From Halostagnicola larsenii XH-48 (GTDB lineage: Archaea > Halobacteriota > Halobacteria > Halobacteriales > Natrialbaceae), in the NCBI RefSeq assembly GCF_000517625.1, contig NZ_CP007055.1, forward strand, positions 2,604,001-2,668,000: a stretch of DNA of 64,000 bases, written 5' to 3'. The stretch's first letter is position 1; every line of letters starts with the position of its first letter. Positions 1 to 64,000 of this stretch are shown piece by piece. The notes beneath the pieces are model-generated. The model had not been told where the DNA came from. It was given only the letters and a program-made list of their open reading frames with translations, and made no database searches. A program made the translations under genes and the position numbers.

Positions 1-49
1 TGTTCGCTTGGAAGCCACACGCTTCGGGTGTCTCTAGCACCCGGGGCAT
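1..49 (-). CDS. Possible N-terminal fragment of a gene running off the left edge
   Basis: An ATG at 49 on the minus strand opens a frame that stays open to the window edge (16 codons, beginning MPRVLETPEACG). A TATA-like AT-rich run lies at about 110-122, suitably upstream for minus-strand transcription. The piece is too short to assign a family. It may be chance. Confidence 0.25.
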   Translation of the reverse strand, partial: MPRVLETPEACGFQAN

Positions 50-251
50 TTCACGCGTATGCCCGCGGCCAATTCGGCGCGCGCAGCTTCCATCGTGACA
101 GTTAGTCTGAAGTATAATATACCTACTGGTACGGGATGGAAGAAGGGGTTCTGGGGAGGGGAAAGAAGGTGGTTTGGCTGGGAGTTGCCGTGCTCGAGGG
201 GCTATGATTTTACTTTGGATCAGTTGCAGGGTGCTCGAGATTAGGTGGTAC

Positions 252-728
252 TCAAACGTCACACGCTACCTGCGTCTGAATAGATTTACCCGTGATCGTT
301 CCATCAGAAGAGATTGTTACGGTCGTCCAGTAGTCGTTACAGGTGTCGAAATACTCAATCTTTCTAACGTGTTCTGTTCCAGTTTCAGACGAGGTAACCG
401 CTACCCTGTACTCGGCTGGCCCTCGTAGTTCACCGTTGATAGAACCGCCGCCGCCGATGGAGTACGACCGCTCCAAGAGCGTTTCATCAGTTTTGGTGTC
501 AGTTATACGAAGGGAGATTGTCCGCGAACGTTCACTTTCGTTTTCGACGGTCAGCTCATGAGGGCCGACTGTATCGGTTGTATCACCAACGCTGAACGTA
601 CCGTCGAACGCTTCCGTGTCCGACTTATCCGTCGCGTTCGTGATCGGCACGTCGGCTTCGTTTGCCGACAAACATCCGGCGGTTGGGAGGGTCACGCCGA
701 GTGCTGCAATAAGTTCCCGTCGTCTCAT
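252..728 (-). CDS. Predicted Tat-exported lipoprotein, unknown function
   Basis: A 158-residue protein with an N-terminal RRR cluster (2-4), a short hydrophobic stretch and a lipobox-like TAGC with Cys19, the usual pattern of haloarchaeal lipoproteins exported by Tat and anchored by a lipid on Cys. The mature part is acidic and beta-rich, with an alternating pattern suggestive of an Ig-like or CARDB-like fold (VGPHELTVENESE region, about 50-110). A second Cys pair lies near residues 129 and 156. I do not recognise a named family. It is transcribed away from the AT-rich gap at 729-930, which probably holds its promoter. The export call is an inference from the signal. Confidence 0.75.
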   Translation of the reverse strand: MRRRELIAALGVTLPTAGCLSANEADVPITNATDKSDTEAFDGTFSVGDTTDTVGPHELTVENESERSRTISLRITDTKTDETLLERSYSIGGGGSINGELRGPAEYRVAVTSSETGTEHVRKIEYFDTCNDYWTTVTISSDGTITGKSIQTQVACDV

Positions 729-1227
729 AACGGCGTCTACTCTTTCGACACGTAAGAATGCTAATCAAGGTATCATCTTTATTTTAGCTAAGCAGAGTTC
801 CTTCGGAGAATCGGGTAGGCGTACACAGGAGGCCGGTATGAGAAAAACTAGAGTTACGGTAATAGCCATATTGACCGATACGTGAGTTCCCATACTTACT
901 GACCTAACAAAATCCCTCCCAGATGATGGTACACAGGCCTTAAACGGTCGAAAGCCCCTTTCGCGCTCGACTCCCGGGCCTCGCTGCGCGCTTCGGTCGC
1001 TGCGCTCCCTGCAGTGCTTGCGTCGTCCGGGTTCGCCGACCCGCGAAAGCCCCTTTCAGTCCCGCCCGGCGGCGGGCGTGTGGGCTGCTGTAGACAGCGT
1101 CGTCACAGCGGGCGAAACTAGCGATTTGACGGGATAGCCGGCCGCTGGTAAAATGGAGTCTCGTCGCATTACTTCCGATCGGGCAATTGGCCGCCTACGG
1201 AGTGTACGCCCGTGTCTGATGGAATCG
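729..1227. other. Intergenic stretch without a convincing gene
   Basis: About 500 bases between the lipoprotein start and the aIF1A stop. The left part (740-930) is AT-rich. The right part (940-1130) is very GC-rich, with no frame showing haloarchaeal codon usage. It contains a 14-base direct repeat, listed separately. The plus-strand frame crossing 1153-1665 is antisense to aIF1A and is not supported. Confidence 0.6.
949..1057. repeat. 14-bp direct repeat pair flanking a GC-rich block
   Basis: The 14-mer CGAAAGCCCCTTTC occurs at 949-962 and again at 1044-1057. The 81 bases between are GC-rich with several CGC/GCG-based potential stems. It lies between two minus-strand genes. Its function is unknown; it may be the remnant of a dispersed intergenic element. 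Confidence 0.6.
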
Positions 1228-1515
1228 CTATGCGATGTGGCCTTCGCGACGGAGCTGGTCGGCGTCGGACTTCTCGTAGCGCCAGGTGATGTCGGCCTTT
1301 TCGTCCTGCCAGTCCCACGGCTCGACGAGGACCACGTCGTCCTCGCGGATCCAGATGCGCTTTTGCATCTTGCCCGGAATGCGTGCGGTGCGTTCTTCCC
1401 CGTCGGCACAGCGGACTGTGACTCGGTTCGCCCCCAGCATGTTCGTGACCGTCGCGAAAACCTCGTCGTCTTCGGGCATTCGGAGGTTTTTGCGGCTGCT
1501 CTCGTCCTCGCTCAT
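1228..1515 (-). CDS. eif1A: Translation initiation factor aIF1A
   Basis: A 95-residue protein of the eIF1A/IF1 family, which binds the A site of the small ribosomal subunit and promotes scanning or start-site selection with aIF1 and aIF2. The S1-like OB fold spans about residues 17-85; typical features are [25 protein letters not shown] and [10 protein letters not shown]. The reading frame is open upstream to 1626, but family length and sequence fit the ATG at 1515 ([10 protein letters not shown]). It is a single gene, divergent from the small membrane protein at 1671. Confidence 0.96.
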
Positions 1516-1670
1516 ACGTCGTGGTTGGCGTTGGAGGGTTTTAAACTCTATCAACGAAACCGTGCCGACTCCGGTCCAACGACGGCGTCGGATCGCGGTC
1601 GGCGGCGATCCGATGACTGCCGACACCCCAAACCACGCCGTTTATTTTGGGCGGCAATCGACTGACGCGT

Positions 1671-1850
1671 ATGCTCGATAAACTCGGCCCGCTCGGTATC
1701 GCGGGGCTCGTCATCGTTCTCGTCGGAATCGCAGTCATTGCCTACGGGAATTACATCGTCGCTGCCGGTATAGCGATCGTGCTCGTCGGACTAGCTCTGA
1801 CCGTCAAGGCACTGGTCTCGGGGATGCTCGGGGCCTTCGGCATGATGTAA
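1671..1850 (+). CDS. Small two-helix membrane protein, conserved haloarchaeal type
   Basis: A 59-residue, almost entirely hydrophobic protein (MLDKLGPLGIAG...). Two membrane segments cover about 10-28 and 31-50, with the second ending in a short Gly/Met-rich tail. It resembles small haloarchaeal membrane proteins of unknown function (possibly the DUF7470 type, a recollection). The ATG at 1671 is preferred over 1647 because the extra eight residues are not hydrophobic and the gene looks leaderless. No function can be inferred. Confidence 0.7.
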   Translation: MLDKLGPLGIAGLVIVLVGIAVIAYGNYIVAAGIAIVLVGLALTVKALVSGMLGAFGMM

Positions 1851-1932
1851 GACGGTACAGACAGGCGTTTCGCACCGTCCGGCGGCCCGATAACTGGATA
1901 ACGTTAACGTGCTACCAGCCGTATGGATTCCT

Positions 1933-2187
1933 ATGGGATACACGTTGCACTATTACGACCTGGTGTTGCTCTGTATCGCCGCGAGCCTCGCCGCCGGGGT
2001 CCTCATCGGAATCGCGACGCCGATCGCGTTCGAAGTCGCGATCGCGGGGCTCGGCATCGTCGCCATCGGCTTCGTCGCCCACGCGCTGTTCGTCAACGGT
2101 CCCGTCGACAAGTTCGAGGACTTAGGCGAGGAAGTCGAACCCGCGGATGTGCCGCAGGTTCTCTCGCCGCTCGAGACCCAGGACTGA
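1933..2187 (+). CDS. Small two-helix membrane protein
   Basis: An 84-residue protein (MGYTLHYYDLVLL...). Two hydrophobic segments span about 8-26 and 32-54, followed by an acidic cytoplasmic tail (DKFEDLGEEVEPADVPQVL). The start at 1933 is preferred over the in-frame codon at 1909. It ends 11 bases before the convergent stop of the DUF460 gene. The family is not recognised; membrane location is the only firm inference. Confidence 0.7.
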   Translation: MGYTLHYYDLVLLCIAASLAAGVLIGIATPIAFEVAIAGLGIVAIGFVAHALFVNGPVDKFEDLGEEVEPADVPQVLSPLETQD

Positions 2188-2198
2188 ACCAGCCGCAC

Positions 2199-4172
2199 TC
2201 AGGCTTCGTTGTCTCCCGCGCGATGCTCGCTGATGAGCTGGTCGACCATCGACGCCTTCTGGTCGCGTCTGCGGTCTCGAGCGCGCTCGTGCCAGTCGTC
2301 GATCACGGCCTCGACGTCCTCCTCTCGAGCGACGGCGAGTTCGTCGACCTCCTGCATGGCGACGTCGCCCGCCGGGCCGACGGGGAGTTCGGCCTCGAAG
2401 AGGATCCGGTCGGCCGCATCCGAGAGCCCGCCGTCCTTGAGGACGACTCGCGGTTCGAACGAGGCGAGCAGTTCCGCGGTCGACTTGCCGGCACCGCTTG
2501 CATCCCGGACGTAGACGACGTCTCCGGCCGCGATGCCGTACTGGTCGTCGGCCTCGCGGATCGCGCCCTTGGTGAACTGCTCGATCACCTTCACCGGCAC
2601 CAATCCTTCCTTTTTCGCCGACACGTCGCTGAAGTTCGAGTGATCGAGCTTCCAGAGGGCTTTCATCCGCTCGACTTTGTCCTCCAAGTCGGCGACGTTC
2701 TCGCGGGCCTCGTCGCGTTCGCGCTCGAGGCGCTCGATTTTCGCCTCGAGGCGGCTCACCTCCGACTCCTTGCGGATCTGACGGCGTTCCTCGCGCCGGG
2801 AGACGGTGAGTTCGGCCTCGAGGTCCTCGATTCGCTCGTCTTTGGTCTCGAGGCGGTCCTCGAGGCGCTCGACGTGTGACTGGAGGCGTTCGACCTGCCG
2901 GTCGAGCGATTTGATTCGCTTTTCCTCCTCGGTGAGTTCCCGCGGTTCGTGCTCGGTCGTCTCCTCTTCGTCCTCAGCCTCGTCGGTGAGGTCCCGCAGG
3001 ACGGCCTCGACGCTCTCCTCGCCGGCGACGACGCGCGCCGTCACCTCGCCCCGATCGATCCCCGGCGGGAGTTTGTCTGCGATTCGCTCGAACTGATCCT
3101 CGTGGTCGTCGACCGCGTACAGCGCCGCGGCCATCGCGTCGCGCTGGTGATCGTCGTCGTAGGGATGCTCGCGCGTGCGGTGTTGCTTTTCGTCGATCGG
3201 GAGGTCGCTGGTCGGCGTCCACGCCGCGGCGTCGAAGCTCCGGCGGAACTTCTCGACGGTTTCGGGTATCGGGGTCACGTCCGCCGCGACGATGACCGGT
3301 CGCCCGCGCTCGACGATCCACTCGATCACGTCCGCGGCGTCGCTGGTTCGCGAACTCCAGACGTCGAGGATCTCGCCCTCGAGGCTGGCGATGGCGACCG
3401 CGGTGGTCGTTCCCGGATCGATGCCGACGACGACGTGATCGCGGCGTTTGACGAGCGGCTGGAACTCGATCCCGTCGCGGCGTTCGCGCTCGATTTCGAT
3501 ACGGACGTCGCCCGAGCGCTCGTTCGAGACGGGAATGTCGCTCGGACGCGCCTGCACCGTGAACACGGCGTTGGCGTAGCCGCCGTAGGACTCTCGGATA
3601 TCGCTTTCGTACTCGAGGTTCTCGTCCTCGAGTTCGGATTCGACCTCGCGGGCGCGGCGCTTGACCGAGCCGTGGATCCGCCGGGTGTAGCGATCCTCGC
3701 TCCAGCCGCCCTTTCCGGTCGAGCGGCCTCTCGAGACTTTCACCGTCGTCGTATCGGTGAACGCCGAGACTTCGTGGCCGACGTTGTGGGCGGCGAGTTT
3801 GGCGGCGGCTTCGGCCTCTTTCATCGGGTCCTTGCCGTAGGGGATTCCGTGGCGTTTGGCGACGCGGGAGAGCGGTTCGGGCTGTTCGGCCCCCGTCACC
3901 TGCACGAGCCGTGTATCGGCGGGCAGCGACCCCAGAAAGTGGATCAACTGGTCTTTGTCCGCCGCCAGTTCGTACATGTTGTCCGTCGCGACGATAGCTG
4001 GCTCGACGTCGTCGATCAATCGCCTGAGTTTGCGGTGGGTAACGACGTCTCGAGTGAGGTCCTCGCCGTCGTACTGGACCAGCGCGTAGGAAGGCGAGTC
4101 ACCGCGGACATCCCCGCTCTGAATGTCGACGCCGAAGACGACTGCGTTCAACGCACTCGTTCGGGTGCTCAC
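2199..4172 (-). CDS. DUF460-family RNase H-like protein with coiled coil
   Basis: A 657-residue protein of the archaeal DUF460 family. Two RNase H/RuvC-like first strands are visible, VVFGVDIQSGD (11-21) and VVVGIDPGTTT (247-257). The second has a downstream DDDHQRDAMAAAL motif (about 339-351) that could complete an acidic catalytic site as in RuvC/YqgF folds. Residues about 412-505 are a long charged coiled coil, followed by a small C-terminal globular region. A nuclease or nucleic-acid-binding role is inferred from the fold; no substrate can be read from the sequence. It is convergent with the small membrane gene ending at 2187. Confidence 0.85.
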   Translation of the reverse strand: MSTRTSALNAVVFGVDIQSGDVRGDSPSYALVQYDGEDLTRDVVTHRKLRRLIDDVEPAIVATDNMYELAADKDQLIHFLGSLPADTRLVQVTGAEQPEPLSRVAKRHGIPYGKDPMKEAEAAAKLAAHNVGHEVSAFTDTTTVKVSRGRSTGKGGWSEDRYTRRIHGSVKRRAREVESELEDENLEYESDIRESYGGYANAVFTVQARPSDIPVSNERSGDVRIEIERERRDGIEFQPLVKRRDHVVVGIDPGTTTAVAIASLEGEILDVWSSRTSDAADVIEWIVERGRPVIVAADVTPIPETVEKFRRSFDAAAWTPTSDLPIDEKQHRTREHPYDDDHQRDAMAAALYAVDDHEDQFERIADKLPPGIDRGEVTARVVAGEESVEAVLRDLTDEAEDEEETTEHEPRELTEEEKRIKSLDRQVERLQSHVERLEDRLETKDERIEDLEAELTVSRREERRQIRKESEVSRLEAKIERLERERDEARENVADLEDKVERMKALWKLDHSNFSDVSAKKEGLVPVKVIEQFTKGAIREADDQYGIAAGDVVYVRDASGAGKSTAELLASFEPRVVLKDGGLSDAADRILFEAELPVGPAGDVAMQEVDELAVAREEDVEAVIDDWHERARDRRRDQKASMVDQLISEHRAGDNEA

Positions 4173-4284
4173 GGACGACTATAGGGGCGAGAACGGTATA
4201 AATCCGGCGCGGAATCGCCGCAGTGCTTCGATCCGCGGTATTCACAATGTATTTACACACCGCGTCGTTTTTTGTGGCAATAGA

Positions 4285-4479
4285 ATGTCGTCGGAGCAGT
4301 CCTCGCGCGACTCCGTACTCGGATACGCGGTACTTGCGGCGCTACTCCTCGCCGTGATCGGTCACGAGGTATATGGGGTGCCACTCAACCAACTGCTGCA
4401 GACGGGACTTTTAGTCGCGCTGGTGGTGATATCCTACCAGATACTGCTCGTACTGAAGGACATCCGGCGAAAACTGTGA
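4285..4479 (+). CDS. Small hypothetical membrane protein
   Basis: A 64-residue protein starting MSSEQSSRDSVLGY. Hydrophobic segments lie at about 11-27 and 33-54, ending with a basic tail (LKDIRRKL) that suggests a cytoplasmic C-terminus. The start at 4285 is chosen because the frame upstream has non-haloarchaeal composition and runs antisense over the DUF460 start. The TTTTTTGTGG stretch before it may hold the promoter. Family unknown. Confidence 0.65.
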   Translation: MSSEQSSRDSVLGYAVLAALLLAVIGHEVYGVPLNQLLQTGLLVALVVISYQILLVLKDIRRKL

Positions 4480-4533
4480 CATCACCCCACCGACACACCG
4501 AATCGTGTCGGTTCAAACGGCCGAAACGAACGC

Positions 4534-5460
4534 TCAGACGTCCTGATACGGAATCTCGATTTGGTCGCCGTCTTCCGGCAGCAAGACCTCGCAGTCGAAG
4601 ACGTCTCGAGCCTGCTCGAGGTGGTCCTCGACGTTGCCGGCGTACCGCGAGGAGATGTGCATGAGCGCCAGCCGATCCGCCCCGGCTCTGCGGGCGATTT
4701 CGGCCGCCTGCCGCGCCGTCGAGTGTGCCGTGTCCGTCGCCCGTTCGGTTCGGTCGTCGGCGAACGTCGCGTCGTGGATCAGCAGGTCCGGCTGATCGAC
4801 CGCCTCGAGCGTCGCTTGCGTCGGGCGGGTATCACCCGTGTACACGAGCGAGCGGCCGGGGCGGGGCTCGCCGACGACCTGTTCCGGTTCGACGACGGTG
4901 CCGTCCTCGAGTTCGACGGCCTCACCTCCGTGGAGTCTCGAGAACTTCGGGCCGACCGGGACGCCGAGTTCTTCGGCGCGTTCGCGGTCGAATCGGCCCT
5001 TGCGGTCGTCCTCGACCAGCGCGTAGCCGACCGAGCGCGTGTCGTGGTCGGTCTCGAAAACCCGAACTTCGTACTCGTCGGCGCGGTGGGCGACATCGCC
5101 GCCGCCGACCTCGTTGATCCGGACCGGAAACGACGGTCGGTTACCGAGCGCGTTGACGAGCGACGAGATTTCCGATCGAGTGCCCCGCGGCGTGTGGATG
5201 GCAAGCGGGTCCGTCCGGTCGTTGAACGCCATCGTCTGGAGGAGTCCCGGGATGCCCAGCACGTGGTCGCCGTGGAGGTGCGTCACGAAGAGATGGGAGA
5301 TCGAAAACCCCGTTCGAAACCGCATCATCTGTCGCTGCGTCCCCTCACCGGCGTCGAACAACAGTTCGTCTCCTTCGCGCGCGACGAAGAGGCTGGTGGG
5401 GTTCCGTCGAGCGGTTGGAATCGCCCCGCTGGTTCCGAGAAACGTCACGCACAATGGCAT
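4534..5460 (-). CDS. rnz: Ribonuclease Z (tRNA 3'-endonuclease)
   Basis: A 308-residue metallo-beta-lactamase-fold enzyme that removes 3' trailers from precursor tRNAs. The metal-binding motif HLHGDH is at 61-66, with further ligands expected at Asp210 (YTGD) and His268 (MHISSRY); a His-containing AHSTARQA motif sits near 245. Length matches the short RNase Z form used by archaea. A PGRSLVYTGDT segment typical of RNase Z precedes the ligand Asp. It is monocistronic; the gap to the next gene on the same strand is about 300 bases. Confidence 0.95.
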   Translation of the reverse strand: MPLCVTFLGTSGAIPTARRNPTSLFVAREGDELLFDAGEGTQRQMMRFRTGFSISHLFVTHLHGDHVLGIPGLLQTMAFNDRTDPLAIHTPRGTRSEISSLVNALGNRPSFPVRINEVGGGDVAHRADEYEVRVFETDHDTRSVGYALVEDDRKGRFDRERAEELGVPVGPKFSRLHGGEAVELEDGTVVEPEQVVGEPRPGRSLVYTGDTRPTQATLEAVDQPDLLIHDATFADDRTERATDTAHSTARQAAEIARRAGADRLALMHISSRYAGNVEDHLEQARDVFDCEVLLPEDGDQIEIPYQDV

Positions 5461-5764
5461 TAGCTACGGTTCGGACCGCGGCGACTAAACCGGCTTCGGA
5501 TCGACGCTCCCGCCGGACCCCCGATTTCGACCGCGTTCCGAGAGATCACCGCAGCCGATCGCGTTCTATCGAATCACCGAATACGACCGCGTTCCGTCGA
5601 CCTATCGTCGCGATCGTGCGGCCTCGAGACGGTTTGCAGGGTCGACTCCTCGGTCCGGGGCCGACCCTCGGCGAATGAATCGTTCTGATTCGCTCCTCGA
5701 CCATCACATCAACTTCCGCCCGTTATCCCCGATCAGTACCAGCGATCGGCCCTCCAACCGGTTA
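5461..5764. other. Intergenic region with short direct repeats
   Basis: About 300 bases between the rnz start and the stop of the PGA-hydrolase-like gene. The 11-mer GACCGCGTTCC occurs twice (near 5528 and near 5584) within otherwise unremarkable GC-rich sequence. No gene with credible codon usage is seen. Confidence 0.5.
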
Positions 5765-6862
5765 TCACTGGCACGAGCCGCTCTCCGTGACTTCGACGTC
5801 AGCGGAGAGCGCTGCGGCCGTTCCTGTCGCGATTTCCTTCCAGTAGGCTCGGCGGGTCGCGTAACTCTGTGAGAGGAAGACGCTCTCCTCGCCGAGGTCG
5901 TCGACGAGCAGCCCGTCTCCCGTCAGGCCGTCGTCGTCCGGCAGCGTCGCCTGCTCCGCACAGGACGGCAGCGCATCGTTGATCGAATCGCGGACGTCCT
6001 CGAGCAGCGACAGCGTCGCGTTTCCGGCCACGACGATCCCGTTGTCACAGACGCCGCCGAAGTCGACCGCGACGTCGAAGTCGTCGTCTGCGATCGTCTC
6101 GAGTTCGGGATACGATTCGGGCGAGAGCGCCATCGACGGGACGTACCACCGCTGGAACGCGCCCGCATCTGGCCCCCAGCCCTTCGTCCGCCAGCACGTT
6201 GCGTCGGCCAGATCCGCGGCGTGTTCGGCCTGATCGTCGGTTTTTGGCTGGACGGCACCGCCGTGGGGTGCGATGAAGATGTGGTCGGTGCCGTTTTCGT
6301 CTAAGCGCTCGATCAGTTCGCCCTGCTCTCTGGCCTCCGATTCGGAGAGGCTGGGGTTCGGTATCGTCGTCGAGATTTCGGCGTCGAACTCCTCGTCGCT
6401 CACCGAGCAGTCACCGGCGGGACCGGGACAGCTCGTCTCGTCGGTGGTCGCCTGCAGCTCCGTCGATCCGAGGTCGAGCCGACAGCGGGCGCTGTCGGAC
6501 ATGCGAACGATGTCCGTCGGCGCTTCGGGGCGTTCTTCCGCGATCGTATAGACCGCAAACTCGCTCGAGTCGTCCGGTCGGGACAGTCGAACTTGCTGAC
6601 CGGCCGAGAGGTCGTGAGCCGAGAGCAGTCGGGGATCGGCCGAGATCGACGTTCGATTGTCCACGAAGTCGGCCTGTCCGTCGGCGAGCGAACAGACCAG
6701 GGCCGTCTCGAGGTCCTCGTCGCTGACGACCCTCGAGGCCGCCTCGTAGGATCCGACGGCGAGGCCGAGTACCGCCGGGGTTCCGACCATAGCGGTCAGG
6801 AGCGACCGTCGCGACGGATTGAGTCGGTCGATGCGTCCGTTGGTGTCTGAATCGTTTGTCAT
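5765..6862 (-). CDS. Tat-exported poly-gamma-glutamate hydrolase-like protein (PghP/DUF867 family), possibly inactive
   Basis: A 365-residue protein with a twin-arginine signal (SRRSLLTA, 18-25, then a hydrophobic run to about 38), so export by Tat is likely. The region HIFIAPHGGAVQPKT (194-208) and the CWRTKGWG and VDFGGVCDNGIVVAGN segments (223-281) match the zinc-dependent poly-gamma-glutamate hydrolase family. As I recall that family, metal ligands lie in APHGGGIE and a later SFHG motif. Here the Glu is Gln205 and the later His is Gly269/270, so two ligands seem lost while His200 remains. It sits 122 bases downstream of pgsB on the same strand, which supports a link to PGA. Cys-rich for a haloarchaeon. 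Confidence 0.8.
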   Translation of the reverse strand: MTNDSDTNGRIDRLNPSRRSLLTAMVGTPAVLGLAVGSYEAASRVVSDEDLETALVCSLADGQADFVDNRTSISADPRLLSAHDLSAGQQVRLSRPDDSSEFAVYTIAEERPEAPTDIVRMSDSARCRLDLGSTELQATTDETSCPGPAGDCSVSDEEFDAEISTTIPNPSLSESEAREQGELIERLDENGTDHIFIAPHGGAVQPKTDDQAEHAADLADATCWRTKGWGPDAGAFQRWYVPSMALSPESYPELETIADDDFDVAVDFGGVCDNGIVVAGNATLSLLEDVRDSINDALPSCAEQATLPDDDGLTGDGLLVDDLGEESVFLSQSYATRRAYWKEIATGTAAALSADVEVTESGSCQ

Positions 6863-6984
6863 GGTGTCATCGTCTCAGTGGGAGCGTACCGCCTCCCGAG
6901 CGGTAGTCGGCGAGCGAAGCGTCTTCGATCGAGTGCCGGCGAGCCGAGTGAGACCCGCCGGCGTGGGTGGTCGTCTCTACATGA

Positions 6985-8265
6985 TCACCTCTGTACGTGG
7001 GAAAGCCGAGACAGTGCGCCGTCGGCGTCGCCGGACGATTGAGAGTCGACCGACTGAACCGGGAGTTGGGAATCGACGGGTTGCGGAGGCAGTTCCAGTT
7101 CGAGATCCGACTCGGACGTGTCGATCGATTCCGGTGGCTCCGAGTGGCGCTCGATTTCGTCGTCGATGTCGCGCATAAACTCGGCGACGGTATTGCCCAT
7201 TACGAGCACCGGCCACCCGTCCGCTATCATCTCCTCGAGAACCGATAGCGCCGACTCGGTTTCCGGATCGTGGCAGATTACGGGGAACGACGCTTTGTCG
7301 GCGAAGAGCTCCGCGTGACCGCCTGCGACCCGCGCCTGTTCGATCGCGCCGTCGTCGAAGAGCCCCTCGAGATAGTCGTGGAACGAGGCCGTTCGAGCCC
7401 GGCGGTCTCGGCGGAGGTAGACGAACGGCTGGATCCGTTCGTCGTCGTCGACGAGCGCCTGGCGAACCATCTCGGTGCTCTCGACGTCGTTGACGTCGGC
7501 CGCGTTGTACACCCGGCCGCCGAGCGCGTGGGTCCACTCGACGCGAAACTCATCGAGCATCGACTCGCGCTGTCGATCTGACAGCGGTTCCTCGTCGATG
7601 GCCTCGAGGACGTGATCGAGCGCGTAGATACACTCCGCAGCGGGGATGTTCTGATGGCGTTCGGGGACGTCGACGTGGGAAACGGTCGCATCCACGGCCT
7701 CGAGTTCGCGCTCGATGTACTCCCGGAGACGCGGATCCTGTTCGCCGTTGACGACGTGCGTTCCGGCGGGGGTCGCGCGGGCGAACGCTCTCGCGATGTC
7801 CGCGCGAGTGCCGCCGAGCGTATCGCGGTGGTCCTGGCGAACGTTCGTGAGAACGAGCACGTCGGGGTCGCCGAACCGCTCGTTCATCATCCGCGTCGTG
7901 TAGTCGGTGATCCCCTGGTTCTCGAGGACCAGCGCATCGACGGGGAAGTACTTTCGAAGCTCGTGGACGTTTTCGTAGAGCGTAACGCGCTCGCCGCGGT
8001 CGATCGGGTTTTCCTCGCCGTCGTACAGCGAGAGGGGGTGATTGCCGGTGACCTTCGCGTAGGCGTCGTAGCCCCGGGATCGAAGGACGTCGTAGATCCG
8101 TTCGGTCGTTCCCGATTTGCCGCGGGTTCCGGAAACGACGATTTTGACGCCGATTTCCTCGAGTCGGCGTCGGTGTTCGGTGCCGCGGGTGAGCGGCCCA
8201 GCGATGCGTCGAGCGAGCCGCGTGAGCGGCTCGGGAACGACCGTTGAAGCGGTATCGTAAGACAT
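6985..8265 (-). CDS. pgsB: Poly-gamma-glutamate synthase ligase subunit PgsB/CapB
   Basis: A 426-residue Mur-ligase-like amide ligase that activates the growing poly-gamma-glutamate chain with ATP. The P-loop GTRGKSGTT is at 46-54, a conserved ENQGI at 115-119, and NVRQDHRDTLGGT at about 141-153 matches the central domain of CapB. The ATG at 8265 is chosen because the frame continues upstream only through antisense-like sequence over pgsC. It follows pgsC by 32 bases on the same strand, so the two are almost certainly one transcript. The C-terminal about 40 residues (Glu/Ser/Gln-rich, with repeated VDSQ) look like a disordered extension. Confidence 0.92.
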   Translation of the reverse strand: MSYDTASTVVPEPLTRLARRIAGPLTRGTEHRRRLEEIGVKIVVSGTRGKSGTTERIYDVLRSRGYDAYAKVTGNHPLSLYDGEENPIDRGERVTLYENVHELRKYFPVDALVLENQGITDYTTRMMNERFGDPDVLVLTNVRQDHRDTLGGTRADIARAFARATPAGTHVVNGEQDPRLREYIERELEAVDATVSHVDVPERHQNIPAAECIYALDHVLEAIDEEPLSDRQRESMLDEFRVEWTHALGGRVYNAADVNDVESTEMVRQALVDDDERIQPFVYLRRDRRARTASFHDYLEGLFDDGAIEQARVAGGHAELFADKASFPVICHDPETESALSVLEEMIADGWPVLVMGNTVAEFMRDIDDEIERHSEPPESIDTSESDLELELPPQPVDSQLPVQSVDSQSSGDADGALSRLSHVQR

Positions 8266-8297
8266 TGATAGTGTATCGTATCGATAGTGGGAGTTCG

Positions 8298-9482
8298 TCA
8301 GGTGTGGCTGCTGTGTGTCCCGGCGCGCTGTCGGTCGGCGTCCGAACTCGAGGGACGAAGTCGCTCGAGACGGAGCGCAGACGCCGCGCCGACGACGAGC
8401 GCACCGACGAGCAGCGCGATCTGTGGAAGCGCCGAGAGGTTCGTCGTGAGCACACCGCCCGGCTCCGGCGTCACGATCAGTCGGAGACCGCCGAGAAAGA
8501 GGGCGAACGCGCCTGCAGACAGCGAGATCGATGTCGGTCTGTGCTCCGGTGGCATCCGGTGTAGGTTGTACGCGCCGATTCCGATCAGGATAGCCGTAAA
8601 GAACAGGTGTAACCCGGTCGTGACCGGGAAGACGATCGCGATCGGGATCGATCCCGCGATAGCGATAACGAGGCCCGTCCCGAGCAGCACCCGTCCGTAC
8701 AGCAGCGTCGACCGGTGGAACAGAGTCAGCAGGCCGTAAACGACGGCGACACCGAGAACGTACAACGGGAGCACGGCAGCCGATCGGAGGGCGAACAGGG
8801 CGAGCAACGGAAGCGCGATGATTCCGTTGAGCCTGATTCCCCACCGCATGTACGCCCCTTCCGAGACGACCATCCCGAGCGCGATGACGAGAAGGACGAC
8901 CGGCAGAGAGATTTCGAGGAAGCCGCCCATATCGCTGATCGCGGCGTTCCGAGCGGCGGCGATGTCCGAGTTCGGACCGAACAACACGGGGGGCGTGAGC
9001 CGGCCGATTCGGGGCGCCATCGTGAGATTGACGAGCGCACCGCCGAGGCCGATCAATCCGACGAGCACACCGACGCTCGCCGCGATGTCCTCGAGGCGTC
9101 GATCCGAGTCCAGCTGGTGATAGTTGTATGCCGCGACGCCGGGGAGGATACTCCCGGCGAACGTCGCCGTCGAAAGCGTGATGCCGGAAACGCCGAGCGC
9201 GACGAGACTGCCGAAGACGGCCAGCGGGACGATCATACTGAGTATCATGCTCGCCAGCAGCAGCTGTCGCCCGAACAACAGCGTTCGTCGTTGCAACACC
9301 GCCAATCCGGCGTAGGCGGCGAGCACGCCGATGACGAATGCGGGGAGTGCGAGGACGTCGTAGAGGGCGTACACTGCGAACATCGGAACCACGAGGACGC
9401 CGGAAAGTCGAAGTCCGTACGTCTGAACGACTGCGATTCCGATCAACAGTCCGACTATCATCAACAGCGAAGCGACGATCAT
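8298..9482 (-). CDS. pgsC: Fused two-domain PgsC/CapC membrane protein of PGA synthesis
   Basis: A 394-residue polytopic membrane protein. Bacterial CapC/PgsC is about 150 residues; here two PgsC-like halves are fused. Matching segments are QRRTLLFGRQLLLAS in the N half and HRSTLLYGRVLLGTG in the C half, also GVAAYNYHQ and GIGAYNLHR, so this is an internal duplication. PgsC pairs with PgsB and is thought to help synthesis or export of the polymer through the membrane. The ATG at 9482 has GGAGG 11 bases upstream and is preferred over the in-frame codon at 9518. First gene of the cassette. The nearest strong TATA-like run is about 170 bases upstream, so the leader may be long. Confidence 0.88.
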   Translation of the reverse strand: MIVASLLMIVGLLIGIAVVQTYGLRLSGVLVVPMFAVYALYDVLALPAFVIGVLAAYAGLAVLQRRTLLFGRQLLLASMILSMIVPLAVFGSLVALGVSGITLSTATFAGSILPGVAAYNYHQLDSDRRLEDIAASVGVLVGLIGLGGALVNLTMAPRIGRLTPPVLFGPNSDIAAARNAAISDMGGFLEISLPVVLLVIALGMVVSEGAYMRWGIRLNGIIALPLLALFALRSAAVLPLYVLGVAVVYGLLTLFHRSTLLYGRVLLGTGLVIAIAGSIPIAIVFPVTTGLHLFFTAILIGIGAYNLHRMPPEHRPTSISLSAGAFALFLGGLRLIVTPEPGGVLTTNLSALPQIALLVGALVVGAASALRLERLRPSSSDADRQRAGTHSSHT

Positions 9483-10021
9483 CGACGTATCGCCCTCCAC
9501 CAGCGTACTCGAGCGCACTCGGTGACCTCGAGTGACCGATCCGACGAGGACAGCGTATGAGCACCTCGTATGGACCGATTTTCATGGTCTGTTCCCGGAG
9601 CACCAATGGCGTTCGTCGCTGAAGCACCCATACGAGTCTAAACATCAAAGCAATAAATAAAGTTTATCTAGCGTTGTATTTTACTTCTAGAAAATCTATA
9701 CTAACTAGTAAATTACTTATTGATATAGAAATATAAGTAGCATGTTAAGAGTATGACGGGTAAAAGATAGTCTATAATTGGTGAACGTTTTCACGAGTGA
9801 TCGGTGCCTCGAGCGTCGTTCAGGGGCGGATTGACCGAAAAAAGATAGGCGAGTGTACACGACACCGAAAGTAGAGGCGGGTAAATCGCGTCGGTTGTAT
9901 CCGCCGGAGAACATATGACGGCCCTACGAGGCACCTCCACTACGAAGGGGGCAATGACTACGCCGAACGAACTCGACGTTTTACGTCCACGGGGCTCGAA
10001 GTATCCGTATCCAGTTGGTAT
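9483..10021. other. AT-rich intergenic region between divergent pgsC and DUF7282 gene
   Basis: About 540 bases. The block 9640-9780 is markedly AT-rich for this genome and carries several TATA-like runs on both strands, including TTTATTTATTG on the minus strand near 9650-9662, a candidate pgsC promoter. No frame has haloarchaeal codon usage. The long minus-strand frame crossing from 9791 to 10999 is antisense to the DUF7282 gene. Confidence 0.55.
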
Positions 10022-11116
10022 ATGAGTTCGAGACCTGAGTTCGGTACGATCAAACGAGTCGCCGCAATCTTGATCGCGCTCGCCGTCGTTCTCGCGGCGG
10101 GCGTCGTCATCGGACAGGCACCGGCTATCTTCGGCGTCGACGAGGACCCGGACGCGTCGATCGAGTTCGATGATCAACAGAGCGACGGAACCAACGTGAC
10201 GGTTTCGTCGGTTTCGGTCTCGGAAGGCGGGTTCGTCGTCGTCAGCGATAGCAACGGAAACATCCTCGGCGTCTCCGACTACCTCGGGTCTGGAAGCCAC
10301 GAAAACGTCACCGTCAACCAGACCGACGCCGACGATCGCGAGATGCTCGGCCAGTTGACCGCGACCGCCCACCAGGATACCACTAACAACGAGACCTACG
10401 CCTACAACGAAACCGACGGCGAGGAAGACCAACCGTACATCGAAGACGGGTTTCCGGTCAGCGACACCGCATCGGTGACGATGGCCGATCGAGACGACGC
10501 CGTCGGCGACTCGTTCACCGTCGAATCGATCGACGCCCCGTCGTCGGGGACGACCAACGAAACCATTTCCGTGACCGGCGAAATCCGAAACCCGACCCAG
10601 GACCTCGACCAACAGCAAGTCGACCTCCGGATCGACGGGGCCGTCCTCGAGCGGCGGGTGCTCGAACTCGAGCCCGACGAGACTCGAGAAGTGACGTTCG
10701 ACGTCGACACGAACGGAACGGATCCCGGCGAGCAGACGATCGGCATCTATACCGAAGGCGACGGTGCAGTGGAGATGATCGACCTCAAGTTCGACGGAAC
10801 GGCGGCCGTCGAACCCGCCGGCGGAAACGAAACGAACGTCACGGCGAACGCAACCGTCCCAGCGACGGGATTCCTGGCGGTCGAACAGACCGATGGCGAC
10901 GACCAGAGCGCGCCGCTGGGAACGAGCGAAGAGCTCCCGCCCGGCGACCACGAGAACATTTCCATCGAACTCGAGGAGTCCGTCGGCGAGGACGAGCAAC
11001 TGAGAGTGGTCCTCTACGAGGGCGATCCGAGCGATTTCGACGGGGCAACACGGGTCGAACGCGAGGGCGGAACGCCCGTCGAGAGCGAGTTCACCGTCGC
11101 CGAACTGGAGGAGTAA
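10022..11116 (+). CDS. DUF7282/CARDB-like exported surface protein
   Basis: A 364-residue protein with an N-terminal membrane segment (about 13-35) and an acidic, Asn/Thr-rich exterior with many N-x-T sequons. Two copies of a haloarchaeal beta module are visible, SEGGFVVVSD...GSGSHENVTV (about 67-96) and ATGFLAVEQ...PPGDHENISI (about 280-316), matching what I know as DUF7282. Between them, residues about 178-250 look CARDB-like (ISVTGEIRNPTQ, LELEPDETREVTF). Likely a membrane-anchored cell-surface protein; the ligand is unknown. Divergent from the PGA cassette. Confidence 0.8.
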   Translation: MSSRPEFGTIKRVAAILIALAVVLAAGVVIGQAPAIFGVDEDPDASIEFDDQQSDGTNVTVSSVSVSEGGFVVVSDSNGNILGVSDYLGSGSHENVTVNQTDADDREMLGQLTATAHQDTTNNETYAYNETDGEEDQPYIEDGFPVSDTASVTMADRDDAVGDSFTVESIDAPSSGTTNETISVTGEIRNPTQDLDQQQVDLRIDGAVLERRVLELEPDETREVTFDVDTNGTDPGEQTIGIYTEGDGAVEMIDLKFDGTAAVEPAGGNETNVTANATVPATGFLAVEQTDGDDQSAPLGTSEELPPGDHENISIELEESVGEDEQLRVVLYEGDPSDFDGATRVEREGGTPVESEFTVAELEE

Positions 11117-11155
11117 CCGACCGATTCTTACCCGTCCCGTCCGTATCGACCGGCG

Positions 11156-12163
11156 ATGGATGCGCCGCTGTGGACCGAGACGTACGCCCCGACTCTCGAG
11201 GAGCTGCCCCAGGACGACGCCCGCAGATACCTCGAGCGGGCGGTCGACGAGCCGATTAACCTGATCCTGCAGGGGCCACCAGGAAGCGGCAAGACGGCGG
11301 CGGCGCGCGCGCTGGCTCGCGAGGTCTACGGCGATGACGTGGACAACGACCTGATCGAGATCAACGTCGCCGACTTCTTCGGCCGAACGAAGACCGAGAT
11401 CAAGAACGATCCCCGGTTCGCGGGCTTTCTGGTCGGACGGTCGTCGATGTCAAAGCGGGACATGATCAACCACGTGCTCAAAGAATCCGCGAGCTACGCG
11501 CCCGTATCGGGTGCGTACAAGACGATTCTCCTCGACAACGCAGAGGACATTCGCGAGGACTTCCAGCAGGCCTTGCGTCGGATCATGGAGAAACACCACC
11601 GGACGACGCAGTTTATCGTCGCGACGCGCCAGCCGACGAAGCTCATTCCGCCGATCCGATCGCGGTGTTTCCCCGTCTCGTTTCGAGCGCCCTCGAGCGA
11701 GGAGACCGTCGCCATCCTCGAGCGCATCGTCGAGGCCGAAGGGGTTGAGTACGACGCCGACGGCCTCGAGTTCGTCGCCGGCTACGCGAACGGCAACCTC
11801 CGAAAGGCGATCCTGGCCGCCCAGACGACCGTCGAAGACGAGGGCGAACTCACGATGACCGGGGCCTACGAGACCATCGGCGAAGTCGGCCTCGCCGACG
11901 AGATCGAGTCGATGGTCGACGACGCAGAGGCAGGCGAGTTCACCGACGCGAGAAAGACGCTCGACGACCTGCTGGTAGACGAGGGACTCGACGGCGGCGA
12001 AGTCCTCGAGGAGATCCTCTCGGTCGCGCGAAAACGATACCACGGCGACGAACTCGCCCGGATGCACCGGCTCGTCGCGGATACGGAGTTCGAAATGCAG
12101 GAGGGCTCGAGCGACCGAATCCACGTCTCGCACGTACTCGCGGAGTTAGGTCGGAATGGCTGA
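11156..12163 (+). CDS. rfcC: Replication factor C small subunit, RfcC type
   Basis: A 335-residue clamp-loader AAA+ ATPase that helps load PCNA on primed DNA. Walker A GPPGSGKT is at 40-47. The Walker B region reads ILLDNAED (124-131), so the usual DE(A/S)D box has Asn instead of Glu. The RSRC arginine-finger motif is present at 168-171. This divergent small subunit is typical of haloarchaea, which also have RfcA and the large RfcB elsewhere. It overlaps the next gene by 8 bases. PCNA and PriL are also in this window but not adjacent. Confidence 0.9.
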   Translation: MDAPLWTETYAPTLEELPQDDARRYLERAVDEPINLILQGPPGSGKTAAARALAREVYGDDVDNDLIEINVADFFGRTKTEIKNDPRFAGFLVGRSSMSKRDMINHVLKESASYAPVSGAYKTILLDNAEDIREDFQQALRRIMEKHHRTTQFIVATRQPTKLIPPIRSRCFPVSFRAPSSEETVAILERIVEAEGVEYDADGLEFVAGYANGNLRKAILAAQTTVEDEGELTMTGAYETIGEVGLADEIESMVDDAEAGEFTDARKTLDDLLVDEGLDGGEVLEEILSVARKRYHGDELARMHRLVADTEFEMQEGSSDRIHVSHVLAELGRNG

Positions 12164-12596
12164 GAACCCAGCCGAGTCCGCACGCGATGACCGCTCGGAC
12201 GCAACCGGCGCGTCGAACTCGACCGGCATTTCCTACACGACTCGAGCGTGGGCGATCTTCCCGCTCTCGCCGATGGTCGATACCGCCCTCGAGCTCAGCG
12301 GACTCCTCGGGAATTCCGTCGATTCGACGATCGCGTTCACCCTCGGGCTCGTGATTACCGTTGTGCTCGCAGAACTCCTGCTTCGAACCGTCGGCCCCGC
12401 AATCGTCGGTCCGCTCTGGTTCGGCGTCTTCACGTTGATCTGCGGAGCGCTCTTCGTCCTCGCGGCCGCATCGGTAGTCGACCTCGAGTCCGACGCGATC
12501 CAGCGGACTGTCTTCGCGCTCTTGCTCGCCTGTAGCGCGCTCGTGGTCGGGGTAACGACGCGCCAGCGACTCGAGAACGGACCGGCGAGGAGCTGA
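12156..12596 (+). CDS. Hypothetical membrane protein overlapping rfcC
   Basis: A 146-residue protein with a polar N-terminus (1-25) and about four hydrophobic segments (about 52-68, 74-92, 96-110, 121-137). Its ATG lies inside the 3' end of rfcC (8-base overlap), so translation is probably coupled. I do not recognise a family. The overlap suggests co-expression, not a shared function. Confidence 0.75.
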   Translation: MAENPAESARDDRSDATGASNSTGISYTTRAWAIFPLSPMVDTALELSGLLGNSVDSTIAFTLGLVITVVLAELLLRTVGPAIVGPLWFGVFTLICGALFVLAAASVVDLESDAIQRTVFALLLACSALVVGVTTRQRLENGPARS

Positions 12597-12693
12597 GATC
12601 GGCCCGAGATGAGATGAGATGACGGGTACCTAACGCCACCGGTTCCCGGCAGGACCACGCACGATTATCTACCTCCCGCGAGAACGCTGAGTC

Positions 12694-13131
12694 ATGACCG
12701 CGCTACTCGAGACGTACATCGAAAACCGATTTCCCGTCCAGCCGAACCACGCGAACAACAACGGGACCCTCCACGGCGGGAACCTCATGAAGTGGCTCGA
12801 CGAGGTCGGCGGCATGTCGGCGATCAGGTTCGCCGGCGAATCCTGCGTCACCGCTCGCGTCGACGAACTCGATTTCCTCCGGCCGGTGCCGCTCGGCGAA
12901 ACCGCGCTCATCGAGGCGTACGTCTACGATGCGGGGGAGACGAGCGTCAACGTCGCGCTGCGGGCGTGGCGCGAGGAGCCACGGTCGGGCGAAACGGAAC
13001 TCACGACCGAATCGACGTTCACCTTCGTCGCGATCGACGAGGACGGTACGCCGATACCGGTGCCGGACCTCACCGTCGAGAGCGAGAAGGGCGAGCAACT
13101 TCGCGAGCGGGCACTGTCCGCGAGCGAGTGA
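12694..13131 (+). CDS. Acyl-CoA thioesterase, hotdog fold (YciA-like)
   Basis: A 145-residue hotdog-fold enzyme expected to hydrolyse acyl-CoA. The active-site region NHANNNGTLHGGNLMKWLDE (18-37) carries the conserved Asn, HGG and Asp of the YciA/BFIT-type thioesterases. The SCVTARVDELDFLRPV segment follows the family pattern, and length is standard for one hotdog domain. The C-terminal about 25 residues are charged. Monocistronic, convergent with the VapBC operon. Confidence 0.9.
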   Translation: MTALLETYIENRFPVQPNHANNNGTLHGGNLMKWLDEVGGMSAIRFAGESCVTARVDELDFLRPVPLGETALIEAYVYDAGETSVNVALRAWREEPRSGETELTTESTFTFVAIDEDGTPIPVPDLTVESEKGEQLRERALSASE

Positions 13132-13201
13132 GTGCTTTCGAACTGGGTTGCGCACTCGAGAGACACGCGACGAAACTGAAAGCTGACGAATACGGAGACG
13201 A

Positions 13202-13660
13202 TCACGCGTTCGCATCGACGAACCGCTCGAGAACCTCGTCCGGAACCGGGTTTCTGTATTCGAACGACTCGTCGGTACATAGGTGCTCGAAGTCCCTGTC
13301 GGTTGTTACGATCGCATCTGCATCGGCGGCGCGCGCGAGTGCCACATAGAACGAATCGTATACGTCGTGGTTTTTCTCCGCGCTGATATCGTATGCCGAC
13401 AGCACGAGATCGTCGTCGACGTCGACGAATTCCATGGGATATTGAAGGAGTGACGAGACTGCATTTCGAGCCTCGACCGTCTCGAATCCGAAATCCTCGA
13501 GAAGCCACTGGATACGTAGCGGGAGATACCCAAAGACGACGAGCGTATCCGCCCCCGTGAGTGCAGGGACGAGTTCGTCGGCGACGTAGGAGTGGCCAGG
13601 ATGGTCGTCGATCAGCTGAATCGCCAAGGCATTCAGATCGGGGACGACGCGCGCTGTCAT
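13202..13660 (-). CDS. PIN-domain toxin VapC-like RNase
   Basis: A 152-residue PIN-domain protein. Acidic residues expected at the metal site are visible: Asp8 (VPDLNA), Asp102 (YDSFYVAL) and Asp121 (TTDRDF). VapC toxins cleave RNA, often tRNA or rRNA. The frame opens upstream, but the ATG at 13660 lies one base after the stop of the AbrB-type antitoxin gene (stop at 13662-13664), the usual tight spacing of toxin-antitoxin pairs, and decides the start. Toxic activity is inferred from family and context. Confidence 0.88.
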   Translation of the reverse strand: MTARVVPDLNALAIQLIDDHPGHSYVADELVPALTGADTLVVFGYLPLRIQWLLEDFGFETVEARNAVSSLLQYPMEFVDVDDDLVLSAYDISAEKNHDVYDSFYVALARAADADAIVTTDRDFEHLCTDESFEYRNPVPDEVLERFVDANA

Positions 13661-13661
13661 C

Positions 13662-13937
13662 TCACGTCCCACCGAACGTTGCATCACCTGCATCACGGAA
13701 CGCCTCGTCTCCCCACTCGTCGCCCCGTGTCAACGTTTCGAGGTCGGGAAGGGAACGAACAAGCCGAATCTCTCCACCGTCACGAATCACGTGAAACTCC
13801 GTCCCGTCCTCGAGGTTGAGATCATCACGGAGCGCTTTGGGGATCGTAAGCCGACCGCGATGGTTGAGTTGAGCCGTACCGTACTCGTCCTCCTCGTTTA
13901 TATCGGGGTTTGGGTTCGTTTTGCTCACGAAATCCAC
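13662..13937 (-). CDS. AbrB/MazE-type antitoxin (VapB-like)
   Basis: A 91-residue protein with a SpoVT-AbrB swapped-hairpin DNA-binding domain at about 18-60 (GTAQLNHRGRLTIPKALRDDL, then EFHVIRDGGEIRLVRSL). The C-terminal 30 residues (DLETLTRGDEWGDEAFRDAG) are the probable toxin-binding tail. It is the first gene of the pair with the PIN toxin. A TATA-like GCTTATGG lies about 30 bases upstream inside a palindrome, which suggests a leaderless, autoregulated transcript. Confidence 0.88.
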   Translation of the reverse strand: MDFVSKTNPNPDINEEDEYGTAQLNHRGRLTIPKALRDDLNLEDGTEFHVIRDGGEIRLVRSLPDLETLTRGDEWGDEAFRDAGDATFGGT

Positions 13938-13959
13938 CGTACGCTAGGAGAGTGTATCG

Positions 13960-13980
13960 ATCACCATAAGCCCCGGTGAT
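13960..13980 (-). promoter_or_regulatory. Candidate vapBC promoter and operator palindrome
   Basis: ATCACC at 13960-13965 and GGTGAT at 13975-13980 form a 6-bp inverted repeat around a 9-base spacer. On the minus strand the spacer contains GCTTATGG, a plausible TATA box about 27-34 bases before the antitoxin ATG (13937). A repressor on this palindrome would block TBP binding. Inference from position only. Confidence 0.45.
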
Positions 13981-14017
13981 TAGTTCAATCAGATCAGTCT
14001 AATCGGTATCGTTCGGT

Positions 14018-15106
14018 TTATTCGAGTACCAACACGTACCGCGTCAGCGACCGGTGCACCCGCCGCTCGAAGGCCGCCTCGAGTTCCCAGCCCGCCGCTC
14101 TGGCCTCGCTGAGCCACGAGCGGTCGGCGACGACGACGGCGCGGGGGGCGACCCGGCGGGCTTCGGCGAGCGCGCCCGAGACGAGGTCCTCGAGTCGGTG
14201 CGTCTCGATTTTCGACTGGCGGCCGTAGGGAGCGTCGAAGACGACGCCGTCGACCGAATCGTCGGCCAGCGGCAGTCTGGTCGCGTCGCCGCGACCCACG
14301 TGCCACGACCCGCGAGGTGTACCGGTCGGCGACTCGGTCGGGTCGTCCAGAAAGTGCTCAAGGTTCGTACACGCGCCGCGAGCCATCTTCTCCTGGGCGT
14401 CGGTCCCGACGACGTCAGCGCCGACGAGCCCCGCTTCGACGAGGACGCCGCCGGTTCCGCACATCGGGTCCAGAATCTGTCGACCCTCGCGGGCCCCGGC
14501 GACGTTCGCGACGGCTCGAGCGAGCAGCGGATCCATGCTGCCGGGCTGGAAGAACGGTTTGTCCGTCGGCGCACGCGACCCGAAATCGCGGACGCTTTCG
14601 GCGGTGAGCCAGCCGAGCGCACAGACCGAGACGCGTTCACTCTGTGGCGTCGTACTCGAGTCTCCTCGCGTCTCCCCGGCCAGTATCGGCTCGAGGTCGT
14701 CACCACTTTCGAGTTCGCCCACCGAAAACGCCGCCCGGAGGACGTGATCCGGTTCCTCGAGGTCGACCGAAAAACCGCGGTCGACCAGCACGCCGCCGAG
14801 GGTTCGCTCGACTTCCGTGGTGGAGACGCCGCTCGAACCCCGGATATCGGTCGCCCGGACGGCGACCGAGCCCTCGCGCTCGAGCGTCGCCGTCTCGAGC
14901 AACGCGCGAGCGCTCTCGAGCGTGGCGTCGGTTCGACCGAGGAGTTCACTCGCCCGGTGGGTGTACGCAAGCCCGCGGACCCGCTCCGGGGCGAGACCGC
15001 GTGCGACGGCAATTCCCGGGGCGATTCGGCTGACATCGGCCGCCGCGCTCGCCGCTTCCCGCGCTGCGAACCGGTCGTCCTCTCCGCCCAACTCGAGGAA
15101 GTACAC
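14018..15106 (-). CDS. tRNA (guanine-N2)-methyltransferase, TrmG10/Trm11 type
   Basis: A 362-residue THUMP-domain methylase that modifies G10 of tRNA. The C-terminal Rossmann domain carries motif I DPMCGTGGVLVEAG (SAM binding) and motif IV DAPYGRQS (catalytic, DPPY-like). The N-terminal half (about 1-150) fits the THUMP/NFLD region. The frame extends upstream into sequence antisense to TBP, so the start is a downstream codon. The family N-terminus (YFLELGGEDD) is preceded directly by GTG at 15106, taken here as the start; this choice is an inference. Divergent from tbp. Confidence 0.85.
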   Translation of the reverse strand: MYFLELGGEDDRFAAREAASAAADVSRIAPGIAVARGLAPERVRGLAYTHRASELLGRTDATLESARALLETATLEREGSVAVRATDIRGSSGVSTTEVERTLGGVLVDRGFSVDLEEPDHVLRAAFSVGELESGDDLEPILAGETRGDSSTTPQSERVSVCALGWLTAESVRDFGSRAPTDKPFFQPGSMDPLLARAVANVAGAREGRQILDPMCGTGGVLVEAGLVGADVVGTDAQEKMARGACTNLEHFLDDPTESPTGTPRGSWHVGRGDATRLPLADDSVDGVVFDAPYGRQSKIETHRLEDLVSGALAEARRVAPRAVVVADRSWLSEARAAGWELEAAFERRVHRSLTRYVLVLE

Positions 15107-15274
15107 GACCGTTCGTCGCTTCGGGTCGAGTATGAGCCTACCGCTTTCGACGACTCGCCCAGCGAGCGAAACGAGCGAATCGGGCGAGTGTCCCCATCGA
15201 GACAGCACGAGACCCGATATAACGGAAACTGACAGCTGGAACACAAACCGGAGAGACGGGGTGCGGGCACCAAC

Positions 15275-15297
15275 CTTTATAAAGCTTAAATACGTCT
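15275..15297 (+). promoter_or_regulatory. TATA box of the TBP gene
   Basis: The run CTTTATAAAGCTTAAATA contains TTTATAAA at about 15276-15283, 28 bases before the tbp ATG (15311). The transcript should begin close to the ATG. The run is nearly palindromic, so it might also serve the divergent methylase gene. Confidence 0.65.
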
Positions 15298-15310
15298 TTT
15301 TAAGCGACTT

Positions 15311-15871
15311 ATGACGGATCCGAAGGACACCATCAATATCGAAAACGTGGTGGCGTCGACCGGCATCGGGCAAGAACTCGACCTCCAGAGCGTCGCGATG
15401 GACCTCGAGGGGGCCGACTACGATCCCGAGCAGTTCCCCGGTCTCGTCTACCGAACCCAGAATCCCAAGTCCGCCGCGTTGATTTTCCGGTCGGGGAAGA
15501 TCGTCTGCACCGGCGCGAAAAGCACCGACGACGTTCACGAAAGTCTCCGTATCGTCTTCGACAAGCTTCGTGAACTCCAGATTCAGGTGAACGAGGATCC
15601 GGAAATCGTCGTCCAGAACATCGTCACCTCGGCCGACCTCGGCCGGAATCTGAACCTGAACGCGATCGCGATCGGCCTCGGCCTCGAGAACATCGAGTAC
15701 GAACCCGAGCAGTTCCCGGGACTCGTCTATCGACTCGACGATCCGGACGTCGTCGCCCTGCTCTTTGGCTCCGGAAAACTCGTCATTACCGGCGGCAAGC
15801 AGCCGGTCGACGCCGAACACGCGGTCGACAAAATCGTCTCCCGGCTCGAGGACCTCGGCCTGCTCGAGTAA
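15311..15871 (+). CDS. tbp: TATA-box-binding protein
   Basis: A 186-residue archaeal TBP, which recruits TFB and RNA polymerase to TATA promoters. Two saddle repeats are clear, about 8-90 (INIENVVASTGIG ... PEQFPGLVYRTQNP) and about 98-180 (IVVQNIVTSADLG ... PEQFPGLVYRLDDP). The C-terminus lacks a long acidic tail. Haloarchaea carry several TBPs; this one is full length and has a strong promoter, so it may be the main copy (inference). Monocistronic. Confidence 0.97.
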   Translation: MTDPKDTINIENVVASTGIGQELDLQSVAMDLEGADYDPEQFPGLVYRTQNPKSAALIFRSGKIVCTGAKSTDDVHESLRIVFDKLRELQIQVNEDPEIVVQNIVTSADLGRNLNLNAIAIGLGLENIEYEPEQFPGLVYRLDDPDVVALLFGSGKLVITGGKQPVDAEHAVDKIVSRLEDLGLLE

Positions 15872-16300
15872 TCCAGTTTTACCGTTCGATTCGCAAAACC
15901 TACGTCTCAGTTCTCGAGGAGGAGTTTTCGGCTCTTGACGAGTGGGTTCGTTCACCGACCGTTACACCGAGTTCGAGCCCTCGAGCGGTGTAACGCGATC
16001 GCGAGAACGGTCACTGATATCGATAGCAACGAGATTTGTTCGATCACGGCAGTGTCCATGACGACATCGTAGAGACGCCGTTGCCCGCGCTCTCGTGGAC
16101 TAATACATGCTTAAACGCCTCGAGAGTACGTGTGGAATCCTCGAGAGAGATATGTAGAAAGACCTGTTGGTTTCGTCGAGTTAGAATCGTTTACCGGGTC
16201 GAAAACGGTCTCAAATGGTCTAAACTAACGGCGAATCGTCCAAAGCCGACGAACGACCGACTCCGTTTAACAGGTCCCAGAAGAGGAGCATCAGGTGCCG
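15872..16300. other. Intergenic region between tbp and the DUF7344 gene
   Basis: About 430 bases. T-rich sequence just after the tbp stop (ATCCAGTTTTACC) may help termination. The remainder has mixed composition and no frame with convincing codon usage. It presumably holds the promoter of the DUF7344 gene; no clear TATA was fixed. Confidence 0.5.
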
Positions 16301-16690
16301 ATGAAGATTCCACACCCGACCACGGATCGAGTGTCGCCCTCCACGGCGGAGCCAGGACTCGAGAGTCTCACCCTCGATACCCTCCAAAGCGTCCTGAGCA
16401 GTCGTCGGCGTCGTGCGATCATCCGGTACGTCCTCGCGGCCGGCGAGTCCGTTACCGTCCACCAGCTCGTGCGGGCGCTTTCCGAATCGGAGAACGACCC
16501 GACCTTCGAGACGACCTTCCTCGAGCGCTGTCAGCGAGTCCACGACTCGCTCTCGCAGACGCACCTCCCGACGCTCGAGGAGTACGGTATCGTCGAGTAC
16601 GAACCCGGAACCGGTCGCGTCTCCCCTGCAGCACACCTGTTGACCCTCGAACCGTACGTCGGTCGCGGACCGATCGGCGGCGATTCGTAG
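16301..16690 (+). CDS. DUF7344-type winged-helix protein
   Basis: A 129-residue protein with the haloarchaeal DUF7344 pattern: LDTLQSVLSSRRRRAIIRYVL (about 28-48), a helical middle, then LPTLEEYGIVEYEPGTGRVSPA at the end of a winged helix. Such proteins look like small DNA-binding regulators. ATG at 16301 is chosen over GTG at 16295. Its target and any signal are unknown. Monocistronic. Confidence 0.8.
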   Translation: MKIPHPTTDRVSPSTAEPGLESLTLDTLQSVLSSRRRRAIIRYVLAAGESVTVHQLVRALSESENDPTFETTFLERCQRVHDSLSQTHLPTLEEYGIVEYEPGTGRVSPAAHLLTLEPYVGRGPIGGDS

Positions 16691-16859
16691 GATCGTCCCC
16701 CTGACGCTTTCTGCCTGCCTCGGCCGGATACTGGATCCGACCGGGCGGCTCGGTACGCCGAGTAGCATCGGTATACTCGCCGTAGGCGTATACTACGGAT
16801 TCTGTCGGTAGATCAACTTGTTTATGACTAATGATATCATGATTATCCGGAAATTTGTA

Positions 16860-17351
16860 ATGAGATGGCGGACGTTCATGACCGGTGCAGGGGGAATCGG
16901 TGCGGTGACGATCGGTACTCTGGCGCTTACAGATACCGCGGCCGCCGAGGTCGAGACGGGACTGTTCGGCGTCGAGAACGAACACTTCGATACGAACAGC
17001 GGTCGAATGGAACGCCTCGAGTTCATCGTCTCGAACGACGGCAAACGGTCGGGGACCTACGACTATCGGGTTCGACTCGAGCACGAAGACCGACTCCTCG
17101 GCGGGGACGAGCGTATATCTGGGATACTCTCGAGCGGAAGCAAGGAGGTGTTCGACCTCGAGTTCGCACCACCGCGGGCGGGGACCGTCGCCGTGCTGGT
17201 CGACGACGAAATCGTCGACGAGGTTACCGTCCGATCGCGGCGGTCCGATGACGAAGCCGACGATGACGACAACGGGGGCGGCGACAACGCCGGCTCTGTC
17301 GCTACCGGCGGTGGGGTAACGATCGTCGGAAAAGCGGCGAGTGCGAGCTAA
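16860..17351 (+). CDS. Predicted exported protein, unknown function
   Basis: A 163-residue protein starting MRWRTFMTGAGGIGAV. A signal-like hydrophobic stretch runs to about residue 28 with an Ala-rich end (DTAAAE). The mature part looks like a single Ig-like beta domain (VENEHFDTNSGRMERLEFIV, YDYRVRLEH, FDLEFAPPRAGTVAVLVDDEIV) followed by an acidic, Gly-rich linker and a short hydrophobic C-terminus. Possible ATGs exist upstream at 16818 and 16839; a TTTATGA run at about 16820 would fit a leaderless start near 16860. Family not recognised. Confidence 0.65.
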   Translation: MRWRTFMTGAGGIGAVTIGTLALTDTAAAEVETGLFGVENEHFDTNSGRMERLEFIVSNDGKRSGTYDYRVRLEHEDRLLGGDERISGILSSGSKEVFDLEFAPPRAGTVAVLVDDEIVDEVTVRSRRSDDEADDDDNGGGDNAGSVATGGGVTIVGKAASAS

Positions 17352-17353
17352 CG

Positions 17354-18208
17354 CTATTCGACGAGACGTTCGATTTCCGTCACCAGAATGTCGCTCGCGC
17401 CGGCGTTTTTGACCTCGGTGATCGTCTCGAAGACGTCCCGTTCGTCGACGACGGCGTGGACCGCGACTTTCTCGCCCTCGCCGTTGGCGACGTCCATCAC
17501 GGTCGGGCCGCCGAGTCCGGGGATGACATCGCGAACGTCCTCGAGTTCGTCCCGCGGGACGTTCATCATCAGGTACCGCTTGCCGTCCGCAGAGAGGACC
17601 GACGAGAGCGCCGTCTGAATCTCTTGGACCTTCGGATCGTCGGCGACGTCGTCTCGAGCGAACAGATAGACCGAACTCGAGAGGACTTCGGCGATGACGC
17701 CGAGGTTATTCATTCTGAGGGTCGTCCCAGTGGACGTGATGTCGACGATGGCGTCGGCCATCTCGACGTGCGGCGTGAGTTCCGTCGCCCCGGTGACCTC
17801 GACGATGTCGGGTTCGATGCCGGCGTCGTCGAAGAACTCGCGGGTAACGTTCGGGAATTCGGTGGCGACAGTCTTGCCCGCCAGATCCGCGACGGCGTCG
17901 ATATCTCCGTCTTCGGGCGACGCGAGCACGAGGCGACAGCGACCGAACTCGAGGTCGAGTAGCTCCTCGATGCGGTCAGTCTGGGCTTCGCGAGCCTGAT
18001 CGAGGCCGGTGATACCGAGGTCGGCCGCGCCGTCGGCGACGTACTCGGGAATGTCGGCCGCACGGGCGAACAGGATCGTCACGTCCGGATCGACCGTCTC
18101 GGCGTAGAGTTTGCGATCGGCACCGTTTTCGATATGCAGTCCCGCCCGCTCTAAGAGATCGATCGTCGGCTCGTGCAGGCGGCCCTTGTTGGGAACGGCG
18201 ATACGCAT
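17354..18208 (-). CDS. hisG: ATP phosphoribosyltransferase (histidine biosynthesis, step 1)
   Basis: A 284-residue long-form HisG, joining ATP and PRPP to start histidine synthesis. Typical segments are [10 protein letters not shown] at the N-terminus, DLGITGLDQ (about 74-82) and [17 protein letters not shown] (the PRPP-binding loop). The C-terminal about 75 residues are the ACT-like regulatory domain of the long form, so feedback control by histidine is expected. The ATG at 18208 is chosen because the longer frame has atypical sequence. No other his gene is adjacent. Convergent with the exported protein at 17351. Confidence 0.96.
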
Positions 18209-18320
18209 TAGGCGAATAGTAGCGGCCCTGCGGGAATTGTCTTTCCTTTCAGGCGGTGAGAGCGAGCGCGACGAGCTTCCGGATGCTCGTCGGACACCCG
18301 TTCGCAATTGGAAGCGGGTC

Positions 18321-19247
18321 TCACGCCGTCTGCGTCGGGAAGAGGAATTCCGCGACCGGAATCGTCAGGTAGGCTTCGACGAACGCCGCGACGACGAGCA
18401 TGAGCCAGGCGAAGACGACCAACAGCGCCGTCCGGGCGAGGTACGGTTTCGTGAACAGCGCCGGTCGCTTGCCGAGAACGCGTTCTCCTGCCCGGTAAAC
18501 GAACCTGAAGCCGACGCCCGCACCGACGAACAGCGCAGTCAGTTCGAAGATACCGTGGGGGACGAGCAGTGCGACGACCAGGCCGTAGCCGACTTCCCCG
18601 CCGATAGCGACGGCGATGTTCCCGACGATCAGCCCGTTGAGCGTCATGACGAAGAACGTGAACAAGCCGAGAGTCAGCGCGCCGAGGATCGACGCGAGAA
18701 ACGGCGGCGTGTTGTTGAGGATGAAAAAGGTCGCCGAGGTCTCGAGCGCGACGCCGCCACCGCCCCCGAGGCCGTCCGGATCGACCTCCGCGCCCTCGAG
18801 TTCCTCCATGATGAGCTCGAGGAACAGCTGGGTCAGGTCGACTCCGGCGGCGGCGAGTGCGATACCGGCAGCGATCCCGAGCGCGAAGAGGCCGCCCGAG
18901 AACCAGACGTACCGGCGGTGTTCGGCCCACGCGGCAGAGAGCCGGTAGAGGAGGTTCGGGGCCATCGTGCGTGAGACGACCGCGGTCCCGACCAGTCCGA
19001 GCCCGAGCATCGTCGCTCCCGCCGCGGCGCGGGGAGTTTCGGAGACGAACAACGCCGTTCCGGCCGACAGAAACGAGGCGAGCGCGAGAAACGACAGCAA
19101 CGCGCTCCAGTTTCTGACCGCGTTCGGACTCGCGTCGGCCACCGGCGCTTTCGCGCCCGGCCCTCGAGCGGCACCCGTCGACGGATTCGCGCTTGCGGAG
19201 GGGTTCTGACGGCCGTCGTCGGCATCGTCACGTTCGGGACCGTTCAT
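18321..19247 (-). CDS. SpoIIM-like (DUF95) membrane protein
   Basis: A 308-residue membrane protein. The N-terminal about 45 residues are polar and low in complexity. Then come six or more hydrophobic segments, with a central insertion ([18 protein letters not shown]) on an exposed loop. The segments [21 protein letters not shown] and [19 protein letters not shown] match the stage II sporulation protein M family, found widely in archaea that do not sporulate; function unknown there. Divergent from the amidohydrolase gene at 19385. Confidence 0.85.
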
Positions 19248-19384
19248 GGTATCCTGTTCGGGTAAACGACTGTTAAACCCGCCGACTGGAAGATCGGCTA
19301 CCCGGCGTTCGAACGCCACCGGTGACGCCGCCGACGCTCTGAATTATCGACAGCCTCACACTCCCGGACGAGAAAGGCGGGACA

Positions 19385-20683
19385 ATGACGACGCTCGAGA
19401 TCACCGGCGGGGAGGTACTGCGTCCCGATACCACAGTCGAACGCGCCGACGTACTGGTCGATCAGGACGCGGGAACGATCCTCGAGATCGGATCCGACCT
19501 CGGCGGGACGGCCGACGAAACGCTCGACGCCACGGACTCGCTCGTGACGCCCGGGTTCGTCAACGGTCACACGCACGTCGCGATGGCGCTCCTTCGCGGG
19601 TACGCGGACGACAAACCGCTCGAGGCGTGGCTCCGGGAGGACATCTGGCCCGCGGAGGGAGCGATGACCCCGGAAGACATTCGCGCCGGCGCGGAACTGG
19701 GCATTCTCGAGATGATCAAGGGCGGGACGACGGCCTTTGCGGACATGTACTTCGAGGTCCCCGAAATCGTCGCTGCGGTCGAGAAATCTGGCGTTCGAGC
19801 CGTGCTCGGACACGGAATCGTCACCGTCGGCAAGGACGACGCGGCGGCACGCGAGGACGCCGCCGAAAGTCTCGCCGTTGCCGAAGAGTTCGACGGTGCC
19901 GCAGACGGCCGAATCTCGACGGTGTTCGCCCCGCACTCGCTGACGACCGTCGACTCGACGTACCTCGAGGAGTTCGTGCCGAAAGCGCGCGACGCGGGCG
20001 TTCCAGTTCACTACCACGCGAACGAGACCGAAGACGAAGTCGCGCCGATCGTCGACGAACACGGGGTGCGGCCCCTCGAGTACGCCGCCGAACACGGCTT
20101 GCTCGAGTCCGAAGACTTCGTCGCACACGGTGTCCACGTCGATGACCGGGAGATCGAACTGCTCGCCGAGGCCGGAACGAGCGTGATCCACTGTCCCGCC
20201 TCGAACATGAAACTGGCCAGCGGCATGGCACCGGTGCAGCGCCTGCTCGACGCGGGCGTCACCGTCGGCCTCGGCACGGACGGTGCGGCCTCGAACAACG
20301 ACCTCTCGATGCTCGACGAAGCCCGAGACGCGGCGATGCTCGGCAAACTCGCGGCCTCGGACGCGAGCGCCGTCGCCGCCGGCTCCGTCGTCGAGATGCT
20401 CACGGCGGGGAGCGCCGACGCGCTGGGTCTCGAGTCGGGGCGTATCGAACCCGGTGCTCCGGCCGATTTCGCGGTGATCGACCTCGAGAAGCCCCACCTC
20501 GTGCCGGCACACGACCTCGTGAGCCACCTGGCGTATGCTGCCCAAGCGGGCGACGTGCGACACACGATCTGTGACGGGGCGGTCCTCATGTCCGACCGCG
20601 AGGTACTGACGATCGACGAACCGCGGGTTATAGAGCGCGCGAGAGAACGAGCAGCCGCACTCTCGGATCGTCTCGAGGAGTAA
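19385..20683 (+). CDS. Amidohydrolase, S-adenosylhomocysteine/methylthioadenosine/5'-deoxyadenosine deaminase type
   Basis: A 432-residue metal-dependent TIM-barrel deaminase. Metal ligands are visible in GFVNGHTHVAMALLRGYADD, in VHYHANETEDEV and HGVHVDD, and in GLGTDGAASNNDLSM. This matches the MtaD/DadD group, which deaminates SAH, methylthioadenosine or 5'-deoxyadenosine. It fits with adenosylhomocysteinase at 37613-38896, both clearing by-products of SAM use. Exact substrate preference cannot be read from the sequence. Monocistronic. Confidence 0.92.
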   Translation: MTTLEITGGEVLRPDTTVERADVLVDQDAGTILEIGSDLGGTADETLDATDSLVTPGFVNGHTHVAMALLRGYADDKPLEAWLREDIWPAEGAMTPEDIRAGAELGILEMIKGGTTAFADMYFEVPEIVAAVEKSGVRAVLGHGIVTVGKDDAAAREDAAESLAVAEEFDGAADGRISTVFAPHSLTTVDSTYLEEFVPKARDAGVPVHYHANETEDEVAPIVDEHGVRPLEYAAEHGLLESEDFVAHGVHVDDREIELLAEAGTSVIHCPASNMKLASGMAPVQRLLDAGVTVGLGTDGAASNNDLSMLDEARDAAMLGKLAASDASAVAAGSVVEMLTAGSADALGLESGRIEPGAPADFAVIDLEKPHLVPAHDLVSHLAYAAQAGDVRHTICDGAVLMSDREVLTIDEPRVIERARERAAALSDRLEE

Positions 20684-20821
20684 GTCCAGCCGCGGGCTAT
20701 CGTCGAAACGACGAACACGCAGGTCATACGGGAAACGAACGCCTGAAATCGGTCGATAAACGCTCGGAACGCTTTTCGGACCGTTTGAACTGGCTGCAAT
20801 GGTATCGAACCGACACGAAGG

Positions 20822-20832
20822 TTTATTTAAAT
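20822..20832 (+). promoter_or_regulatory. TATA box upstream of the candidate RNA
   Basis: CGAAGGTTTATTTAAATTCG carries a good haloarchaeal TATA (TTTATTTAAA) with a purine-rich upstream element. Transcription would begin about 25 bases downstream near 20850, where the first predicted stem starts. No good protein gene begins there. Confidence 0.55.
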
Positions 20833-20849
20833 TCGCTGAATTGTTCAAG

Positions 20850-21058
20850 TGGGTGTGGATCAATGCAGGGCACTCGTAGGGACCTGCTCGACACACCACC
20901 TGACCGGCCGACGGAGATCGCCCAGATTGACCGGGCACAGCGTGTCAGAGGCACCGTCCTCCGTCGCCGGCAGCATCCATCGGTCGAGGACTTGCGTCCA
21001 AACGTCTCCCCGACAGGGAGGCGACGTTCTTGATCGAAGGAAAGAGTTACTCTTTCGG
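20850..21058 (+). ncRNA. Candidate structured non-coding RNA
   Basis: Between two convergent genes, a strong TATA box is followed by about 210 bases that fold by eye into four stems. (1) GGTGTG 20852-20857 with CACACC 20892-20897, inside it GCAGG 20865-20869 with CCTGC 20883-20887. (2) CCGGC-C-GACGGAG 20904-20916 with CTCCGTC-GCCGG 20959-20970. (3) ACGT-CTCCC near 21002-21010 with GGGAG-GCG-ACGT ending at 21027. (4) GAAAGAG with CTCTTTC, 21039-21055. An ATG frame from 20863 (56 codons, Arg-rich) has only about two-thirds G/C at third positions, low for this genome, and is basic. I could not match it to RNase P, SRP or tRNA. Confidence 0.45.
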
Positions 21059-21086
21059 CCGAAAACCAGTACGTCTCACAGCTGTG

Positions 21087-23225
21087 CTAGGCCGTGACTT
21101 CCTCGAGTGAGATCGCAGCGGCGTCGGTCGGGGCCTCGAGACGCACGGCACACTGTTTAAAATTCGGCTCCTTCGACCGGGGATCGACGGCCGGAATCGT
21201 GAGATCGTTCACGTCCGGGTGATGGATCGGAAGCCAGACGACGCCGTCCGGAATCGCCTCGTCGACCTCGACCCGGGCGAGTATCGACGCTCGCCGGGAG
21301 GTGATGCGACCGTACCGTTCGTCGTCCGGCCCCTCGAGTTCGGCCGCCAGCGCGGCGGCGGTCCCGGCGCTGACCCGCGCCGTCGGCGGTTCGTCGTCGC
21401 GGGTTCGAACCCCGGTGTTGTACGCGCCCGGCCGGCGCGCGGTGGTCAGCGTCAGCGGATAGCTCTCGTCGGGGGGCTCCGGAAGCCCGACGCCCTCCCC
21501 GGCCGAGAACCGAGCGCGTCCGCTCGACGTCGGAAACGACCACCGGTCGCTCGCGGGTCCCTCGAGGCGCTCCGTTTCGGACGTCTCGCCCTGTTCGGTC
21601 GTCGGCCCATCGTAGTACCGGTACCCGCCGGCGTCCTCGCGCGTCGGTGCCGGCCAGCGAACCGCTCGCTCCTCCTCGAGCCGGTCGTAGCTGATTCCCG
21701 AACAGTCCGCGAGCGTCCCCGCGGTGAGTTCGGCGAACTCGTCGAAGATCGACGCCGGCTCCGGGGATCGCTCGAACAGTCCCGGCGCGAGACGCGTCGC
21801 CAGTTCGGCGATCAATTCGAGGTCGGTCTTGACGCCCGACGGCGTGTCCGTCGCCGCACGTACCCGCGAAACGGTTCGTTCCATGTTCATCGCCGTTCCC
21901 TCGGATTCGCCCCACGTCGTGGCCGGGAGCACGACGTCCGCGAACTCGACCGTCTCGCTGTGGAAGGCGTCCTGCACGACGAGGAACGTGTCCTCGAGCC
22001 GTCGGCGAACCCGCGTTGTATCCGGCATTCCGACGGCGGGATTGGTCGCGACGGCGTAGACGGCCTCGACCTCGTCCTCGACGGCCTCGAGGATACCGAC
22101 GGGGCCGGGGCCCGGATCGTCGGGCAGGGTTTCGACCGACACGCCCCACTCGTCGGCGACTTCGGCTCGGTGAGCCGGATCGCCGAAGTCCCGGTGACCG
22201 GGCCAGGTCCCTTTCGAGGAACAGACGCGGGTCCCCATCGAGTTCGCCTGCCCCGTCAACGAGAACGGCCCCGTTCCGGGCCCGAGGTTACCGGTCGACA
22301 GACAGAGGTCGATCAGGGCGGCCGCGGTCTGCGTCCCGTCGACGCTCTGGTTGACGCCCATCCCCCAGTACAGCAGGGTATCGCGCTCGAGTGCGTCCGC
22401 GAGTCGGTCGACGGTCTCGAGGGGGACGCCCGCCGCGTTCGCTGCCGGTTCGGCGTCGGGCAGTTGCGCTCGAAGGTCTTTGAACCCCGTCGTCGCGTCG
22501 GCGATAAAGGGCTCGTCGATTCGATCCGTCTCGACGAGGCGCGCGAGGACGGCTCGAGCCAGCTCGAGGTCCCCGCCGGGGTCGGGTGCGACGTGGGCGT
22601 CTGCGACCTCGGCCGTTTCGCTCTCGATCGGATCGACGACGAGCAGTTCGCAGCCGTCCTCGGCCGCGGACTGGCGGATCCAGCGGAACAACACCGGATG
22701 TGCGGCCGCCGGGTTCGCCCCCCAGACCAGGTGGGTTTCGGCCTCGGGAACGTCGTCGTAGGTCGGCGGCGGCGCGTCGCTCCCGAAGGCGTCGTAGTAG
22801 GCGGTAACCGCACTCGCCATACAGAGGGTCGTGTTCGCATCGTAGTAGCGCGTGCCCAAGCCGCCGCGGGCGAGTTTGCCGAGTGCGTAGGCCGCCTCGT
22901 TCGTCTGCTGGCCGCTTCCCAGCACTGCAACGTGATTCGAACCGCCGGCGTGGGCCGTTCCGAGTCCTTCGGCGGCGCGCTCGAGGGCGGTCTCCCAGGT
23001 CGTCGGAACGAGTTCGCCGTCTCGTCGGACGAGCGGGCGCGTGAGCCACTCGCCGTCGGGGTCGGCCGTCTCGCTGACGCCCCGTTGACAGGCGAGTCCC
23101 TGATTGACCGGGTGTGCGGCGTCGCCGCGAACGACGTCTAACCCGTAACCGGTTTCGACGGCTCGTTGTACGTGACCACAGCCGACTGCACATCGCATAC
23201 ACGTGGTAGGGACGTGCTCAGTCAC
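21087..23225 (-). CDS. nasA: Assimilatory nitrate reductase, molybdopterin subunit
   Basis: A 712-residue molybdopterin oxidoreductase that reduces nitrate to nitrite for assimilation. The N-terminal [4Fe-4S] ligands are C9, C12, C16 and C46 (TTCMRCAVGCG ... NQGLACQRG). The molybdopterin domains follow, including SLTGQANSMGTR and the C-terminal LPIHHPDVNDLTIPAVDP. No signal peptide, so it is cytoplasmic. Three in-frame GTG codons (23237, 23234, 23225) precede Cys9 and no ATG does. GTG 23225 is chosen because a GGTGGTG ribosome site lies a few bases upstream. Partner genes nirA and narK are far away in this window. Confidence 0.93.
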   Translation of the reverse strand: MTEHVPTTCMRCAVGCGHVQRAVETGYGLDVVRGDAAHPVNQGLACQRGVSETADPDGEWLTRPLVRRDGELVPTTWETALERAAEGLGTAHAGGSNHVAVLGSGQQTNEAAYALGKLARGGLGTRYYDANTTLCMASAVTAYYDAFGSDAPPPTYDDVPEAETHLVWGANPAAAHPVLFRWIRQSAAEDGCELLVVDPIESETAEVADAHVAPDPGGDLELARAVLARLVETDRIDEPFIADATTGFKDLRAQLPDAEPAANAAGVPLETVDRLADALERDTLLYWGMGVNQSVDGTQTAAALIDLCLSTGNLGPGTGPFSLTGQANSMGTRVCSSKGTWPGHRDFGDPAHRAEVADEWGVSVETLPDDPGPGPVGILEAVEDEVEAVYAVATNPAVGMPDTTRVRRRLEDTFLVVQDAFHSETVEFADVVLPATTWGESEGTAMNMERTVSRVRAATDTPSGVKTDLELIAELATRLAPGLFERSPEPASIFDEFAELTAGTLADCSGISYDRLEEERAVRWPAPTREDAGGYRYYDGPTTEQGETSETERLEGPASDRWSFPTSSGRARFSAGEGVGLPEPPDESYPLTLTTARRPGAYNTGVRTRDDEPPTARVSAGTAAALAAELEGPDDERYGRITSRRASILARVEVDEAIPDGVVWLPIHHPDVNDLTIPAVDPRSKEPNFKQCAVRLEAPTDAAAISLEEVTA

Positions 23226-23577
23226 GAACGACACCACCCTGCGTTCGATGAGCGAGTTCCAGTGGGTTTACAGACAGACCATAACCCTGGAGATTCGTCC
23301 AGAACCATTTCACAATTTCACAGAATTAGAGATAGTTTCCAGGTACTAAACCATAATCGTTTAGAAATACAAATTTTCTACGGACCTCGTGAGGATCTGA
23401 TCAATGTGAGAACGGATAAGGAGAATATAAGGACATATGCTCCGGTTGTGAGCGGCGAAATAACGGGAATCCAGCCAATGCAGTCGCCGGACAGTCAGTA
23501 GAGAGATGGGCAGAAGGTGACTCGAGGAATCACGAACGGGCTCGAAACGAGATGACAATAGCGGGTGCGTATTTCGG
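23226..23577. other. AT-rich intergenic region upstream of nasA
   Basis: About 350 bases of lower GC content between the nasA start and the TatC stop. It probably holds the nasA promoter. I found no copy of the CC-W6-GG palindrome seen upstream of nirA and narK. No credible gene: the plus-strand frame 23166-23501 overlaps the nasA start and has poor codon usage. Confidence 0.5.
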
Positions 23578-24480
23578 CTACTCGCGGCCGGTCCACTTCA
23601 CGATGAGGAGCGTTCCCTCGAACAGGAGGATCATCGTGATGGCCACGAAGATCGGAGCCATGAAGGTCGGATCCATCGTGAACATAAAGGAAAGCCCCGC
23701 GAAGGCCGTCCAGAAGTAGAGTCGCTTCTGTGCGAGCCACCGTCTGGTCGTCACGCCCAGCATGATCGCGAGCATGATAAACAGCGGAATCTGGAAGACG
23801 ATGGCGAGAAAGCCGGTCAACGTGATGACCAAGTTGAACGTCTCGCCGAGTGCGTAGGCGATCTCGGCGCTGCCCTCCGAATAGAACGTAAAGTACGAGA
23901 AGAGGATCGGCAGGACGACGATGTACGAGAAGATCATGCCAAGCCCGCCGAGAACGACGCTGGTCGGAACGGCGGCCAGGTAGTACTTGCGCTCGTTCGG
24001 ATACAGCCCCGGTCGCATGAACAGGTAACACTGATAGATCAACATCGGCAGCGCGATCATGATCCCCAACAGCGCGGAGAGTTTGATCCGGGTCAGCCAC
24101 AACTCGAGCGGACTGTACAGGTGCGGTGGTCGCTCTGTTGCCTGCGGAACGACATCGGACCAGATGAACGAGATCCCCTCCGACGCCCAGAGGATCCCGA
24201 TCGCGGTCCCCGCAGCGCCGAACAGAAAGACCACTGCGAGCCGAAGCACCATCTCCTCGATGTGATCCGCAAGCGGCATCTCCTCGTCGTCCGGCGGGGT
24301 CGAGATACCGCCGATATCGTCGTCGGGATCGGGATACTCCTCCTTGTGTTCTGAATTGTCACCGACGTATCCCTCGCCGTCGGTCTTCGCCTCGGGTTTC
24401 TCCTCCGTTGCGGTTGGCAGTGGCTCAGCGGAGCCACTCGTGGACGCAGCGTCCTCATCGCCAGCCGAGTCGTCCGGCAT
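23578..24480 (-). CDS. tatC: Tat translocase subunit TatC (single-domain)
   Basis: A 300-residue TatC. About 75 acidic, low-complexity residues lead into the TatC domain (EMPLADHIEEMVLRLAVV, then about six membrane helices; SPLELWLTRIKLSALLG and RPGLYPNERKYY are typical). TatC binds twin-arginine signals and is central in haloarchaea, which send much of their secretome through Tat. This matches the TatCo form. It is divergent from the double TatC at 24654, a pairing known in haloarchaea. Confidence 0.95.
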   Translation of the reverse strand: MPDDSAGDEDAASTSGSAEPLPTATEEKPEAKTDGEGYVGDNSEHKEEYPDPDDDIGGISTPPDDEEMPLADHIEEMVLRLAVVFLFGAAGTAIGILWASEGISFIWSDVVPQATERPPHLYSPLELWLTRIKLSALLGIMIALPMLIYQCYLFMRPGLYPNERKYYLAAVPTSVVLGGLGMIFSYIVVLPILFSYFTFYSEGSAEIAYALGETFNLVITLTGFLAIVFQIPLFIMLAIMLGVTTRRWLAQKRLYFWTAFAGLSFMFTMDPTFMAPIFVAITMILLFEGTLLIVKWTGRE

Positions 24481-24653
24481 CTATGGTGACATAGATCCGC
24501 CACTGGTTATAGGCCTTTTTCTTACGAGCATGCGCTGACAGCGAACCGGGTTGCACTCGAGAACGACGAGAGGAATAACACGCGTTTGGCTGTCGCTGTA
24601 AACTTCTGTACTCGAAAGGTTGATAACTGGATGCAAGTTAGCCACTGACAGCA

Positions 24654-26990
24654 ATGAGTTCTGCGGTCAGCGAAGACACCGCCCGAGCCATCAACACCGG
24701 TAGGGAGACGATCGGTGCCGTCCTCTCCAGTGCACAGGACAACCTCCAGCATGTGTTTATCGTCTTTCTCCTCGGCTTCGTCGGGGCCTTCTACGCGCTT
24801 CGAGTCTTCATCTGGGATTTCCTCGAGGCCACGGCTCGAGCGGAGATGAACGCGAACCTCTCCGAGGCGACGAACATCATCACCCGAACGCCGTTCGAAG
24901 TGATCCTCCTGCAGGCGAAAATCGGGATGATAATCGGCGTCATCGTCGCGATTCCGGCGGTTCTGTATTACTCTCGAGACGCGCTTCGAAAGCGCGGGCT
25001 CCGGTCGGTCGTTCCCGTCTCGCGGTGGTACATGGCAGGGTTAGCGCTGATCTCGTTCATGTTGTTCTGGCTGGGACTGGCCTACGCGTTCGTAGTGTTC
25101 TTCCCGTTTACGTTCGAGTTCCTCGCGAAGGTCGCCTTCGTCGCGGGCGTCGATCCGAGCTGGGGGATCACGGAATTCACGCAGTTTATGGCGCTGCTGA
25201 CGATCTCGTTCGGACTCGCGGCCCAGTTGCCGCTCATGATGGGCGTCCTTTCGTATACCGAGATCGTCTCCTACGAAACGTTCCGAAACAAGTGGCGTCA
25301 TGCCATCGTCGCCATCACCGTCTTCGGTGCGGTTTTCTCGCCGCCGGATCCGATCACGCAGGTCATGTGGGCGCTCCCGCTGTGTGGACTGTACGCCTTC
25401 AGCCTCGGCCTCGCGAAGATCGTCGCCAACATCCGCCGGCGCGGCGCCGCCGAACTCGATACCGGAACCGGGTTCATGAAACGACGAGTGCTCCAGTTTA
25501 CGGGCGTTTTGCTCGGCACTGGCGCGCTGACTGCCGCCTTCGTGAACCAAGACGGCTTCGACCGCCTCGAGGAATCGGTCTTTCCGCTGCTTCCGTCGGG
25601 ACTCGAACCCGGTGGTACCACCGTTCTCGAGTCGATCGCGATCGAGTACGGGACACTCGGCGACGTCGCGGTCGGCTTGCTGGTCGCCCTCGGCGTCGGC
25701 GTCGTGATTCTCGTGGGCTACATGATCGCCGTCTTGCGATCCCCCGTGTATCCGCGAGAGGGAGACCTTCGAAACGCGACCGACCCCGACGAGATCGACT
25801 TCCAGACCCTCGAGACCGGGGACATCGAGAACGTGCCTGCGCAGGTCTTCCTCGCGATGAACGAAGAGCAAGCGCTCGAGATCTCCCGCCAGGCGATGTA
25901 CGACGACAACAAGGCGAAAGCCGAAACGGTTCTGAGCCGATTCGACTCGTTGCAGGCCCAGCAGAACGCAGACGGCGATACGACCGACGAGGGAGCAGAC
26001 GCCGGGGCGAGCGCGGACACGGCCGGCGAAGGCGGGGAGCCTGAAGACGACGGCGGACTCGTCTCGAGTACGGCGGCGGGGATGCTGGATCCGTTCACCG
26101 AGGACGAGACGACCGAGGAGGATATCGGCGGCTACGCCTACGACCTCGCGTTTATCTTCAACAGCCTCACCTCGAAGGCGATTTACATCGTCGGGCTGTT
26201 CATGCTCGTTCTGGGTGGGTCGTTCTTCGCGCTGTATCAGGGCGGGTTCACGGTGATCCTCGCACAGTTCGTCGACCGCGTTCCCGACGACGTCCTACAG
26301 GAAGTCGCAGCGGCAAACGACGCCCAGGTAGCGGGCGCCGAATCGACGACACAGTTGCTCCGCGAAGCCGGCTTCGTCATCGCGCTCGACCCCGTCGAGG
26401 TGCTGATCTTCATGATCAAGATCAGCACGATTCTGGCGTTCCTCGCGGTCCTCCCGCTGGTGCTTTACTGGGCCTGGCCGGCCGCCAAGGAACGCGGACT
26501 CGTCAGCGGGAACTCCCGCGTGATACTCGTCTGGAGCGGGCTCTTGCTGGTCGGGTTCGTCGTCGGGCTCTTCCTCGGGTTCTACTGGATCGCGCCCGCG
26601 GTGATCTCCTATCTCATCACCGACGCCGTCAACAACGGCATGGAAGTCACCTACCGGATCAACAGCTTCTCCTGGCTCGTGATCTACGCGACGCTCGGCG
26701 TCGGCTTCCTCTTTAACATCATCGTCACGATGGCGATGTTCCACGTCGGCGGCATCGTCAACTACCGGACGATGCTCGAGCGGTGGCGGTCGGTCGTCGT
26801 CGGCATCTTCGTGATCGCGGCTGTCGCGAGTCCGAAAGGCATCCTGACGATGCTCGCGCTCGCGACGCCGATCGCGCTCACCTACGTCCTCGGACTCGGC
26901 GTGTTGTACGTTCTCACCGGCGGCGGGCGACTGTTCGGCGGTGGCGGCGGCGGGCAAACCGACTCCGACGCCGCGGCAGTTCCCGAGTGA
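24654..26990 (+). CDS. tatC2: Fused double TatC (TatCt)
   Basis: A 778-residue membrane protein made of two TatC domains in one chain, the TatCt form peculiar to haloarchaea with about 14 membrane segments. First domain about 35-250, then extra helices; an acidic linker about 430-500 (DGDTTDEGADAGASADTAGEGG) separates it from the second domain (about 510-760). Tandem TatC residues such as FEVILLQAKIGMIIGVIVAIP and VEVLIFMIKISTILAFLAVLP mark the equivalent position in each half. The C-terminus is Gly-rich. Divergent from single-domain tatC with about 170 bases between. Confidence 0.95.
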   Translation: MSSAVSEDTARAINTGRETIGAVLSSAQDNLQHVFIVFLLGFVGAFYALRVFIWDFLEATARAEMNANLSEATNIITRTPFEVILLQAKIGMIIGVIVAIPAVLYYSRDALRKRGLRSVVPVSRWYMAGLALISFMLFWLGLAYAFVVFFPFTFEFLAKVAFVAGVDPSWGITEFTQFMALLTISFGLAAQLPLMMGVLSYTEIVSYETFRNKWRHAIVAITVFGAVFSPPDPITQVMWALPLCGLYAFSLGLAKIVANIRRRGAAELDTGTGFMKRRVLQFTGVLLGTGALTAAFVNQDGFDRLEESVFPLLPSGLEPGGTTVLESIAIEYGTLGDVAVGLLVALGVGVVILVGYMIAVLRSPVYPREGDLRNATDPDEIDFQTLETGDIENVPAQVFLAMNEEQALEISRQAMYDDNKAKAETVLSRFDSLQAQQNADGDTTDEGADAGASADTAGEGGEPEDDGGLVSSTAAGMLDPFTEDETTEEDIGGYAYDLAFIFNSLTSKAIYIVGLFMLVLGGSFFALYQGGFTVILAQFVDRVPDDVLQEVAAANDAQVAGAESTTQLLREAGFVIALDPVEVLIFMIKISTILAFLAVLPLVLYWAWPAAKERGLVSGNSRVILVWSGLLLVGFVVGLFLGFYWIAPAVISYLITDAVNNGMEVTYRINSFSWLVIYATLGVGFLFNIIVTMAMFHVGGIVNYRTMLERWRSVVVGIFVIAAVASPKGILTMLALATPIALTYVLGLGVLYVLTGGGRLFGGGGGGQTDSDAAAVPE

Positions 26991-27086
26991 ACGGCATCGA
27001 AGGAGCAGTCAGGCGCTCGAGCCGAAGTTTCGAACGCAAGAGAGTAGCTATCAACTGTTAAGGAACACCTCTTCGAACCCACAGCC

Positions 27087-27263
27087 ATGCCCAAAATCAG
27101 CGTCGAAATCCCGCAGGAACTACTCGACGACCTCGATGCACACGTCGGTGACGACGGCAAATTCGTCAATCGAAGCGACGCCATCCGCTCGTCGATCCGC
27201 AAAAACCTCGATATTCTCGACGAAATCGACGATCGACACGACCGACTCGAGCCCGACGAGTGA
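27087..27263 (+). CDS. Small ribbon-helix-helix DNA-binding protein
   Basis: A 58-residue protein (MPKISVEIPQELLDDLDAHV...). The beta strand KISVEIP and the two helices with NRSDAIRSSIRKNL (28-41) give the ribbon-helix-helix (CopG/NikR N-terminal) pattern of small dimeric regulators. The tail is acidic. It lies about 95 bases after double tatC on the same strand. No toxin gene follows (the next gene is convergent), so it is more likely an orphan regulator. Target unknown. Confidence 0.85.
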   Translation: MPKISVEIPQELLDDLDAHVGDDGKFVNRSDAIRSSIRKNLDILDEIDDRHDRLEPDE

Positions 27264-27319
27264 GAGACGAGCGGAAACGAGAGATTTCGAGCGGCGGCGA
27301 TTCGATGTCACGATGACGC

Positions 27320-28096
27320 TCAGTCGCGATCTAGCCGCTTTGCGAAGCCGAAGTTCGGTTTGACATCGTCGACCCGGACCGTCACCGTCTCGCCTTCTTC
27401 GGTGTCCGGAACGAACAGCCGATAGCCGTCGACCGAGGCGATCCCGTCCCCCTCTGTGCCGACATCGACGATGTCGACCTCGAGTTCGTCGCCCGTCTGG
27501 ATCGGCGCGGTGAGCCGCCCCTTGCCGATAAGATAGATTTCCGACGACGCATCGCGGGACGCTTTCGGGCTCGTCGCGCGGACGTACTGGAATTCGTCTT
27601 CGACATCTGATCGGAACGCGTCGACGTCGGGCCCTTCGAACACCTTCACGATGAAGTCGCCGCCGGTCTCGAGCAGTTCCAGCGACGTCTCGAACGCCTG
27701 CCGAGCGAGGTGAAGGGATCGCGCCTGATCGAGGTGGTACTCGCCGGTCATGTTCGGTGCCATGTCCGAAACGACGACATCGACGTCGCCGCCTGCCGTA
27801 TCGGTAACTCGCTCGCGCGTTCGATCCTCGGTCATGTCCCCGCGAACCGTCTCGACGGTGTCGTGATCCTCGAGCGGTTTGATTCGCTGGAGGTCGACGC
27901 CGATGACGGTTCCCTGCGGGCCGACGCGTTCGGCCGCGACCTGCAGCCAGCCGCCCGGCGCGGCCCCGAGGTCGACGACCGTGTCTCCCCCGTGGATGAC
28001 GTTCTCGAGGTCTGCGAGCTGTTTGAGCTTGTAGGCCGCTCGAGATCGATAGCCCTCCTGCTTTGATTTGTTGTAGTAGTGGTCTTTGCCAGTCAT
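27320..28096 (-). CDS. rlmE: 23S rRNA 2'-O-methyltransferase RlmE (FtsJ) with TRAM domain
   Basis: A 258-residue SAM-dependent methylase acting on the 23S rRNA A-loop uridine. The FtsJ domain holds the SAM motif DLGAAPGGWLQ (42-52) and the catalytic K-D-K-E set Lys23, Asp111 (SDMAPN), Lys151 (IVKVFEG) and Glu186. Residues about 195-258 form a TRAM domain (GDELEVDIVDVGTEGDGIA), an archaeal extension that likely binds RNA. The ATG at 28096 has GGTGAG seven bases upstream, which decides this start. Divergent from pcn. Confidence 0.95.
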   Translation of the reverse strand: MTGKDHYYNKSKQEGYRSRAAYKLKQLADLENVIHGGDTVVDLGAAPGGWLQVAAERVGPQGTVIGVDLQRIKPLEDHDTVETVRGDMTEDRTRERVTDTAGGDVDVVVSDMAPNMTGEYHLDQARSLHLARQAFETSLELLETGGDFIVKVFEGPDVDAFRSDVEDEFQYVRATSPKASRDASSEIYLIGKGRLTAPIQTGDELEVDIVDVGTEGDGIASVDGYRLFVPDTEEGETVTVRVDDVKPNFGFAKRLDRD

Positions 28097-28331
28097 GGAT
28101 AGCTCACCAGAGACGGATCCGGTTTCCCGCGGCCGTCGGTTCGATCGGCCACGCGAGCGGAACGCGTCGGATGTGTACTCCCACCGAAGGCGTCGACGCT
28201 GATAGGCGTGACGCACCTGTCGTCCCCGCTGTTGCCACTCGGGTGAGCGATCCGAACGCCGATGAGCGCCGACCGGAGGCGACGCCGATCGGCAGCCACC
28301 ACCAGCGGCTCCGATCGACCGCAAAAGGTGG

Positions 28332-28340
28332 CTTTTTATG
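28332..28340 (+). promoter_or_regulatory. TATA box of the PCNA gene
   Basis: CTTTTTATG at 28332-28340 lies 25-33 bases before the pcn ATG (28365), so the transcript should be leaderless or nearly so. No ribosome-binding site is visible before the ATG, which agrees. Confidence 0.6.
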
Positions 28341-28364
28341 CAGACCGTTCGTAGCCCGTCACAT

Positions 28365-29108
28365 ATGTTCAAGGCCATCGTGAGCGCGGAAACGCTCACC
28401 AGCACGCTCGATTCGATCAGCGTGCTGGTCGACGAGTGCAAGATTCACCTCGAGGAAGAAGGCCTCGAGATTCGGGCCGTCGATCCCGCCAACGTCGGGA
28501 TGGTCGACCTCTCGCTCGATGCAGCCGCGTTCGAATCCTACGAAGCCGACGGCGGACTGATCGGCGTCGACCTCTCGCGGCTCGAGGACATCGCCGGCAT
28601 GGCCGAATCCGGCCAGCTCATCCAGTTTGAACTCGACGAAGAGACGCGCAAGCTTCACATCCAGATCGACGGGCTCGAGTACACGCTCGCGCTCATCGAT
28701 CCCGACTCGATCCGACAGGAGCCGGACATTCCGGATCTCGACCTGCCGGCCGAAGTCGTCCTCGAGGGCAAAGACCTCAACCGATCGGTCAAAGCCGCCG
28801 ATATGGTCTCGGACCACATCGCACTCGGCGTCGACGAAAGCGAGGAGTTCTTCTACGTTAACGCGGAGGGAGACACCGACGACGTCCATCTCGAGTTGAC
28901 TCGAGACGACCTGATCGACCTGCAGGTCGGTCCGGCACGCTCGCTGTTCTCGCTCGATTATTTGAAGGACATGAACAAGGCGATTCCCGCAGATACCGAA
29001 GTGACGCTCGCACTCGGCGAAGAGTTCCCGATCAAGATGTTCTTCGGCTACGGCGACGGAAACGGGCAGGTCACGTACATGCTCGCGCCGCGGATCCAGA
29101 GCGACTGA
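28365..29108 (+). CDS. pcn: DNA polymerase sliding clamp (PCNA)
   Basis: A 247-residue PCNA, the trimeric ring that tethers polymerases and other factors to DNA. The start [11 protein letters not shown], the [20 protein letters not shown] loop and the C-terminal [20 protein letters not shown] are standard. Strongly acidic, as expected in a halophile. An in-frame ATG at 28338 is ignored, since it overlaps the TATA box. It works with RFC (RfcC at 11156) and primase (PriL at 30671), also in this window. Confidence 0.97.
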
Positions 29109-29143
29109 GGACTCGGTTTTTCTACGACGCTCCTCGAGCGGGG

Positions 29144-29247
29144 CTTTTCCGAAAGCGCGGTTGCTGGGAAACAGCCGTTTTGCCAAGCGACTCCCGTCCC
29201 TAACTGTTGCCAAGCGACCCCCGCTCTCGACTGAGCTTTCGGAAAAG
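29144..29247. repeat. 13-bp inverted repeat enclosing a short direct repeat
   Basis: CTTTTCCGAAAGC at 29144-29156 and its exact complement GCTTTCGGAAAAG at 29235-29247 enclose 78 bases. Within them TTGCCAAGCGAC occurs twice in near-tandem (about 29181 and 29208). The block lies between pcn and the HalOD1-like gene. It could be a small non-autonomous mobile element or a structured transcript end. Confidence 0.6.
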
Positions 29248-29310
29248 TGGTATGTACGCAGCGACGACGAAAAGGGGAGGAGTTACCACCGAGAAGCCAC
29301 TAGAACGGGT

Positions 29311-29601
29311 ATGGTCTCTCCCGACGATTCTGCAGGCTCTCCGTCGAGTCACGTCGTCACTGTCGACGGACGACAGCCGAGCGAAGCCATCATCTCCGCG
29401 ATAGCGACCCTCTCGGGAACGGACGCGGCATCGTTACCGCCGCTATACGACGTCATCGACCCCGAAGCGCTCGACTCGCTGTACGAACACGTTCGAGAGC
29501 GCAACGGCGGAGACTCGAGCGCCTACCAAATCGTGTTCCCCTACGAGGGATACGAAGTGTGCGTCGAGTTCGACGGTCGGATTCGACTCGAGACGAGTTA
29601 G
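29311..29601 (+). CDS. HalOD1-like output-domain protein
   Basis: A 96-residue protein starting MVSPDDSAGS. After a polar start, SEAIISAIATLSGTDAASLPPLYDVIDPEALDSL (about 27-60) and the closing VCVEFDGRIRLE match the HalOD1 domain, a stand-alone putative output module common in haloarchaea. The biochemical role is unknown. The ATG at 29311 is preferred because the longer frame upstream runs through the inverted repeat. Confidence 0.78.
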   Translation: MVSPDDSAGSPSSHVVTVDGRQPSEAIISAIATLSGTDAASLPPLYDVIDPEALDSLYEHVRERNGGDSSAYQIVFPYEGYEVCVEFDGRIRLETS

Positions 29602-29634
29602 GTCGTTCCGACATCGGCTGATCGCACTGCACTT

Positions 29635-30525
29635 CTACACCGGCCGACTGGCCTCCACTCGTTCGCGGAGGAACGTTCGAAGGTGATCGTTCACCTCGTC
29701 GCTCGATTCGATGAAAACGCAGTGTGAGCCACCCTCGATGGTCTCGAGAGTCGCGTCCGGAATTTTCTTCTCGAGCAGGCGGGCGTTTTCGACGGGGATC
29801 ACTCGATCGGCAGTGCCGTGCAGGACGAGCGTCGGCACCCGGATGCGATCGAGTCGATCCGCGACGTCGAAGTCGAGTACCGCACCGGCCTGGGCCTCGC
29901 GAGCGGGTCCGTCGGCGTCCTGCTCGAGTCGCCACTCGATGATCCGGTCCATGAGATGCGGGTTTCGATTGGTAAAGCGCTCGGTGAACGCCGGGCGCAT
30001 CCGGTGGCGGAGTCGTTCCCGTTCGGTTGCGCCCTTTGGCGTTGAAAAGACCTGCTCTCGGGTTTCCTCGGGGATCGGAACTGCGTCCGGCCCGCCGTGG
30101 CTCGTACAACACAGCGTGAGCGAGGCCGCCCGCGAGTACTCGAGGGCGTACTGCTGGGCGATCATCCCGCCCATGCTCGCGCCGACGAGGTGGGCGTCGA
30201 AGATGCCGGCGTCCTCGAGGACGGCCTCGAGGTCCGCGGCCAACCCCTCGATGGAATAGCTGGCGAGGGTTGCGAGGAGGGGAGCGCGCAGTCGACGCGG
30301 GAGTTTCGAAACGCCCGGCGGGAGGCCGGCGTCCGATCGGCCGGTTCCTCGGTTGTCTGGCGCGATCACGTCGAACTCGCCGGCGAGGGCTTCCCGTTGC
30401 CAGCGCCACATCCACCGCCCGTAGCCGAGCCCCTGGACGAAGACGACCGGATCGCCGCTCGTCCCGTCTGCACGCTCGTCTCGCTCGTAGTAGATCGACA
30501 CCCCGTCTCGAGTGACCCGTGGCAT
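29635..30525 (-). CDS. Alpha/beta-fold hydrolase
   Basis: A 296-residue alpha/beta hydrolase. The oxyanion region QGLGYGRWMW, the nucleophile elbow GASMGGM (catalytic Ser), the acid in LHGTADRVIP and the late His in EGGSHCVF give a full catalytic triad. The closest types are small esterases or 3-oxoadipate enol-lactonase-like enzymes; the substrate cannot be told. The ATG at 30525 (MPRVTRDGVSIYYER) is chosen over the longer frame that enters priL. Divergent from priL. Confidence 0.9.
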   Translation of the reverse strand: MPRVTRDGVSIYYERDERADGTSGDPVVFVQGLGYGRWMWRWQREALAGEFDVIAPDNRGTGRSDAGLPPGVSKLPRRLRAPLLATLASYSIEGLAADLEAVLEDAGIFDAHLVGASMGGMIAQQYALEYSRAASLTLCCTSHGGPDAVPIPEETREQVFSTPKGATERERLRHRMRPAFTERFTNRNPHLMDRIIEWRLEQDADGPAREAQAGAVLDFDVADRLDRIRVPTLVLHGTADRVIPVENARLLEKKIPDATLETIEGGSHCVFIESSDEVNDHLRTFLRERVEASRPV

Positions 30526-30670
30526 ACGACAACCGACGTGGCGGACGGCCTTGAAATCGAGCATCGATGGGGCGACGAAACGGCAGATCTTACTGGATCG
30601 ATCGAACTCAGGGGCGAGCGAGCGCCGACAACCAGCGCGTTTAACCCCTCCCAGTAATATCGTTGTATCG

Positions 30671-31744
30671 ATGCAGCGACTGCACGCCCGATACCCCTTC
30701 CTCGAGGCAGCCCGCGACTCGGTCGCCACGGAGGCCGTCGATCTGGCCACCGTCGTCGAGCAAGACGGGGCGGTCGTCGAACGCGCCCGCGAGCGCGTCG
30801 TCGCCTCGCTTGAGAAGGGGACAACGGGCGAGGCTCACCGGGAACCGCGCGTGGAACTGCTTTCTTATCCCGTCGCTCGAGTGCTCGTTTCGCTCGGTAA
30901 CGAGTCGATACTCGTCCGCAAGTACGCCCGCGCCGAAGCCGAAACGGCCTTCGACCGGTTCACGGACGACCTCGAGGACACGACGGAGTTGAAAAGCGTC
31001 GAGACGGCGGGACTCGACCTCGCTGACCTTCTCTCGGAGTTCGACCTCGAGGAGTCGATCCGAGCGGTTGGCGATGGTGGGTATCGAGTGGACGTCGGGA
31101 CGTACCTACCCCTCGCGGGCGACCTCTGGGAGGACGAGTGGCGACTGGTCAACCAACCCCTCGACAACGGCGAGGTGCCGGTCGACGAGAGGGAGCTACT
31201 GACGCTCCTGCGCGAAGCCGTGCGCGAACGGATCGAAGACGGGCTTCCGTTCGACGTTCCAGACACGATCGCGACCGAACTCGAGGACGAAGCCGAAGAG
31301 ATCCGCGACGTACTCGCCGAACTGGACCTGACTCGAGAGATCGACACGGTCGTTCCGGACCTCTTCCCGCCGTGTATGAAGGCGCTGCTCGATCAGATCC
31401 AGAAGGGCGAACACCTACCCCATCACTCCCGGTTTGCGATCACGGCGTTTCTGGCGAGCATCGGGATGGAAACCGACGATATCGTCGACCTCTACCGGGT
31501 AAACTCCTCGTTCGGCGAGGAGATGACGCGGTACCAGACGGACCACATCCGCGGCGACACGTCGCCGACGGAGTACTCCCCGCCTTCGTGTGCGACGATG
31601 CAATCGTACGGTGACTGCGTGAACAAAGACGACCTCTGCGAGCAGATTCCACACCCGATGGCCTACTACGAGAACCGGATCGACGACGCCGACGACGACG
31701 AACTCGAGGACTGGCGGGAGACGACGGCCGAAGGCGACGCCTGA
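30671..31744 (+). CDS. priL: DNA primase large subunit PriL
   Basis: A 357-residue PriL, which with the catalytic PriS makes the RNA primers of replication. The N-terminal helical domain covers about 1-210. The C-terminal Fe-S domain has conserved Cys in FPPCMKALL, PPSCATMQSYGDC and DLCEQIPHPMAYY. Acidic throughout. Start at 30671 (MQRLHARYPFLEAARD) fits the family; the longer frame overlaps the divergent hydrolase. PriS is not in the window. Confidence 0.95.
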   Translation: MQRLHARYPFLEAARDSVATEAVDLATVVEQDGAVVERARERVVASLEKGTTGEAHREPRVELLSYPVARVLVSLGNESILVRKYARAEAETAFDRFTDDLEDTTELKSVETAGLDLADLLSEFDLEESIRAVGDGGYRVDVGTYLPLAGDLWEDEWRLVNQPLDNGEVPVDERELLTLLREAVRERIEDGLPFDVPDTIATELEDEAEEIRDVLAELDLTREIDTVVPDLFPPCMKALLDQIQKGEHLPHHSRFAITAFLASIGMETDDIVDLYRVNSSFGEEMTRYQTDHIRGDTSPTEYSPPSCATMQSYGDCVNKDDLCEQIPHPMAYYENRIDDADDDELEDWRETTAEGDA

Positions 31745-31786
31745 TCGGAAATCAATATCGTGACCACGGGAGAAAACGAGACTCGC

Positions 31787-32044
31787 TTACGCCGATCCCT
31801 GCGTGTCAACGTCGTTTTCGAGTCCATCCTCTGGATCGTTCAACGTGTAGGCCAGCACGACGCCGACGCCAGTGAGAAAGATCACGAACCCGACGATGGC
31901 CGCGACCAGCATCTGACCGCCGTCGGCGGACAGTTCGCCGTTGGATCCGGAGTACGTCGTCCCGATGTACACCATCGTCGAAACCATAAGAAGGACCGAG
32001 AGGATGGCCGCGCCGGTTTCGATAAGGCTGTCACGCTCGAGCAT
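31787..32044 (-). CDS. Small two-helix membrane protein
   Basis: An 85-residue protein starting MLERDSLIETGAAIL. Membrane segments span about 9-28 and 45-67; the tail is acidic (NDPEDGLENDVDTQ). A conserved haloarchaeal protein by appearance, possibly the DUF7472 type (uncertain recollection). Convergent with priL. Function unknown. Confidence 0.72.
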   Translation of the reverse strand: MLERDSLIETGAAILSVLLMVSTMVYIGTTYSGSNGELSADGGQMLVAAIVGFVIFLTGVGVVLAYTLNDPEDGLENDVDTQGSA

Positions 32045-32325
32045 TGGTCGATGCTTTCGACGGGCCGGTGAAAAACGTATCGAAGGCATCGTCCGCGAGA
32101 CGCCTCCTCGAGGCGGAGTGCGGCGCTCGAGGCCGCGCGAACTCGAGGGGGCGTACCGGACGAATTCAGGCGGCGGTCGGAAAGACGCGGGCGAACGCGA
32201 TGGCATCGAACGACCGGTCGATTCGGTCGATAATCGAGGGCTGGGTGTGCAGGCGCGGCCGTTATTATCCCCGAGCACGTATAAGCGTCGAATAGCCAGC
32301 CGACCGACTGCAGCCCTCGACGCAC

Positions 32326-32964
32326 ATGATAACAACCGCGTCACCGAAAACCAGCCTTCCAGTACCGACCGATAGACGACTCGAGGAGCGATCGCTTCGC
32401 GCGCGCACGGAGGCGATGTCCGTGCTCGCACTCGGCGACGGCCTCTACGAGGTCGAATCCGAGAGCGAACACACCTACCTCGTCGACCTCGAGGCGGGGC
32501 GGTGTACCTGTCCGGACCACGTCTTCCGGAACGTCCGCTGTAAGCACGTTCGCCGCGTCGCGATCGAGATTACGGCAGGACGGGTCCCGCCGCTCGGCCG
32601 GATCGCCGTCGAGTGTACCGACTGCGGCGAATCGGTCTTCGTCGACGAAGACGTAGACGGCCCGTTCTACTGCGAACGCCACCGGATCTATCCCGGCGCA
32701 ACGGTTCGCGACCGCGAGACGGGCGACCGACTGACGGTCGTCGACGTTTCGGATCGGAGAGCGGACGCCGTCCAGATTCCGGACGCGAGTACCACCGTCG
32801 CCGAGTACGGCACGAACGAGAACTACGACCCCGACGTCCCGGTCGTCGGAACCGTCTACCCCCACGCAACGGTGGCACGGAACGGCGTCGTTCCGGCGTC
32901 GCTGAAGGTCTACGTGTTCCCGCGAACGCGCCTCGAACGCGTGCGGACCGACGATCGGAACTGA
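32326..32964 (+). CDS. SWIM zinc-finger protein
   Basis: A 212-residue protein. The SWIM motif (CxCxnCxH) is CTCPDHVFRNVRCKH at about 59-73, preceded by the typical YEVESESEHTYLVDLEAG strand pair. A second Cys pair, ECTDCGE, and FYCERH near 96-119 may form another zinc site. SWIM domains bind DNA or proteins and are found beside helicases and recombination factors. A TATA-like GTATAAGC sits at about 32279-32286. Followed by the acyl-CoA dehydrogenase gene after 85 bases. Confidence 0.85.
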   Translation: MITTASPKTSLPVPTDRRLEERSLRARTEAMSVLALGDGLYEVESESEHTYLVDLEAGRCTCPDHVFRNVRCKHVRRVAIEITAGRVPPLGRIAVECTDCGESVFVDEDVDGPFYCERHRIYPGATVRDRETGDRLTVVDVSDRRADAVQIPDASTTVAEYGTNENYDPDVPVVGTVYPHATVARNGVVPASLKVYVFPRTRLERVRTDDRN

Positions 32965-33049
32965 TCTGCGAATGGATCCGCTCGAGACGGCGGGCAAGTC
33001 CACTCGAGACGCTGCCATTTTATTGCGGTTCGTCAACTATACTCACACT

Positions 33050-34951
33050 ATGAGTTCGAGGATCGATTTCGGCCAGTTCGACGAGGGCCGAGGCGTCAAC
33101 TACTGGGCCCTCGACCGCACCCTCCAGCGCGAACTCGAGCGGATCTACACCAACGAGGAGTTCGCGTGGGCCGAACCGCGGCTCGCGTCGTTCGGTCGAA
33201 CGGTCGGACACACCATCGCAGACAACGCGGATTACATCGACGACAACGGGCCGGTACTCGAGCCCTACGACAAACACGGCGAGGTTCAAAACTACGTCCG
33301 ATACCCCGCTGAGCAACACGAAAACGAGGAGCTAGCCTACGAGGCGGGCATCGTCGCCGACTCGTTTCACGCTCCGCCCGACCGCGAGGAACCGATGCCG
33401 TTCAGTCACAACCTCGCGATGCAGTACCTGCTCAGTTACGCCGACCCCGGTTTCGACTGCCCCGTCGCGATGACGACGGGCGCGGCGCTCGTTCTCGAGC
33501 GGTTCGGCGGCGAGGAAATAGCGCCCTACTACGGGGCCCTCACGAGTCGCGACTCCGACGACCTGATCGAAGGCGCGATGTTCCTTACCGAAAAACAGGG
33601 CGGGAGCGACGTCGGGGCCAACGAAACCCGCGCCGCCTACGACGAGGAGTCTGGATACTGGCGACTCGAGGGCGAGAAGTGGTTCTGTTCGAACGTCGAC
33701 GCCGAAGGGACCCTCGCGCTCGCTCGCGCCGAGGGCGCGCCGGCGGGAACCGACGGGCTTTCCCTGTTTCTCGTCCCCCACGCCGATCCGGAAGGAGGGG
33801 CGATGACCAAACGCGAGCGGCGAGAGCTCGCCGCGAACGCGAGCGGTCGGAAGGGAATCCCGTCCGCGAAGCTCAACGATCAGTACTACCGCCGATTGAA
33901 GGACAAACTCGGGACCGTCTCCGTTCCGACGGGCGAGGTCGAGTTCACGGGCGCGAAGGCGATCCTCGTCGGCGAGGAGGGAAACGGGTTCAAACAGATG
34001 ACCGAGATGCTCAACGTCGAGCGGCTCTCCAACGCCGCGGCGTCGTGTGGGATCATGGGCCGCGCGCTCCTCGAGAGTCGGATCTACGCGGCGAATCGGG
34101 AGGCTTTCGGCGAGACGATCGATCGGCATCCGCTGATGCGGGCCGATCTGGTCGACATGACCGTCGACCACGAGGCCGCGACGGCGTTCACGTTCGAGGT
34201 TGCGCGGCTGTTCTCCGAACGCGAACGTCTCGAGCGAGAGAACCGCGAGAAACTCGAGAATACGCGTCGACGGGGCGAGAACAAGCGTCGACGGGACGAG
34301 AACGCCGAGGAAACGTACCGACTGATGCGACTGCTGATTCCCATCGCGAAGGCCCGAACCGCGCGGATGGCGGTCGACACCGCCTCCTACGCGATGGAAA
34401 TCCACGGCGGCAACGGCTACGTCGACGACTTCGTCACCAATCGATTGCTCCGGGACGCACAGGTTCTGCCGATCTGGGAGGGGACCGAGAACATCCTCTC
34501 ACTGGACGTGCTCCGAGCGCTCGATCGCGAGGCCGCCCACGAGCCGTTCTTCGAGGCCGTACAGGACCGACTCGAGACGGTGACCCACTCCGCACTCGAG
34601 GACTCCGCAGGGGTCGTCGAATCGGAGTACCACGACCTTGCAGGCGCACTGGCGACGCTCGCCGACGCTGAGACCGACGACGCGCAGTTGTCGGCAAAAC
34701 GGCTCGCCCACTACGTCTTCGACGTCTTTACCGCCGCACTCCTCCTCGAGCAGGCCCAGACCGCTCTCGAGGGCGGGGACGGACGAACGGCGCTCGTCGC
34801 GAGGCGGTTCGTCGCGAACGAACTCGCAGACAGCGAGGCGCGAGGGATCATCGAGGGTGATCGACTGCCCCTCGAACACTTCGACCCCGTCGTCCGCTTC
34901 GCATCGGTCGACCCGGAAGCGCTGTCGGAGTCGGTGCCGGCGGACGACTGA
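33050..34951 (+). CDS. AidB-like acyl-CoA dehydrogenase
   Basis: A 633-residue FAD-dependent acyl-CoA dehydrogenase of the AidB/isovaleryl-CoA type, longer than the usual 380-residue enzymes. Family marks are AMFLTEKQGGSDVGANETRA, EGEKWFCSNVDAEG and the C-terminal MEIHGGNGYVDDF with LLRDAQVLPIWEGTENI. AidB in bacteria binds DNA under alkylation stress; whether that holds here is unknown. Around residues 405-418 there is a highly charged insert from a 21-base tandem repeat. Start at 33050 (MSSRIDFGQF) fits the family. Confidence 0.9.
   Translation: MSSRIDFGQFDEGRGVNYWALDRTLQRELERIYTNEEFAWAEPRLASFGRTVGHTIADNADYIDDNGPVLEPYDKHGEVQNYVRYPAEQHENEELAYEAGIVADSFHAPPDREEPMPFSHNLAMQYLLSYADPGFDCPVAMTTGAALVLERFGGEEIAPYYGALTSRDSDDLIEGAMFLTEKQGGSDVGANETRAAYDEESGYWRLEGEKWFCSNVDAEGTLALARAEGAPAGTDGLSLFLVPHADPEGGAMTKRERRELAANASGRKGIPSAKLNDQYYRRLKDKLGTVSVPTGEVEFTGAKAILVGEEGNGFKQMTEMLNVERLSNAAASCGIMGRALLESRIYAANREAFGETIDRHPLMRADLVDMTVDHEAATAFTFEVARLFSERERLERENREKLENTRRRGENKRRRDENAEETYRLMRLLIPIAKARTARMAVDTASYAMEIHGGNGYVDDFVTNRLLRDAQVLPIWEGTENILSLDVLRALDREAAHEPFFEAVQDRLETVTHSALEDSAGVVESEYHDLAGALATLADAETDDAQLSAKRLAHYVFDVFTAALLLEQAQTALEGGDGRTALVARRFVANELADSEARGIIEGDRLPLEHFDPVVRFASVDPEALSESVPADD
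34264..34303 (+). repeat. 21-base tandem repeat inside the acyl-CoA dehydrogenase gene
   Basis: A 19-base unit (GCGTCGACGGGGCGAGAAC) at 34264-34282 recurs with one mismatch at 34285-34303, a 21-base period that keeps frame. It encodes two RRRG/DEN-type charged heptads in a helix-like region. Confidence 0.8.
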
Positions 34952-34989
34952 CGTGGAGACGAGTACCAGGACCGACGCGGACGACTACT

Positions 34990-35514
34990 CTACTCGAGCA
35001 ACGTCGCGGCTTCCTCGACGTCCATCACGCCCTGTTCGACCGCGTTGAGCACCCGGACGATTTCGGGGTCGGGGCCGGTGTCGACGCCGTCCTCGTCGAT
35101 GTCCTCGAGGGTGACCTTCTCGGATTCGCCGACGAACTCCGAGAAGTCGGTGCCCTCGGCGATGGCCGTCTCGCTTTTGACGCGGTAGTTGCCGCCGTCG
35201 GTGACGTGGAGGTCGCCGGGATGGAAAAAGTACCAGTCCTCGCGGTCGAACCTGACGCCGATACGGGGTTTCGCGCCGAAATTCTGTGCGAAGTACGTGA
35301 GCGCCTCGACCTCCTCGCCGGTGAGATAGATCGGGTCGCCTGAACTCGACTTGGCTTCGATCGCGTAGAAGGTTTCGCCGTCGCCGGCGAGTACGTCCGG
35401 CAGTTCCCGCTCCGTCGCCGAGCCGCTCGCCGGGGCGCGCATCACCGCAAAGCCCGCCTCGTCGAGGAGATTGACGAGTTCGCGCTCGCGGCGATCGCCT
35501 TTCGCCTGGGACAT
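34990..35514 (-). CDS. hjc: Holliday junction resolvase Hjc
   Basis: A 174-residue archaeal resolvase that cuts four-way junctions in recombination. The nuclease core carries [24 protein letters not shown], a catalytic Asp in ELPDVLAG, and the ExK pair in [10 protein letters not shown]. The C-terminal 60 residues (acidic, [15 protein letters not shown]) are a halophile extension. ATG at 35514 is chosen over GTG at 35523. It follows the CPBP protease gene on the same strand with about 60 bases between. Confidence 0.93.
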
Positions 35515-35576
35515 ATCACTCACTCACGTGCGGCCCCTCTTAAACGAGGCGACCCAGCGATCAACCCGATCGGCTG

Positions 35577-36377
35577 TTATAGTACCACGAACGCGACGGC
35601 GGCTTCGAGGAGCAGCGACGGCAATTCTCCGGAGTCGGCGTACTCGAGCTGGAGGTAGAGGAGTCCGAACTGAAAGAGGTTGAAGCCGGCGTGTGCGGCC
35701 GTCGGGACGAGGATGTTGTCCGTTCTGGCGTACGCGTAGCCGAAGATCAGCGACCCACAGAAGACCGCAAACAGCGAGACGAGGGTTCCATAGAGCGGCC
35801 CGCCGATGAGATACGACGGGATGTGGACGAGCGCGAAGATCGCACTCGCCGCGAGGACCGCGCCGTTCCGACTGAACGATTCGTAGAGCCGCTTTTGCAC
35901 GATGTTTCGGAAGAAGAACTCCTCGGCCGGCGCGTTCGCGAAGACCACGATCGCGAACATCGCGAGCAGTAAGACCTGATCGTCGCCGATGATGTTGACG
36001 ACCTCGTTCGGGGCCTGGGGCAACTCGAGGAACTGAATGAGAAAGCCGAACACGATGATAAACAGAATGCTCCCGAGCGTCGCCGCGATGGCCCACCCCC
36101 AGTCGCGGACGGTTGGAATTCGAAGATCGACGAACGACCACCCGCGCCCGGTGACGGCGAGGTAGATCCCGCCAGCGAGGAAGAATCCGCCGAAGTTGAG
36201 CAGGAGCATGACGATCGTCGGTCCCCGATCGGCCTGCTGGTTCGGGTCCCCCAGCGCGGGTTCGAGGAACGCGAGCGGCGCCACGAGGGCGTTGACGACG
36301 ACGAAGGCGAACACGGAGAGACCGAATCCGACGAGAACCGAACGCGTCGGACTCTCGGAACGAGTGGGGGTGGGCAT
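35577..36377 (-). CDS. CPBP-family intramembrane metalloprotease
   Basis: A 266-residue membrane protein with about seven hydrophobic segments. The Abi/CPBP motifs are present: EE in APAEEFFFR (Glu152-153), His185 in FALVHIPS, and His229 in TAAHAGFN. Relatives process CaaX-type or bacteriocin-related substrates; in archaea no substrate is known. It lies upstream of hjc on the same strand and may share its transcript. Confidence 0.88.
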   Translation of the reverse strand: MPTPTRSESPTRSVLVGFGLSVFAFVVVNALVAPLAFLEPALGDPNQQADRGPTIVMLLLNFGGFFLAGGIYLAVTGRGWSFVDLRIPTVRDWGWAIAATLGSILFIIVFGFLIQFLELPQAPNEVVNIIGDDQVLLLAMFAIVVFANAPAEEFFFRNIVQKRLYESFSRNGAVLAASAIFALVHIPSYLIGGPLYGTLVSLFAVFCGSLIFGYAYARTDNILVPTAAHAGFNLFQFGLLYLQLEYADSGELPSLLLEAAVAFVVL

Positions 36378-36443
36378 GAAAGGCCGTACATCGACGAGCC
36401 CCTTGGGCGTTCCTTTTGCAGAAGAGCGGTTGTGCAGGCCGCG

Positions 36444-36656
36444 TTAGCGCATGTCCGAGAGATCGACGTACGAACCCGTCTCGGCGGTGATCCAGTGGGT
36501 GGCGATCTCGTGGTCGGTGCAGTTTCGAGGGTACATCGTACAGGCGTTCGGACCGTCCTCGTACTCTGCCGTGACGTGTTCGAGTGCAGCAACCGACTCC
36601 GACGCCGACTCGAGCGCATCGCCGTCCGAGACATCGTGACGTGAAACGTTGGACAT
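36444..36656 (-). CDS. DUF7511-type small haloarchaeal protein
   Basis: A 70-residue acidic protein starting MSNVSRHDVSD. The segment CTMYPRNCTDHEIATHWITAE (about 39-59) with two Cys and the closing YVDLSDMR are the pattern of small haloarchaeal proteins I know as DUF7511. No function is known. ATG at 36656 is preferred over 36677. AT-rich sequence at 36680-36780 likely holds its promoter. Confidence 0.75.
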   Translation of the reverse strand: MSNVSRHDVSDGDALESASESVAALEHVTAEYEDGPNACTMYPRNCTDHEIATHWITAETGSYVDLSDMR

Positions 36657-36919
36657 TGTGGATCGTTCCCTACCCATATCTTGGAGTGATCGAAGATATA
36701 TGTTTTGATTATGTTCAGATAGTGCATACTAGTGCACGTTCGTAGTTGAATTTTCGGAAAAAGATTGCGTTTCGAGATTGAGTCGTGATAGTTGGTCGCG
36801 AATCGAACGACCGTCCGCAAGGAGCGGTGGGTCCGGGTGTTCTCAAGGGCGTCGATGAGTGAATACACCCGGTCGGAAACGCAGAGCCGTACGACATCCC
36901 GGTTGTGCGAATATCCGGA

Positions 36920-37453
36920 CTACCCGAGGAGGTAGCGCAGGGTCGGGACGCGCTCGACGAGCGAGTGCTCCTCGAGGTAGCGATCGACGCCGAGGACCCG
37001 CCCGGCCGCGAACGCACCCAACGCGAGGAAGACCGCGGCGTAGACGAACTGGTCGTTGACCAGGCCGCCGGCGACGTCCCAGCTACCCAGATAGAAAAGC
37101 ACCATCTGGGTCGCCGCTCCGAACGCGGCCAGTCGGACGAAGAGGCCGGCGAGCAGGGCTAGTCCGATCATGATCTGGGTCGCGGGGACGATGACATCCA
37201 CCGCGGCCATCATCGATGCGTTCTCGGCCATCGCGCCGAAGATTCCGCTTGCCGGGCTCGCCGGATCGACGTTCGACAGGTACCCGTAGGCGCTAAAGCC
37301 GCCCGTGAACTTTCCCCACCCTGCCGACAGCATAACCCAACCCATGACGAGTCGAAGGCCGACGATCGCCCACGCGCTGAGTTGGTGTGGACGTCCCTCG
37401 AGTCGAACCCCACCGAGCGTGCTTTCCAACCGGTTTGCCGTAGTATCTGCCAT
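36920..37453 (-). CDS. DoxX-family membrane protein (first of two)
   Basis: A 177-residue protein with four hydrophobic segments (about 28-46, 85-105, 108-125, 132-150). RLVMGWVMLSAGWGKFTGGF at the start and IMIGLALLAGLFVRLAAF in the middle are DoxX marks. Relatives are subunits of quinone oxidoreductases or general redox membrane proteins. AGGTGA lies about eight bases before the ATG at 37453. A second DoxX gene lies at 48995. Function here unknown. Confidence 0.85.
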   Translation of the reverse strand: MADTTANRLESTLGGVRLEGRPHQLSAWAIVGLRLVMGWVMLSAGWGKFTGGFSAYGYLSNVDPASPASGIFGAMAENASMMAAVDVIVPATQIMIGLALLAGLFVRLAAFGAATQMVLFYLGSWDVAGGLVNDQFVYAAVFLALGAFAAGRVLGVDRYLEEHSLVERVPTLRYLLG

Positions 37454-37612
37454 TATCGGTCACCTCTCACAGATAGTCGTTGGCTTCGGATCCGCATATA
37501 CCGTGCAGAGACTTCCTATCGGGCGGGAAGTTGTACGTTGGGACGATCTCGAGAAGGGAGAAAAATAGATGGCGCGCTCAAAGACGCGCACGACGAATCC
37601 GCGAAGTGGCCG

Positions 37613-38896
37613 TTACGTCCCGTGGTCCCACGAACCCATGTACTCGCGCTGGGTGTCGGTCAGGGAGTCGAAATCGACGCCTTCGGCCTCGAGTTTGATT
37701 TCGGCGATCTCTTTGTCCAGTTCGTCGGGGACGTCGTGGACGCCGGCGTCGTATTCGTCGGCGTTCTCGAGCATCTCCCGCACGCAGACGGCCTGCACAC
37801 CGAAGCTCTGGTCCATTACTTCGACGGGATGGCCGAGCGAGACGGGAGCCGCGAGGTTGACCAGCCGACCTTCCGCGATCACGTTCAATCGGCGTCCGTC
37901 GTCCATCTCGTAGGCTTCGACGCCGTCGCGGGCCTCGTAGCGGTCGACCGCGAGGTCGTCGAGCGCGTCGAGGTCGATCTCGATGTCGAAGTGACCCGCG
38001 TTCGCCAGCAGGACGCCGTCTTTCATCGATTCGAAGTGCTCACGGACGACCACGTCGCGGTTGCCCGTCGTCGTCAGGAACACGTCGCCGACCTCGGCGG
38101 CCTCGGCCATCGGCATGACCTCGTAGCCTTCCATGTGAGCCTCGAGCGCTCGGCGCGGTTCGACTTCGGTGACGATGACGTTCGCGTTCTGGCCGGCGGC
38201 CTTCTTCGCGACGCCCTTGCCGCAGTAGCCGTAGCCCGCGATGACGACGTTCTTGCCGGCCCACGAGAGGTTCGTGGTCATGGCGATGGAGGCCAGCGAG
38301 GATTCGCCGGTGCCGTGAACGTTGTCGAACAGCCGTTTCATCGGCGTGTCGTTGACCGCAAAGACCGGGTACTCGAGCGCGCCGTCTTCGTCCATCGCGC
38401 GCAGGCGGTGGACGCCGGTGGTGGTTTCCTCGCAACCGCCGGCGATGCTATCGATCAGTTCGGGGTAGTCCTCGTGGATCGCGGCCACGAGGTCCATCCC
38501 GTCGTCGACGGTGACGGTCGGCTCGAGGTCGATGACGGCTTCGATCGCCTCGTAGTACTCCTCGTCGTCGACGCCGCGTTTCGCGTAGCTCGTGATGTTC
38601 TCGTGGGTGTCGAGCGCCGCGGAAACGTCGTCGTGGGTCGAGAGGGGATTACAGCCCGTGACCGCGACCTCGGCGCCGCCGTCGGCGAGCGTTTCGACCA
38701 GGATCGCCGTCTTGGCCTCGACGTGCATTGCCATCGCGATCCGCTCGCCCTCGAAAGGCTGGTCGGCGTCGAACTCGTCGCCGACGGCCGACATGATCGG
38801 CATGTGCTGGGCGGCCCAGTCCATCTTTCGGCGACCCTCTTCTCGAGCCGCCTCGAGATCGTCTAGCTGCTCGCTGATCGGCGGGTACGGTGTCAT
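37613..38896 (-). CDS. ahcY: Adenosylhomocysteinase
   Basis: A 427-residue NAD-dependent enzyme that splits S-adenosylhomocysteine to adenosine and homocysteine, relieving inhibition of methylases. The substrate region VTGCNPLSTHDDVSAAL and EETTTGVHRL, the NAD fold NVVIAGYGYCGKGVAKK, and LTTTGNRDVV are standard. The archaeal type ends SLTDTQREYMGSWDHGT. ATG at 38896 (MTPYPPISEQLDDLE) is chosen; the longer frame is atypical. Works in the same pathway as the deaminase at 19385. Confidence 0.96.
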   Translation of the reverse strand: MTPYPPISEQLDDLEAAREEGRRKMDWAAQHMPIMSAVGDEFDADQPFEGERIAMAMHVEAKTAILVETLADGGAEVAVTGCNPLSTHDDVSAALDTHENITSYAKRGVDDEEYYEAIEAVIDLEPTVTVDDGMDLVAAIHEDYPELIDSIAGGCEETTTGVHRLRAMDEDGALEYPVFAVNDTPMKRLFDNVHGTGESSLASIAMTTNLSWAGKNVVIAGYGYCGKGVAKKAAGQNANVIVTEVEPRRALEAHMEGYEVMPMAEAAEVGDVFLTTTGNRDVVVREHFESMKDGVLLANAGHFDIEIDLDALDDLAVDRYEARDGVEAYEMDDGRRLNVIAEGRLVNLAAPVSLGHPVEVMDQSFGVQAVCVREMLENADEYDAGVHDVPDELDKEIAEIKLEAEGVDFDSLTDTQREYMGSWDHGT

Positions 38897-39132
38897 GGCT
38901 GAACAGAGTACAACCGGCGGGAAAACGGTACCGAACCGTTCCGGCGGTCGGCGCTCGAGACCCGTCCGTCGAGCGCGATACGTCGTGCTCGCGCATCGAC
39001 GACGGCCGCAATCGATCAAGATTCGGCGCGAAAGCGATGAAAAGACAGCGACTGCCACGGCCGATAATTTCGATCATCGTCCTAATACACACAATATGTC
39101 ATTGTACATCGGGTAGTCGTCCGAGAATACGC

Positions 39133-39142
39133 CCATATATGG
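39133..39142. promoter_or_regulatory. CCATATATGG palindrome upstream of nirA
   Basis: A perfect 10-bp palindrome about 20 bases before the nirA TATA box. A similar CC-W6-GG palindrome lies upstream of narK (60491-60500). Candidate binding site for a nitrogen regulator; inference only. Confidence 0.35.
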
Positions 39143-39160
39143 CCATTTGTAAACGGTTAC

Positions 39161-39170
39161 CATTATATTG
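39161..39170 (+). promoter_or_regulatory. TATA box of the nirA transcript
   Basis: CATTATATTG at 39161-39170 predicts transcription from about 39190-39195. That would place the leader-ORF ATG (39205) close to the 5' end of the RNA. Confidence 0.5.
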
Positions 39171-39204
39171 TTCACCAGCATGACTAACATCCGTACATTG
39201 AGCA

Positions 39205-39279
39205 ATGATCCAATTGAAATCTGACGATTTAGAAGACGACCGTCCAATCCGACTCGGGGTGAACTGCGATGGTTCATAA
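39205..39279 (+). CDS. 24-codon leader ORF overlapping the nirA start
   Basis: ATG at 39205 opens a 24-residue acidic peptide (MIQLKSDDLEDDRPIRLGVN...) whose TAA at 39277-39279 lies inside nirA, overlapping its ATG at 39269 in another frame. It begins just after the predicted transcript start. The GGGGTGA ribosome site of nirA lies within it. Either a translated leader that couples or regulates nirA, or chance. Confidence 0.35.
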   Translation: MIQLKSDDLEDDRPIRLGVNCDGS

Positions 39280-41029
39280 AAAAGAGGAGTACAAGGAGGA
39301 GTGCTACGGAGACGAAGTCCGCGAGCACATCCTCGAGTTCGCCGACGAAGGCTTCGAGTCGATTCCGGAAGACGAGCGCGATAAGTGGTTCACCCGGTTC
39401 AAGTTCTGGGGGCTGTTCCATCAGCGCGACGGTCAGGAATCGTACTTCATGATGCGCCTGACGAATGCGAGCGGCGTCCTCGAGCCAGGTCAGCTCCGCG
39501 CGATCGGCGAGGTCGCCCGCGACTACGCGACCGGCCCCGTCGAAAACCCGGAGTTCGGAAACGGCTTTCTCGACCTGACGACCCGACAGTCGGTCCAACT
39601 TCACTGGCTCGACCTAGAGGAGGTTCCCGACGTCTGGGAACACCTCGAGTCGGCGGGCGTCTCGAGTCGATCCGCCGGCGGCGACACGATGCGAAACATC
39701 TCCGGCGGCGCGCTCGCCGGCAAGATCGACGAGTACGTCGACTCGCTGGCGCTGCTCGAGGAGTTTCAGGAAAAGTGTCGCGGAGACGACGCGCTGTCGA
39801 ACATGCCCCGGAAGTTCAACATCAGTGCGACGGGGTCGAAAGACGGCAGCGCGCAGGATTCGCTCAACGACATCGGCTTCGAGGCGGCTCGCAAGGAGAT
39901 CGATGGCGAGGTCGTCAAGGGGTTCAACGTCCGCGTCGGCGGCGGCCTCGGCGGTCGCCAACCCCGTGCGGCGACGCCCCTCGACATCTTCGTCACGCCG
40001 GAGAACGCCTACGAGGTCGGCCGCGGCTTCGTCGAACTCTACCACGACTACGGCAACCGGACGACGCGGGCGAAGAACCGCGCGCGCTTTTTCGTCGAGG
40101 ACTGGGGCGAGGAGAAGATCCGCGAGACGCTCCAGGAGGAGTACGTCGACTTCGAACTGAAAACCGCCGGCGAGGACTTCCGCGAAGAGTACACGTACAA
40201 CGCCGGTCGACCGTCCGGAGACGGGCCCCGCGACTACGTCGGCGTCGGCGATCAAATCGACGGGAAGAACTACGTCGGACTGACCGTCCCCGTCGGACGG
40301 CTCCCCGCGGAAGACGCGATCGCCATCGCCGACCTGGCCGACGAGTACGGCTCCGGCGAAATTCGACTCACCCGCCGGCAGAACTGCATCATCACGGACG
40401 TTCCCGACGAGAAACTCGAGGACCTCCTCGAGGAACCGCTGCTCGCGACGTACCCGCCGGAGCCGAGCGTCTTCGACCGCGGCGCGATGGCCTGTACCGG
40501 CACCGAGTTCTGTTCGATCGCGCTGACCGAGACGAAAGCGCGGATGGCCAAGATGCTGCGCTGGCTCAACGCCAACGTCGAACTCCCCGACGACGTCGAA
40601 CAGATTCGCATGCATTACTCGGGCTGTACGGCCGACTGCGGGCAGGCGATGACGGCGGACATCGGCCTGCAGGGCATGCGCGCCCGAAAGAACGGCGAAA
40701 TGGTCGAAGCGTTCGACATCGGCGTCGGCGGCGGCGTCGGCGAAAACCCCTCGTTCGTCGAGTGGATCCAACAGCGCGTGCCGGCCGACGAGGCACCGAT
40801 GGCGATCAAACGGCTGCTCGAGGCCTTCGCGGCCCACCGCGAGGAGGGACAGACGTTCCGCCAGTGGGTCGAAGCGACCGGCACCGAAGCGCTCGTCGAG
40901 TTCTGCGAACCCGCCGAATCGGACTTCGAAGCCCCGTACATGGACGACGGTAAACAGGCGTGGTACCCGTTCGCAAAAGACGTTGCTGACTCGGGAAGCG
41001 AGAGCTCCGCCGCGCCGTCGGACGACTGA
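39269..41029 (+). CDS. nirA: Ferredoxin-dependent nitrite reductase
   Basis: A 586-residue siroheme/[4Fe-4S] enzyme that reduces nitrite to ammonium with ferredoxin. Cluster and siroheme ligands are Cys409, Cys415 (CTGTEFC), Cys453 and Cys457 (SGCTADC). The two ferrodoxin-reductase-like halves carry the LTTRQSVQLHW and IRLTRRQNCIITDV motifs. Start at 39269 is decided by GGGGTGA seven bases upstream. It uses nitrite from NasA (21087-23225); uptake is by NarK (59022-60341). Followed one base later by a small ORF. Confidence 0.95.
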   Translation: MVHKKEEYKEECYGDEVREHILEFADEGFESIPEDERDKWFTRFKFWGLFHQRDGQESYFMMRLTNASGVLEPGQLRAIGEVARDYATGPVENPEFGNGFLDLTTRQSVQLHWLDLEEVPDVWEHLESAGVSSRSAGGDTMRNISGGALAGKIDEYVDSLALLEEFQEKCRGDDALSNMPRKFNISATGSKDGSAQDSLNDIGFEAARKEIDGEVVKGFNVRVGGGLGGRQPRAATPLDIFVTPENAYEVGRGFVELYHDYGNRTTRAKNRARFFVEDWGEEKIRETLQEEYVDFELKTAGEDFREEYTYNAGRPSGDGPRDYVGVGDQIDGKNYVGLTVPVGRLPAEDAIAIADLADEYGSGEIRLTRRQNCIITDVPDEKLEDLLEEPLLATYPPEPSVFDRGAMACTGTEFCSIALTETKARMAKMLRWLNANVELPDDVEQIRMHYSGCTADCGQAMTADIGLQGMRARKNGEMVEAFDIGVGGGVGENPSFVEWIQQRVPADEAPMAIKRLLEAFAAHREEGQTFRQWVEATGTEALVEFCEPAESDFEAPYMDDGKQAWYPFAKDVADSGSESSAAPSDD

Positions 41030-41030
41030 G

Positions 41031-41207
41031 ATGGCTCGAGCGTACCGACCCCCAGAGATGGCAATCGAAGCCGCGGAGGCGGCCCGACCACGACACGCCG
41101 AGAGCCGCTCTGACGAGTCGGCGACGGAGCACGTCGACGGTGAGGATCCGCGGCGGGCGTGCCACCAGCACGTATCGATCGACGTGGCCCCGGAACTGTT
41201 CGACTAG
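41031..41207 (+). CDS. Small protein encoded immediately after nirA
   Basis: A 58-residue protein (MARAYRPPEMAIEAAEAA ... CHQHVSIDVAPELFD) whose ATG follows the nirA stop by one base, so co-transcription and coupling are likely. One Cys and a CHQH cluster near the C-terminus may bind metal. I do not recognise the family. Codon usage is haloarchaeal. A role in nitrite reduction is suggested only by position. Confidence 0.65.
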   Translation: MARAYRPPEMAIEAAEAARPRHAESRSDESATEHVDGEDPRRACHQHVSIDVAPELFD

Positions 41208-41327
41208 ACGGAAATAGTGATGCGTTTCTGCGGTATGTTTCTACCCCAATGACGGTCGCGTCCGCCGACAGACGGCTCTCGACGGCCGTTCAGAGATAAC
41301 GGCGCGGACGAACGGAGAAGGCCTACA

Positions 41328-41684
41328 CTACCGATGTTCACACGTCCGGTCGTGGGCGTACTCGAGGGCGTCCTCGAGCGAGCCCGGTCCGTCGTAACTC
41401 GCCGAAAAGAGTTCCATGAAGCGTCGGGCGATTTTTCCGCAGCGTTCGAAGGTGAGAACGGTTCTGACGGTGGCGGTTTCTGCGAACTCGAGTCCCGGAT
41501 AGCTGGTCGTCGTGAGCGTGTAGCCGGGATGGTCTTCGCCGTCCAGCGACGCAGGTGCGACTTTGAGCCGAAGATCGCCCGATTCGTGGAGATACGTCCG
41601 ATACTGCATTTCCCGATCGCTATCCGCGGGTGTGTAGCTCCTGTGTTCTTCTTCGTTCCAGTCTGGGGGAACCTCGATCTCCAT
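41328..41684 (-). CDS. Hypothetical protein
   Basis: A 118-residue acidic protein (MEIEVPPDWNEEEHRSYTPADSDREMQ...). A mixed alpha/beta pattern, LRLKVAPASLDGEDHPGYTLTTTSYPG, then a helical end EDALEYAHDRTCEHR. No membrane segment, no known motif. Codon usage supports a real gene. Monocistronic; its promoter probably lies in the AT-rich sequence before 41760. Confidence 0.65.
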   Translation of the reverse strand: MEIEVPPDWNEEEHRSYTPADSDREMQYRTYLHESGDLRLKVAPASLDGEDHPGYTLTTTSYPGLEFAETATVRTVLTFERCGKIARRFMELFSASYDGPGSLEDALEYAHDRTCEHR

Positions 41685-41956
41685 CGTGTTCTCCTACTCA
41701 GTGAAGGGATACGTTCGTATCGTATTACGCAATATTCCCGGACGTTAGTGGAATAATCGAACCAATGAGTGGTTTTGCTGGCTGAACAAGTTTATATTTT
41801 GGACGAACGTGTGCCAAATATCGGTGAAGTCGGAGAATACGCGCATCGTACGTGCCGCCCGTCGCGGAATCGTTCATCCGCCCGACGACCTGGTCGACTC
41901 CCCCGCAGGTCGCGACGGGCGGCACCGGTGGTCGGCGATGACATCGCCTGGGTTCG
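41685..41956. other. Intergenic region with a plus-strand TATA box
   Basis: About 270 bases. GTTTATATTTTGG at about 41789-41801 is a good plus-strand TATA box. Short plus-strand frames follow toward the convergent larE stop (41957), but none has convincing codon usage, so a short RNA or a spurious promoter are equally possible. Confidence 0.4.
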
Positions 41957-42853
41957 TTAGTTCTCGACACTCGAGACGCCGTCATCGACATCCGCTCCGT
42001 CGGCCGCCGTGCCGCCGGCATCTGTGGCGCTGGTATCTGTGCCGTCGGCTTCGGGACTTACGCTACCGGTCCGGTAGCCGTGGAGATCGAGAGTGACGTG
42101 CTCGAAGCCGATATCCGAGAACGCGTCGCGCGCGGCTTCGACGAAGGCCGGGTCGAGGGCGACCTCGAGTTCGTCGGGTGCGACCTCGATGCGCGCGAGG
42201 CCGTCGTGGTCGCGCACGCGAAACTGTTCGAATCCCCAGTCGCGGAGGAGGGACTCGGCTTGCTCGACGCGGGTGAGTCGCTCCTCGGTCACGGAGAGTC
42301 CGGTCGGGATCCGAGAGGAGAGACAGGCCATCGACGGTTTGTCCGCGACCGAGAGGTCGTAGCGCTCGGCGATCTCGCGGACCTCGGCTTTCGTGATATC
42401 GTGGGCCAAAAGCGGCGAGACGACGTCGAGTTCCTCGACCGCCTGCAGCCCCGGTCGGTGTCCCGCACCGGGGTCGTCGGCGTTGGTTCCGTCACAAACG
42501 GTTCCGATACCGAGTCGCTGTGCCGTCTCGAGCATCTCGCCGAGGCGCATCGTTCGACAGTGATAGCACCGGTCGCCGTCGTTTTCGACGAAGTCGTCGC
42601 TCTCGAGTTCGGAGAAGGAGACGATCTCGTGGCGGATGCCGATCTCCGCTGCGACCCGCCTCGCGTCCTCGAGTTCGGCCTCCGGAAGCGTCTCGCTCTT
42701 TGCCGTACAGGCGACGGCGTCCTCGCCCAGCGCGTCGTGTGCGATGGCGGCCACGACGCTCGAGTCCACGCCGCCGGAGAAAGCGACCAGGACGCCGTCG
42801 CGGCTCGCGAGGTCGGCGCGGGCGGCCTCGAGTTTGGCCTCGACCGTAGTCAT
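41957..42853 (-). CDS. larE: LarE-type sulfur-transferring PP-loop enzyme
   Basis: A 298-residue PP-loop ATPase with SGGVDSSV at about 25-32. Conserved Cys are in DRCYHCRTM and SMACLSSRIPTG; in LarE the latter Cys is the sulfur given up to make the nickel-pincer cofactor of lactate racemase. The C-terminal about 35 residues (ADGTDTSATDAGGTAADG) are a disordered acidic tail peculiar to this copy. LarB and LarC are not seen in the window. The ATG at 42853 is chosen over the longer frame. Confidence 0.88.
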   Translation of the reverse strand: MTTVEAKLEAARADLASRDGVLVAFSGGVDSSVVAAIAHDALGEDAVACTAKSETLPEAELEDARRVAAEIGIRHEIVSFSELESDDFVENDGDRCYHCRTMRLGEMLETAQRLGIGTVCDGTNADDPGAGHRPGLQAVEELDVVSPLLAHDITKAEVREIAERYDLSVADKPSMACLSSRIPTGLSVTEERLTRVEQAESLLRDWGFEQFRVRDHDGLARIEVAPDELEVALDPAFVEAARDAFSDIGFEHVTLDLHGYRTGSVSPEADGTDTSATDAGGTAADGADVDDGVSSVEN

Positions 42854-42985
42854 GCTCGCTCGTTCGGTCCGAACGGGCAAAAGGACGTTGTCACCGCTGT
42901 CGGCGACCGGTCCCCCCGGCAACCCGCAGTAACCACTCCATTCTCGCGACAGCTTTACGGTGCCGAACGGAATAGCGAGGGTCCA

Positions 42986-43513
42986 ATGGCCTTCGGCTCC
43001 ACGCCGGACTGGTTTCACCTGAGCGACGAGCACGACATCGTCTGGGAGAGTCGCCCGCATCCGATCGCGATGGGAACCGGGCTTCCGGTCGGCATCATCG
43101 TCACGCTCGTCGGAATCGTCATCGTCGGCTGGAGTACGACGACCGAGACGGCCGTGTTTCTTGCGGTCGGCTTCGTGCTCGCCATCGTCGGCATCTCGCT
43201 CGTTCTCGTTCGATACCTGGGCTGGACGAACACCCGGTACGTCATCACCACCGCCGAACTCTACAAGAAACACGGCGTCGTCTCGAGGGACGTCACCCAG
43301 TTTCGACTCGAGCGCATCCAGAACATCAGTCTCGAGCAGGACGCGGTTGGCCGGGTGCTGGGATACGGGAATCTAACGGTCTACACCGCCGGGTCGGGCG
43401 ATCCGGAGCTCACCTTCGAGCGCGTCCCCAGACCGGAACAGGCCAGTAGCCTGCTGAGCGATCAACTCGAGGACGTTTCCGAGCGAGAAGAGACCAAACA
43501 GCAACAGCCCTGA
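42986..43513 (+). CDS. Membrane protein with bacterial PH-like (DUF304) domain
   Basis: A 175-residue protein. Two membrane segments (about 30-48, 52-72) are followed by a PH-like domain (TNTRYVITTAELYKKHGVVSRDVTQFRLERIQNISLEQDAVGRVLGYGNLTVYTA). This YdbS/YdbT-type arrangement is common; function is unknown but may relate to membrane lipids. The C-terminus is charged. Divergent from larE. Confidence 0.85.
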   Translation: MAFGSTPDWFHLSDEHDIVWESRPHPIAMGTGLPVGIIVTLVGIVIVGWSTTTETAVFLAVGFVLAIVGISLVLVRYLGWTNTRYVITTAELYKKHGVVSRDVTQFRLERIQNISLEQDAVGRVLGYGNLTVYTAGSGDPELTFERVPRPEQASSLLSDQLEDVSEREETKQQQP

Positions 43514-43651
43514 GTCGGCCGTTCTCGCTGCCAAACAGTCCAGACGAAAGCGAAGAAATACGACACCCAGTGAGGAGGCGGATCGGTCGATGTACCCTCG
43601 CGCGGAACGCGAAGGAAACGCCTTTCACCGACCACTTCCCGTTTTCGGGTG

Positions 43652-45994
43652 ATGGAGGTCGCCGAGGTGCTGCCGGAGTTCGCCGACGCGTTCGCGTTCG
43701 AGGAGTTCAACCGAATGCAACGCGAGGCCCTGCCCGCCCTGCTCGAGCGCGAGGAGAACGTCGTTGCGAGCGCGCCGACCGCGTCAGGGAAGACCGCGCT
43801 CGCGGAACTGGCGATCTGCAAATCGCTCGCCGACGGCGGCACGGCGCTGTTTATCGCCCCGATGCGGGCGCTGACGAACGAGAAAGAAGACGACTGGGAC
43901 CGCTTCGAGGAGCTCGGGTACTCCGTGTACGTCGTCACTGGCGAACGCGATCTGAACCCGCGGCGCGCACGGCGCGCGGACATCCTCGTGATGACTCCCG
44001 AAAAGCTCGATTCGGCGACCCGAAAACACGACTCGAGACGCTACGACTTCGTCACGGACATCGACGTCTGCGTGATCGACGAGGTACACCTGCTCGACGC
44101 CGACCGGCGAGGATCGGTCCTCGAGGTGACGATTTCGCGATTGCGACGGCTCTGTGAACCGCGAATCGTCGCGCTTTCTGCGACGATGCCGAACGTCGAA
44201 GACGTCGCGGCGTGGCTCGACGCGAGCGCCGAGACGACCTTCGAGTTCGACGAGGAGTACCGCCCCGTCGATCTCAACGCGGGCGTGAAAACCTACACGC
44301 ACGGCGAGAACGCGTTCGCGGACAAGTACCGACGACTGTACCGGGCGCTCGACCTCGCCGAACCGCACCTGCGCGAAGACGGGCAAGCGCTGGTGTTCGT
44401 CTCCTCGAGACAGGATACGGTTCGCGCCGCGGAGAAAGCCAGAGACGAGATCGCCGAACGCGACGTGCCGATGGGAGCCCGCGGGGACTACGACTTTCAC
44501 ACTGACGCACAGGAACTCGAGAACGACACGCTTCGAAACTCCGTCCTCGACGGGGTCGCGTTCCACCACGCGGGGCTCTCGAAGAACGATCGGGACCTCG
44601 TCGAGGAGTGGTTCAAGGAGGGCATCGTCGAACTGCTCTTTTCGACCTCGACGCTGGCCTGGGGCGTGAACCTGCCCGCCCGCTGTGTCATTATTCGGGA
44701 CACGAAACTCCACGACCCGCTCGAGGGCGAGGTCGACATGAGCCCGCTCGACGTCCTCCAGATGCTCGGACGAGCGGGACGGCCCGGCTACGACGACGTC
44801 GGGTACGGCTGGGTCGTCTGCGACGCCACGGAGGCTGACAAGTACAGACAGTTGCTCAAAGACGGCAAGGAGATCGAGTCCCGACTCGCCGAGAGCTTAG
44901 AAACCCACCTCAACGCCGAGATCGCGATGGGGACGATCACGGATCTCGAGGACGTGATGGACTGGCTCGAGACGACGTTTTACTACGTCCGCGGGCAGTC
45001 ACGCCCCGAGGAGTACGACTTCCCGAACCTCCGACAGCGGGTTCGGGACTGTCTCGAGCGCCTGGTCGAACGCGGGTTCGTCGAGACGGGCGAGGACCTC
45101 TCGATCGAGGCGACGCCGCGGGGCGTGCTCGCCTCGAAGTACTACCTGCGACTCGAGACGGCTGCCAGGTTCGCCTCGCTGACCGAGCGAGAGTCGATCG
45201 AGACCGCGGACGTACTCGAGACCGTCGCCGGCGCGGTCGAGTTCGATTCGGTCTCGGCGCGCCAGTCCGAACGCGACGCGATCAACGCCGTGTTGGTCGG
45301 CCAGAAGACCGACGACTTAGAGGCGGGCCAGCGGAAGGTGCTCGCGATTCTCCGGGGCGCTGCGAGCGGATCGACGCCGAGCGAGCTCCGGAGCGACGCG
45401 TGGGTCATCCGCCGGAACGCGACCCGCCTCCTCTCGGCGCTGCAGGCGTTTCTCGAGCGGTTTTCGGGGCCGCACGAGGCGAACCTCGCCCGGCGGGTCG
45501 AAGCCCGAATCGAAAACGGCGTCGCCGACGACGCGGTCGGGCTCACGGCCATCGACGGGGTCGGTCCCGGCCGCGCGAGCAAACTCGCGAAGGAGGGCCA
45601 CTCGACGCCAGGCGACATCGTCGAGGCGGGAATCGACGGACTCGTTTCGGCGGGCCTCTCGGAGGGCGTCGCCGAGCGGGTCTACGAGGGCGCACAGTCG
45701 CTTCCCGCCGTCGAACTCGAGTGGGGTCGGTTCCCCGACGAGATCGCCACCGGCGAGAACGACGCCTGCGAGGTGACGGTTCGAAACGTCGGCGAACCCG
45801 CGCAGGCTGGCATCCGCGTCACGGTGAACGGCGTCGAGATGACGAAGACGAGCACGTACCTCCGAGGCGAGGAGACCGTCCCCGTCGGCGTCTTCGGTGC
45901 CAACGCGGACGAACTCGAGTTTACGGTCAGCGTCGCGTTCCCCGAACTGCCGCTCGTTCCCCAGCGAGAATCGAGGACGGTCGACGTCGTCTAG
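43652..45994 (+). CDS. Ski2/Hel308-like DNA or RNA helicase with Sec63-like C-terminus
   Basis: A 780-residue superfamily 2 helicase. Motif I APTASGKT is at 41-48, DEVH at 143-146, SAT at 176-178 and motif VI QMLGRAGRPGYD in the second RecA domain. Winged-helix and ratchet domains follow as in Hel308, then a helix-hairpin-helix (GLTAIDGVGPGRASKLAKEG, about 631-650). The last 95 residues form a beta domain (ENDACEVTVRNVGEPAQAGIRV) like an FN3/CARDB module, giving a Brr2-Sec63-like order not present in classical Hel308. ATG at 43652 preferred over GTG 43649. Confidence 0.88.
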   Translation: MEVAEVLPEFADAFAFEEFNRMQREALPALLEREENVVASAPTASGKTALAELAICKSLADGGTALFIAPMRALTNEKEDDWDRFEELGYSVYVVTGERDLNPRRARRADILVMTPEKLDSATRKHDSRRYDFVTDIDVCVIDEVHLLDADRRGSVLEVTISRLRRLCEPRIVALSATMPNVEDVAAWLDASAETTFEFDEEYRPVDLNAGVKTYTHGENAFADKYRRLYRALDLAEPHLREDGQALVFVSSRQDTVRAAEKARDEIAERDVPMGARGDYDFHTDAQELENDTLRNSVLDGVAFHHAGLSKNDRDLVEEWFKEGIVELLFSTSTLAWGVNLPARCVIIRDTKLHDPLEGEVDMSPLDVLQMLGRAGRPGYDDVGYGWVVCDATEADKYRQLLKDGKEIESRLAESLETHLNAEIAMGTITDLEDVMDWLETTFYYVRGQSRPEEYDFPNLRQRVRDCLERLVERGFVETGEDLSIEATPRGVLASKYYLRLETAARFASLTERESIETADVLETVAGAVEFDSVSARQSERDAINAVLVGQKTDDLEAGQRKVLAILRGAASGSTPSELRSDAWVIRRNATRLLSALQAFLERFSGPHEANLARRVEARIENGVADDAVGLTAIDGVGPGRASKLAKEGHSTPGDIVEAGIDGLVSAGLSEGVAERVYEGAQSLPAVELEWGRFPDEIATGENDACEVTVRNVGEPAQAGIRVTVNGVEMTKTSTYLRGEETVPVGVFGANADELEFTVSVAFPELPLVPQRESRTVDVV

Positions 45995-46117
45995 GCAACG
46001 AGCGCCCGTTGTCGGCGTCGGCTCTTGACAAGCGAGTTCGAGAGGCCGCCGAGTCACTGGGAACGACCTGCGAGCGCGGTCCAAGCCCTTTTGCTGTTTC
46101 GTCCAGTAGTAACGGGT

Positions 46118-46675
46118 ATGCAGCACGTGAAGATTCCGCAGGACCGTATCGGCGTTCTCATCGGAGAAGGCGGCGAGACGATGCGAGAGATCGAAGCGGC
46201 GGCCGAGGTTCGGCTGGATATCGATTCCGAAAACGGTTCGGTCGCCGTCGATACCGTCGGCGATCCAGTCAAGGGGCTCAAAGGTCCCGAAATCGTTCGC
46301 GCGATCGGTCGCGGGTTCCCGCCGGAGGATGCGCTTCGATTGCTCGACGACGACATGATGCTGTTCGACGTCGTCGACATCGACGCCGCCTCGCGCAACA
46401 AAAACGACCTGAAACGCAAGAAGGGGCGACTGATCGGCGAAAACGGCCGCACTCGAGAGCTTATGGAAGAACTCTCGGGCGCGTCGGTCGTCATCTACGG
46501 TTCGACGCTGGGCGTCATCGGCTCCCCGCCGGAAGTCGACGCCGTCCGAACCGCAGCAGAGATGCTGCTAGACGGCGCGCCACACGGCGCGGTCTACTCG
46601 TTCCTCGAGGAACGACACAACGAGATGAAACACCAGGGAATGCAGTACCACGAGTATCCCGGCGGCAAGTCGTGA
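46118..46675 (+). CDS. KH-domain protein of the archaeal Dim2/Pno1 type
   Basis: A 185-residue RNA-binding protein with two KH domains: first about 1-80 (IPQDRIGVLIGEGGETMREIEAAAEV), second about 90-165 with GRLIGENGRTRELMEELSGASVVIYGSTLGVIG. It matches archaeal Dim2, which binds 16S rRNA near its 3' end and partners with initiation factor 2 alpha in eIF-like roles. ATG at 46118 (MQHVKIPQDR) is chosen. Adjacent to the thermosome gene but separated by about 270 bases. Confidence 0.92.
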   Translation: MQHVKIPQDRIGVLIGEGGETMREIEAAAEVRLDIDSENGSVAVDTVGDPVKGLKGPEIVRAIGRGFPPEDALRLLDDDMMLFDVVDIDAASRNKNDLKRKKGRLIGENGRTRELMEELSGASVVIYGSTLGVIGSPPEVDAVRTAAEMLLDGAPHGAVYSFLEERHNEMKHQGMQYHEYPGGKS

Positions 46676-46916
46676 GCAGGCTCGAGCGTCGATACTGAAC
46701 GTCGGCGGATCCGTACACCCGACTCGACTGGTTTTCCATCGAACAGCGCGAACAACCGATTCGAGAGGGCGTTCTCACGAGCGGATGGCCAGACGGCTCG
46801 AACCAGTCGTTCATCCGCATTGCTGTATCGATTATAAATACCCAGCCAGTCCCAACCACGAAAACACCCGACACAACCGTCATCGAAGGTATGGATTTGA
46901 GTGATAGGGAAAGACC

Positions 46917-46922
46917 TATATA
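46917..46922 (+). promoter_or_regulatory. TATA box of the thermosome gene
   Basis: TATATA at 46917-46922, preceded by GAAAGACC (a BRE-like element), lies 28-33 bases before the ATG at 46950, so a nearly leaderless transcript is expected. Heat-shock control is usual for thermosome genes but no specific operator is visible. Confidence 0.65.
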
Positions 46923-46949
46923 GAATAGCAAACAATCCTTCGTTTGACT

Positions 46950-48644
46950 ATGGCACAACAGCAGATGGGCAACCAGCCGCTAATCGTACTTTCGGAGGAC
47001 AGCCAGCGTACCTCCGGAAAAGACGCACAGTCGATGAACATCACGGCCGGGAAAGCCGTCGCGGAATCGGTCCGCACGACGCTCGGACCGAAAGGGATGG
47101 ACAAGATGCTCGTCGACTCGACGGGCTCGGTCGTCGTCACCAACGACGGCGTCACCATCCTCTCGGAGATGGACATCGATCACCCGGCGGCCAACATGAT
47201 CGTCGAGGTCGCCCAGACGCAAGAAGACGAAGTCGGCGACGGCACCACCTCCGCCGTCGTCGTCTCTGGCGAACTCCTCAAACGCGCCGAGGAGCTCCTC
47301 GACCAGGACATCCACGCGACGACGCTCGCACAGGGGTATCGTCAGGCCGCCGAGAAAGCGACCGAAGCCCTCGAGGACATCGCCATCGATGTCGACGAGG
47401 ACGATACAGAGGTACTCGAGCAGATCGCCTCGACAGCGATGACAGGAAAGGGCGCAGAGAACGCTCGAGACCTGCTCTCGGCGCTCGTCGTGCAGGCCGT
47501 CCAGACGGTCGCCGACGATGACGGCATCGACACGGACAACATCAAAGTCGAGAAGGTCATCGGCGGTTCGATCGAGAACTCCGAACTCGTCGAGGGCGTC
47601 ATCGTCGACAAGGAGCGCGTCTCCGACAACATGCCGTACTTCGCGGAAGACGCCAACGTCGCGATCGTCGACGGCGCACTCGAGGTCAAAGAGACCGAAA
47701 TCGACGCCGAAGTCAACGTCACCGATCCGGATCAGCTCCAGGAGTTCATGGAGCAAGAAGAAGCACAGCTCGAGGAGATGGCCACGCAGCTCGCAGACGT
47801 CGGCGCGGACGTCGTCTTCGTCGACGGCGGCATCGACGACATGGCCCAGCACTACCTCGCACAGGAGGGCATCATCGCGGTCCGTCGCGTCAAATCCAGC
47901 GACCAGAGCCAGCTGGCCCGCGCGACCGGCGCGACGCCCGTGACGACCGTCGACGACCTGACCGAGGACGACCTCGGCTTCGCCGGCAGCGTCGCACAGA
48001 AGGACATCGCCGGCGACCAGCGCATCTTCGTCGAGGACGTCGACGACGCGAAGGCCGTCACCCTGATCCTCCGCGGCGGCACCGAACACGTCATCGACGA
48101 AGTCGACCGAGCGATCGAGGACTCGCTGGGCGTCGTGCGAACGACAGTCGAGGACGGGAAGGTTGTCGCAGGCGGCGGCGCACCCGAAACCGAGCTCTCG
48201 CTCGCGCTCCGCGACCACGCCGATTCCGTCGGCGGTCGCGAGCAACTGGCCATCGAAGCCTTCGCGGACGCCCTCGAGGTCGTGCCACGCACGCTGGCCG
48301 AGAACGCCGGACTCGACCCCATCGACTCGCTCGTCGAACTGCGCAGCGCACACGACGGCGGCGACACGGCCGCCGGCCTCGACGCCTACACCGGCGACAC
48401 CATCGACATGGACGCCGAGGGCGTCTACGAGCCGCTTCGCGTGAAGACGCAGGCGATCGAATCCGCGACCGAAGCCGCGGTCATGCTGCTTCGCATCGAC
48501 GACGTCATCGCCGCTGGCGAACTCAAAGGCGGTTCGCCGGACGACGACGATGACGACGAGATGCCGGCCGGCGGCCCAGGCGGCCCAGGCGGAATGGGCG
48601 GCGGCATGGGCGGCATGGGCGGTGGCATGGGCGGCATGATGTAG
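46950..48644 (+). CDS. thsA: Thermosome subunit (group II chaperonin)
   Basis: A 564-residue chaperonin subunit that folds proteins in an ATP-driven double ring. Nucleotide-binding motifs are [21 protein letters not shown] and [11 protein letters not shown] near the N-terminus and [10 protein letters not shown] in the C half. Standard apical and intermediate domains are full length. The C-terminus is a Gly/Met-rich tail (GGMGGGMGG repeats) that lies in the cavity. ATG at 46950 rather than TTG 46944. Haloarchaea have two or three such genes; which one this is cannot be said for certain. Confidence 0.95.
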
Positions 48645-48654
48645 GAGCGATTCG

Positions 48655-48900
48655 GAGCGAACGCAGTGAGCGAGAATCGCTGCAAGCGAGCGGGGAGCGC
48701 AGTGACCCGCGAGTAAAGCTAAATTTTGCTCTACGGGATGGTGAAGCCATCCCTCGGCAAAATTTAGTATAAAAGCGCTCCTCCCTCCGTTTCGAGGCGG
48801 CGCGTAGCGCCGCACTCTCCACATCGGTCGTTGGCCTGTTCGGGCCTGCGACCCTCACGGTGAAGCGGAAGGGAAGCTTACATCCGCATTATTGACAAAG
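48655..48900. repeat. Hairpin-array intergenic element 1 (CTCGGCAAAA family)
   Basis: Just after the thermosome stop. Visible stems: GCGATTC/GAATCGC; CTAAATTTTGC 48719-48729 with GCAAAATTTAG 48757-48767 enclosing GGGATGG/CCATCCC; GCGGCGC-gta-GCGCCGC 48797-48813; and GGTCG-GGCC/GGCC-CGACC 48826-48853. The box CTCGGCAAAA is at 48753-48762. Likely transcript end or a dispersed repeat; similar blocks lie at 52387-52488 and 61555-61680. Confidence 0.6.
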
Positions 48901-48994
48901 CGTACCAAGCGCGGCCCACAACCAACAGCGAACACTTCTTTCGTTGACTCGACTCGTATTCTCTCTGATCTTTAGTCACAACGCCTGACGACAC

Positions 48995-49504
48995 TCAGCC
49001 GGTCTGTTGCCGACGGCTCGAGTCCGCCGGAACGAACAGTTCCTCGTCGAAGAGGTATCGCTCGAGCGAGCACGCGCCCGGCCCGCTCAGAACGAGCGAT
49101 AGCGAGACGAGCGTCAGGACGAGCGTGTACTCGATGCCGCCGTCGCCGGCGACGAACCCATAGGGAAGGTGGACGAGGACGGTCGCGACGGCCATGATCA
49201 CGGCGAGGAGCCCCGCTGCGTATCTGGTGAACAGTCCAGCCAGGAGCAAGACACCGCCTGCCAGTTCGACGAGTCCGACGATCCACGCGAACAGCGTCGG
49301 GAAGGGAAGGCCGAGTCCTGCGAGGGTGTCGGTGAATCCGGCGATTCCGCTGGCTTTCGGGCCGATACCGAGTACTTTTCCGAGTCCGGAGACGACGAAG
49401 ACGATTCCCAGCGCCAGCCGAAGGACGACGGGATTCCACCGCGTGCCGGTTCGCTCGAGGGCATTACTAGTCGCCATATCCATTGGTTTGTGCTCGATGG
49501 ACAT
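48995..49504 (-). CDS. DoxX-family membrane protein (second of two)
   Basis: A 169-residue four-helix membrane protein. RLALGIVFVVSGLGKVLGIGPKASG and GLVELAGGVLLLAGLFTRYAAGLLAVIM are DoxX-type. The C-terminal tail is polar. Only distantly similar to the DoxX protein at 36920. Start could also be at 49483 or 49477. Divergent from the gene at 49650. Function unknown. Confidence 0.82.
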   Translation of the reverse strand: MSIEHKPMDMATSNALERTGTRWNPVVLRLALGIVFVVSGLGKVLGIGPKASGIAGFTDTLAGLGLPFPTLFAWIVGLVELAGGVLLLAGLFTRYAAGLLAVIMAVATVLVHLPYGFVAGDGGIEYTLVLTLVSLSLVLSGPGACSLERYLFDEELFVPADSSRRQQTG

Positions 49505-49649
49505 ATTCTTATCTCCGATAATATGGATTTAGAATGATTCGGTCCGCATTGGGTAATACGCCGGATAAATCGCCATCCCAGCCGGGAAAACGAACGTAGA
49601 CGAAGATCTTCCGGCACAAACTAAATACCAGCCGGCAATAGTTGCACGT

Positions 49650-50636
49650 ATGCACACGCTACTTCTCGACAGCGAAGCCGTCGACGAGAACGCGCGGATG
49701 ACCGATGTCGTTCGAGCGGTCGAAGACGCCTTCGTAGCCTACGAGCGCGGCGACGCACAGATGCCCGCCAAATCCTACATCGATCTCCCGCAGTACAACG
49801 GCGACTTCCGGTCGATGCCGGCCTATCTCGAGACCGACGAGTGGGACGCCGCCGGCCTCAAGTGGGTCAACGTCCACCCGGACAACCCGCGGGATCACGA
49901 CCTGCCGACCGTCCTCGGGACGATGATCTACTCCGACCCCGAGACCGCGTTCCCGCTGGCGATCATGGACGGGGCCGAACTGACGATGAAACGGACCGGC
50001 GCGGCCGCGGCCGTCGCGACGGACTATCTCGCGCGCGAGGACGCCTCGAGTCTGGGCATCGTCGGGGCGGGTGTGCAGTCGTACACGCAACTCGAGGCGA
50101 TCGCGGCCGTCCGGCCGATCGAGGAAGTCGTCGTGTCGGACCTCGACGAGGCGCGTCTCGAACGATTCATCGAAACGTTCGAAGACGGGTTCGACATCCG
50201 GAGCGGGTCGATTTCCGAAGCGGGCCACTGCGACGTGCTCTCGACGGTGACGCCAGTCGAGGACCCGATCGTCAGCATCGACGATGTCGGCGAACACACC
50301 CATATCAACGCGATCGGGGCCGACGCCGCGGGCAAACACGAACTCACGGACGATCTTCTGCAGTCGGCGACGGTCGTCATCGACGACCACGAGCAGTGTA
50401 CCCACTCCGGAGAGATCAACGTGCCCTACGCCGCGGGCGTCCTGACGGACGCGGACATCCACGCCGAAATCGGCGAAATAGTCACCGGCGCGGTATCGGG
50501 GCGAACCGATGAGACCGGCGTGACCGTTTTCGACTCCACCGGCCTCGCGATTCAGGACGTTGCGGCTGCCCACGTCGTCTACGAGAACGCGCTCGAAGAC
50601 GAGGACGGGTACGAGTTCAGCATGATCGACGCCTGA
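49650..50636 (+). CDS. Ornithine cyclodeaminase/alanine dehydrogenase family enzyme
   Basis: A 328-residue mu-crystallin-fold oxidoreductase. The substrate-binding Lys is in GLKWVNVHPDN, and the NAD(P) fold begins SLGIVGAGVQSYTQLEA (about 133-149). Relatives include archaeal alanine dehydrogenase and ornithine cyclodeaminase; sequence alone does not separate them. A TATA-like CTAAATACC lies about 27 bases before the ATG, so the transcript should be leaderless. Convergent with the sugar porter gene. Confidence 0.88.
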   Translation: MHTLLLDSEAVDENARMTDVVRAVEDAFVAYERGDAQMPAKSYIDLPQYNGDFRSMPAYLETDEWDAAGLKWVNVHPDNPRDHDLPTVLGTMIYSDPETAFPLAIMDGAELTMKRTGAAAAVATDYLAREDASSLGIVGAGVQSYTQLEAIAAVRPIEEVVVSDLDEARLERFIETFEDGFDIRSGSISEAGHCDVLSTVTPVEDPIVSIDDVGEHTHINAIGADAAGKHELTDDLLQSATVVIDDHEQCTHSGEINVPYAAGVLTDADIHAEIGEIVTGAVSGRTDETGVTVFDSTGLAIQDVAAAHVVYENALEDEDGYEFSMIDA

Positions 50637-50650
50637 TCGGCAGACGGGGA

Positions 50651-52093
50651 TCAGTCGTCGGCGTCGGTCGCGCTCGAGCGATCGTCGGACGCGGCGGTTC
50701 CGACGGCCGTCTCGCGCAGGTCCGCTTCGATCTCCTCGAGCGACCGACCCTTCGTCTCGGGGACGAGCTGGTAACAGAACACGAGCGCGAGCGCCGAGAA
50801 CGCGCCGTAAAGCCAGAACGTTCCGGACTGGCCGAAGACGTCGACGAGCCGGAGGAAGGTCAGCGAGACGATCAGGTTACCGGCCCAGTTGACGACCGTG
50901 ACCACGCCCATCGCGGTCCCGCGGACCTCCATCGGGTAGATTTCGGAGATCATCAGCCAAAACACCGGTCCGAGGCCGATCGCGAAGAAGGCGACGTAGA
51001 GCATCAGACTGCCCGTCGCGACCCAGCCGACGACGCCGGAGAGACCGGGCAGGTAGAACACGGCTCCGAGCACCGCGAGCATTACGGTCATCCCCGCCAG
51101 ACCGGTCAGCAACAGCGGCCGACGGCCGGTCCGGTCGATCAACAGGACCGCGACGACGGTCATGACGACGTTGATCGCGCCGATTCCGACGGTGGCGAGG
51201 ATCGACGCGGTATCTGCGAAGCCGGTCGACTCGAGGATCGTCGGCGCGTAGTACATCACCGTGTTGATCCCGGTGATCTGCTGGAACGCCGCCAGCCCGA
51301 CGCCGACGATCAACATCGGTCGAACCCACGCCTTGAGCAGGTCCCGGAGCGTTCCGGATTCGGTCTGGATCGTCTTTTTAATCTCCTCGAGTTCCTCGCC
51401 GACTCGCCCTTCGGAGCGCGTCCGCGAGAGTACTTCGCGCGCATCCGATTCGCGACCCTGTTCGTAGAGCCACCGCGGGCTCGCGGGCATATAGAGCATG
51501 CCGAGGAAGAGGATGGCTGCGGGAAGCATGCCGATACCGAGCATCCAGCGCCACTCGCCGCCGTTGGCGAAGGCGTAGTTCACCAGATACGCGATGAGGA
51601 TGCCGCTCGTGATCGTCAACTGGTTGAGCGAGACCAGCGAGCCGCGGATCTTCGGCGGCGAGATTTCGGAGATGTACAGCGGGCCGACGACGGAGGCGAA
51701 GCCGACGCCGATCCCGTCGACGATCCGGCCGAGGATGAGCACCTCGACGTTCGGGGCGACCGCCATGATGAGCGAGCCGACGAAGAAGACGACCGCGCCG
51801 ACGAGGATCAGCCGACGACGGCCGAGCCGATCGGCGAGTCGACCGCCGAGTGCGGCCCCGAAAATCGCGCCGACCATCGCGCCGCTGACGACCACGCCTT
51901 CGACGAGGGAGGGGTCGATCGCGTACCCCATGATCATCGTCAGGTCGAACGTGTCTCGGATGTAGAGCATTGCGCCGGAGATGACGCCGGTGTCGAATCC
52001 GAACAGTAAGCCGTTGAGGGCCGCCAGGCCCGCGACGACGTACACGAACGAATTACGATCGCCGGTTGTCGCGCCTGTTTGAGTAGCCGACAT
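50651..52093 (-). CDS. Sugar porter family MFS transporter
   Basis: A 480-residue, 12-helix transporter. Signature motifs are GGRLADRLGRRRLIL in the N half, PASPRWLYEQGRE between the halves, and DRTGRRPLLL and VPETKGRSLEEIE in the C half; PETKGRSLE is the sugar porter mark. Probably H+-coupled sugar uptake. The tail is acidic and disordered. Convergent with the gene at 49650. No sugar-catabolic genes are adjacent. Confidence 0.93.
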   Translation of the reverse strand: MSATQTGATTGDRNSFVYVVAGLAALNGLLFGFDTGVISGAMLYIRDTFDLTMIMGYAIDPSLVEGVVVSGAMVGAIFGAALGGRLADRLGRRRLILVGAVVFFVGSLIMAVAPNVEVLILGRIVDGIGVGFASVVGPLYISEISPPKIRGSLVSLNQLTITSGILIAYLVNYAFANGGEWRWMLGIGMLPAAILFLGMLYMPASPRWLYEQGRESDAREVLSRTRSEGRVGEELEEIKKTIQTESGTLRDLLKAWVRPMLIVGVGLAAFQQITGINTVMYYAPTILESTGFADTASILATVGIGAINVVMTVVAVLLIDRTGRRPLLLTGLAGMTVMLAVLGAVFYLPGLSGVVGWVATGSLMLYVAFFAIGLGPVFWLMISEIYPMEVRGTAMGVVTVVNWAGNLIVSLTFLRLVDVFGQSGTFWLYGAFSALALVFCYQLVPETKGRSLEEIEADLRETAVGTAASDDRSSATDADD

Positions 52094-52511
52094 TGGTAGT
52101 CTGTGAATTATTCTTTCAGATCAGAGTTAACAAACGCATCGGTCTCGAGTGACATCGAAAACCGCTCGAGGTGAGTACGAAATCCCGGTTCTCGAGGTCA
52201 ATCGACTGTCTTTGAGCGATACAAAATCGAGGTCGACAACTCATCAGGCGATGCTCACGGCTCGGCGGTCTGGGACAGCCCGGCGAGCAACACGTATCAG
52301 TCGATAGAAGCGCCATTATTTCGTTAAACGTAATCTCGAAACTCACGATAGGTACAGGCGGTCCAGTGAGCGAGCGGGCCAAGGAACCCTCGAAGCCGCG
52401 CCGTAGGCGCGGCTGAGGGGGTGACGAAGTGCTTTTCATCAACGTTTTGCCGAGTGCGGTCGCGGAGCGACCGTACGCAGAGCAAAAGGGGCACTGAGCG
52501 ACTTGTCTCAG
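52094..52511. other. Intergenic region between two transporter genes
   Basis: About 420 bases. The left part (52094-52330) holds the probable promoter of the sugar porter; no credible gene. The right part carries hairpin-array element 2, listed separately. Confidence 0.5.
52387..52488. repeat. Hairpin-array intergenic element 2 (CTCGGCAAAA family)
   Basis: Stem AGCCGCGCC-gta-GGCGCGGCT at 52394-52414, extended by CCCTC/GAGGG across a two-base bulge; stem CGGTCGC-gga-GCGACCG at 52457-52473; an outer TTTTGC/GCAAAA pair. The box CTCGGCAAAA occurs on the minus strand at 52445-52454, next to GATGAAAAGC on the same strand. Just downstream of the sodium symporter stop (52512, minus strand). Confidence 0.6.
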
Positions 52512-53939
52512 TCAGTCCGTGCTCTCGCTCGGTTGCGGTCGGTTTTCGGAGACGGAACGACGGGCCACTACGACGAGCGCCATCACCGTCAGCAGCGTCA
52601 CGACCAACAATAATCCCGTTCCCGCTGGGAGCCCGATGAGGGCCGCGACATCGGCGTAGAACGTAAAGAGAAGAAACGCCGGGAAGAGAGTCCCGATCGC
52701 GTATCGCCACGGGACCACCAGTGGGCGTGAGAGCTGTCCCGCACCTTCGAGGTACTCCTCGACCGCGGCCGGACCGAGGACCCAGGCCGTGTACACCATG
52801 AACCCGGTCAGTCCGAGCACCAAGAGTAGATCGACGAGGTGGTTCGCGAACAGCGTAAACACCGCGGGGCTAAACGCGTTCACGCCGCCGGTGAGTGCGA
52901 TCAGCGCGAATAGCCCCCAGGTCGCCCCCGACCGCTCGATATCGAACTCGTCGACCAGCAACGAGACCGGAATCTCGAGCATACTTATCAGACTCGTCAG
53001 GGCTGCGAGAAGAACGACGAGAAAGAAGACCGCGCCGAGAAGTCGCCCGCCGGGCAGGCTCGCGAACGCGCCGGCGATCCCGACAAACAGGGCGCCGGGG
53101 CCGCCCTCAGTCGGTCCTGGCGCAAACGAAAACAGCAACGGGAACACCACGAATCCGCCCAGGATGCCGATACCGAGATTGAACACGGCGATAGCCGAGG
53201 CGTCGAGGGGCAGCGAGCGGTCGTCGTCGATGTAGGAGGCGTAGGTGATCATCGTCCCGCTGCCAATCGAGAGGGTGAAAAGCGCCTGACCGGCGGCCGC
53301 TCCCAGTACCGATAGGAAGTTCTCCGCGAGGTAGGTACCGTCGAATTCGAGGTAGAACTCGTATCCCTGTGCGGCGCCGGGTTGTTGGGCCGCCCAGATC
53401 GCGAGTCCGACGAGCAACACCACGACGCCGGGTATCATCACCTTCGTCGTCGCCTCGATGCCGCGTCTGATCCCCGCGGCGACGATCAGAGACGTGGCCG
53501 CGAGGACGGCGAGTTGGTAGCCGAACGCTTCGGCACCGTAGCTGATCGCTGCGAAGTGGGTTTCGGGATCCGTGAAATAGGCACCCGTCGCGCTCTCGAG
53601 GAAGTACCGAAGGATCCACCCGCCGACGACGCTGTAGAACGACATCAGCATGATCGAGGTGACGACACAGAGCACGCCCAACGCCGCCCAGAAACGCGAT
53701 CCGGCGAGCGATTTGAACGCCCCCACTGGGTTCCGATTCGACTGTCGACCGATCACGAACGCGGCCAGCAATCCCGGTACCCCGACGACGAGGACGATGA
53801 GCAGATACAACAGTAAAAAGGCGCTCCCGCCGTTCTCCGCGGTCATCCAGGGAAATCGCCAGATGTTCCCCAGTCCGACCGCGCTTCCGACCGCGGCCAG
53901 GATAAATCCAGCGCGACTCGCCCAACTCTCACGTACCAT
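52512..53939 (-). CDS. Sodium-dependent transporter (NSS/SNF family)
   Basis: A 475-residue LeuT-fold symporter. The Na+/substrate region RAGFILAAVGSAVGLGNIWRFPWMTAENGG (first 40 residues) is the NSS mark. About 11-12 membrane helices follow. Relatives carry amino acids or amines with Na+, which suits a saline cell. The substrate cannot be told. Monocistronic, with leuS upstream on the same strand. Confidence 0.93.
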   Translation of the reverse strand: MVRESWASRAGFILAAVGSAVGLGNIWRFPWMTAENGGSAFLLLYLLIVLVVGVPGLLAAFVIGRQSNRNPVGAFKSLAGSRFWAALGVLCVVTSIMLMSFYSVVGGWILRYFLESATGAYFTDPETHFAAISYGAEAFGYQLAVLAATSLIVAAGIRRGIEATTKVMIPGVVVLLVGLAIWAAQQPGAAQGYEFYLEFDGTYLAENFLSVLGAAAGQALFTLSIGSGTMITYASYIDDDRSLPLDASAIAVFNLGIGILGGFVVFPLLFSFAPGPTEGGPGALFVGIAGAFASLPGGRLLGAVFFLVVLLAALTSLISMLEIPVSLLVDEFDIERSGATWGLFALIALTGGVNAFSPAVFTLFANHLVDLLLVLGLTGFMVYTAWVLGPAAVEEYLEGAGQLSRPLVVPWRYAIGTLFPAFLLFTFYADVAALIGLPAGTGLLLVVTLLTVMALVVVARRSVSENRPQPSESTD

Positions 53940-54172
53940 CCTGTCTCAGGGAATCGACTCGGCGTGCATAAGAATTGTTTATCAGTGGCTCAGTTCATTC
54001 GTGGTGACATGGAATGAAGTGATCTGAACACGACGCGTAACCTGGTCAGTAATGCACGCGTGGCTTTCGGACTCGAGACTGCCAGCGTCCAAACGAAACC
54101 GCCAACGAACTGCCCCACTTGACGATCGGCGTGAACGACTCGAGCGACTCTGCAATCCCCAATTCCGCCGAG

Positions 54173-56830
54173 TCAGTCTTCGATTTCGATCGCCGGACGA
54201 CCGGGCTCGGCGTTTCGAAGCACGTCGTCGTCGGCGTCGGTCGCGCGGACGACCCGAACCGGCACGTCGAACTCGCGTTCGATCAGCCAGACGGCCGACT
54301 CGAGGGCGTCGTATTCGGCGTCGACCTCGAGCGGGCGGGTCAGCGCCTCTCGCTCGGCCTGTAAGTCCTGTCCGTAGCTGGCGGCCGCGTCGCCCCGTTC
54401 GCGGATCTCGGAGTTTTGCATCAGTTCGCCGATCAGGTTATCGGCGTCGCTCTCGATGGCGATCTCGAGGGCGTCGTACTTCCACTCGGGCGCGACGACG
54501 ACGTCGATCGATTTCGGGTCCTCGATGCCGGCCACGTCGATGATTTGGCGGATGTCCTCGCGAGTGTTCTCGACCAGGTTGCGGCGCTTCTCGACGTGAT
54601 CGCGATCGACCGTCGCGCTCGGCCACGGGGCGTCGGCGACGAACTCGTCGTTTCCGAGCGCGTCGTACAGTTCCTCGGCGATGTGGGGCGCGACCGGCGC
54701 GAGCAGTCGGACGACCGCCGACAGGCCGCGCTCGTAGGTCGCGGCGTGTGGCTCGGTGTACTCGGCGTACTGGCGAAGCGTGCGAACGAGCGCCTGGCTC
54801 TCGCGAACCGCGGCGTTGAAGGTCAGGTCGTCGTACTCCGCGCTCGAGATCGCGATCGCCGCGTCGATCTCGCTTTCGACGTAGCTCGCGACGGCGTCGT
54901 CGTCGCCGTCGGGTGGACTCTCGGCGTACTCCTCGACCAGCTCCTTCAGGCGGGTCAGGAAGGCGTACGTCGAACGCACGCCCTCCTCGCTCCAGTCGAA
55001 GTCCCGCTCGGGCTGGGCGGCCTGCATCATGAACAGCCGCGCGGTGTCCGCGCCGTACTCCTCGACGATCCGCTGGGGCGAGACGACGTTGCCGACGGAC
55101 TTGGACATCTTCTCGCCCTCGAGCTGGACCATTCCCTGGGCCAGCAGGTTCTCGAAGGGCTCGCGGTGCTCTAAGCCCTCGTGGTCCGCGAGCACCTTCG
55201 TGAAGAATCGCGAGTAAAGCAGGTGCATCACGGCGTGTTCGATACCGCCGACGTACTGGTCGACCGGCATCCAGTCGTTGGCCCGCTCGAGGTCGAACGG
55301 CGCGTCCTCGAGGTCGGGCGAGACGTACCGCAGGAAGTACCACGAGGAGTCGACGAAGGTGTCCATCGTGTCCGTCTCTCGAGTGGCCTCGCTACCACAG
55401 TTCGGACAGGTCGTTTCCTTCCACTCCTCGGCGGCGTCGAGCGGGTTTCCGGTGGTGTTGATGAACTCGGGCAGTTCGACCGGCAGGTCTTCGTCGGGAA
55501 CCATCACGGGGCCACAGTCGTCACACTGGACGACCGGGATCGGCGTCCCCCAGTAGCGCTGGCGGGAAATCCCCCAGTCGCGAAGCTGGTACTGGGTCGC
55601 CGCTTCCGCACTGTCGATGTCCGCAGTGAGCCGCTCGCGGGCGACCGCGCTCTCGAGGCCGGAGTACTCTCCGGAGTTGACGAGGACGCCGTCGTCGGTG
55701 AAGGCCGCCTCGCTGACGTCCGGCGCGTCGGGAACCGTCTCGCCGTCCCAGTCGTCGGGTTCGGGGGCGATGACGGGCACGATCTCCTCGCCCATCTTCT
55801 CGGCGAATTCGTGGTCGCGCTCGTCGTGGCCTGGCACGGCCATCAGCGCGCCCGTTCCCACGTCCGAGAGGACGAAGTCGGCGACGTAGACAGGAATCTC
55901 GTCGCCGGTCACGGGATTGGTCGCGGTCAGTCCCGTCTCGACGCCGTTGGGTTCGTCGCCCTCGGGATCGGCCTCCTCCTCGACGAAGTGGCGCACGTCG
56001 GCGTCTTCTTCCGCCAGCTCCTCGCTGATCGGGTGGTCCGGCGCGAGCGCGAAGAAAGTCGCGCCGTGGATGGTGTCGACGCGGGTGGTGAAAGCCTCGA
56101 CGGAGCCGTGACCTTCTATTGCGAACTCGAGTTCGGTACCGAACTGGCGACCGATCCAGTTGCGTTGCATCTGGCGGACCGAGTTGGGCCACCCCTCTAA
56201 GTCGTCGATCGCCTCGAGCAGTTCGTCGGCGTACTCGGTGATCTTCAGGAACCACTGCTCGAGTTCGCGCTGGACGACCGGCGTGTCACAGCGCCAGCAG
56301 AGTTCGGCCTCGCCTTCGACCTGTTCGTCGGCGAGGACGGTCTCGCACTCGGGACACCAGTTGACCTCGGCGTCGCGTCGTTCGACCAGCCCTTCCTCGT
56401 GAAACCGAGAGAAGAGCCACTGGTTCCACCGGTAGTACTCCGGATCACAGGTCGCGAGTTCGCGCTCCCAGTCGTAGCCAAAGCCCATCGAGGTCATCTG
56501 CTCGCGCATCGTCTCGATGCAGTCGAGGGTCCAATCTCGAGGGTTCGTATCGCGTTCTTTGGCCGCGTTCTCCGCCGGTAGCCCGAACGCGTCCCAGCCC
56601 ATCGGGTGGAGCACGTCGTCGCCGTTCATCCGTCGGTACCGGGCGTAGGCGTCCGTGATCGTGTAGTTCCGGACGTGGCCCATGTGGAGCTTGCCGGACG
56701 GATACGGGTACATCCCCAGCACGTACGTCGGATCCTCGACATCGTCGGGCGTCCGGTATGCGTTGCCCTCGTCCCACGCTTCCTGCCAGCGCCGTTCGAC
56801 CGCCACGTGGTCGTATCCCTCTTCGGTCAT
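54173..56830 (-). CDS. leuS: Leucyl-tRNA synthetase, bacterial type
   Basis: An 885-residue class I synthetase. HMGH at 49-52 is the HIGH box, KMSKS at 574-578. The CP1 editing domain carries LTATNPVTGDEIPVYVADFVL and AVPGHDERDHEFA, the latter with the editing Asp. Zn-binding CPECETVLADEQVEGEAELCWRC is present. The layout is that of bacterial LeuRS, which haloarchaea acquired in place of the archaeal form. The start at 56830 fits the family. A tandem 18-base repeat lies upstream. Confidence 0.95.
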   Translation of the reverse strand: MTEEGYDHVAVERRWQEAWDEGNAYRTPDDVEDPTYVLGMYPYPSGKLHMGHVRNYTITDAYARYRRMNGDDVLHPMGWDAFGLPAENAAKERDTNPRDWTLDCIETMREQMTSMGFGYDWERELATCDPEYYRWNQWLFSRFHEEGLVERRDAEVNWCPECETVLADEQVEGEAELCWRCDTPVVQRELEQWFLKITEYADELLEAIDDLEGWPNSVRQMQRNWIGRQFGTELEFAIEGHGSVEAFTTRVDTIHGATFFALAPDHPISEELAEEDADVRHFVEEEADPEGDEPNGVETGLTATNPVTGDEIPVYVADFVLSDVGTGALMAVPGHDERDHEFAEKMGEEIVPVIAPEPDDWDGETVPDAPDVSEAAFTDDGVLVNSGEYSGLESAVARERLTADIDSAEAATQYQLRDWGISRQRYWGTPIPVVQCDDCGPVMVPDEDLPVELPEFINTTGNPLDAAEEWKETTCPNCGSEATRETDTMDTFVDSSWYFLRYVSPDLEDAPFDLERANDWMPVDQYVGGIEHAVMHLLYSRFFTKVLADHEGLEHREPFENLLAQGMVQLEGEKMSKSVGNVVSPQRIVEEYGADTARLFMMQAAQPERDFDWSEEGVRSTYAFLTRLKELVEEYAESPPDGDDDAVASYVESEIDAAIAISSAEYDDLTFNAAVRESQALVRTLRQYAEYTEPHAATYERGLSAVVRLLAPVAPHIAEELYDALGNDEFVADAPWPSATVDRDHVEKRRNLVENTREDIRQIIDVAGIEDPKSIDVVVAPEWKYDALEIAIESDADNLIGELMQNSEIRERGDAAASYGQDLQAEREALTRPLEVDAEYDALESAVWLIEREFDVPVRVVRATDADDDVLRNAEPGRPAIEIED

Positions 56831-56873
56831 CTCTTGATTAGGTGTGTTCGTGACGCGGCCCTATACCTTTCCA

Positions 56874-56909
56874 TCCAAGTGCCGTCTTCGTTCCAAGTGC
56901 CGTCTTCGT
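56874..56909. repeat. Perfect tandem repeat, 2 x 18 bp
   Basis: TCCAAGTGCCGTCTTCGT occurs twice with no spacer (56874-56891 and 56892-56909), 44 bases before the leuS ATG on the minus strand, near its probable promoter. Possibly a duplicated regulator site or a recent slippage event. Confidence 0.85.
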
Positions 56910-57008
56910 TCGTCTCTGCTCGTCCCGTTCGTGGCCGGTTTTGGTCTGTCGCGGTTCGTCACCGCTAATCGATGCGGTCGACAATCGCCGGATCCGGCCG
57001 AGATCCAC

Positions 57009-57431
57009 CTACTCGATATCGATCCGTTTCGACTCGTCGTCACCGCGCTCTTTCGGAAGCGTCACCGTCAGGACGCCGTTCGTAAAGGTCGCCGAGACGG
57101 CCTCCTCGTCGACCGGCTCCGGCAGCCGGATACGGCGGTTCGCCGATTTGCTCGTCCGCTCGCGACGAACGTACTCGCCCTCTTCGAACGCCGTCTCGTC
57201 CTCGCGGGTCGCCTCAAGACGGAGCGCACCGTCCGACAGCGTCAGCTCGATGTCGTCGGTTTCGTAGCCCGGCAGATCCGCCGTGACGACGAACTCCTCG
57301 CCCTCGTCGGCGACGTCGACGGCGACCGATCCGGGGACCTGGAGCCCGCCGCCGGTCATCATCCCCTCTTCGACCTGTTTGCTGATTCGATTGAGCAGTT
57401 CCTCGAGGTCGTCGAACGGGTTTTGTCGCAT
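57009..57431 (-). CDS. Hsp20-type small heat-shock protein
   Basis: A 140-residue alpha-crystallin-domain chaperone. The ACD spans about 38-130 (VAVDVADEGEEFVVTADLPGYETDDIELTL, ATFTNGVLTVTLPK). A C-terminal IxI-like SKRIDIE is present. ATG at 57431 (MRQNPFDDLEELLNRI) is preferred over 57446. Binds unfolding proteins; partners with the thermosome functionally. Monocistronic. Confidence 0.92.
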   Translation of the reverse strand: MRQNPFDDLEELLNRISKQVEEGMMTGGGLQVPGSVAVDVADEGEEFVVTADLPGYETDDIELTLSDGALRLEATREDETAFEEGEYVRRERTSKSANRRIRLPEPVDEEAVSATFTNGVLTVTLPKERGDDESKRIDIE

Positions 57432-57530
57432 ACTTCGAGTACGCACTCGAGGTGAATAAACTCTGCCCGTAGATTGCCGACGGACGGCCGCCGCGAAGGG
57501 GAGAGCCAGAAGGCATCCGGCGGCGTGGCG

Positions 57531-57986
57531 CTACTCGGAAAGCGTAACGGAGCCGTCCTCGAGTGCGTCTCCCAGCACGTCGCGGGCGTGACCGTCCGGA
57601 TCGACGTTTTCGTAGACGGACTTCACCTCGCCGTCGGCGAGGAAGAACGTGGTCCGTGCGGCTGCACCGCCGCTGTGATCGACGCCGAAGCGATCCGCCA
57701 GGTCTCCCTCCGGATCGGCCAGCAGATCGAACTCGAGGCCTTCCGCCTCGCAGAATTCGCGGTGAGAATCGACGCCGTCGGTCGAGACGCCGTAGACGTC
57801 GACGCCGGCGTCCTGATAGGCGTCGTGCTCGCGCTGGAACTGAGTGGCCTCGATGGTGCAACCGGGCGTGTCGTCGCGCGGATAGAAGTAGACGACAGTC
57901 GGGTCGTCGAACGCGGGAGAGACCGTCTCGCCGTCCTGATTCGGTGCGGTGACCTCGGGCGCCTCGTCGCCTGTCTCGAGTACCAT
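57531..57986 (-). CDS. Peroxiredoxin, Bcp/PrxQ type
   Basis: A 151-residue thioredoxin-fold peroxidase. The peroxidatic Cys is in VVYFYPRDDTPGCTIEATQF (about 30-49). A second Cys five residues on, typical of PrxQ, is absent; one Cys in HREFCEAEG may resolve. Removes peroxides with thiol donors. Length is standard. GAGAGGG lies a few bases before the ATG. Confidence 0.92.
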   Translation of the reverse strand: MVLETGDEAPEVTAPNQDGETVSPAFDDPTVVYFYPRDDTPGCTIEATQFQREHDAYQDAGVDVYGVSTDGVDSHREFCEAEGLEFDLLADPEGDLADRFGVDHSGGAAARTTFFLADGEVKSVYENVDPDGHARDVLGDALEDGSVTLSE

Positions 57987-58082
57987 CGTATGCCCTCTCA
58001 GGGCGACGGCGAAAAACAGTTTGTGGTCGAGAAACTCCCGCTCGAACCCGGCACCTTCGAACCGGTCGGCGTCGCCAGAATC

Positions 58083-58889
58083 TTACTCGACGACGTGTTG
58101 GGTATCGTACGATCCCAACCGTCGGACCCAGCCGTTCTCCGCGAGTTCCTCGAGTTCCGCGAGCGCTTCCTCCGTCCGCGATTCGTACAGCCCCGCCTCG
58201 ATGTCGATGTGGAAGACGTAATCGCCCAGCCGCTCGCCGCTCGGTCGCGACTCGAGTCGGGTGAGGTTGATGTTCCGATCGGCGAAGGGCTCGAGGAGTT
58301 CGAGGAGCAGACCCGGATAATCGACGTCCGGATAGGCGACGATGGAGGTTTTACCGCCGCCCGGTGACCGGTCTGCCGCCGGCGCGACCGCGAAAAACCG
58401 CGTCGCGTTCGAGGATTGTTCTTGGATGTCGTCGGCGATCACCTCGATACCGTCGCCGGCGTTATCCGGGTGGGCGATGCCGGCCATCGACGGGTCCTCG
58501 CGGGCGTATTCGACGCTCTGGGCCGTACTGGCGACGGCCTCGAGGGTCGCGTCCGGGTACGTAGTCTCGAGGTAGGACCGACACTGGGCGAGCGCCTGGG
58601 AGTGACTGGCGATCGTCTCGAAGTCCTCACCCTGGGCGAGCAGGGCGTGGTTGATTGGGGTAACGATTTCGCTGACGATCGCGATTTCGTACTCGGCGAT
58701 GGCGTCGAGGCTCTCCGTAACGCTGCCTTCGATGCTGTTCTCGATGGGGATAATTCCCCGGTCGTACTCGCCGCTCGCGACAGCGTCGACGATCGCCGTC
58801 ACCGACTGACGGAAGTCGATGTCGTCGCCGATCGCTTTCGCTGCTCGGTGAGAGTAGGTTCCTTCCGGACCGAGCGTGACTACGGTCAT
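58083..58889 (-). CDS. pheA: Prephenate dehydratase (phenylalanine biosynthesis)
   Basis: A 268-residue enzyme that converts prephenate to phenylpyruvate. The catalytic domain covers about 1-180 (LGPEGTYSHRAAKAIG; IPIENSIEGSVTESLD with the Thr of the active site; NATRFFAVAP). The ACT domain covers about 195-268 (YPGLLLELLEPFADRNINLTRLESRP), so feedback by phenylalanine is expected. Monofunctional, with no chorismate mutase domain. The ATG at 58889 gives the family start. Confidence 0.95.
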   Translation of the reverse strand: MTVVTLGPEGTYSHRAAKAIGDDIDFRQSVTAIVDAVASGEYDRGIIPIENSIEGSVTESLDAIAEYEIAIVSEIVTPINHALLAQGEDFETIASHSQALAQCRSYLETTYPDATLEAVASTAQSVEYAREDPSMAGIAHPDNAGDGIEVIADDIQEQSSNATRFFAVAPAADRSPGGGKTSIVAYPDVDYPGLLLELLEPFADRNINLTRLESRPSGERLGDYVFHIDIEAGLYESRTEEALAELEELAENGWVRRLGSYDTQHVVE

Positions 58890-59021
58890 GACTCGTAGTT
58901 TATGGGTCGAAAGGAAAAGCCCATCGGGAAGTCCGCTCCCAGAACTGCGATCGAGGCCGGCGTTTTGCCTGCTCGAGAACGAGTCGAAATCGACCCGTTC
59001 GACGATTACGACGCCGAATCC

Positions 59022-60341
59022 CTAGTCGCCGCTCGAAGGCGACGTGCCGTCAGTCGGCGGGCCGTCGTGGACCAGCCAGCCGTCTTCGGTCGCACGTTCG
59101 GCGACGTCCGGCTGAAAGACCCACGAGGTTAGCAGCAGAATCGGGATCATGGTGAGTGCGACGACGGCGTACCCCAGATGAAGGTTCAAAAACGGAGCGG
59201 CGAAGATAAGCGGGTAAACGGTGCCGCCGACCGTCCCGATACCGCCGACGATCCCGGCAACGGTTCCGGAGTTGTCCGGAAACATCGCGGGAACCTGCGC
59301 GAAGATCGCTCCTTCGGAAAACGCACAGCCTACGCCGACGAGAAAGCCCGCGATGACGGCGAGGTAGATGTTCCCGCTCAAGCCGGCAGCCGTCATGCCG
59401 AACAGTGCAAGCACGACGAACGTCATCGTCGCGAACGTCCACTGCTCGCGGTAGCGACCCGTGAACCACGGGAGGATCTCCGTCTCCGTGCGGGCTAAGA
59501 CGTCGCTCACGTAACCACCGATCGGACGGAGCAGTCCCGCCGCAACCGAGAACGTCGCCGCGAACGTCGCCGCGATCACGATGTCGCCCTGCCCGAAGCC
59601 CTCGCGGTAGTACGTCCCCAGCCAGCCGTTCATCGCCACCTCGAGGCCGAAGGTCATCAGATACGCGACCGAGAGGACGACCGCGCCGTGGCGGGTCGCG
59701 ATGTAGAGCCACTGTTGGAAGCTCACCCCCGCCTTGGTCGAAGCCCGTTTCTCCGCGCTTTTGGCCGCATCGCCGAACGCGAAGTAGAGGACGCCGACGA
59801 CGATCGCGAGCACGCCGGTGTAGAAGAACGCGGCCCGCCAGTTCGACGCGAACAGCGGACCGACGTATCCCTCACCGAAGATCCGCGGAAGAGTGAAGTA
59901 CGCGCCCAACCCTGCCCCGGCGTTGCCGATACCGGCGAAGATTCCCTCCGCCAGTCCGAGGTTCTCCTCTTCGAACCACTCGGCGACGTGTTGGATTCCG
60001 ATGACGAAGGTGATGCCGGCCAGCGAGGCGACGATCCGCGACGCGGTAAACACCTCGTAGGTCGTCGCGTACGCGCTGATGATCGAGAACACGCCCACGG
60101 TCAACATCGTGAAACCGGCCGTCACCGGTGCTCCGAGTTTATCGGTAAGTGGACCGATGACGATCCGACCCAGCGGAACGGCGATGACGGCAGCGCTCGA
60201 GACCACGCCGAGTTGGGCCACCGACAGCCCGAATTCGTCGGCGATTTCACCCGTAAACGGGGCGAACGAGAACCAAATGACGAACCCGAGATTGAACATC
60301 GCCGTCGCGAGGAGCAAGTTCTTCCACTTCGGGTCGATCAT
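59022..60341 (-). CDS. narK: Nitrate/nitrite transporter NarK
   Basis: A 439-residue, 12-helix MFS transporter. The nitrate signature runs through GIFAGIGNAGAGLGAYFTLP in the N half and GFLVGVGCAFSEGAIFAQVPAMFPDNSG in the C half. It imports nitrate for NasA. GGTGAGG seven bases before the ATG fixes the start. It is far from nasA and nirA, but a CC-W6-GG palindrome upstream resembles one at nirA. Confidence 0.93.
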   Translation of the reverse strand: MIDPKWKNLLLATAMFNLGFVIWFSFAPFTGEIADEFGLSVAQLGVVSSAAVIAVPLGRIVIGPLTDKLGAPVTAGFTMLTVGVFSIISAYATTYEVFTASRIVASLAGITFVIGIQHVAEWFEEENLGLAEGIFAGIGNAGAGLGAYFTLPRIFGEGYVGPLFASNWRAAFFYTGVLAIVVGVLYFAFGDAAKSAEKRASTKAGVSFQQWLYIATRHGAVVLSVAYLMTFGLEVAMNGWLGTYYREGFGQGDIVIAATFAATFSVAAGLLRPIGGYVSDVLARTETEILPWFTGRYREQWTFATMTFVVLALFGMTAAGLSGNIYLAVIAGFLVGVGCAFSEGAIFAQVPAMFPDNSGTVAGIVGGIGTVGGTVYPLIFAAPFLNLHLGYAVVALTMIPILLLTSWVFQPDVAERATEDGWLVHDGPPTDGTSPSSGD

Positions 60342-60758
60342 GCGCGAACCTCACCCGGTTTGCTCGGCTGGTGAGACAGCTGACGACCGTCGAGACCGGT
60401 CCGTCTCTCCCCGGACTGCCGAGCTGGCGTGTTCCACGAGAAAGCTCGCCCGGCGAGCAGAGGACCTAATGAACAATCATCTTTTTCATCCCAATATTGG
60501 TGGACATACGTACCCATATTCCATATAAGTATGGTCAGTCAAGAACCTATAAACGTATTTATTAGACAAATATAACAGTACTACGAGATAGCCATAGCAC
60601 TAGGTCGTATTATGGTGTTTCAGAACTGGACAAGTGATCACTAGTTCGCCCATATAGAACCAAACTGCCGAGAATAGATCGCGACTATCGATCAAACGCG
60701 ACTGCGAGAGGAGCGTTGACACTCGAGACACACCTTCTCGAGAATCACCGGCGGCCGA
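60342..60758. other. AT-rich intergenic region upstream of narK
   Basis: About 415 bases, mostly AT-rich from 60470 to 60680 with several TATA-like runs (CCTATAAACGTATTTATTAG). It holds the narK promoter region and the 3' flank of the MC1 gene. No credible gene. Confidence 0.5.
60491..60500. promoter_or_regulatory. CCAATATTGG palindrome upstream of narK
   Basis: A perfect 10-bp palindrome about 150 bases before the narK ATG, of the same CC-W6-GG form as that before nirA. Possibly a shared nitrogen-control site. Confidence 0.35.
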
Positions 60759-61067
60759 TTATTCGTCGAGGTGTTCGATTCCCTGCTTTGCCACGTTCGC
60801 TTCCGTGATCTCGCCCGGCATCCAGTCCGGCTTGTCGTCCGGCGCGGTTTCCTCCCAGGCCCAGCCGTCGTAGATATGGACTTTGTCCGTCCCCTTCTCT
60901 CGAAGCCGAAGTGTAACTCGCTCGGCGGCATCCTCGCTCGAGCCGGCCTCGAGTCGCCGTGCCGCTTTGAGTGCGGCCTGCCGAGGTGTGTTCCCGGAGA
61001 AGACGCTCTCCTCATCTCCGTTAGACGTGCGCAGTGCAAAGTTCCGCTTACCATCTTCACGTACCAT
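60759..61067 (-). CDS. MC1-family chromosomal protein
   Basis: A 102-residue DNA-bending architectural protein of the MC1 type. KRNFALRTSNGDEESVFSG, TPRQAALKAARRL, RLREKGTDKVHIYDGWAWEE and KPDWMPGEITEANV all match MC1. It is more acidic than methanogen MC1, as in other haloarchaea. GGAGGG eight bases before the ATG at 61067 fixes this start over 61082. A TATA-like GATATCTTTATG lies near 61105-61116. Confidence 0.92.
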   Translation of the reverse strand: MVREDGKRNFALRTSNGDEESVFSGNTPRQAALKAARRLEAGSSEDAAERVTLRLREKGTDKVHIYDGWAWEETAPDDKPDWMPGEITEANVAKQGIEHLDE

Positions 61068-61307
61068 GGTTTTTCCCTCCATGTCAATTCAGCACACGAT
61101 CCGACATAAAGATATCCCCCAAAACCGACCGACTGCGCCAGTATCTTTAAGTGTATTCGACACACCAGCACCTCTCACCAATTGTCTCCCGGCGTGAAAT
61201 TCGCCGCATATATTCACATACGTACGACGTAGGTAACATGGCACATCGATATTGCGTAGAAAACACTTAAGTAGATCCTGCGGTGAAGTTCGTGCTAGAA
61301 CCCCGCG

Positions 61308-61505
61308 ATGGTCCGGAAAAAGAAGCTGAGTCCAAGCGGCGCGAAAGACGATAACGGGAACTATCACAACGTCCACCTCAATCTCCACGAGGACGAACTC
61401 GAGGTGGCGGGCATGGACATCGGCGACGAGGTCTTCGTCCGCGTTCGAGACGGAAAGATCATCATCCAGAAAGCCGACGAGGAGGAAGTCGAACACAATT
61501 TCTAA
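61308..61505 (+). CDS. Small AbrB-like protein
   Basis: A 65-residue protein (MVRKKKLSPSGAKDDNGNYH...). The second half, NLHEDELEVAGMDIGDEVFVRVRDGKIIIQKA, has the swapped-hairpin pattern of SpoVT-AbrB DNA-binding proteins. No toxin gene is adjacent. A TATA-like ACTTAAGTAG lies about 40 bases upstream. Likely a DNA-binding regulator; target unknown. Confidence 0.75.
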   Translation: MVRKKKLSPSGAKDDNGNYHNVHLNLHEDELEVAGMDIGDEVFVRVRDGKIIIQKADEEEVEHNF

Positions 61506-61554
61506 GACCGACCTTTTTCGCTGCGCTCACACCGACGGCGAGCGGCGCTGTTCG

Positions 61555-61680
61555 CTCGGCAAAATCTCGAGAGAGTTTCACTCTCTCGGACGGCGAGGGA
61601 CCAGAGGTCCCTCGAGCAGTCGGCGCGAAGCGCCGACGACCTCGCGGGAGCGAAGCTCCCGCTTAGCTTTGATGAAAAGC
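61555..61680. repeat. Hairpin-array intergenic element 3 (CTCGGCAAAA family)
   Basis: Box CTCGGCAAAA at 61555-61564, then four perfect hairpins in a row: CGAGAGAG/CTCTCTCG 61568-61588 (5-base loop), CGAGGGACC/GGTCCCTCG 61594-61614 (3-base loop), GTCGGCGC/GCGCCGAC 61619-61637 (GAA loop) and GCGGGAGC/GCTCCCGC 61644-61662 (GAA loop), followed by GATGAAAAGC at 61671-61680. Lies between the convergent AbrB-like and pheT genes. Confidence 0.7.
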
Positions 61681-61789
61681 AACGGAAGACGTTCCGGCTC
61701 ACTTCGTTCGCGGGCTGCGACTTCCGAGCCTTCGTTCGCTCGCGGTAGAATATCGTAGACTTACCGCACTCACTCGACAGAAACGATAC

Positions 61790-63520
61790 TCAGTTCAGCG
61801 CCTCGAGATCGAACTCGAACGCCGCAACTGGAACCTCGAGGTCGTGTTCGACGAGCACCTTTGGGTGAAGTTCGCCGATCACGCCGACTTCCTCGCCGTC
61901 GATGACGACCGCGGCGGTTCGTCCGTCGATGAACGACGGGTGTTCGGTCGGGGGCGTCTCGAGGTCGCCACCGAAGTCCCGGACGAGCGTCTGGAGTCGT
62001 CCTTTCGCGTCCTCGTAGGCCGCATCGTGGCGAGCGAGCACGGCACCGACGCTTCGACGTTCGGCGACGCCCGTGTTTTCCGATTCGTCGATCTCGGCCG
62101 CGAAGCCGATCTCCGCGAGGTCCTGGGGATACGAGCGGTGGGTGTTTCGCTCAAGGACCATCACCAGCGAGGGCAGCACCCAGGTCCGGAGCATGGTGTA
62201 GTCCTCGCTGTAGGGTTCTTTGATCGTAGCGGGCTCGCCGACTCCGTAGACGGCCTCGTCCGCACCGTCGTCGTCGAGAGTCGGGATCGACAGCCGATCG
62301 AAGTTCTCCGCCTCGTTGATCATGTGGAAGTTGAGCAGGTCCTCGAATCCGAGCCCGACGAGACTCCGACGAGTCGCGTCCTCGAGGCGACTGCGTTCGT
62401 GTCGACCGCCGACGGTCCCCACGTCGGGGTATCGCGGCTCGAGCTCGTTGAAGCCGTAGGCCCGCCCGAGGTCGTCGATGAGATCCATCGGATGGAGCAC
62501 GTCGACGCGGTAGGGCGGAATCGTCATCTCGTACGTGAGGTCATCAGCTTCGTTTTCCTCCGTCTCGGCCTCGAGTCCCGCCCGCTCGGCCAGATCGATG
62601 ACTTCCTCGGGATCGAGGTCGATACCGAGAATCGTCTCGATGCGGTCGTGGGCGACGGTCTTGGTCTCGAGAGAGAGATCGGGTCGAACGAGTTCGCGCT
62701 CTGGATACGCGACGGTCACCTCCTCGATGGTGCCGCCGCGGGCGCTCAGCGCGTAGCAGATGATCGCGCACATCTTGTCGATCGTCCACTGATCGGTGCC
62801 GGTCAGTTCGACGAACAGGTCCCGCGAGTCCGTCGAAACCTCGGTGCGCCGACCGTTGATCACCGGCGGGAACGAAAACAGTCCGAGTTCGTCGTAAATC
62901 GCCGGATAGCGCTCGGTATCACGAACGAGGTCGGCGTAGGTTTCGCCGGTGGGGTGCTCGGAGAGCACGTCCGCGGGCGTCATTTCCTGGTCCGAATCCA
63001 GCGGAACGAACCGGTCGCCGTCGGAAGCAATGCCGGTGTAGCGTACGCTCGAGTCGGCGTCCCCGGCCGAACTCCCCTTGAGCATGGTGAGATCGTGGAT
63101 ACCGATCGCCCCTTTCGCGCGCTTGCGGCCCATCGTCGCGTGGAGCTTTTCTTGCAACTGGATGAGCGAATCCAACGCGTCCTCGTCTAGATTCACGCCG
63201 CGGACGACCGCGCCCGTGACGTACGGTCGCTCGTCTGGCACCGCATCGTCGACGGTGATCGTCCACTCGGGCGAGTTCGTGTTCGGCACGTAGACGCCCC
63301 GATCGTCGCCGTACTGGTAGCGAAGCGATCGGGCGACGCCTTCGACGGAGAGGCGGTCGAGCCGGTCGGGCGCGAATTCGAGTTCGAACTCGTCGTCCTC
63401 GGTTCGGCCCTCGAACTCCAGACCGAGTCCGAACAGGTCCTCGATCAGGTCGTCGTCGCTCTTTTCGTCGGCGCTGGTTAACTCGCGCAGTTCGTCGGGA
63501 TCGATTTCGACCGTGGGCAT
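61790..63520 (-). CDS. pheT: Phenylalanyl-tRNA synthetase beta subunit
   Basis: A 576-residue archaeal/eukaryal-type PheRS beta chain. The B3/B4 editing region lies at about 90-280, with B5 and the catalytic-like core following (YRVDVLHPMDLIDDLGRAYGFNEL; SRLEDATRRSLVGLGFEDLLNFHMIN). No bacterial EMAP or anticodon-like extensions, as expected. Its ATG overlaps the pheS stop by one base (TGATG), so translation is coupled. Joins Phe to tRNA as an alpha2-beta2 enzyme. Confidence 0.96.
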   Translation of the reverse strand: MPTVEIDPDELRELTSADEKSDDDLIEDLFGLGLEFEGRTEDDEFELEFAPDRLDRLSVEGVARSLRYQYGDDRGVYVPNTNSPEWTITVDDAVPDERPYVTGAVVRGVNLDEDALDSLIQLQEKLHATMGRKRAKGAIGIHDLTMLKGSSAGDADSSVRYTGIASDGDRFVPLDSDQEMTPADVLSEHPTGETYADLVRDTERYPAIYDELGLFSFPPVINGRRTEVSTDSRDLFVELTGTDQWTIDKMCAIICYALSARGGTIEEVTVAYPERELVRPDLSLETKTVAHDRIETILGIDLDPEEVIDLAERAGLEAETEENEADDLTYEMTIPPYRVDVLHPMDLIDDLGRAYGFNELEPRYPDVGTVGGRHERSRLEDATRRSLVGLGFEDLLNFHMINEAENFDRLSIPTLDDDGADEAVYGVGEPATIKEPYSEDYTMLRTWVLPSLVMVLERNTHRSYPQDLAEIGFAAEIDESENTGVAERRSVGAVLARHDAAYEDAKGRLQTLVRDFGGDLETPPTEHPSFIDGRTAAVVIDGEEVGVIGELHPKVLVEHDLEVPVAAFEFDLEALN

Positions 63521-64000
63521 CAGTAAGTCACCTCCGTCTCTCGCAGCAGTTCCAGATCACACAGCGTGCCGTGGATGTCGCGGATGTCCTCGAAGCCGTA
63601 CATCAACATCAGCAGACGCTCCAAGGCCAGCCCCCACGCCATTACGTCACAGTCGACGCCGAGGGGCTCGAGCATTTCTTCGCGGAAGATGCCCGAATTA
63701 CCGATCTCGACGAGCTCGCCCGTCGTCGGATGCGTCCCGAACAGTTCGAAGCTCGGCTCCGTGTACGGGTTATAGTGTGGCTTGAACTCGATATCCGTGA
63801 TCCCGAACTGGGCGTAGAACTCCTCGAAGGTACCCATCAGGTCGCGAACGGAGAGGTCTTCGGCCATCACCCAGCCCTCGATCTGGAAGAACTCGAGCAG
63901 GTGCGTCGGATCGAGCGTATCGTTGCGGTAGACCTTCTCGACGCTGAAGAATCGCTGGGGCGGCTCGAGGTCGCCGATCTCCTCGCCGGAGAGGTATCGC
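63520..64000 (-). CDS. pheS: Phenylalanyl-tRNA synthetase alpha subunit, C-terminal part
   Basis: The frame is open from the right edge to the TGA at 63520-63522, about 160 codons. The class II core is visible: [17 protein letters not shown] (motif 2), [26 protein letters not shown] and [23 protein letters not shown] (motif 3). The N-terminus is outside the window. An internal ATG at 63870 is not the start. Confidence 0.95.

Follow-up and report, generated by a model that had tools for sequence, protein, structure and literature searches.

A conserved, predicted RNA element behind the promoter of a lost protein gene in Halostagnicola, with a core sequence that recurs across the haloarchaea

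In salt-loving archaea of the genus Halostagnicola, we find that a conserved, folded RNA element sits directly behind the promoter of a secreted-protein gene that has itself been lost, and that the loop core of this element, CAGAGGCAC, recurs in mostly intergenic positions across the class Halobacteria, without a known family or function. The locus was studied in a 64,000-nucleotide stretch of Halostagnicola larsenii XH-48, family Natrialbaceae (contig NZ_CP007055.1, positions 2,604,001 to 2,668,000, hereafter the window), where it lies between an mtaD-type deaminase gene and a convergent molybdopterin oxidoreductase gene (Table 1). Our best reading, held with moderate confidence, is a stand-alone noncoding RNA gene in which the ancestral promoter now transcribes the element directly, and in which a two-part stem with a bulge holds a loop that presents the core to a shared partner, such that the RNA probably acts in trans; transcription, the transcript ends and the trans mode are inferred. 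The homology of promoter and element, the absence of the open-reading frame, the covariation and the recurrence of the core rest on comparison. It is very probably a real structured RNA.

Table 1. Features of the locus and its neighbours, in window coordinates
Position	Strand	Feature	Basis
19385..20683	+	mtaD-type 5'-methylthioadenosine/S-adenosylhomocysteine deaminase gene, upstream neighbour and synteny anchor	ORF; Amidohydro_1; orthologue in all 41 family genomes tested
20750..20841	+	ancestral promoter region of the lost secreted-protein gene (ATAAACGCTC upstream block to TATA to TGAAT)	promoter profile from other genera; alignment
20820..20832	+	TATA box (TATA-like GGTTTATTTAAAT); predicted start of transcription near 20850, inferred from usual archaeal spacing	sequence; nearly invariant in four species
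about 20850..20973	+	conserved structured part	
20852..20897	+	5' hairpin, GGUGUG/CACACC (20852-20857 with 20892-20897) with inner GCAGG/CCUGC (20865-20869 with 20883-20887); Halostagnicola only	helices paired in all four species, two inner pairs with changes on both sides
20863..21033	+	56-codon ATG frame	ORF in the window species
20900..20973	+	conserved RNA element: P1 CCGGC/GCCGG (20904-20908/20966-20970), bulged C20909, P2 GACGGAG/CUCCGUC (20910-20916/20959-20965), outer CUG/CAG	independent covariance model; covariation
20920..20936	+	small Halostagnicola-specific hairpin GCCC/GGGC inside the element's 5' linker	two double compensatory changes in G004
20943..20955	+	recurrent loop motif UGUCAGAGGCACC; core CAGAGGCAC at 20946-20954	invariant in four species; conserved at the same place in other genera; class-wide recurrence
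21001..21028	+	3' hairpin AACGUC..GACGUU/UCCC..GGGA, possible 3' end region	seen in three of four species; weak
21040..21056	+	terminal hairpin GAAAGAG-UUA-CUCUUUC	not conserved in relatives
21087..23237	-	convergent molybdopterin oxidoreductase gene (NasA-like), downstream neighbour	ORF; Pfam Molybdopterin
37613..38896	-	ahcY (S-adenosylhomocysteine hydrolase); directly follows the element in other genera, here inverted and about 17 kb away	gene order compared with other genera
39269..41029		nitrite/sulfite reductase-like gene	

The first-pass annotation had proposed a stand-alone structured RNA behind a TATA box, with four stems and a single Arg-rich ATG frame, and this interpretation is supported: the TATA box, the 12-bp stem with one bulged C, the further hairpins and the frame are all present as described, although its fourth stem, the terminal hairpin, is not conserved. 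What could not be seen from the sequence alone is that the RNA is the 3'-flanking element of a gene lost in this genus, that the promoter is that gene's promoter and that the loop sequence is a class-wide recurrent motif. The 214-nt fold is stronger than dinucleotide shuffles (z -3.46, 1 of 200 as low), yet a 131-nt core alone is only modestly better (z -1.64), so folding energy alone is weak evidence and comparison carries the case. No tRNA or tmRNA was detected with the ARAGORN model, and no Rfam 15 family matched in the window, in 16 motif loci, or at E<=0.5 in six loci; the only match at permissive thresholds was a chance Pistol match (E 4.8) on the other strand. A cis-regulatory 5' leader or riboswitch does not fit, as the next gene in the window lies on the opposite strand. 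A guide RNA of the H/ACA or C/D class is very unlikely: haloarchaeal guides can be divergent (PMC2584109), but by inspection we saw no conserved ANA box after the P1 3' arm in 25 loci and no conserved RUGAUGA box in the aligned elements, and complementarity of the core to 23S or the 3' part of 16S rRNA did not exceed chance.

A blastn search found the locus in three further species, which we refer to as G002 (81% identity), G001 (80%) and G004 (71%), always in the same intergenic region, and not in genome G003; two contigs with the orthologous locus carry the public titles Halostagnicola sp. A56 and sp. A-GB9-2. The alignment keeps the TATA region and the block GUGUCAGAGGCACCGNC-NUCCGUCG, whilst the start codon of the 56-codon frame is absent and the frame is shifted by 1-nt indels in G001, G002 and G004, and a small Arg-rich protein is thereby refuted. 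The predicted structure is kept in 96.5% of cells, with five pairs changed on both sides, whilst slid structures drop to 35-51%. The locus might alternatively be a non-functional remnant of the lost gene, conserved only because the species are close: there are only four sequences in the genus, and identity to G004 in the element is no higher than at fourfold-degenerate sites (54-67% against 61-63%), so conservation within the genus is good but not decisive on its own. We consider this reading unlikely, as the flanking noncoding sequence is 18-57% identical whilst the element is 54-88% identical, the retained parts are exactly those conserved across the family, and the core is invariant in all four species.

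In other Natrialbaceae, mtaD is followed by a secreted-protein gene and then ahcY. This secreted gene (for example at positions 281-1084 of L098, one of the syntenic loci) is fast-evolving, has a GPPDHAGP-like tail and no Pfam family, and has an unusually well conserved promoter (AAACGCTC..ATAAACGCTC..GGGTTTATT). By tblastn it is found in 31 of the other loci and in none of the five Halostagnicola genomes. The upstream regions align with that of the window, and a profile of 21 such promoters from other genera, excluding Halostagnicola, gave a single significant hit in the window (E 2.5e-10), with weaker hits at the orthologous place in G001 (6.8e-5), G004 (0.009) and G002 (0.036). Scans for sigma-70 promoters and T-runs found nothing, though these are not suited to archaeal promoters. 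In the window, the NasA-like and nitrite/sulfite reductase-like genes (21087-41029 overall) flank the tatC and ahcY segment, which appears inverted relative to other genera.

The 3' end of this ancestral unit is likewise retained. A first covariance model gave only chance-level hits outside the genus genome-wide, but one weak hit, in genome G014, lay at the syntenic place just after the stop codon of the secreted gene, and led to the family-wide element. Of 26 loci with both mtaD and ahcY, 17 carried the loop motif within two mismatches of the 13-mer UGUCAGAGGCACG, here within a bulged P1-bulge-P2 stem with the core on the 3' side of the loop. A simple duplex-energy test of the flanks (9 of 25 at p<0.05) was uninformative because long flanks pair by chance, and was replaced by a stem test tied to the motif, in which optimised stems beat optimised shuffles at p<=0.05 in 21 of 25 loci. 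In an alignment of 16 genera, 88.4% of cells pair and ten of 16 pairs changed on both sides (26 cells), with 0 of 500 shuffles reaching the covariation score; the stems were chosen to pair, so the percentage leans upward, and the optimised-null test and the double changes are the safer evidence. A covariance model from these 16 genera, with no Halostagnicola sequence, recovered the window element as the best hit in 64 kb (E 4.6e-5), together with the loci of G001 (6e-7) and G002 (1.5e-6), whilst G004 scored only 0.034 and its P1 is poor; these E-values are rough. Both ends of an ancestral transcription unit thus persist in Halostagnicola whilst its coding part is gone. A DNA-level site, protein-binding or cruciform, would be compatible with the motif occurring in either orientation relative to genes, but is unlikely, as the stems covary, G-U pairs are more frequent than A-C mismatches on this strand (11 against 4), and the model scores the + strand well above the - strand (31.8 against 16.2 bits).

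The core recurs, as UGUCAGAGGCACG, in 100 of 125 family genomes and 179 of 391 class genomes, whilst the same pattern read backwards is almost absent. Of 150 distinct instances, 131 are intergenic by a simple gene call, and stems directly flanking the motif are about three and a half times as frequent as at control positions 45 nt away (35 of 131 against 20 of 262 at p<=0.05). Exact ATGTCAGAGGCACG at gene starts (MSEAR...) is coding coincidence. Besides mtaD/ahcY, the instances fall into further syntenic groups, where gene and genus names are our reading of the translations. Between gltB and proS in most Natrialbaceae, the RNA strand is antisense to both genes and the motif runs into a conserved hairpin (UGUCAGAGGCACGUAGUG-UCAC...GUGA-ACACCAC); one such locus, L148 (positions 1501-1545, C1:2346046, +), is a second member of the motif set in the window's own genome. 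A further copy lies between an nre-like gene and the Zn-ribbon/EF-1beta genes, followed by a GGCC...GGCC-closed hairpin with a conserved GGGCA. In Haloarcula-like genomes the motif is found beside regulator genes and in the loop of a CCUGGN...UCCAGG stem 65 nt after cofH, between convergent cofH and cofG, and in some it is present in two copies on opposite strands of the same short region, possibly a paired arrangement. A search of 2.9 million viral contigs gave 75 exact 14-mer hits. The sequence was not found in an RNA context in the literature searched, and a hit for the reverse complement was an unrelated PCR oligonucleotide.

Because the core is far better conserved than the stems around it and recurs in unrelated RNA contexts, we think it is the working part, a docking or pairing site for a partner common to these RNAs; a shared RNA-binding protein and a shared mRNA target both fit. 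A cis role is not excluded: in other genera the element starts a few tens of bases after the secreted gene's stop, and about half of the intergenic copies (62) follow a same-strand gene, at a median of 80 nt after the stop codon. The element could then be a processing, stability or termination signal of the secreted-protein mRNA, and in Halostagnicola a relic behind a leftover promoter or the end of a short useless transcript. We regard this as the less likely explanation, as element, TATA box and core are kept in four Halostagnicola species whilst the flanks decay, the gltB/proS copies lie antisense to both neighbours, and no U-tract terminator was found. More tentatively, there may be a class-wide, unrecognised set of haloarchaeal RNAs, with several loci per genome in many genera and each with its own scaffold, sharing an invariant single-stranded core read by one common partner. 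Few archaeal regulatory RNAs are conserved beyond a genus, which has made their functions hard to approach; a motif found across about half of the sampled Halobacteria genomes, at syntenic places such as mtaD/ahcY, gltB/proS and the EF-1beta region, gives a handle for finding the partner in genetically tractable haloarchaea. The Halostagnicola case is a natural experiment, in which the protein gene is gone and the RNA remains, which argues that the RNA is worth keeping on its own.

Amongst known systems, archaeal H/ACA guide RNAs share a stem with an internal loop in a euryarchaeal intergenic RNA, but differ in the ACA box, Rfam match and rRNA complementarity of the core that we did not find here. 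Haloferax intergenic sRNAs, such as the ribosome-associated s194 (PMC6104027) and sRNA132 (PMC6560208), are likewise short intergenic haloarchaeal RNAs with their own promoters and regulatory roles; they are not described as sharing this motif in the text consulted, and most haloarchaeal sRNAs are reported as poorly conserved (PMC5852579), unlike this one. Sibling sRNA families, for example bacterial sRNAs that appear to share anti-Shine-Dalgarno loops, similarly display one invariant loop sequence on several unrelated RNA bodies in one genome, whereas CAGAGGCAC is archaeal, is not an anti-Shine-Dalgarno and has no known target. In 3'-UTR-derived regulatory sRNAs, which seem to be known mainly from enterobacteria, an RNA element at the 3' end of an mRNA can likewise become an independent RNA with its own promoter; here, however, there is no sequence relation, the upstream open-reading frame itself is lost, its own promoter is inferred to drive the element, and the core is shared class-wide.
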